From a virus, in the IMG/VR virus record IMGVR_UViG_3300008267_000704, positions 1-22,034 of that record: a DNA stretch of 22,034 nt; one strand, given 5' to 3'. A program made the position numbers and the translations under genes. Positions 1 through 22,034 of the stretch are shown here, piece after piece. The notes beneath the pieces are model-generated. The model did no database searches and was not told the origin of the DNA. It saw nothing but the letters and a program-made list of their open reading frames with translations. Position 1 is the first letter of the stretch; every line of letters begins with the position of its first letter.

Positions 1-1
1 G

Positions 2-556
2 TCTGGAGACAAAGAAAACTGGTCACTCGCTAAGAAGCTTGAACCTAAAATGCGTATCTTTGCACCTGTTATTGTAAGAGGTGAAGAAGATAAAGGCGTT
101 AGGCTTTGGGAATTCGGTAAGCAAGTGTACATGGACTTGTTGAGTATTGCTGAAGATGAGGACGTGGGAGACTACACAGATCCTATTACAGGTCGTGACA
201 TTACTGTTGAAACAGCTGGTAAAGAAACCACTGGTTTGATGTATAACACTTCAACTGTTAGAGTTAGGACTAAGTCTACACCACTATCAGAAGATGCTGA
301 CAAGCTAAAGACATGGCTTGAAAACCAACCTGATCCGTTGACTCAGTTTAAAAAGTATTCTTATGATGAGATGAAAGAAGCTTTGCTTAAGCATCTTAAT
401 CCAGAAGAAGAGTTGAAAGAACAAGCTGATGCAGTTGAAGCTAAACCTACAGGAGATCTTCCTTGGGAGAAGCCTCAAGCAGCAGGACAATACACCTTGA
501 ATACTGGAAAAGCAAGCGTTGATTCTTCGATTGACGACCTTTTCAGTGATCTTTAA
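2..556 (+). CDS. gp32-like single-stranded DNA-binding protein, 5'-truncated by window edge
   Basis: The frame is open from base 2, so the gene begins before the window; the internal ATG at 50 is probably not its start. The visible part is the end of the core domain followed by a charged, low-complexity linker and an acidic tail ending SIDDLFSDL. That tail closely resembles the DLDDLLNDL end of T4 gp32, which recruits replication and recombination partners. gp32 coats single-stranded DNA and organises polymerase, helicase loader and UvsX. The neighbours (UvsX-like recombinase, RNase H-like nuclease, DnaB-like helicase) are what one expects beside a T4-type SSB. The zinc-binding N-terminal part cannot be assessed. 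A strong hairpin terminator follows the stop. Identification rests on the tail, length and context rather than on catalytic residues. Confidence 0.8.
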   Translation, partial: SGDKENWSLAKKLEPKMRIFAPVIVRGEEDKGVRLWEFGKQVYMDLLSIAEDEDVGDYTDPITGRDITVETAGKETTGLMYNTSTVRVRTKSTPLSEDADKLKTWLENQPDPLTQFKKYSYDEMKEALLKHLNPEEELKEQADAVEAKPTGDLPWEKPQAAGQYTLNTGKASVDSSIDDLFSDL

Positions 557-562
557 TAAAAT

Positions 563-587
563 CCCCGGTCATAAGCCGGGGTTTTTT
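563..587 (+). terminator. Rho-independent terminator after the SSB gene
   Basis: CCCCGG (563-568) pairs perfectly with CCGGGG (576-581) around a 7-base loop, followed directly by a run of six T. It sits just after the SSB stop codon and before the uvsX-like gene. It probably lets the abundant SSB transcript end separately from the recombinase operon. Confidence 0.92.
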
Positions 588-605
588 AACTAAACAGTTT
601 CGCAA

Positions 606-1664
606 ATGGCAAAATCACTTAATAGCGCTGTGTCTAGCGCAATCAAAGGCACAATTGACTTAGAAAAGTTTAAGAAAGGCAAAAACCTTTCTTCTGGTGT
701 AGTATTCAAAGATCAAAAGTGGATACCTCTTTCCCAAGCATTTCAAGACACCTTACAAATTCCTGGTATTCCTATTGGCCATATTACTCTTTTGAGAGGT
801 CATTCTGATACAGGTAAAACAACTGCACTACTTGAAGCCGCAGTATCTGCACAAAAGATGGGTATTCTTCCTGTATTCATTATCACAGAGATGAAGTGGG
901 ATTGGAACCATGCTCGTGAGATGGGTTTTCAATTTGAAGAAGTGGCAGATGAGAATGGTGAGATCGTAGACTACAAAGGATTCTTTTTATATATCGATCG
1001 TGAAAGGCTTGAATGTATTGAAGATGTTGCAGGCTTTATTGCTGATATTTTAGATGAACAAAAGAGAGGGACTTTACCCCATAACATTTGTTTCTTCTGG
1101 GACTCAGTAGGTTCTATTCCTTGTAAGATGAGTATTGAAAAGTCAACTAACAATAATGAATGGAATGCAGGCGCAATGTCTCAACAGTTTGGCAACTTTA
1201 TTAATCAAAGAGTTGTTTTATCAAGAAAAGCGTCTCAACCATATACTAATACTCTTGTAGCAGTTAACAAAGTTTGGGTAGCTAAACCTGATTCACCAAT
1301 GGGTCAACCTACGTTGAATAACAAAGGAGGTAATACAATGTATTTTGACTCTTCATTAGTTATTACATTTGGTAATATTGCTAGAGCTGGTACAAATAAG
1401 ATTAAAGCAACTAAGAATGGTAAAGAAGTTGAGTTCGCTAAAAGGACTAGGATTAGTTGTGACAAAAATCACGTTACTGGTGTAACAGCAGTTAATAAAG
1501 TTATCATGACAGTTCATGGATTTATCAATGATGATAAGAAAGCTCTTGATGATTATAAGAAGCAATATTCAGATCAATGGACTAAAGTCCTTGGATCGAA
1601 TACATTCGATGTAGTAGAAGAAGAGACACCGCTATCACCTGATATATTTGACACGGAGGATTAA
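606..1664 (+). CDS. uvsX: UvsX/RecA-like recombinase
   Basis: A 352-residue RecA-fold ATPase. Walker A is GHSDTGKTT at residues 65-73 and Walker B is the hydrophobic strand ICFFWDS ending at Asp166. An acidic residue follows beta-2 (FIITEMKWDW, about 92-100). Length and arrangement fit phage UvsX rather than cellular RecA. UvsX forms filaments on gp32-coated single strands and drives strand exchange for recombination-dependent replication and repair. The gene lies directly after the SSB terminator and overlaps the next gene by one base (TAATG), so it is probably co-transcribed with the 5' nuclease and helicase. The start at 606 is the first ATG after the terminator. RecA-family identity is certain; UvsX assignment is by context and length. 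Confidence 0.92.
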   Translation: MAKSLNSAVSSAIKGTIDLEKFKKGKNLSSGVVFKDQKWIPLSQAFQDTLQIPGIPIGHITLLRGHSDTGKTTALLEAAVSAQKMGILPVFIITEMKWDWNHAREMGFQFEEVADENGEIVDYKGFFLYIDRERLECIEDVAGFIADILDEQKRGTLPHNICFFWDSVGSIPCKMSIEKSTNNNEWNAGAMSQQFGNFINQRVVLSRKASQPYTNTLVAVNKVWVAKPDSPMGQPTLNNKGGNTMYFDSSLVITFGNIARAGTNKIKATKNGKEVEFAKRTRISCDKNHVTGVTAVNKVIMTVHGFINDDKKALDDYKKQYSDQWTKVLGSNTFDVVEEETPLSPDIFDTED

Positions 1665-2674
1665 TGAACGAAGAACTAAAAAAACTATTTGACTCACTTA
1701 AAAATGAGAAAGTAGAAGAATCACTCAATAGTAGAGTATTAATTATAGATGGACTAAATACCTTTCTTAGAGCATTTACTGCTATTGGTTGGGTTAACAA
1801 GGAACTACTTCATATAGGAGGTTTAACTGGCTTTTTACGTTCCTTAGGGTATGTAATTAAGCTAGTTAGACCAACTAGAGTGATTATTACTTTTGATGGT
1901 CAAGGTTCATCAACCAATAAACGATACATCTATCCAGAGTATAAAGCAAACAGAGGTATTAATAGAGTTACTAATTGGGATACATTTGAGTCTCAACAAG
2001 AAGAGTCTGAAGCAATTACATCACAACTCGTAAGACTAATCTACTATTTAAAGCAACTGCCTGTTGATCTATTATCGATAGATAAGATAGAAGCCGATGA
2101 TGTTATTGGTTATATTACTGGTAAACTAGATGGCGAAGTTACTATCATGTCATCAGATAGAGACTATCTACAACTAGTATCAGATAGAGTATCAATCTAT
2201 TCTCCTACTAAGAAGAAGTTTTACGATCAAGATCTAGTATTGAAAGAATATGGTGTAACACCAAAGAACTTTCTAACTCAAAAGATACTTCTTGGTGATT
2301 CTGGAGATAATGTACCTGGAGTAAAAGGTCTAGGTAGTAAGACCATGTTAAAACATTTTCCAGAACTTGGTACAGATACTGAGATTAGTCTAGACAGTAT
2401 ATTAGAAAGGTGTGAAGGCAAAGCTAAGATACTAGAATTAATAAAAAACTACGAGTATCAACTAAGGATCAATAAAAAGTTAATGGATCTAAAAGATCCT
2501 AATATACCTGATGAAGCGATAGAGGAAATAAATAGTATGTTACTCAATCCTTCGAAGGAGTTTAATTCAAAAGAATTTCTTAATTTGTATCATGAAGATG
2601 AATTAGGCAATTCAATACCTAATGTATATACGTGGTTGTTTAATCATTTTAACGAATTAGCAAAATATAAGTAA
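1664..2674 (+). CDS. 5'-3' exonuclease / RNase H-like flap nuclease (T4 Rnh/FEN family)
   Basis: A 336-residue PIN/FEN-type nuclease. Metal-binding acidic positions are visible in order: Asp29 in IIDG, Asp78 in TFDG, EADD at 143-146, and SSDRD at 163-167. The helix-3-turn-helix signature GDSGDNVPGVKGLGSK lies at 211-226. Such enzymes remove RNA primers and 5' flaps during lagging-strand maturation; in T4 this is Rnh. The start codon overlaps the uvsX stop (TAATG) and the helicase gene begins three bases after its stop, so the three form one translational unit. No polymerase domain is fused to it, which is consistent with the separate family A polymerase at 9474-11777. Confidence 0.9.
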   Translation: MNEELKKLFDSLKNEKVEESLNSRVLIIDGLNTFLRAFTAIGWVNKELLHIGGLTGFLRSLGYVIKLVRPTRVIITFDGQGSSTNKRYIYPEYKANRGINRVTNWDTFESQQEESEAITSQLVRLIYYLKQLPVDLLSIDKIEADDVIGYITGKLDGEVTIMSSDRDYLQLVSDRVSIYSPTKKKFYDQDLVLKEYGVTPKNFLTQKILLGDSGDNVPGVKGLGSKTMLKHFPELGTDTEISLDSILERCEGKAKILELIKNYEYQLRINKKLMDLKDPNIPDEAIEEINSMLLNPSKEFNSKEFLNLYHEDELGNSIPNVYTWLFNHFNELAKYK

Positions 2675-2677
2675 GTT

Positions 2678-4063
2678 ATGGCGTCATTGAATCAGTTACA
2701 GCAGTACGGTGTTAGTTTTCAAATCAAGGTAATGTCTAGTTTGTTGAAACATAAAGAGTTTCTTCAAAACATAAACGACATTCTTGATACTGAAATGTTT
2801 GATAATCCAGCACATAAATGGATTGTCGGTGAGATTCTAAGATACTACTACAAGTATCATACTACTCCATCACTTGATGCACTTCAAGTAGAAGTAAGAA
2901 AGATAGAAAATGAAGTATTGAAAGTTAGTGTAGTAGAACAACTTAAAGAAACATATAAATCAGCTAATGAGGATAGGGAATATGTAGAGCAAGAGTTTAG
3001 TAGCTTCTGTAAGAATCAACAGATCAAAAAAGCTATCCTCAACTCAGTAACACTACTAGAGAAAGGTCAATACGATGATATCAAATATATGATGGACCAG
3101 GCTTTAAAAGCAGGACAAGAAAAGTCTATTGGTCATGAATATGAGAAAGATATTGAGACTAGGTATCGTGAAGAAGAGCGAGCGGCTATTCCTACATCGT
3201 GGCCACATGTTAATGAGCTTCTCATGGGAGGGCTTGGTAAAGGTGACCTTGGGCTTATATTTGGAAATCCTGGTGGTGGTAAGTCATGGATGCTAGTTAA
3301 TCTAGGTGCTATGGCTGTACAAAGAGGATATACAGTGTGTCATTACACATTAGAACTATCTGAATACTATGTAGGCAAACGTTATGACTCTCTATTCACA
3401 GGAATAGATGTACAACAGGTTCACAAACATCGAGGTGCCATTGAGGAAGCAGTAAGTAAATTGAAAGGCAAGCTTGTTATTAAGGAGTTCCCTATGGGAA
3501 AAGCAACCACCCATACAATTGAAGCCCATATCCAAAAATGTTCTAATTTAGGTTATCCTCCTGACTTGGTTATTATTGACTATGTTGACTTGTTAAAGAG
3601 TAAAACTAAGTCAATTGATCCTAAAGATGCAATCGATGATGTCTATACAGCAACAAAAGGTATGGCTAGAGAGCTTAAGGTACCAATCTGGACTGTTTCA
3701 CAGGTAAATAGGGCTGGTGCAAAGGATGATGTAATTGAAGGTGATAAGGCTGCTGGATCATACAATAAGATGATGATTGCTGACTTCGCAATGTCACTCT
3801 CAAGAAAACGTCAAGATAAAGTAAATGGTACAGGCCGTATACATATCATGAAAAATCGTTATGGTATGGACGGTATGACTTACGGTGCCAAGATCAGTAC
3901 CAATAATGGAAACATAGAAATTAATCCTGATAGCCTAGATGATGATGAATTAACATTTGATACATCAACTCCGGCTACCGGTTCTAACAAACCATTTAGC
4001 TCAGGATTAGACAGAGATGAGAAAGCTTATTTGTCAAATAAATTTTTTGAGTTGGGATTATAA
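2678..4063 (+). CDS. DnaB/gp41-like replicative DNA helicase
   Basis: A 461-residue protein with a helical N-terminal domain (about 1-150) and a RecA-fold helicase domain. Walker A is GNPGGGKS at 196-203, Walker B is LVIIDYVDL around 297-305, the sensor-like motif is TVSQVNRAG (339-347), and an Arg-finger-type KNRYG lies at 392-396. These are the DnaB-family motifs, and the size is like T4 gp41. It would form a hexameric 5'-3' helicase at the fork. The ATG at 2678 sits in the AGTTATG context shared by many genes here. The tail is rich in Asp, Ser and Thr. No primase is seen in this window, so the primase partner must lie elsewhere. Confidence 0.92.
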   Translation: MASLNQLQQYGVSFQIKVMSSLLKHKEFLQNINDILDTEMFDNPAHKWIVGEILRYYYKYHTTPSLDALQVEVRKIENEVLKVSVVEQLKETYKSANEDREYVEQEFSSFCKNQQIKKAILNSVTLLEKGQYDDIKYMMDQALKAGQEKSIGHEYEKDIETRYREEERAAIPTSWPHVNELLMGGLGKGDLGLIFGNPGGGKSWMLVNLGAMAVQRGYTVCHYTLELSEYYVGKRYDSLFTGIDVQQVHKHRGAIEEAVSKLKGKLVIKEFPMGKATTHTIEAHIQKCSNLGYPPDLVIIDYVDLLKSKTKSIDPKDAIDDVYTATKGMARELKVPIWTVSQVNRAGAKDDVIEGDKAAGSYNKMMIADFAMSLSRKRQDKVNGTGRIHIMKNRYGMDGMTYGAKISTNNGNIEINPDSLDDDELTFDTSTPATGSNKPFSSGLDRDEKAYLSNKFFELGL

Positions 4064-4081
4064 ATTAACCTAAAAAGGCTA

Positions 4082-4089
4082 TATTTATT
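4082..4089 (+). promoter_or_regulatory. TATTTATT promoter-like element upstream of 4107
   Basis: TATTTATT lies in the intergenic gap 17 bases before the ATG at 4107. The surrounding 10-mer ATATTTATTA recurs identically at 6288-6297 and 11781-11790. The recurring position just upstream of genes that follow a gap suggests a phage promoter -10-like element. AT-rich sequence makes chance matches possible. Confidence 0.4.
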
Positions 4090-4106
4090 AGAGAAAACAG
4101 ATTAAT

Positions 4107-4325
4107 ATGAATTTTATAATTGATTTATTTAGAAAAGCAATCAAAGGCGATAATTTCAGAGCTAATGCCAATCCTATTAAGTATAATGACCAGATTGCAC
4201 AACTTAATTCAGCTCAGCCAAACCAGGCTAGTAAGTTGAATACTAATACTATCAATAAAATTCAGAAGACAAAGTCTACCCCAGTTCAAAATACTTCTAA
4301 AGGAAGCGTTCTTCCTGGTAGTTAA
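4107..4325 (+). CDS. Small hypothetical protein (72 aa)
   Basis: I do not recognise this protein. The N-terminus (MNFIIDLFRKAIKGDNF) could form an amphipathic helix. The rest is polar and low in complexity, rich in Asn, Gln, Thr, Ser and Lys, so it is probably largely disordered. It stands alone between the helicase and the ribonucleotide reductase, with a promoter-like TATTTATT upstream and a hairpin downstream, so it may be transcribed separately. The isolated placement with its own signals supports it being a real gene; no function is proposed. Confidence 0.55.
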   Translation: MNFIIDLFRKAIKGDNFRANANPIKYNDQIAQLNSAQPNQASKLNTNTINKIQKTKSTPVQNTSKGSVLPGS

Positions 4326-4371
4326 GTAGGCAAATAAATCCCCCATCTTATTGTAATAGGTTATGAATCAA

Positions 4372-4393
4372 TAGATGGCTATTTAGCTATCTA
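4372..4393 (+). terminator. Hairpin in the leader of the ribonucleotide reductase gene, possible weak terminator or attenuator
   Basis: TAGATGGC (4372-4379) pairs with GCTATCTA (4386-4393), with one G-U pair and a TATTTA loop. AT-rich sequence with T runs follows (about 4400-4420). The same AGATGG arm can alternatively pair with CCATCT at 4343-4348, so two exclusive structures are possible. It could end the 4107 gene transcript or attenuate the downstream gene. The stem is short and AT-rich. Confidence 0.4.
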
Positions 4394-4437
4394 AATAAAC
4401 TTTTATTTTTTAAACTTTTTTTTAAACTAAATTAAAA

Positions 4438-6288
4438 ATGGACATCACGCAACAGATTTTGTCTGAAATCACTGTGTACAATAAGTATGCAAAGTATTTG
4501 CCAGAATTGGAAAGAAGAGAAACTTGGAATGAAATAGTTACGAGGAATAAGAACATGCATATAAACAAGTTCCCTCATCTTACAAACGAAATTGAAAGCG
4601 TTTATAAATTAGTATATGATAAAAAGATTCTTCCATCAATGCGCTCGATGCAGTTTGCAGGAAAACCCATTGAGATTAATAATGCTCGTATATTTAACTG
4701 TTCTTTCGCTCCTATTGATGATTGGCGTGTATTTTCAGAGATAATGTTCCTTTTGCTTGGTGGCTGTGGTGTAGGTTATTCTGTACAACGTCATCATGTA
4801 GAGAAGCTTCCTGAGATCATTAAACCTATTAAAGAGAAAAGATATTTGATTGGTGACTCAATTGAAGGTTGGGCTGATGCAGTTAAACTATTGATGAAGT
4901 CTTATCTTTTAGGTGGACCTAGACCTAAATTTGACTTCCGTGATATTAGGCCAAAAGGTTCTATGTTAATTACCGCAGGCGGCAAAGCCCCAGGTCCTGA
5001 ACCTTTAAAAGAATGTTTGTTTCAGATCCAAAAAATTCTTGATCGTAAAGATACTGGTGATAGACTAACTCCTATTGAATGCCATGACATTATTTGCTAT
5101 ATTGCTGATGCAGTATTGTCTGGCGGTATTCGTCGTGCTGCATTAATTAGTTTATTTTCTTTTAATGACGAGGAAATGCTAACATGTAAGTTTGGTAGCT
5201 GGTGGGAAAATAATCCACAACGTGGTCGCGCAAATAACTCTGCCGTTATCTTACGTGATCGAGTTCAGAAAGAAGACTTTATGTCTCTTTGGAAAAAGAT
5301 AGAATTATCTAATGCTGGTGAACCTGGCTTCTTCTTAACTAACGATAAAGATTGGGGAACTAATCCATGTGCTGAGATCGCACTTAGGCCATTCCAGTTC
5401 TGTAATTTATGTGAAGTAAATGTGTCTAACTTAGAGTCACAAGAAGATTTAAATGAGAGAGTTAAAGGTGCAGCATTCATTGGAACCTTACAAGCTTCAT
5501 ATACAGACTTCCACTATCTTCGTGATATTTGGAAAAGAACAACTGAAAAAGATGCATTAATTGGTGTTGGTATGACAGGTATTGCTTCTGGCGCAGTATT
5601 GAAACTAAACATGAAAGAAGCTGCTAATATTGTAAAAGACGAAAATGAGAGAGTAGCAAAGATCATTGGAGTTAATAAAGCAGCTCGCTGTACTACAGTT
5701 AAACCTTCTGGAACTACATCAATGGTTCTTGGTACATCATCTGGTGTTCATGCGTGGCATGATGAGTTCTATATTCGTAGAATGAGGCTTGGTAAGAATG
5801 AAGCGCTTTATACGCATCTTGCAATCTACCATCCAGAATTGGTTGAAGACGAATACTTCAAGCCACAATCTCAAGCAGTAGTATCTGTACCACAAAGATC
5901 TCCTGAAGGAGCAATTTTAAGGTCTGAGTCTGCAATGGATCTTCTTCATAGAGTAGAAAAAATGCATAAAGATTGGATTAAACCTGGACATAGAACAGGT
6001 AGAAATACTCATAATGTATCTGTAACTATCTCTTTAAAGCCTGAAGAATGGCCAGAAGTTGGTGAATGGGCATGGGCAAATAGAAATAATTATACCGCAT
6101 TATCCTGCCTTCCTTATGACAATGGAAGCTATGTTCAGGCTCCTTTTGAGACTATAACAGAAGAAAGATTCAATGAGATTGTAGGAATGCTTCATGAGGT
6201 AGATTTGTCTAAAGTAATTGAAGTAGAAGATAACACCGACCAAAAAGGAGAGTTAGCCTGTGCCGGAGGCGCTTGTGAAATCATCTAA
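4438..6288 (+). CDS. nrdJ: Class II (adenosylcobalamin-dependent) ribonucleotide reductase, monomeric NrdJ/RTPR type
   Basis: A 616-residue catalytic subunit that reduces ribonucleotides to deoxyribonucleotides. Compared with the Lactobacillus leichmannii enzyme, the substrate-reducing cysteine is Cys88 (IFNCSF). The thiyl-radical motif NPCAEI gives Cys311 and Glu313. The partner cysteine Cys322 lies 11 residues after Cys311, exactly the spacing of C408/C419 in that enzyme. SGGIRRAAL (228-236) and VKPSGTTSMVLG (421-432) are further family motifs. The C-terminus carries a CAGGAC pair (Cys608, Cys613) of the type re-reduced by thioredoxin. No small (NrdB) subunit gene is nearby, consistent with a B12-dependent enzyme. 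It is shorter than the roughly 740 residues of the Lactobacillus protein. The host must supply cobalamin. The leader has a hairpin at 4372-4393. Confidence 0.9.
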   Translation: MDITQQILSEITVYNKYAKYLPELERRETWNEIVTRNKNMHINKFPHLTNEIESVYKLVYDKKILPSMRSMQFAGKPIEINNARIFNCSFAPIDDWRVFSEIMFLLLGGCGVGYSVQRHHVEKLPEIIKPIKEKRYLIGDSIEGWADAVKLLMKSYLLGGPRPKFDFRDIRPKGSMLITAGGKAPGPEPLKECLFQIQKILDRKDTGDRLTPIECHDIICYIADAVLSGGIRRAALISLFSFNDEEMLTCKFGSWWENNPQRGRANNSAVILRDRVQKEDFMSLWKKIELSNAGEPGFFLTNDKDWGTNPCAEIALRPFQFCNLCEVNVSNLESQEDLNERVKGAAFIGTLQASYTDFHYLRDIWKRTTEKDALIGVGMTGIASGAVLKLNMKEAANIVKDENERVAKIIGVNKAARCTTVKPSGTTSMVLGTSSGVHAWHDEFYIRRMRLGKNEALYTHLAIYHPELVEDEYFKPQSQAVVSVPQRSPEGAILRSESAMDLLHRVEKMHKDWIKPGHRTGRNTHNVSVTISLKPEEWPEVGEWAWANRNNYTALSCLPYDNGSYVQAPFETITEERFNEIVGMLHEVDLSKVIEVEDNTDQKGELACAGGACEII

Positions 6289-6296
6289 TATTTATT
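6289..6296 (+). promoter_or_regulatory. TATTTATT promoter-like element upstream of 6310
   Basis: TATTTATT begins directly after the nrdJ stop codon, 13 bases before the ATG at 6310. It is embedded in ATATTTATTA, identical to two other intergenic sites. It would drive the virion-like gene group 6310-7820. Confidence 0.4.
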
Positions 6297-6309
6297 ATTA
6301 TAGATAAAA

Positions 6310-6615
6310 ATGGCTCGTAAAGAAACAAGTATAGATGTTCAAGGATTTGAAACAACATTTTTAGTACAAAAGACGTCTAGACTACAACCTATTATATCAG
6401 GGTCTGGGTACTATACTAATATGAAACATTTAAAAAATGGTACCTCATTTCCTAATAGATTTGTATCTTCATTTAATAGCCAAGTAAATCCAACGATTCT
6501 TCCTGGATTTACAGGAGGTGGAACTGGAGGACCTGTAGTAGAAACAAGTTATGTATTGTCTGAATTAGACGAACCAATAATTACTGAAGACGATAATAAC
6601 TTAATAATAGAATAA
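6310..6615 (+). CDS. Hypothetical protein, probably virion-associated (101 aa)
   Basis: I do not recognise a family. The protein has no membrane segment or cysteine, a Gly-rich stretch (GFTGGGTGG, around 67-75) and an acidic C-terminal tail ending EDDNNLIIE. Its stop overlaps the start of the next gene (TAATG), so it is translationally linked to two fibre-like proteins. This placement suggests a small structural or attachment protein, by context only. A promoter-like TATTTATT lies 13 bases upstream of its ATG. Confidence 0.6.
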   Translation: MARKETSIDVQGFETTFLVQKTSRLQPIISGSGYYTNMKHLKNGTSFPNRFVSSFNSQVNPTILPGFTGGGTGGPVVETSYVLSELDEPIITEDDNNLIIE

Positions 6616-7028
6616 TGGCAAATATAAAGATAAGCGCTTTACCTCAAGTAAATACAGTTTTAGGGACAGATGTAGTTCCTACAGTGGCATCATCAGCTAC
6701 TTCTAAAATAACTATAACAGATTTAGCTAATTCATTACCACAGGTAAGTTCGTCTATATCTGCTTCTTATGCATTAACTGCATCTCATGCCTTAAATGTA
6801 ACTAGTATTAATACAGGGTCCTTTATTACTACAGGTAGCAATTCTATTACTCAAAATATATCAGGATCTTTAAATATCACAGGATCCTTTACTCAAAACG
6901 GATTTGTAGTTCTTACTCAAGTATCAAGGAGCTTAAATTTTGGTGATGATAGTATAGCAGCAGCAAATGGAGTACCTTTAGGAGGTTTATATAGAAACGG
7001 AAATGTTATTGCCATAAGAATATCATAA
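6615..7028 (+). CDS. Fibre/virion surface-like protein with Thr-Gly-Ser repeats (137 aa)
   Basis: The N-terminus MANIKISALPQVNTVLGTDVVP matches the ISALP...P pattern common at the start of phage tail-fibre and structural proteins. A Ser/Ala/Thr-rich segment (SSSISASYALTASHALN, 45-61) is followed by short repeats (NTGSF, TTGSN, ISGSL, ITGSF) of the kind that form beta-structured fibres. The C-terminal part (VPLGGLYRNGNVIAIRIS) looks like a small compact end. There is no signal peptide and no enzymatic motif. It overlaps the upstream gene by one base and shares its repeat style with the next gene, so the pair may form one surface appendage. The family link is by sequence style only. Confidence 0.6.
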   Translation: MANIKISALPQVNTVLGTDVVPTVASSATSKITITDLANSLPQVSSSISASYALTASHALNVTSINTGSFITTGSNSITQNISGSLNITGSFTQNGFVVLTQVSRSLNFGDDSIAAANGVPLGGLYRNGNVIAIRIS

Positions 7029-7046
7029 TAGTAAAACAAAATAAAA

Positions 7047-7820
7047 ATGGGATTTCAATTTGGACCATTCGATATAACAGGATCAATAGTTTCTTTTACA
7101 GGATCTTTTGATACCACAGGATCTATAACAGTACAAACAGGATCAATAACAGTTCTAAGTGGATCTTTATTTGCTAGTAATTTTAAATATAGTAAAATAT
7201 ATGGAGATTTAGAAGTTCCTCATGTATCTGGAAGTAGATCTTATTATGGAGGCGTAACTACTGCTTATAATACGCTGCCTTTCGGTTTTGGTGCAGGTAG
7301 CGGTGGAGGTAATACAATACTTCTATATCCGACAGCATCATCACCGGCTCCTACATATTCAACTTTTACTAGCATAAATAGGAATATTAAATTAATAGGA
7401 TACACAATGTATTCTAATATATTAGCTTCTGATTTTCCTCAATATGATGGAAACTTTAGTTCAGGTGCAGGTCCTACAGTGGGATATGTGTCTATAGGAA
7501 CTGCATATTTAGCTCCTTCGGCTACAAGCGGTCAAGTTGTATCAAATGAACTAAGATCTTCTCAATCTGGTGCGTATGCTCCCTATTCAGATGAATGGAG
7601 TGTAGTTCCTGGTGGTACTGTAAGTTCTCCTGCTCAAATAGGTGATTATAATACCCTATATATAAGCGACTTGTCTCCTCTTGAAATAAGCCTAGCGCCA
7701 ACAGAATATAGTCCTACTTATTTTACATTCTTAATGAGTATAGGTGCTAAGTATCCTACTAAAACTTATAAATTTAGATTTGAACTTATTTTAGAAGATT
7801 CAGGATACCCTGTATTCTAA
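7047..7820 (+). CDS. Fibre/adhesin-like virion protein with TGS repeats (257 aa)
   Basis: The first about 45 residues hold five evenly spaced Thr/Ser-Gly-Ser units (ITGSI, FTGSF, TTGSI, QTGSI, LSGSL). A globular domain follows, rich in Gly, Ser, Tyr and Pro and with almost no charged residues at first (about 55-180); the end is predicted mostly beta. That layout, a repeat stalk and then a head, is typical of short phage fibres or decoration proteins that touch the host surface. No catalytic motif was recognised. The start is the ATG at 7047 after an A-rich leader. At the DNA level the repeats are nearly identical (see 7078-7166), suggesting recent expansion or a site for recombination. Confidence 0.6.
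   Translation: MGFQFGPFDITGSIVSFTGSFDTTGSITVQTGSITVLSGSLFASNFKYSKIYGDLEVPHVSGSRSYYGGVTTAYNTLPFGFGAGSGGGNTILLYPTASSPAPTYSTFTSINRNIKLIGYTMYSNILASDFPQYDGNFSSGAGPTVGYVSIGTAYLAPSATSGQVVSNELRSSQSGAYAPYSDEWSVVPGGTVSSPAQIGDYNTLYISDLSPLEISLAPTEYSPTYFTFLMSIGAKYPTKTYKFRFELILEDSGYPVF
7078..7166 (+). repeat. ACAGGATC direct repeats encoding TGS units
   Basis: ACAGGATC occurs at 7078-7085, 7099-7106, 7117-7124 and 7138-7145, with a degenerate AGTGGATC at 7159-7166. The steps are 21, 18, 21 and 21 bases, all multiples of three, so the reading frame is kept and each unit encodes Thr/Ser-Gly-Ser every 6-7 residues. Confidence 0.85.
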
Positions 7821-7842
7821 GAAAGTCTAGATTAATAAAAAG

Positions 7843-8022
7843 TTGAAAAAAGAATTAATACAAGATATACACTACTATCTTGAAAGTGGAAGAGTGGTTT
7901 TTACCGCTCTTTTCCATTTAGAGAGAGGATCCTGCTGTGGAAACAAGTGTAGACACTGTCCTTATGATCCAAAGTGGATAAAAGGTACTACAGAGATAAA
8001 AAAGAGAGAATCAGAAGATTAG
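7843..8022 (+). CDS. DUF5522-like cysteine-rich small protein, TTG start
   Basis: A 59-residue frame opens after an in-frame TAG at 7828 and has no ATG, so TTG at 7843 (after AATAAAAAG) is the likely start. It holds VVFTALFHLERGSCCGNK followed by CRHCPYDP: Cys31, Cys32, Cys36 and Cys39 in a CCxxxCxxCPY arrangement. This matches the DUF5522 family, small bacterial proteins of unknown role whose F(T)..HL.RG.CCG..C.HCPY core I recognise. The four cysteines suggest metal or Fe-S binding, but this is inference. It lies between a fibre gene and a TM peptide gene. Finding a cellular-type domain here with an intact core argues for a real gene despite the non-ATG start. Confidence 0.72.
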   Translation: MKKELIQDIHYYLESGRVVFTALFHLERGSCCGNKCRHCPYDPKWIKGTTEIKKRESED

Positions 8023-8046
8023 CTTATATTTGATTAAAATCATGTT

Positions 8047-8250
8047 ATGACAGTTACAATAAGCTCAGAGTATATTTATTTAATAGCAACCTTAATTTTA
8101 ATGTTGGTACAAATAATACAATGGAGAATAATTAGTAAGTTAAAAAAAGAGATCGATACTGTATGGCATCAAATTAGTATATTAGCTATGTCCTCAGCAG
8201 GTTTTTTTGACAAATTTCAAAAAAAAATAGATGAAAAACAAGATAAGTAA
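8047..8250 (+). CDS. Small single-pass membrane protein (67 aa)
   Basis: Residues about 8-26 (EYIYLIATLILMLVQIIQW) form one hydrophobic segment, followed by a basic and then a mixed-charge helical tail (KLKKEIDTVW, FDKFQKKIDEKQDK). This suggests an N-out anchor with a cytoplasmic helical part. No family is recognised. The ATG is in a TGTTATG context, and a TAnnTTTG-type element (TATATTTG) lies upstream at 8025-8032. Its 3' end overlaps the next small gene by 20 bases. It might act in lysis or superinfection control, but nothing in the sequence shows this. Confidence 0.6.
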   Translation: MTVTISSEYIYLIATLILMLVQIIQWRIISKLKKEIDTVWHQISILAMSSAGFFDKFQKKIDEKQDK

Positions 8251-8407
8251 TTCACAAGGTCTAGGTGATACAATAGCAAAACTCACCCATTTTATAGGTA
8301 TTGATAAACTAGCAGATAAAATTGCTAAGCTGTTTGGTAAAGAAGACTGCGGCTGTAATAGACGTCGTGAGAAGTTGAATAAGATAGTTCCTTATAAGAA
8401 AAAATAA
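8231..8407 (+). CDS. Small conserved-looking phage protein with DCGC motif (58 aa)
   Basis: It begins ATGAAAAAC at 8231 inside the end of the previous gene and ends three bases before the next ATG. The protein reads MKNKISNSQGLGDTIAKLTH and continues with FIGIDKLADKIAKLFGKEDCGCNRRREKLN in two helical halves. The pattern GLGDTI...GIDKL...DCGC..RREKLN is one I associate with small uncharacterised proteins in several phages. It is basic, and two cysteines (Cys40, Cys42) in DCGC could bind a metal. Tight packing on both sides and the biased composition support a real gene. Its function is unknown. Confidence 0.68.
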   Translation: MKNKISNSQGLGDTIAKLTHFIGIDKLADKIAKLFGKEDCGCNRRREKLNKIVPYKKK

Positions 8408-8410
8408 GTT

Positions 8411-9430
8411 ATGAAATTAGAAAAATTTGAAAAGCTTAAGGTTAAGTTTGAAGTCCTTAAGTTAGAAAAGAACTTTTTTACTTTAGATAGAGTATTATAC
8501 TACTTCTCTTTCTTGGGTAATATATTCTTAATTTACTTTGGCTATTTTTTTATTAAGTCTATAACAGACACTTTACCTGATTTATTTCCTTATCAAAATA
8601 TTTTCTTAGCAGTTTTTATTGCATTGTTTCTTACAGGCTACGAATTAACTAAAAGGTTCGTAATTCAACAATTTACTATATCTGCATTACAGATCAAGAA
8701 GTTTACCTTAGGTTTAATCTTTGGTTTAATATCATCTATAGGATTAGTTGCTGGATCTTTTTATTTATCTTTAAATGGTGCGCATAGATTAGTAGATTCT
8801 ACAGAAAAAATACAACAAACTATAGACCAGAATGTTTCTATCAAGTCTGACTCAATAACAAAATATTACGATAAAGAAATATTGTATTATAGAAACCAAC
8901 CAGCTAAGACAAGGCAAGATAGACAATACAGAGACTCTATTGTAGCCCAACTACAAAATACTAAAGACGAAAAGTTAGCAAAAATAGAATTAAAGACAGA
9001 AGATAAGTCAAAATTAACTGTAGATAAAAATGATGAAAATGATACAGCATTTGTATTTATGACATTCTTTTTAGAGTTCATTATCATTTTAGGTGTTGGT
9101 TTTAATTCTTTCTATTTGATTGGCTCTTATAATGAGACTAAAGATCTGTTACAAACTCCTAAATATAAACAGCTAGAGCTTAATTTACAATTGCTTAAAT
9201 TATATTTCCAAGCTGGTAAAAAGACAAAAGGAGATCAAACCTTATCTGCTAATAAATTGATCTCTATAGTAAAGAATCAAAAAGTAGGCTGTACTCAGTC
9301 AGAAGTACGTAGTTTCATCATACTATGTATTGAACTAGGAATTATAAAAGAAGTACGTAGTAGAAAAAGAGAGTACCAAGTTACTTATGAAGAAGCTAAG
9401 AAGTTGATTCTCAAGGACGAATTACTGTAG
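8411..9430 (+). CDS. Multi-pass membrane protein with coiled coil and C-terminal winged-helix-like domain (339 aa)
   Basis: No named family is recognised. Hydrophobic segments lie at about 29-49, 61-77, 98-120 and 212-239. Between the third and fourth is a long, highly charged, helical stretch (about 125-210), probably a coiled coil outside or inside the membrane. After the last segment, residues about 275-335 (LSANKLISIV...TQSEVRSFIILCIELGIIKEVRS...YQVTYEEAKKLI) have the helix-helix-helix-strand pattern of a winged helix. A DNA- or protein-binding role at the membrane is therefore possible. It starts with AAGTTATG three bases after the previous stop and precedes the polymerase gene. Anchoring replication to the membrane is a guess. 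Confidence 0.6.
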   Translation: MKLEKFEKLKVKFEVLKLEKNFFTLDRVLYYFSFLGNIFLIYFGYFFIKSITDTLPDLFPYQNIFLAVFIALFLTGYELTKRFVIQQFTISALQIKKFTLGLIFGLISSIGLVAGSFYLSLNGAHRLVDSTEKIQQTIDQNVSIKSDSITKYYDKEILYYRNQPAKTRQDRQYRDSIVAQLQNTKDEKLAKIELKTEDKSKLTVDKNDENDTAFVFMTFFLEFIIILGVGFNSFYLIGSYNETKDLLQTPKYKQLELNLQLLKLYFQAGKKTKGDQTLSANKLISIVKNQKVGCTQSEVRSFIILCIELGIIKEVRSRKREYQVTYEEAKKLILKDELL

Positions 9431-9452
9431 AATTTTATTTTTTTCCTGTCTT

Positions 9453-9469
9453 TATTTATTGTATATTTG
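9453..9469 (+). promoter_or_regulatory. Promoter-like elements before the DNA polymerase gene
   Basis: TATTTATT (9453-9460) lies 13 bases before the polymerase ATG. It is followed by TATATTTG (9462-9469), which fits the Bacteroidetes -7 consensus TAnnTTTG. If the latter is used, transcription would begin at about the ATG and the mRNA would be nearly leaderless. The two readings compete. Confidence 0.42.
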
Positions 9470-9473
9470 TTAT

Positions 9474-11777
9474 ATGAATAAAAGTTATGTAACAGTTGAT
9501 TCGATAGACAAGCTCAAAGATCTAATCGAACACATAAAGGCGTCTGACATCATTGCATTTGATACCGAGACAAATAGTCTTAATCCTCGTAAAGGTAAAA
9601 TCATTGGCTTCTCAGTATCAGGTGAAGAAGGTAAAGGCTATTATATGCCTACAATGATATTTAAAGATGATCAATTGCAAGATTCTTATATTGATGGTAA
9701 ATTATGCCATGATCTTGCAAAGAAAACAATTGCACTACTTATTGGTAAAAAGTTAATCATGCATAATGCATCATTTGACGTTAAGTTCGTCAAGTGTTTT
9801 TATGATGTTGATTTGCTTTCTAGTCTTTATGTAGACACAATGCTTTTAGTGCATACAGTAAAAGAGGAAGGCGCTGGCTTTATGGGAGGTTCTGCATTTG
9901 GTCTTAAAGACATTGCTAAGATGATCCAAAAAGAAATAGGTCTAGACATTGATAAAGCCGCTAATGAAGAACAAGTTGCTCTTAAAGAATCTATCAAAAA
10001 GAATGGTGGTCAAATTACAAGAGAGAACTATGAGATATGGAAAGCAGACCTTGAACTACTCTCAGAATACGCTGCAGCAGATACCGACTTAACTCTTAGA
10101 GTATATAATCACTTCATAAAGACTTTGTATAGTGAAGGACTAGAAGATTTCTTCTTTAAGGATGAGGTTATGCCTCTTTACAAAGAGGTTACAATTCCTA
10201 TGGAACAGGTAGGTGTTAAGCTTGATCTTGAGCTTATTAAAAGTTCTAGAGAATCTATTGGGCAAAAACTAAAAGAGTATGAAGACTTAGTAACAAAAGA
10301 ATTGCTAAAGAAGCCTGATGTTAGAGCTTGGGTTGTAATGAAAGCAATGGATGCATATCCTGCTAATAATAAAGGTACATTTGCCCAAGAGCTTATTAAA
10401 GAATATAAATTCGATCTTGAACAATCTGCTAGGACAGGAAAGTATAGTATTACTAAATCATCACTCATAAGACTTCCTGAAGGATCAGCAAAACACTTCT
10501 TACTACACGGAGATCCTTCTGTACTTGATAAAGATATAGTAATGAAGATTGCTATGAAGTTGTGGAAAGAAGATAATGATGGAGCATACTTCAATATCCA
10601 GTCTAAAGATCAGTTAGGTGAGATTGCTTTTGGTGTTCTTGGTATTAAACCTTTGTCTACTACAAAAACAGGTAAGCCACAGTTTGATGATGATACTGTA
10701 CAATCTATTGCTGGTAAGTATGAGTGGGCAAAGAACTTGCGTATCTATAATCGTCTACTTAAGATCAAGAGTACATATATGGACCGCTTCTTAGATGCAC
10801 AAGAAAATGGACGATACTACTTTTACTACAAACAGCATGGTACAGTGTCTGGTCGTTATGGTTCTGATGCTCAACAGCTTCCAAGACCTAAAGAAGAAGG
10901 TGATGATGAGCCGATTGTAATTGAGTACAATAATTTGATCAGAGCATTCTTTATACCAGAAGAGCATAATATATTTGTAGATTGCGACTATGAATCACTT
11001 GAGCCACATACGTTCGCTCACGTATCTGGTGATGAAGGACTAAAAGACATCTTTAGAAATAACTGGGACTTCTATTCTACAATTGCAATCAAAACAGAAG
11101 GTCTGAATCAATATTCACCTGATAAAAAGGCGCCTAACTTCTTACGTAAGCTAGAGCCTAAGTTAAGAAATAAAGCCAAGGCGTACGCACTCGGTATTCC
11201 TTATGGAATGGGAGCGTATGCCCTTGGTATGACTTTAGGTATTCCTACTAAAGATGCAAAGAAGCTTGTTGATGGTTACTTGAATGGATTCCCTGAACTG
11301 AAGAAGTGGATGGAAAGATCTAAAAAGCAGGCCAAAGAAAAAGGCTTTGTTAAAACACAGGTAGGTCGTATTCGACACTTATCAAAAGTAAAAGCTATTT
11401 ATGATAAGATTGGTGATGACTTACTTGATTGGAACATTAAGAAAGAAATGGAAAGACAGTATGGTGTTGATCAAATCAAAAACTTGTCTAGAGACTACAT
11501 TAATGGACTAAATAACTCATGTAATGTACAGATCCAAGGTCTTGCAGCATCAATCGTAAACCGTGCAGCATTGGCTATCAACAGGAAGTTTAAAGAACTA
11601 AATATAAATGGCTGGGTATGTGCCCAGATCCACGACCAATTGGTAATTGAGGTAGATCATGACAGGTCAGAAGAAGCGGCCAGGATCGTCCAGGATTGCA
11701 TGGAGAATACTACTAAACTTAGTATTGATTTAAAAGCCCCTCCTGCATTAGCAGTAAACTTACGCGATGGACATTAG
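9474..11777 (+). CDS. polA: Family A DNA polymerase with 3'-5' exonuclease domain
   Basis: A 767-residue replicative polymerase from the ATG at 9474. The in-frame TTG at 9459 overlaps promoter-like sequence and is rejected. The N-terminal proofreading domain is of the DEDDy type: FDTETN (Asp30, Glu32), HNASFD (Asp102) and YAAADTD (Tyr199, Asp203). The polymerase domain holds a QNLP-like region (AQQLP), motif A with VDCDYESLEPH (catalytic Asp505), motif B RNKAKAYALGIPYG (Arg565, Lys569, Tyr577) and motif C AQIHDQLVIEV (Asp721). No 5'-3' nuclease domain is fused; that role is at 1664-2674. Oddities: the residue matching E. coli Phe762 is Leu573, motif A has ESLEPH in place of SQIELR, and motif C is HDQ instead of HDE. 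A family A polymerase beside UvsX and gp32-like proteins replaces the family B enzyme of T4. Confidence 0.93.
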   Translation: MNKSYVTVDSIDKLKDLIEHIKASDIIAFDTETNSLNPRKGKIIGFSVSGEEGKGYYMPTMIFKDDQLQDSYIDGKLCHDLAKKTIALLIGKKLIMHNASFDVKFVKCFYDVDLLSSLYVDTMLLVHTVKEEGAGFMGGSAFGLKDIAKMIQKEIGLDIDKAANEEQVALKESIKKNGGQITRENYEIWKADLELLSEYAAADTDLTLRVYNHFIKTLYSEGLEDFFFKDEVMPLYKEVTIPMEQVGVKLDLELIKSSRESIGQKLKEYEDLVTKELLKKPDVRAWVVMKAMDAYPANNKGTFAQELIKEYKFDLEQSARTGKYSITKSSLIRLPEGSAKHFLLHGDPSVLDKDIVMKIAMKLWKEDNDGAYFNIQSKDQLGEIAFGVLGIKPLSTTKTGKPQFDDDTVQSIAGKYEWAKNLRIYNRLLKIKSTYMDRFLDAQENGRYYFYYKQHGTVSGRYGSDAQQLPRPKEEGDDEPIVIEYNNLIRAFFIPEEHNIFVDCDYESLEPHTFAHVSGDEGLKDIFRNNWDFYSTIAIKTEGLNQYSPDKKAPNFLRKLEPKLRNKAKAYALGIPYGMGAYALGMTLGIPTKDAKKLVDGYLNGFPELKKWMERSKKQAKEKGFVKTQVGRIRHLSKVKAIYDKIGDDLLDWNIKKEMERQYGVDQIKNLSRDYINGLNNSCNVQIQGLAASIVNRAALAINRKFKELNINGWVCAQIHDQLVIEVDHDRSEEAARIVQDCMENTTKLSIDLKAPPALAVNLRDGH

Positions 11778-11781
11778 CAGA

Positions 11782-11789
11782 TATTTATT
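11782..11789 (+). promoter_or_regulatory. TATTTATT promoter-like element before the chaperone block
   Basis: TATTTATT lies just after the polymerase stop codon and 29 bases before the hsp20 ATG, inside the same ATATTTATTA 10-mer found at 4081 and 6288. It could drive hsp20, the small ORF, groES and groEL together. Confidence 0.42.
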
Positions 11790-11800
11790 ATAAATGGCAC

Positions 11801-11812
11801 TGTAGGTAGGCC
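11801..11812 (+). repeat. Left arm of 12-bp inverted repeat flanking hsp20
   Basis: TGTAGGTAGGCC here is the exact reverse complement of GGCCTACCTACA at 12313-12324. The arms lie just outside the two ends of the hsp20 gene. In RNA they could pair to form a long-range stem enclosing the whole gene; as DNA they could be remnants of insertion ends. Confidence 0.85.
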
Positions 11813-11818
11813 AAGGTT

Positions 11819-12304
11819 ATGAAAGAAACATTAATTAACCGTTCACCGGAAGGGAACACAAAACAAAAAAACATGGGAACATTAAGACCATTCGAGCTCG
11901 ATCCATTTGATTTATTATGGCGAGACTTGTTCGAAACAAATTCACGATTCTCTGCAATTACGCAGAAAGTAACACATCCAGTAGACATTTACGAGACGCC
12001 TGACGGCATTAAATTTGAAGTAGCCGCAGTAGGTTTAGACTCAAAAGACATCGATATTCAAATTGATGGCGATCAACTTCGTATTAAGTACGAAAAGCCA
12101 CAATCATTTGATGAAGAGTCTGCTATTTATAGAGGTATTAAAAAGTCAAGTTTTGATTTGACTTGGAAAATATCTACTAAGTTTGATCTATCACAATTAA
12201 AGGCGGCTTTAGACAAAGGACTCTTAACTCTTGATATTCCAACTGCTGAAGGAAAAGCAATTAGGAAGATTGAGATTACGACTCCTACTAAGCAAATTAA
12301 ATAA
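11819..12304 (+). CDS. hsp20: Hsp20-family small heat-shock protein
   Basis: A 161-residue small chaperone that would bind unfolding proteins without ATP. The alpha-crystallin domain runs from about residue 50: VTHPVDIYETPDGIKFEVAAVG, then an IQIDGDQLRIKY strand pair, and a late strand with GLLTLDIP, the G-x-L signature. A C-terminal IRKIEI resembles an I-x-I tail. The N-terminal DPFDLLWRDLFE matches the usual amphipathic start of phage Hsp20. ATG at 11819 follows an AAGG purine run; ATG at 11876 (MGTLRPFELD), with an A-rich leader, is an alternative start. Hsp20 genes are common in T4-like phages of aquatic bacteria. This one is bracketed by a perfect 12-bp inverted repeat and begins the chaperone block. 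Confidence 0.88.
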   Translation: MKETLINRSPEGNTKQKNMGTLRPFELDPFDLLWRDLFETNSRFSAITQKVTHPVDIYETPDGIKFEVAAVGLDSKDIDIQIDGDQLRIKYEKPQSFDEESAIYRGIKKSSFDLTWKISTKFDLSQLKAALDKGLLTLDIPTAEGKAIRKIEITTPTKQIK

Positions 12305-12312
12305 AAGTAAAA

Positions 12313-12324
12313 GGCCTACCTACA
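12313..12324 (+). repeat. Right arm of 12-bp inverted repeat flanking hsp20
   Basis: GGCCTACCTACA, the exact reverse complement of 11801-11812, lies between the hsp20 stop and the next ATG at 12332. No T run follows it, so it is not an ordinary terminator arm. Confidence 0.85.
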
Positions 12325-12331
12325 ACCAGTT

Positions 12332-12526
12332 ATGTTTTCACTTTGTAAGAATTTCATCAACATTAATGGAGATCTATTTCAAATCAAGCGTACATTCACC
12401 GAAGAATGGATGCATGGTAAAGATTTAGATGCACTTAAACTTTGGTTTGGAGTAGATGCCGTCTTTAAAAAAGATGCGTTACTCTATTTTTGTATTAAAA
12501 TAAATGAATTAGAAATTGTAAATTAG
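12332..12526 (+). CDS. Small hypothetical protein (64 aa)
   Basis: The ATG at 12332 is in the AGTTATG start context and the gene ends four bases before groES. The protein is mixed alpha/beta, and its second half (GVDAVFKKDALLYFCIKINELEIV) has the pattern of short phage ORFs with an A-D-x-V-x-K-K-D-G-x-L-Y-F style core, which I recognise only loosely. Two cysteines are present. It overlaps a longer spurious frame at 12231-12428. Placement inside the chaperone operon suggests co-transcription but not a chaperone role. Function unknown. Confidence 0.6.
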   Translation: MFSLCKNFININGDLFQIKRTFTEEWMHGKDLDALKLWFGVDAVFKKDALLYFCIKINELEIVN

Positions 12527-12530
12527 TATC

Positions 12531-12821
12531 ATGAAAAAAATAACCCCACTAAATGGCTTTGTTGTACTAAAGCCTGTAGAATCGGAAGAAGAAACATTTG
12601 GTAATATTATTATTCCTGATTTAGGTAAAGAAAGGCCTGAAATGGGAATAGTAGTTGCTACATCAGATGTATATAACTACAACACAGATAAGCTAGTAAT
12701 TTCAACCTTAGAAGAAGGCGAGATTGTATTAATCCCTAAATTGGGTTCACAAAGAATCGTTATCGATGGTGAAGACTTCTACATTTGTAAAGAATCAGAC
12801 ATATTTGCAGTAATTGAATAA
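12531..12821 (+). CDS. groES: GroES-like co-chaperonin
   Basis: A 96-residue Cpn10-fold protein. MKKITPLNGFVVLKPVES matches the first strands of GroES. The segment ETFGNIIIPDLGKERPEMG holds the mobile loop (GGIVLP-like GNIIIP) that binds GroEL. The GEIVLIPKLGSQRIVIDG and FYICKESDIFAVIE strands match the rest of the fold. The gene sits eight bases upstream of a GroEL gene, the normal order of a groESL operon. It would cap the chaperonin ring. It is divergent from typical host GroES, notably in the middle (DVYNYNTDKLVI), which suggests a long phage residence rather than recent capture. Confidence 0.9.
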   Translation: MKKITPLNGFVVLKPVESEEETFGNIIIPDLGKERPEMGIVVATSDVYNYNTDKLVISTLEEGEIVLIPKLGSQRIVIDGEDFYICKESDIFAVIE

Positions 12822-12829
12822 AATAAACT

Positions 12830-14458
12830 ATGAGTACAACTAAAAATGTTTTTGGTACAGAGCTTAAAGAAAAGCTTCTGTCCGGTATAGAAAAGCTAAA
12901 TACTTCAGTTTCATCAACATTAGGACCTGGCGGTCGTACTGTTTTGATTCGTGAACAATCAGGTGAAGTTAAAGTAACTAAAGACGGTGTAACTGTTGCT
13001 AAAGCATTCCATAAATTGGAAGACGATATTGAAGATATTGGTGCGCAACTTGTTAAGCAAGTTAGTATTAAAAGTGCTAATGAAGCAGGTGATGGTACAA
13101 CTACATCTACATTGATTGCAACTGAAATGGTTAAGCAAGGTCTTAAAGAGATTAGGCAAGGAGTTAATGCTGTTGAGATTAAAAAAGAGATCGACAATAT
13201 TATAGCAGAAGTTATTGACGAAGTAAAAAAGCTGGCAGTCGATGTATCTTCAGAAGAACAAATCAAGCAGGTCGCAACTATATCAGGTAACAACGATTCG
13301 GAAGTTGGTAACCTGATAGCGACCGCTATTGAAAAAGTAGGTCGTGAAGGAGTAGTTACTATTGAAGAGTCTAAGACTGGTGAAACTTCTCTTGAAGTTG
13401 TTGAAGGTATGCAGTTTGATCGTGGTTACAAGTCACCTTACTTTGTAACTAACAACACTACAATGCAAGCAACTCTTGACAATCCATACATATTCATTTA
13501 CGATGGTCGTATTTCAACTGCACAAGAGCTTCTTCAAGTATTGACTAAGGCTAATTCTGAGAATAGATCTTTGTTGATTATCGCTGAAGATATTGGTGAT
13601 GAAGCTTTGGCAACATTAATTGTAAATAAGATGCGTGGTATTGTACAAGTATGTGCAGTAAAAGCGCCAGACTTTGGTGAGCGTAAGACTTTGATCCTTG
13701 AAGATATTGCTATCTTGACTGGTGGACAAGTTATCTCTAAAGATAAAGGCCATAAGCTTGATAAGATCACTACTCAGCAATTGGGACAATTCTTAGGTAC
13801 TGCTAGACTATCTACTATCTCTAAAGAAGAGACAACTATTGTAGACGGTAAAGGTTCAACTGAAGCAATTGAAGCTAGAGCTAAAGAGATTCAAGATCAA
13901 ATTGAAAAGGCTAGTTCATTCTATGAGAAAGAAAAGTTGCAAGAAAGACTTGGTAAACTTATAGGAGGCGTAGCTATCATCAATGTTGGTGGTAACAGTG
14001 ATATTGAGATTAAAGAAAAGAAAGACAGGCTTGAAGATGCTTTGTTTGCAACTAAAGCTGCACTAGAAGATGGTATCGTACCAGGTGGAGGTGCCACGCT
14101 TTATAGAGTTGCACTTAATCATAGAGCAGAGAGTAACACTAATGTGTCTATTGCTAGAGATATTGTTCTCAAAGCTTTGCAAGCACCATTTATCAAGATC
14201 CTTTCTAATGCAGGTGTTGAGAATTGGTGGGAATATACCCCTAGTGAATTAGTAGAGAATAAAATCTATGATGCAAAGAATCACAAGATGGTCAATGCAT
14301 TTGAAGCAGGCATTATTGATCCAGCAAAAGTTGTTATCACTGCACTTAAGAATGCAAGTTCTGTAGCAGGAACAGTATTGACAACCGAATCTATCGTCTT
14401 TGAAAAGAAAGAAAAAGATGAGAAAGCCGACCCAATGATGGGTATGGGAATGATGTAA
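12830..14458 (+). CDS. groEL: GroEL-like chaperonin
   Basis: A full-length 542-residue group I chaperonin. ATP-binding motifs are LGPGGRTV (31-38), KDGVTVAK (51-58) and GDGTTTST (87-94), where Asp89 corresponds to the conserved Asp87 of E. coli. The late signature EDALFATKAALEDGIVPGGG, with its catalytic-type Asp, and a C-terminal Met/Gly tail (PMMGMGMM) are present. Nothing looks broken. The substitution of SSTLGPGG for the usual KVTLGPKG shows divergence. It follows groES by eight bases. Complete GroEL genes occur in only a few phages; the protein is probably used to fold phage structural or enzyme proteins that the host chaperonin handles poorly, which is inference. The antisense strand carries long spurious frames here. 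Confidence 0.95.
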   Translation: MSTTKNVFGTELKEKLLSGIEKLNTSVSSTLGPGGRTVLIREQSGEVKVTKDGVTVAKAFHKLEDDIEDIGAQLVKQVSIKSANEAGDGTTTSTLIATEMVKQGLKEIRQGVNAVEIKKEIDNIIAEVIDEVKKLAVDVSSEEQIKQVATISGNNDSEVGNLIATAIEKVGREGVVTIEESKTGETSLEVVEGMQFDRGYKSPYFVTNNTTMQATLDNPYIFIYDGRISTAQELLQVLTKANSENRSLLIIAEDIGDEALATLIVNKMRGIVQVCAVKAPDFGERKTLILEDIAILTGGQVISKDKGHKLDKITTQQLGQFLGTARLSTISKEETTIVDGKGSTEAIEARAKEIQDQIEKASSFYEKEKLQERLGKLIGGVAIINVGGNSDIEIKEKKDRLEDALFATKAALEDGIVPGGGATLYRVALNHRAESNTNVSIARDIVLKALQAPFIKILSNAGVENWWEYTPSELVENKIYDAKNHKMVNAFEAGIIDPAKVVITALKNASSVAGTVLTTESIVFEKKEKDEKADPMMGMGMM

Positions 14459-14476
14459 TAATAAAAAAAATAAGTT

Positions 14477-15406
14477 ATGAAAGCAGCCGTAGTAGGTATG
14501 CTAAATAATGTAGGTAATAGCCAAAGCCATCACGGTGGAGGCTATTATCACGTTATGACAAACATACTAAACAGTTATCATCCAGAAGGATTAACGATTA
14601 ATCCAGATCCATCTACATGGAATGAGTATGAAAGACTATACATTTTAGAAGGTGTAAACTATCAAGAGAACATATTCAACTTTATTGGTGGGCCACAACC
14701 TGAACATAGAGCTAAGCTAGAAGCTATGGCTAAATATACAGGTCTTCCTATAGCTATAAATGTTCCTATTGATCTTAATGTGTTCAATAAAAGGTTTGGA
14801 TTAGACCATCAATTTCCTGCAATCAATTGTATTAACTATGCCAAGAATTATAGTAATGATACAAGAAAGTTAGTAAGAGGTGATTCACACTCTCTTAGTG
14901 TGTGGAGGCCTGGTTTTGGTTTAGATAGAACTGATGGTAAAACATTATATGGATTCTTAAAAGATGCTGATTCTTTAGTTGAAGAGTGGAACAGTAAATA
15001 TGATGAAGTAGTTTTATACTTTGGCAATATTGATCTTCGCTTTCATTTAATGAGGCAAGAAAATCCAAGAGCGGCAGTAGGAGATTTATTTAGAAGATAT
15101 ATAGAGTTTGCAAAGAAACTAAATAATGCTACTCTAGTTAATTTATTACCGGTTGAGCACGAAAGTCGTAAATTACCTGGTACAGGTTTATATCTTAAAC
15201 AACCTTATTTTGGCACAAGACAAGAAAGGACCAATTTAAGAGATGCCGCAAATAGAATTATGAATAACTCAGGTCTTAAAACTATTCAGTGGCCAGATGA
15301 ATGGATAGATGAAGATGGTATGAAGATGTTTGAGTATATGGAACCTAAACAGTCAGTACACCTAAAGCCTAAATATTATATGTTCTCAGATCAATTTATA
15401 AAATAA
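14477..15406 (+). CDS. SGNH/GDSL-like protein of a candidate DNA hypermodification module (309 aa)
   Basis: Not assignable to a named family with certainty. Visible motifs are VRGDSHSLSVWRPG, with GDSH at 135-138; YFGNIDLRFH, with GNID at 183-186; and a late QSVHLKPKYY with His295. The order Ser, Gly-Asn, His is that of SGNH hydrolases (blocks I, III, V), which cleave or transfer acyl groups. A GxxxxxGNS start (residues 7-15) and a GGPQPEH stretch add conserved-looking turns. The start is an AAGTTATG. The gene overlaps the following transferase-like gene by one base (TAATG), so the two are coupled. I recall proteins of this style in phage clusters with amino-acid:DNA transferases and PLP enzymes, but the role here (for example an acyl transfer to a modified base) is inference. 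Confidence 0.5.
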   Translation: MKAAVVGMLNNVGNSQSHHGGGYYHVMTNILNSYHPEGLTINPDPSTWNEYERLYILEGVNYQENIFNFIGGPQPEHRAKLEAMAKYTGLPIAINVPIDLNVFNKRFGLDHQFPAINCINYAKNYSNDTRKLVRGDSHSLSVWRPGFGLDRTDGKTLYGFLKDADSLVEEWNSKYDEVVLYFGNIDLRFHLMRQENPRAAVGDLFRRYIEFAKKLNNATLVNLLPVEHESRKLPGTGLYLKQPYFGTRQERTNLRDAANRIMNNSGLKTIQWPDEWIDEDGMKMFEYMEPKQSVHLKPKYYMFSDQFIK

Positions 15407-16449
15407 TGCAAAAATTTATAATTAACGAAAAGCTATTAGAAGCATTAGATGAATACGATAAGCGTAGTCTTTTAATGCAGCAACATGGTAGTCTTAAACT
15501 CCCTTACGAAGGAGATCTATACGCAGATGTTAATGATGATCTAATCTATCATGTACCTATTTACGATACAGCGCATCGTAGATTTGCAGCATTCTGTGCA
15601 TTCACTGAAGCTGTATGGTATAAAGAAGACGACTTAAGAAAAATGGGCCACCACTTTACCCATCATGATATTAATGATGAGTTTGATTGGTTTATGCTAT
15701 TCTATTTGTTTAGGCTTTGTGGTTCTGGTATTAATTATGTACCAAGATATAAGACAGATCATATCAAGGACATATTAGGGACGCATGGCTTTGGTAACTT
15801 TTGGATCGTGAATTCTATATTGAAAGAAAAATATACATGGCCAGAATGGAAGCAGGACCTCTATAACCGCATCACGCCATTTACAGATAATAAAGGTTAT
15901 TTACTTCCTCAATTTACATTTGAAGGTGAGACTAGAGGTCACTTAAGAAAGTTTATTCTTGAACACTCTGAAGGATTAGTTAGACATATATTTAATGCTG
16001 TAACAAAAAAGAAGCTTGACATCTATCAAGTAACAGATATTGGTAATGAGTATCTTAATAGCGTAGGATTTAAAAAGCAGAATTTTGTACTAACAGCATT
16101 TGCTGCAGACTTAGGTGAATATTTTCCTGGCTATGTTAATCCAAAAGGTTGGGTATATGCAGGAACAAATGCAGTAAGATGTATTAAAGCTATTTTTCCT
16201 AAGGTTAGTCCTAAAGTAAAAGAGTTTGAGTACATTAATGAAGTACTACAATTCTTGTCTAATAGATACAACTTAAACCCAATTGATTGTGAAGATAGTA
16301 GAGCTTGTGACGTAGTTCGTTATTTTCAAGAATATCAATCAGAAGATCATGTAATTAAAAACAATGGTCGTAGGATGAAGAACAATACAATCCTTAAACA
16401 AACATGGGGTCATGACAAATATTATGACTTCGCAACTAAACTCAAATAG
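15406..16449 (+). CDS. Putative amino-acid:DNA transferase / aGPT-PPlase-like DNA modification protein (347 aa)
   Basis: The core (about 105-145) reads FYLFRLCGSGINYVPRYKTD and then a helical stretch with THGFGNFW, a hairpin-like glycine pattern. Later come FVLTAFAADLGEYFPGYVNP, YAGTNAVRCIKAIFPKV and IDCEDSRACDVVRYFQEY. This architecture resembles the helical, DNA-glycosylase-like proteins predicted by Iyer and colleagues (aGPT-PPlase and 5-hmdU kinase helical families). A related group was later shown to attach amino acids to 5-hydroxymethyl-deoxyuridine in phage DNA. No sequence search was possible, so the family link is from memory of motif patterns. The gene is translationally coupled to both neighbours (overlap of one base upstream, gap of two downstream). 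The product would act on phage DNA after replication. Confidence 0.5.
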   Translation: MQKFIINEKLLEALDEYDKRSLLMQQHGSLKLPYEGDLYADVNDDLIYHVPIYDTAHRRFAAFCAFTEAVWYKEDDLRKMGHHFTHHDINDEFDWFMLFYLFRLCGSGINYVPRYKTDHIKDILGTHGFGNFWIVNSILKEKYTWPEWKQDLYNRITPFTDNKGYLLPQFTFEGETRGHLRKFILEHSEGLVRHIFNAVTKKKLDIYQVTDIGNEYLNSVGFKKQNFVLTAFAADLGEYFPGYVNPKGWVYAGTNAVRCIKAIFPKVSPKVKEFEYINEVLQFLSNRYNLNPIDCEDSRACDVVRYFQEYQSEDHVIKNNGRRMKNNTILKQTWGHDKYYDFATKLK

Positions 16450-16451
16450 TT

Positions 16452-17339
16452 ATGTTCGTAAACAAAGCAACAGACCAATCTAATTTAGATATGTCAGATG
16501 GTAGAGATTTAAACTACTATCTTGAAATGACAAAAGACTACAAGCCTGATTTTGATTTTATCATTAAGCAAATCGATGGCAACACAGTCATAGACGACGG
16601 AGAGTTCCAATACGGTACTAAAGCTAAGATGGGAGATTTTATGATTAGTCAAGTAAAAGAAGACACTCTCGTGTATGTTGCACCAAGAACAGGATATGCT
16701 CCATACTCATTAACCTATCTTGCAAAGAAGTATAATAAGAAGTTGATCTTATTTATGCCAGCATCTAAAGAAGCATCTGAACATCAGCTACGTGTTATTG
16801 AAGATGGTGCAACCCCAATATTCTTAAAGACGCCGGCTATGCCTACCATTAATGGATGGGCAAAAGACTTTGCTCAAAAGATTGGCGCTAAGTATCTTCC
16901 GTTCGGTCTTAAGCATGAACAAGTAGTTGCAGGAGGCGTAAAGATATTCCATGAAGCATTTAAGAATTTGGATATAGATACTATGTGGTCTGTATTTTCA
17001 ACCGGAGTTCTATCTAGAACACTTCAAATTGCACTACCTAATACAAAGTTTAATGCTGTAGCAGTTGCAAGAAATGTACAACCAGGTGAATTAGGAAGAG
17101 CTAAATTCTATGCATACCATAAAGAGTTCTTAAAAGACTGTGATATTGACACTCCATTTGATTGTATTAAAACATACGATGCAAAAGGTTGGGACTATAT
17201 GAAACGTTATGGTAACTCTGGAGATTGGTTCTGGAATGTTGCTAGAAATATGCCCAAGCCAACAATTAAGCCAAGTGACGTAGATTCTCAAAGAGAGTGG
17301 GGTGACAAAACAGACATTGCTAGATACTTAGGACTTTGA
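16452..17339 (+). CDS. Fold-type-II PLP-dependent-like enzyme of the modification module (295 aa)
   Basis: The protein has the two-domain look of the tryptophan synthase beta / ACC deaminase fold. A GTKAKMGDFM segment has Lys57 as candidate cofactor-binding lysine. A helix-rich part LTYLAKKYNKKLILFMPASK is followed by EHQLRVIEDGATPIFL, the usual small-domain pattern. A Gly/Ser loop VFSTGVLSRTLQIALP (181-196) lies where the phosphate loop is expected. The C-terminal YDAKGWDYM (242-250) and WFWNVA (259-264) are motifs I associate with a phage-specific branch of this group. It starts in AGTTATG, two bases after the transferase stop, and ends the module. It could change an amino acid before or after attachment to a base. 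Specific chemistry cannot be read from sequence. Confidence 0.5.
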   Translation: MFVNKATDQSNLDMSDGRDLNYYLEMTKDYKPDFDFIIKQIDGNTVIDDGEFQYGTKAKMGDFMISQVKEDTLVYVAPRTGYAPYSLTYLAKKYNKKLILFMPASKEASEHQLRVIEDGATPIFLKTPAMPTINGWAKDFAQKIGAKYLPFGLKHEQVVAGGVKIFHEAFKNLDIDTMWSVFSTGVLSRTLQIALPNTKFNAVAVARNVQPGELGRAKFYAYHKEFLKDCDIDTPFDCIKTYDAKGWDYMKRYGNSGDWFWNVARNMPKPTIKPSDVDSQREWGDKTDIARYLGL

Positions 17340-17345
17340 TTTTAC

Positions 17346-17373
17346 TATTTATCAATTCTTTTTTATATTTATA
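17346..17373 (+). promoter_or_regulatory. Two TATTTAT promoter-like elements before 17376
   Basis: TATTTATC at 17346-17353 and TATTTATA at 17366-17373 lie in the 36-base gap before the ATG at 17376. They match the element found at 4082, 6289, 9453, 11782 and 20007. They could start a transcript for the pyrimidine-metabolism genes. Confidence 0.4.
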
Positions 17374-17375
17374 CC

Positions 17376-17726
17376 ATGAATATTCTAGAACAAGCAAACG
17401 AGATCATCTACAAGAGATCTGAAGAGAAGGCCCGTCAATATGGCCCAATGCAAGAAGGTATGCAGGAAGCTGCCAAGATTGCATCGTTATTAAGCCGTAA
17501 AGAGATTACAGCAACTGACATGTATAATGCCATGATTGCACTCAAGTTGTCGAGACAGGCTTACAATCACAAAGAAGACAACCTATTAGATTGTGTAGCT
17601 TATATTGCTTCACTAAACGATTACCAAAATGATTTACAAAATGAAAGTACAAAAGTTATAGAGGAACAGAAGCATCAGCAGGAATTGACTTCTATGTACC
17701 TGAAGATTTTGAAACAACAATCTTAG
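17376..17726 (+). CDS. DUF6378-like protein; reading frame probably ends early near 17661
   Basis: Residues 1-84 show a compact helical domain: NEIIYKRSEEKARQYGPMQE, then EAAKIASLLSRKEITATDMY, then IALKLSRQAYNHKEDNLLD and CVAYIASLNDY. This matches the uncharacterised phage/bacterial family I know as DUF6378 (QYG..., KEIT.TD, ALKLSR..YNHKEDNLLD..Y). The next 32 residues, as read, overlap the dUTPase gene by 86 bases and look like out-of-frame translation. Deleting one A from the AAA at 17644-17646 would end this protein at the TAG at 17659-17661 and would also give dUTPase a clean ATG. Family proteins are about 85-95 residues, so the short form fits. The function is unknown. Confidence 0.65.
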   Translation: MNILEQANEIIYKRSEEKARQYGPMQEGMQEAAKIASLLSRKEITATDMYNAMIALKLSRQAYNHKEDNLLDCVAYIASLNDYQNDLQNESTKVIEEQKHQQELTSMYLKILKQQS

Positions 17727-18049
17727 CACCAGGACAATCTGTTCTTATTCCTTCTGGTATTAGAGCCAGAGTTCCTAGAGGATATGCATTGATTGCATTC
17801 AACAAATCAGGAGTATCAGTTAAGCAAGGTCTATCAGTTGGAGCTTGTGTAGTAGATGAAGATTATGATGGAGAGATTCATCTTCACATGATCAATACAT
17901 CAGACAAAGATCAAACAGTTGTTACTGGACAAAAGCTAGTGCAGTTCGTATTGATCCCTGTAAGCTATATAGATGTAGAAGCTATAGATGAACTTCCAGA
18001 AAGAAATACACAAAGAGGCGTAGGAGGATTTGGTTCAACTGGATTATAA
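17641..18049 (+). CDS. dut: dUTPase (trimeric Dut family), start disrupted by an apparent one-base shift
   Basis: All five trimeric dUTPase motifs are present in the frame ending at 18049: ASAGIDFYV (motif 1), NKSGVSVKQGL (2), GACVVDEDYDGEIHLHMIN (3), GQKLVQFVLIP (4) and RGVGGFGSTGL (5). It converts dUTP to dUMP plus pyrophosphate, feeding thymidylate synthase and keeping uracil out of DNA. The frame is open only from 17645, after an in-frame TGA at 17642, and has no ATG, GTG or TTG before motif 1. ATG at 17641 is one base out of frame. If one A of the run 17644-17646 is removed, or the ribosome slips +1 from AAA to AAG, it starts MKYKSYRGTEASAG. A TTG at 17789 would lose motifs 1 and part of 2, so it is rejected. 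Confidence 0.85.
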
Positions 18050-18066
18050 AACAATAAATGTATAAT

Positions 18067-18228
18067 ATGGAAAATAGTATAGAGGTAAAATTCTGGATAG
18101 AACTTGAAACCACAGTCGATAACATGAATGAATTTACCAAAAGTGAAGATTGTAGATTGGTAGCTGAAATACTTAAAAAATATTCCATTGATGCAACTAT
18201 TCGTTCTGGAGTAAAACCAAAACATTAA
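18067..18228 (+). CDS. Small hypothetical protein (53 aa)
   Basis: The ATG at 18067 follows TGTATAAT, similar to the GTGTAAT before the next gene. The protein (MENSIEVKFWIELETTVDNM and onward) looks like a beta-strand followed by two helices and a basic end (VKPKH). No family is recognised. It fills the gap between dUTPase and dCMP deaminase in the same orientation, with 18- and 9-base gaps, so it is probably part of that operon. A minus-strand frame across it is rejected as a shadow. Confidence 0.5.
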   Translation: MENSIEVKFWIELETTVDNMNEFTKSEDCRLVAEILKKYSIDATIRSGVKPKH

Positions 18229-18237
18229 ACGTGTAAT

Positions 18238-18651
18238 ATGACTAAACTAGACACAGTATTTATAAACATAGCAAAAGAAACCTCTACTCTGTCACACTGC
18301 GTTCGATCAAAAGTCGGCGCAGTTTTAGTTAAAGATGGGAACATAATCTCTTTTGGTTATAATGGCACTCCTTCTGGAATGGATAATGCTTGTGAGAAAG
18401 ACGATATCACTCTGCCCCATGTTATCCATGCAGAAGTCAATGCAGTATTGAAAGCTGCCAAGACTGGTAACTCTGTAGATGGTTCCACTTTGTACTTAAC
18501 GCTTAGTCCATGTTTAGACTGCTCTAAACTTATTCTGCAATCAGGAATAAAAAGAGTTGTATATTTGAATGCATATCGTAACCTAGAAGGGGTTACCTTT
18601 CTTAAACAATTTATACAAGTAGAAGAATATGATATACAGAACTCCAACTGA
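18238..18651 (+). CDS. dCMP deaminase
   Basis: A 137-residue zinc-dependent cytidine-deaminase-fold protein. GYNGTPSGMDNAC (40-52) is the substrate loop typical of dCMP deaminases. Zinc ligands and the general acid/base are HAEVNAVLKAA (His64, Glu66) and SPCLDCSKLI (Cys92, Cys95). It converts dCMP to dUMP, the precursor for thymidylate synthase, and in T4-like phages is regulated by dCTP and dTTP. It overlaps the downstream ThyA-like gene by 23 bases. The gene lies between dUTPase and that enzyme, forming a dedicated pyrimidine pathway. It is slightly shorter than T4 Cd (about 190 residues), like many bacterial forms. Confidence 0.9.
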   Translation: MTKLDTVFINIAKETSTLSHCVRSKVGAVLVKDGNIISFGYNGTPSGMDNACEKDDITLPHVIHAEVNAVLKAAKTGNSVDGSTLYLTLSPCLDCSKLILQSGIKRVVYLNAYRNLEGVTFLKQFIQVEEYDIQNSN

Positions 18652-19267
18652 CGCATTTGAGTTATTGTACCAAGACATCATGTCTGAAGGTGAAGACTTT
18701 GCTAATACCAAAGCTGTATTCAATAAGTCATTCACCATTGAAGATCCTACCAAGAAAGTTATCACTACACCAGTACGTAAGTTCAATCAAGACTACGCTG
18801 AGTACGAATGGTGTTGGTATATGAATGGTAACAGAGATGCTAAAGAGATTGGTGACCGTGCTAAGATATGGAATCAGATGATGATACCAGGGACAACTGA
18901 AGTTAATTCTAACTACGGCTACTTCTGGAAATATAATGATCAGCTAAACCGTGTTATCAATGATCTTAAACTTAACAAAGAAACACGTCGTGCTATCATT
19001 GTACATTATATTCTACACGAGCTTGACAGATACAAATATGACACACCATGTAATGATGTACTTAACTTCTATATCAAAGATGATAAGTTACATATGACTG
19101 TGTTTGCTAGATCTATTGATCTTGTGTTTGGCTTCTGTAATGACCAATATACATTTGCTAAGCTTATGGAATTTGTTTCACAAAAAACAGGCTATCCTGT
19201 AGGTCAAATGCATTGGTTCATTACTAATCTCCACGTCTATCCTAGACATTACGAAATGTTTAAATAA
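18629..19267 (+). CDS. ThyA-superfamily pyrimidine hydroxymethylase, probably dCMP type
   Basis: A 212-residue protein with the thymidylate synthase fold but not a canonical ThyA. The catalytic cysteine is Cys141 in DTPCNDVLNFYI. An RR pair (Arg120, Arg121) and the ARSIDLVFGFCNDQYTFAKL segment match the RS.D..LG.PFN region. In an ungapped alignment the Asn that recognises dUMP in ThyA becomes Asp172, the change found in T4 dCMP hydroxymethylase (Asp179), so dCMP is the likely substrate. HVYPRHYEMF ends the fold. The product would be 5-hydroxymethyl-dCMP (or a 5-methyl form). A true ThyA lies at 21108. This gene is adjacent to the deaminase (23-base overlap) and near the predicted hypermodification module. 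Confidence 0.75.
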   Translation: MIYRTPTDAFELLYQDIMSEGEDFANTKAVFNKSFTIEDPTKKVITTPVRKFNQDYAEYEWCWYMNGNRDAKEIGDRAKIWNQMMIPGTTEVNSNYGYFWKYNDQLNRVINDLKLNKETRRAIIVHYILHELDRYKYDTPCNDVLNFYIKDDKLHMTVFARSIDLVFGFCNDQYTFAKLMEFVSQKTGYPVGQMHWFITNLHVYPRHYEMFK

Positions 19268-19272
19268 TAACA

Positions 19273-19524
19273 ATGACAGTAGTAAAATTACTTATAGAAA
19301 GATACGTATGCCAATACGGTATATTAACAGACGAAGATTGGAAAGAGGCTGAGTTATTAGAGAAAGATATTATTACAAATGCTATCATGCACGCTCTTGA
19401 TGAGGATGGACATACAGGAGACTGGAAGATCAAGTTTGCTAACGAGTATTATAATAAAATAAATGAAAGTTATGACTTTTTCAACCCGACTAGAACGAGA
19501 TTTTTTGGAGACACAACTGTCTAA
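19273..19524 (+). CDS. Hypothetical protein (83 aa)
   Basis: I do not recognise it. It reads as a mostly helical, acidic protein (TDEDWKEAELLEKDI, HALDEDGHTGDWKIKF) with no membrane segment. It begins five bases after the hydroxymethylase gene and overlaps the next gene by 53 bases, a common packing in this phage. The frame is full length and no better candidate covers the region. The Tyr/Asn-rich end (EYYNKINESYDFFNP) is probably shaped by the overlap. No function is proposed. Confidence 0.5.
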   Translation: MTVVKLLIERYVCQYGILTDEDWKEAELLEKDIITNAIMHALDEDGHTGDWKIKFANEYYNKINESYDFFNPTRTRFFGDTTV

Positions 19525-19966
19525 GCTATCTAAAAAGACATACAATCAGTTTATATGGTGGAGGCGCTACCAACAAAGGCAGACTCTTCACGATAAAAGG
19601 ACTTTATATGAAAAGATCATGAATGGCGACTATGAGCATTCAGACTATTATTATCAAGCAGAGCATGAAAACTACCTATTAGAAGATGCTACAAAACACC
19701 TTAAAACTTATGAAGATAAGTTAGACAAGATTAGTCTATTTAGAGCTAGATATAAAAAGCTTCATGAAGATTATCTTAAAGAAGAGACGGAGATCATGAA
19801 GAAAATGAAGAAGGACTTTCGCATTACTTTTAGAATACCAGAAGAAGAGCTAGACTCTATTATGGAGTCATTTGATGGTACTACATTAGAGCTTTATAAC
19901 TACATAAAAGAACTAAAAGGTGACCACTCTACAAATCGTAAGCCAATGCCTAAAATATTAGTGTAA
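19472..19966 (+). CDS. Hypothetical helical protein (164 aa)
   Basis: The start chosen is the ATG at 19472 in AAAGTTATG context; ATG at 19463 (adding MKV) is an alternative. The protein is very rich in Lys, Glu, Tyr and Arg, with a long probable coiled coil (about 55-125: LLEDATKHLKTYEDKLDKIS...). It ends with a basic tail (NRKPMPKILV). A short beta-like segment FRITFRIPEEELD lies near 120-132. No membrane segment and no recognised domain. It overlaps the previous gene by 53 bases and is followed by a gap with a promoter-like element, so it may end the operon that begins at 17376. Confidence 0.55.
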   Translation: MTFSTRLERDFLETQLSKLSKKTYNQFIWWRRYQQRQTLHDKRTLYEKIMNGDYEHSDYYYQAEHENYLLEDATKHLKTYEDKLDKISLFRARYKKLHEDYLKEETEIMKKMKKDFRITFRIPEEELDSIMESFDGTTLELYNYIKELKGDHSTNRKPMPKILV

Positions 19967-20006
19967 ACTCTATAAAAATATTTTTTAATCTTATTTGAGT
20001 TTCATA

Positions 20007-20014
20007 TATTTATC
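20007..20014 (+). promoter_or_regulatory. TATTTATC promoter-like element before 20028
   Basis: TATTTATC lies 13 bases before the ATG at 20028, the same spacing as at 6289 and 9453. It follows a 60-base gap without coding sequence and could drive the group 20028-thyA. Confidence 0.4.
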
Positions 20015-20027
20015 AAAAGAAATAGTT

Positions 20028-20600
20028 ATGAATGTTCAGTTTCAAGACTCCTTTTTACAAAGTTTGAAGAGATTAGCGTGGCATCAAAGTAGTCTTTATA
20101 GACTGTATGATCTATTCCGCTCGGGTATTCCTGGGTTCATCAAGAACGTATGGAAATTTCGTCGTGAGCTGTGGTCCCATCGTTGGTGGGATTATAGGTT
20201 TACATTAGAGATTCTTAAAAAATCTCTCGAGATTCAAGAACAGGGTATGCGATTAAAGGGTATAGAAGTGTCTGAAAGTCTGGACAAAAAAGTAAATAAA
20301 ATGCAAAGAGCTATTGAGCTTTTGCAGAATAAGATAGACGACAATTATATTGATAGGACAGAGAAAGAGTTCGGTGAACTAATAATGAAAGACTGGAAGT
20401 TTGAAGAAACAAATGAAGGTAATTATGTTCTTGTAGATGAAGATACGGAAGAAGAGAAGAAACACAATAGAATGATCTTCAAGAAGGCTCACGAACTTGA
20501 AGCAAAAGAATGGAAAGAATTGTGGCAAATTATAGAAGGAAAAAAATATAAAGAGTACAAGGATTACGATGGATCAGACATGAGAGGTTGGTGGGACTAG
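20028..20600 (+). CDS. Conserved-looking phage protein of unknown function (190 aa)
   Basis: The ATG at 20028 is in AATAGTTATG context; an in-frame TTG at 19995 overlaps the promoter-like region and is rejected. Residues 30-70 (SGIPGFIKNVWKFRRELWSH and RWWDYRFTLEILKKSLEIQ) hold a Trp/Arg-rich pattern that I recall in uncharacterised proteins of many tailed phages. The rest is helical and strongly charged, with a probable coiled coil (about 80-105) and an acidic run DEDTEEEKK. It is soluble and without cysteines. No function can be stated. It overlaps or abuts the following small membrane protein. Confidence 0.6.
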   Translation: MNVQFQDSFLQSLKRLAWHQSSLYRLYDLFRSGIPGFIKNVWKFRRELWSHRWWDYRFTLEILKKSLEIQEQGMRLKGIEVSESLDKKVNKMQRAIELLQNKIDDNYIDRTEKEFGELIMKDWKFEETNEGNYVLVDEDTEEEKKHNRMIFKKAHELEAKEWKELWQIIEGKKYKEYKDYDGSDMRGWWD

Positions 20601-20617
20601 CTAGAAAATTATTACTT

Positions 20618-20806
20618 ATGATAGGCCTTATTTTATTTATTGTAGCTATTTCAGCATCCATTGCTTGGTTGTCAGCAGGAGGAATTGAGTATGTACGTAA
20701 GAAACATCCTAATTATAAAAGAAATGACTTTTTAGATTGGGATAAACATGTTAATCAGATAGCAGGTAGAGATTCTTGGGATGATCTCAAGGATGAGATT
20801 TACTGA
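20618..20806 (+). CDS. Small membrane protein (62 aa)
   Basis: The first about 24 residues (MIGLILFIVAISASIAWLSAGG) form one hydrophobic helix, followed by a charged tail (RKKHPNYKRNDFLDWDKHVN). The ATG at 20618 was chosen. TTG at 20588 or GTG at 20591 would add a basic N-terminus and overlap the upstream gene by a few bases; either is possible. No family is recognised. Together with the following gene it forms a pair of short TM proteins, a layout also seen for lysis genes, but no spanin or holin signature is visible. Confidence 0.5.
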   Translation: MIGLILFIVAISASIAWLSAGGIEYVRKKHPNYKRNDFLDWDKHVNQIAGRDSWDDLKDEIY

Positions 20807-20823
20807 AATTAAATTAAATAGTT

Positions 20824-21111
20824 ATGATACAATTTTTTGACAGAATTAAAAGTGGCTTATTTGTTGCTAGTATTTTTTTGGCTATCTATGTAATAAGAGA
20901 CCAAAGACAAACTATAGAAAAATATAAGGCTGCAGAAGGTATGCCCCAAGGCGGAGATATTGCAAAAGCACAATATATTGATTCTTTACAAAATGAACTA
21001 TTTATACAGTCTACAAATGTTACTAGATATGAAATTGCATTAGATAAACTAAGACAAGAAGATAATATAGCAGCTAGTAAGTTTGATAAAGCTTTAAGTA
21101 ATATAGAATGA
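20824..21111 (+). CDS. Small membrane-anchored coiled-coil protein (95 aa)
   Basis: Residues 7-23 (RIKSGLFVASIFLAIYVI) form a signal-anchor-like segment. The rest is a long polar helix, probably a coiled coil (QTIEKYKAAE, DSLQNELFIQ, ALDKLRQEDN). This shape fits an inner-membrane spanin or a small virion protein, but no motif confirms either. The ATG is in the AATAGTTATG context. The stop overlaps the thyA start as ATGA, so it is translated together with thymidylate synthase. Confidence 0.55.
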   Translation: MIQFFDRIKSGLFVASIFLAIYVIRDQRQTIEKYKAAEGMPQGGDIAKAQYIDSLQNELFIQSTNVTRYEIALDKLRQEDNIAASKFDKALSNIE

Positions 21112-22034
21112 ATAATATAGATAGGCAGTACAAAGAACTCCTAGATCATATTTTGCATTTTGGAGTTGATAAACAAGATAGAACTGGTACGGGTACCAAA
21201 TCAGTATTTGGTTGGCAGATTCGCCATAATATGAAAGAAGGCTTTCCTGTTCTTACAACAAAGAAGATGGCCTGGAAAAGTATTGTAACAGAACTATTAT
21301 GGTTCTTACGTGGTGATACTAATATTAAATTCTTACATGATAATAACTGTCATATTTGGGATGGAGATTATGAAAAAAGTGGAAGAACTAATGGTGAATT
21401 AGGTCCTATCTACGGTAAACAATGGCGTAATTGGGGTGGTTGGGTTGAAACTAAGTTAACTCAAGAAAAAGATGAGAATGGATATTTGTTATACAAGTTT
21501 ATACCTCATAAAGGAGTAGATCAAATCCAAAACCTAATCAACGAACTCAAAACAAATCCCGATAGTAGAAGATTAATGGTTAGTGCTTGGAATGTAGGTG
21601 AGTTAGACCAAATGGTATTACCACCATGTCATTATGGATTTCAAATGTATACAAGAGAGTTGAGTTTTAAAGAAAGATTTAATTTGTATAATCAAAATGA
21701 AAGAATGCACTTTGAAGAATGTACAATGGATCTACTGGATAAATACAATGTCCCAACAAGAGCAATCTCTCTAATGTGGAATCAACGTAGTGTAGATACA
21801 TTTTTAGGTTTACCATTCAACATAGCTTCATATGGGTTATTACTTGAAATTTTAGCTAAGGCAGTAAATATGATACCGGATGAATTGATTGGTAATTTAG
21901 GAGACGTACATTTATATAGTAATCATATTGAGCAAGCAGCTGAGCAATGTTCAAGGCATCCTTATAAATTACCTAAATTAACTATTAATACTGAATTCTG
22001 GCCTACTGAAAGCGGTTCGTGCGGTGAAGGACCT
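21108..22034 (+). CDS. thyA: Thymidylate synthase, 3' end cut by the window
   Basis: Canonical ThyA: DRTGTGTKSVFGWQIRHNM near the N-terminus, WFLRGDTN, RRLMVSAWN (154-162), the catalytic LPPCHYGFQ (Cys174) and QRSVDTFLGLPFNIASYGLL (about 226-245) with the dUMP-binding Asn238. It methylates dUMP to dTMP using methylene-tetrahydrofolate. At least 309 residues are visible and the frame is still open. It is longer than the 264 of E. coli because of an insertion after PPCHYGFQ (about 180-220, TRELSFKERFN...). I recall such an insertion from Bacteroidetes ThyA, which supports that host group. It starts at an ATGA overlap with the upstream gene. The second ThyA-like enzyme at 18629 is a divergent paralogue in function. 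Confidence 0.95.
   Translation, partial: MNNIDRQYKELLDHILHFGVDKQDRTGTGTKSVFGWQIRHNMKEGFPVLTTKKMAWKSIVTELLWFLRGDTNIKFLHDNNCHIWDGDYEKSGRTNGELGPIYGKQWRNWGGWVETKLTQEKDENGYLLYKFIPHKGVDQIQNLINELKTNPDSRRLMVSAWNVGELDQMVLPPCHYGFQMYTRELSFKERFNLYNQNERMHFEECTMDLLDKYNVPTRAISLMWNQRSVDTFLGLPFNIASYGLLLEILAKAVNMIPDELIGNLGDVHLYSNHIEQAAEQCSRHPYKLPKLTINTEFWPTESGSCGEGP

Follow-up and report, generated by a model that had tools for sequence, protein, structure and literature searches.

A block of three coupled genes in a viral genome fragment, named here P1, P2 and P3, is probably a mobile, kinase-less module for hypermodification of phage DNA based on 5-hydroxymethylcytosine (5hmC). The fragment analyzed (the window) comprises 22,034 nt, positions 1-22,034 of IMG/VR record IMGVR_UViG_3300008267_000704. 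An initial annotation, made from the sequence alone, had read the trio as a DNA-hypermodification unit, and this reading is supported by the predicted structures of P1 and P2, the PHROG of P3, and the linkage to a pyrimidine hydroxymethylase. The trio likely modifies cytosine in the DNA of the phage through chemistry that has not been described before. To our knowledge, the known amino-acid-based hypermodifications with glycosylase-fold transferases act on hydroxymethyluracil. If the proposal is true, amino-acid-type DNA hypermodification extends from thymine to cytosine, without the usual kinase.

Locus organization

The features of the locus are presented in Table 1. P1, P2 and P3 are intact ORFs, and their coordinates bear out the coupling described in the initial annotation, in which a one-base overlap is followed by a gap of two bases (TAGTTATG) between P2 and P3. 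In comparison with a related contig (L019), dN/dS is approximately 0.08 for P1, 0.06 for P2 and 0.05 for P3, and relatives of the three proteins occur in tens to hundreds of viral contigs; hence, they are not chance ORFs. The motifs on which that annotation relied (GDSH, GNID and the late His in SVHL for P1; GSGINY, HGFGN, YAGTNA and DCEDSRACD for P2) were all found in the genes named, and most of them show little or no variation across families that have diverged to approximately 30-50% identity. The hydroxymethylase and deaminase reported beside the trio are likewise real genes, and the hydroxymethylase travels with the trio in relatives.

Table 1. Features of the P1-P2-P3 locus in window coordinates.
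Feature	Position	Strand	Description
P1	14477..15406	+	309 aa; T4 beta-glucosyltransferase-like N-terminal domain and predicted SGNH-fold C-terminal domain
P1 residues 1-95	14477..14761	+	match to T4 DNA beta-glucosyltransferase residues 1-98 (hhalign)
P1 residues 124-307	14846..15397	+	predicted SGNH-fold domain (VIA-align)
GDSH Ser137 of P1	codon 14885-14887	+	invariant
GNID Asn184 of P1	codon 15026-15028	+	invariant
His295 of P1	codon 15359-15361	+	invariant
TAATG stop/start overlap	15404..15408	+	one base common to P1 and P2; couples them
P2	15406..16449	+	347 aa; predicted all-helical DNA-glycosylase-like fold; candidate amino-acid (or similar) transferase
DCEDSRACD of P2, residues 294-302	16285..16311	+	E296, D297, R299, C301 and D302 invariant
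P3	16452..17339	+	295 aa; fold-type-II PLP enzyme, phrog_7093
Lys57 of P3	codon 16620-16622	+	candidate PLP lysine
DUF6378 protein	17376..17726	+	conserved neighbour of P1-P2-P3
dUTPase-like reading frame	17642..18049	+	5' end uncertain
dCMP deaminase	18238..18651	+	real gene
T4 gp42-type pyrimidine hydroxymethylase	18629..19267	+	motif RSIDLVFGFCNDQY; Asp at E. coli ThyA position 177; real gene

The P1 protein

The N-terminus of P1 matches the N-terminal domain of T4 beta-glucosyltransferase (hhalign probability 92%, E = 5.4e-7), which ranks best among 122 background proteins, the next having E = 2.3e-3. The C-terminal UDP-glucose-binding domain of the T4 enzyme is replaced in P1 by a domain that the predicted structure (pLDDT 87) places in the SGNH fold (Foldseek E = 2.8e-4), which agrees with the SGNH type initially assigned to the first gene. 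This domain aligns with EstL5 (VIA-align Z = 12.0, rmsd 3.5, 160 aligned), and other GDSL esterases also match.

The catalytic Ser (S137), the block III Asn (N184) and the late His (H295) are invariant in 21 P1 sequences. The Asp of the DxxH motif, three residues ahead of the His, is missing, nearly all P1 sequences having QSVH instead, and a Glu six residues ahead of the His is nearly invariant. Given the usual Asp is absent, P1 is named an SGNH-fold protein here and hydrolase activity is not assumed. The joining of a DNA-glucosyltransferase-like recognition domain to a predicted SGNH catalytic domain is new.

These domains could also be read as centred on a sugar: a separate glycosyltransferase would add the sugar to 5hmC, P1 would transfer or remove an acyl group on it, and P2 and P3 would make or attach an amino-sugar or amino-acid ornament. 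Besides the resemblance of the N-terminal domain to that of a DNA glucosyltransferase, this would fit the sugar esters on which SGNH domains often act, acetylxylan and sialate esterases being among the structural neighbours of the P1 domain. In some phages, P1 relatives lie beside genes for UDP-galactopyranose mutase and glycosyltransferases (P1 or P3 in ZHF and L348), so P1 may have a sugar-based role. However, most trio loci, the window included, have no recognised glycosyltransferase near the module, and we regard a sugar-centred function of the trio as unlikely.

The P2 protein

The model obtained for P2 is all-helical, with a mean pLDDT of 72. Foldseek searches of BFVD matched it to viral proteins annotated as amino acid:DNA transferases (E = 4.3e-9 and 1.3e-3) and, at E = 0.29, to the HMUDK_hel protein of PhiW-14. 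VIA yielded Z = 7.9 against the HhH DNA glycosylase AGOG and Z = 7.3 against the PaMx11 5-PmdU glycinyltransferase PUGT (8z2n), values that are inconclusive by themselves, since a Z of 7-8 can come by chance for helical folds.

Sequence comparisons were not significant. None of 20 family members exceeds the curated cut-off of Pfam PF18723 or PF18724 (best PF18723 E = 0.031), and the score in the contig of L198 is 12.7 bits. In profile-profile comparison with hhalign, the known group members rank 23-136 among 140 proteins, within background, and the ADDT and HMUDK_hel alignments do not rise above background either, also with a deeper P2 alignment. The model had no significant Foldseek match in the PDB, and PDB sequence searches, run with each of the three proteins and with profiles of P1 and P2, returned nothing useful. 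With the window protein, a 57% relative and the L134 paralogue as queries, tblastn found no P2 homologues in named phages; a pattern-based, hence weak, scan of bacterial and archaeal genomes found none.

Given these Pfam and profile results, the placement of P2 rests on predicted structure: it appears to resemble the amino acid:DNA transferase/aGPT-PPlase/HMUDK_hel group, with a predicted DNA-glycosylase-like fold, and is not filed in that group because no Pfam match exceeds the cut-off. The link to the amino-acid:DNA transferase and aGPT-PPlase group made in the initial annotation is thus favoured by the model and not by the Pfam and profile comparisons.

The P3 protein

P3 matches phrog_7093 (E = 1.6e-27), the same PHROG as YuA gp11, an enzyme of the YuA hypermodification cluster whose gene sits between the ADDT and radical SAM genes. 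The P3 family profile matches cysteine synthase (E = 6.3e-7), and K57 is invariant in 19 P3 sequences, YuA gp11 among them. Hence, P3 is a fold-type-II PLP enzyme, as had been suggested. The window protein scores below the cut-off of PF00291 (PALP), and the C-terminal end carries a YDxK...F motif.

Distribution of the module

The trio is a mobile cassette that many aquatic phages carry, in several different genomic settings. P1-P2-P3 occur in this order in 49 of 88 non-redundant virus groups and P1-P3 in 25 of the 88, the hydroxymethylase being in view for most of these groups. An independent query yielded 62 further distinct loci, 45 of which hold P1, P2, a P2 paralogue (P2b) and P3 together, in four permuted orders. 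In one locus (L210), P1 is fused to P2 in a single 713-aa ORF.

Given a clade exists with P1 and P3 but without P2, P3 is not strictly dependent on P2. A substitute for P2 was sought in the phages lacking it, and PF18723, PF18724 and PF18748 were absent from them. In many relatives P3 is separated from P2 (or P1) by an additional gene, which was considered as a missing enzyme and rejected, as it is membrane- or lipoprotein-like and comes and goes.

Hydroxymethylase and target base

Motif RSIDLVFGFCND of the window hydroxymethylase aligns with T4 RSNDVVFGFRND, with Asp replacing Asn177 and the active-site Cys in place. All readable trio-linked hydroxymethylases carry this Asp, as does T4 gp42, whereas those of YuA, PhiW-14 and SH-Ab 15599 have Asn. 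Asp at position 177 marks modified-cytosine contigs (PMC8670742). P1 relatives occur in phages 44RR2.8t and ZHF, both of which encode a gp42 approximately 55% identical to that of T4. Since the trio-linked hydroxymethylases have the dCMP-type Asp, this signature suggests that the base modified by the trio is probably cytosine, not thymine.

Alternatively, the substrate of the module would be 5-hydroxymethyldeoxyuridine, as it is in Pseudomonas phages M6 and YuA, only the enzymes having diverged. The transferase-like and PLP families otherwise occur in phages with a dUMP hydroxymethylase, and the dCMP deaminase and dUTPase-like frame of the window would fit a supply of dUMP. However, the Asp makes thymidine an improbable target. 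The 5hmdU DNA kinase (PF18748) was found in 0 of 22 contigs, several of them longer than 120 kb, although some of these may be cut short and the control genomes gave no match either.

It is also improbable that the trio modifies hydroxymethyl-dCTP ahead of incorporation. The 5hmC carbamoyltransferase of PMC8670742 uses 5hm-dCTP as well as DNA, and the trio lies among genes of the nucleotide pool (dCMP deaminase, dUTPase-like, MazG-like), yet the N-terminal domain of P1 has its match in an enzyme that acts on DNA, and the predicted fold of P2 is that of DNA glycosylases. Although SGNH and fold-type-II PLP enzymes are common in metabolism and P1-like proteins lie near UDP-galactopyranose mutase, the hydroxymethylase linkage across different phage genomes, the BGT-like domain of P1 and the PHROG shared by P3 and the YuA enzyme make it very improbable that these enzymes instead serve to synthesize or alter a glycan of the host surface or a small metabolite.

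Proposed mechanism

For the preferred reading, a 5hmC-based module, the Asp signature suggests that the adjacent T4-type hydroxymethylase makes hydroxymethyl-dCMP, giving 5hmC in phage DNA. P1 would recognise this 5hmC through the domain common to T4 beta-glucosyltransferase. The step that its SGNH domain may catalyse on the 5-CH2OH is of the acyl-transfer type, for instance activation as an ester or attachment of an acyl group. Beside P1, P2 would place a nucleophile, an amino acid or something similar, on that carbon, P3 would then rework the attached amino-acid moiety, and the end product may shield phage DNA from host nucleases. This order and the chemistry of the individual steps are tentative. 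Likewise tentative is that they amount to a new route, in which an ester leaving group made on 5hmC by the SGNH domain replaces the kinase phosphate, P2 swaps in the amino acid and P3 remodels it. The module is common in aquatic metagenomic phages, so that such a route, if true, would be carried there by a widespread cassette, which is small enough for purified-protein tests on commercial 5hmC DNA.

Comparison with known systems

The YuA/M6/PaMx11 clusters comprise ADDT (PF18724), a PALP enzyme, a radical SAM or FAD enzyme, 5hmdU kinase, HMUDK_hel (PF18723) and a dUMP hydroxymethylase; for the thymidine hypermodification chemistry of M6, we draw in part on PMC6449724. As in these clusters, the trio block joins helical transferase-like protein(s), a PLP enzyme and a thymidylate-synthase-type hydroxymethylase, and the relatives carrying P2b have, as YuA does, two helical paralogues. 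Unlike them, the trio is accompanied by a dCMP-type hydroxymethylase, includes P1, has no kinase found, and has a P2 too distant from PF18723 and PF18724 for a sequence match. The initial annotation could not name the exact combination; P1, the setting of hmC and the apparent lack of a kinase are indeed new, but the transferase-PLP pairing is already known from YuA-like phages.

With the T4 5hmC pathway, the trio has in common the Asp signature and the N-terminal domain of P1, and differs in the predicted SGNH domain that replaces the UDP-glucose-binding half and in two further enzymes. The 5hmC carbamoyltransferase system (MetaGPA, eLife 2021, PMC8670742) also has an Asp177 thymidylate-synthase homologue, a dCMP deaminase, a PRA-PH/MazG-type protein and 5hmC as acceptor, the last being proposed for the trio, whereas the modifying enzymes differ and no carbamoyltransferase was noticed with the trio. 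The CmoX/CmoY 5-carboxymethylcytosine-glycine system (PMC12783734) likewise places an amino acid on a modified cytosine of phage DNA, as proposed here, but its handle is a carboxymethyl group used by an ATP-dependent amide ligase, in contrast with a hydroxymethyl group and transferase and PLP enzymes.

ORF233c of Aeromonas phage 44RR2.8t (phrog_17781), unlike the trio, is a single 795-aa protein, and the annotated region shows no P3 beside it. It similarly joins a P1-like N-terminal part to a 5hmdU-kinase-helical-like domain (PF18723 E = 0.0036; hhalign E = 2.3e-4, first of 94).

Conservation and linkage of the three genes

The three ORFs, P1, P2 and P3 (see table), are present as the initial annotation described them, with a one-base overlap and then a two-base gap, and the motifs it listed for P1 and P2 are found as given. 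Comparison of the window with relative L019 yielded dN/dS values of about 0.08 for P1, 0.06 for P2 and 0.05 for P3; therefore, all three genes are under strong purifying selection.

IMG/VR was searched with P1, P2 and P3, which yielded 265 loci, collapsed into 88 groups. The order P1-P2-P3 occurs in 49 of 88 groups, with the hydroxymethylase in view in 39 of these 49, while 25 of 88 carry P1-P3 without P2. Settings vary: GroEL lies upstream in immuto-like genomes, several genomes have no nearby GroEL and often carry DUF6378 upstream, and locus G+C ranges from 28 to 45%. P1 and P2 form a single 713-aa protein in L210. P2b, an additional helical-type protein first met in L134, is distantly related to P2 (hhalign E 7.9e-5 and 1.2e-5); used as an independent query, it retrieved 62 distinct loci, 45 of which contain P1, P2, P2b and P3, in four gene orders. 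This constant membership in permuted orders is difficult to account for except by a shared function. The P2 and P2b pair recalls the two helical proteins of YuA. Such permuted four-gene sets (L302-L378) are abundant in aquatic phages.

Features and their coordinates
Feature	Sequence	Positions
P1 (309 aa, + strand)	window	14477-15406
P2 (347 aa, + strand)	window	15406-16449
P3 (295 aa, + strand)	window	16452-17339
dUTPase-like frame	window	17600-18049
Hydroxymethylase	window	18629-19267
P1-like/helical fusion	44RR2.8t (L138)	5001-7388
P3-family domain	R6L (L140)	8810-11230
P3-family domain	Mae-JY30 (L141)	7980-8690
DpdA/queuosine genes	immuto (L155)	2009-9016
Sugar genes	L142	1779-3961
Sugar genes	L348	6815-9095
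229-257 aa protein	L113	8989-9762
~260-aa family	L049	1083-1865

Protein families

The SGNH assignment proposed for P1 is supported by its AlphaFold model (pLDDT 87), in which residues 124-307 match GDSL/SGNH esterases (Foldseek E 2.8e-4; VIA Z 12.0). Ser137, Asn184 and His295 are invariant in 21 proteins with identity as low as 28%, and Gln replaces the usual Asp three residues ahead of His295. The N-terminal part, residues 1-95, aligns in hhalign with the beginning of T4 DNA beta-glucosyltransferase (probability 92%, E 5.4e-7), which ranked first when the same profile was run on 122 phage proteins as a control (runner-up E 2.3e-3); Foldseek also gave weak matches to beta-glucosyltransferase entries. 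P1 relatives are found in Aeromonas T4-like phages, Tenacibaculum phage PTm1 and Stenotrophomonas phages. In the cultured Aeromonas phage 44RR2.8t, a P1-like domain is fused to a second domain that resembles the helical domain of the 5hmdU kinase weakly, below threshold; in hhalign this similarity ranks first of 94 proteins (E 2.3e-4). Both 44RR2.8t and ZHF have a hydroxymethylase that shares about 55% identity with T4 gp42.

Sequence searches of Pfam, PHROG and PDB with P2 returned no match. Its predicted model contains helices only (pLDDT 72) and has three strong matches among predicted viral structures, one annotated as an amino acid:DNA transferase domain (E 4.3e-9, 23% identity); a second protein so annotated matches at E 1.3e-3, and the PhiW-14 HMUDK_hel protein matches weakly. 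The best solved-structure alignments are to AGOG and other HhH 8-oxoguanine glycosylases, the queuine-salvage DUF2419 and 8z2n, the PaMx11 5-PmdU glycinyltransferase, with Z values of 7.9 to 7.2 that may be chance for helical proteins. Given this, and since sequence profiles do not tell known transferases apart from background, P2 is best called similar to the amino acid:DNA transferase group rather than a member of it: predicted structures agree with a placement there, while Pfam and sequence profiles do not reach significance.

The PHROG matched by P3, phrog_7093 (E 1.6e-27), has YuA gp11 among its full members (7.9e-157), and P3 shares with gp11 Lys57 and a C-terminal YD-K...F motif. Because a profile of the P3 family extends to cysteine synthases (E 6e-7), sequence comparison confirms the predicted fold-type-II PLP enzyme. 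The gene order in YuA is ADDT (gp10), gp11, a radical SAM gene (gp12), and then the 5hmdU kinase and HMUDK_hel. P3-family PLP domains also lie within a ParB/DNA-methylase ORF in Erythrobacter phage R6L and after a DNA methylase gene in Microcystis phage Mae-JY30, which suggests further use of this family in DNA modification.

The putative modified base

At the position that Asn occupies in dUMP hydroxymethylases, the dCMP hydroxymethylase of T4 carries Asp. This Asp is present in every readable trio-linked hydroxymethylase, both that of the window (FGFCND) and those of relatives; Asn is found in the enzymes of YuA, PhiW-14 and SH-Ab 15599. In MetaGPA, contigs with modified cytosine are distinguished from others by this residue, and dCMP deaminase and PRA-PH proteins are the usual neighbours (PMC8670742); such neighbours occur around the trio too. 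None of 22 trio- or P1-P3-bearing contigs, which may be incomplete, yielded a member of the 5hmdU kinase family, and the control had no match either.

Proposed pathway

The folds or families of P1 and P3, the predicted P2 fold, the linkage, the fusions and the Asp signature are shown, and the following chemistry is built on them. 5hmC would enter phage DNA; P1 would bind it and perform an acyl-transfer type reaction; P2 would attach an amino acid or similar group, which P3 would remodel. As no kinase was found, we conjecture that P1 could supply the activation step in its place. The clade L250-L289 and L085-L095 keeps P1, P3 and the hydroxymethylase with no recognisable P2, which shows that P3 can work without P2 or that an unrecognised protein replaces it.

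A sugar-based modification is a possible alternative to the amino-acid type, since UDP-galactopyranose mutase and glycosyltransferase genes neighbour module relatives in ZHF and L348. In L142 and L348 these genes adjoin P1 or P3 relatives, and a galactofuranose-type DNA ornament is possible at such loci.

The systems nearest to the trio are the YuA/M6/PaMx11 thymidine pathways, T4 5hmC glucosylation, the 5hmC carbamoylation of MetaGPA, and CmoX/CmoY; its combination of parts is absent from each, and no earlier description of the module was found in the accessible literature.

Genomic context

The window is a complete IMG/VR virus record of 22,034 bases and possibly a genome fragment. The DNA polymerase that it encodes shares 56% identity with the Flavobacterium phage immuto enzyme, hence the host is probably a member of the Bacteroidota. 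Some genes being named by eye, the window encodes UvsX/RecA-type, DnaB-type, ribonucleotide reductase, PolA and GroEL proteins, together with dUTPase-like, dCMP deaminase and thymidylate-synthase-type nucleotide genes. Immuto, the closest cultured relative, carries DpdA and queuosine-pathway genes, which represent another kind of DNA modification, 7-deazaguanine.

In many relatives, a 229-257 aa protein with a membrane/lipoprotein-like start precedes P3, between P2 and P3 in 44 loci (redundant) and between P1 and P3 in others; the window lacks it. A family of about 260 aa, GIY-YIG homing endonuclease-like by eye, is inserted at several spots around the module. The dUTPase-like frame and the end of the DUF6378 gene overlap, and the frame is open upstream of its listed TTG start, with no ATG, GTG or TTG there, possibly owing to a frameshift or assembly error.
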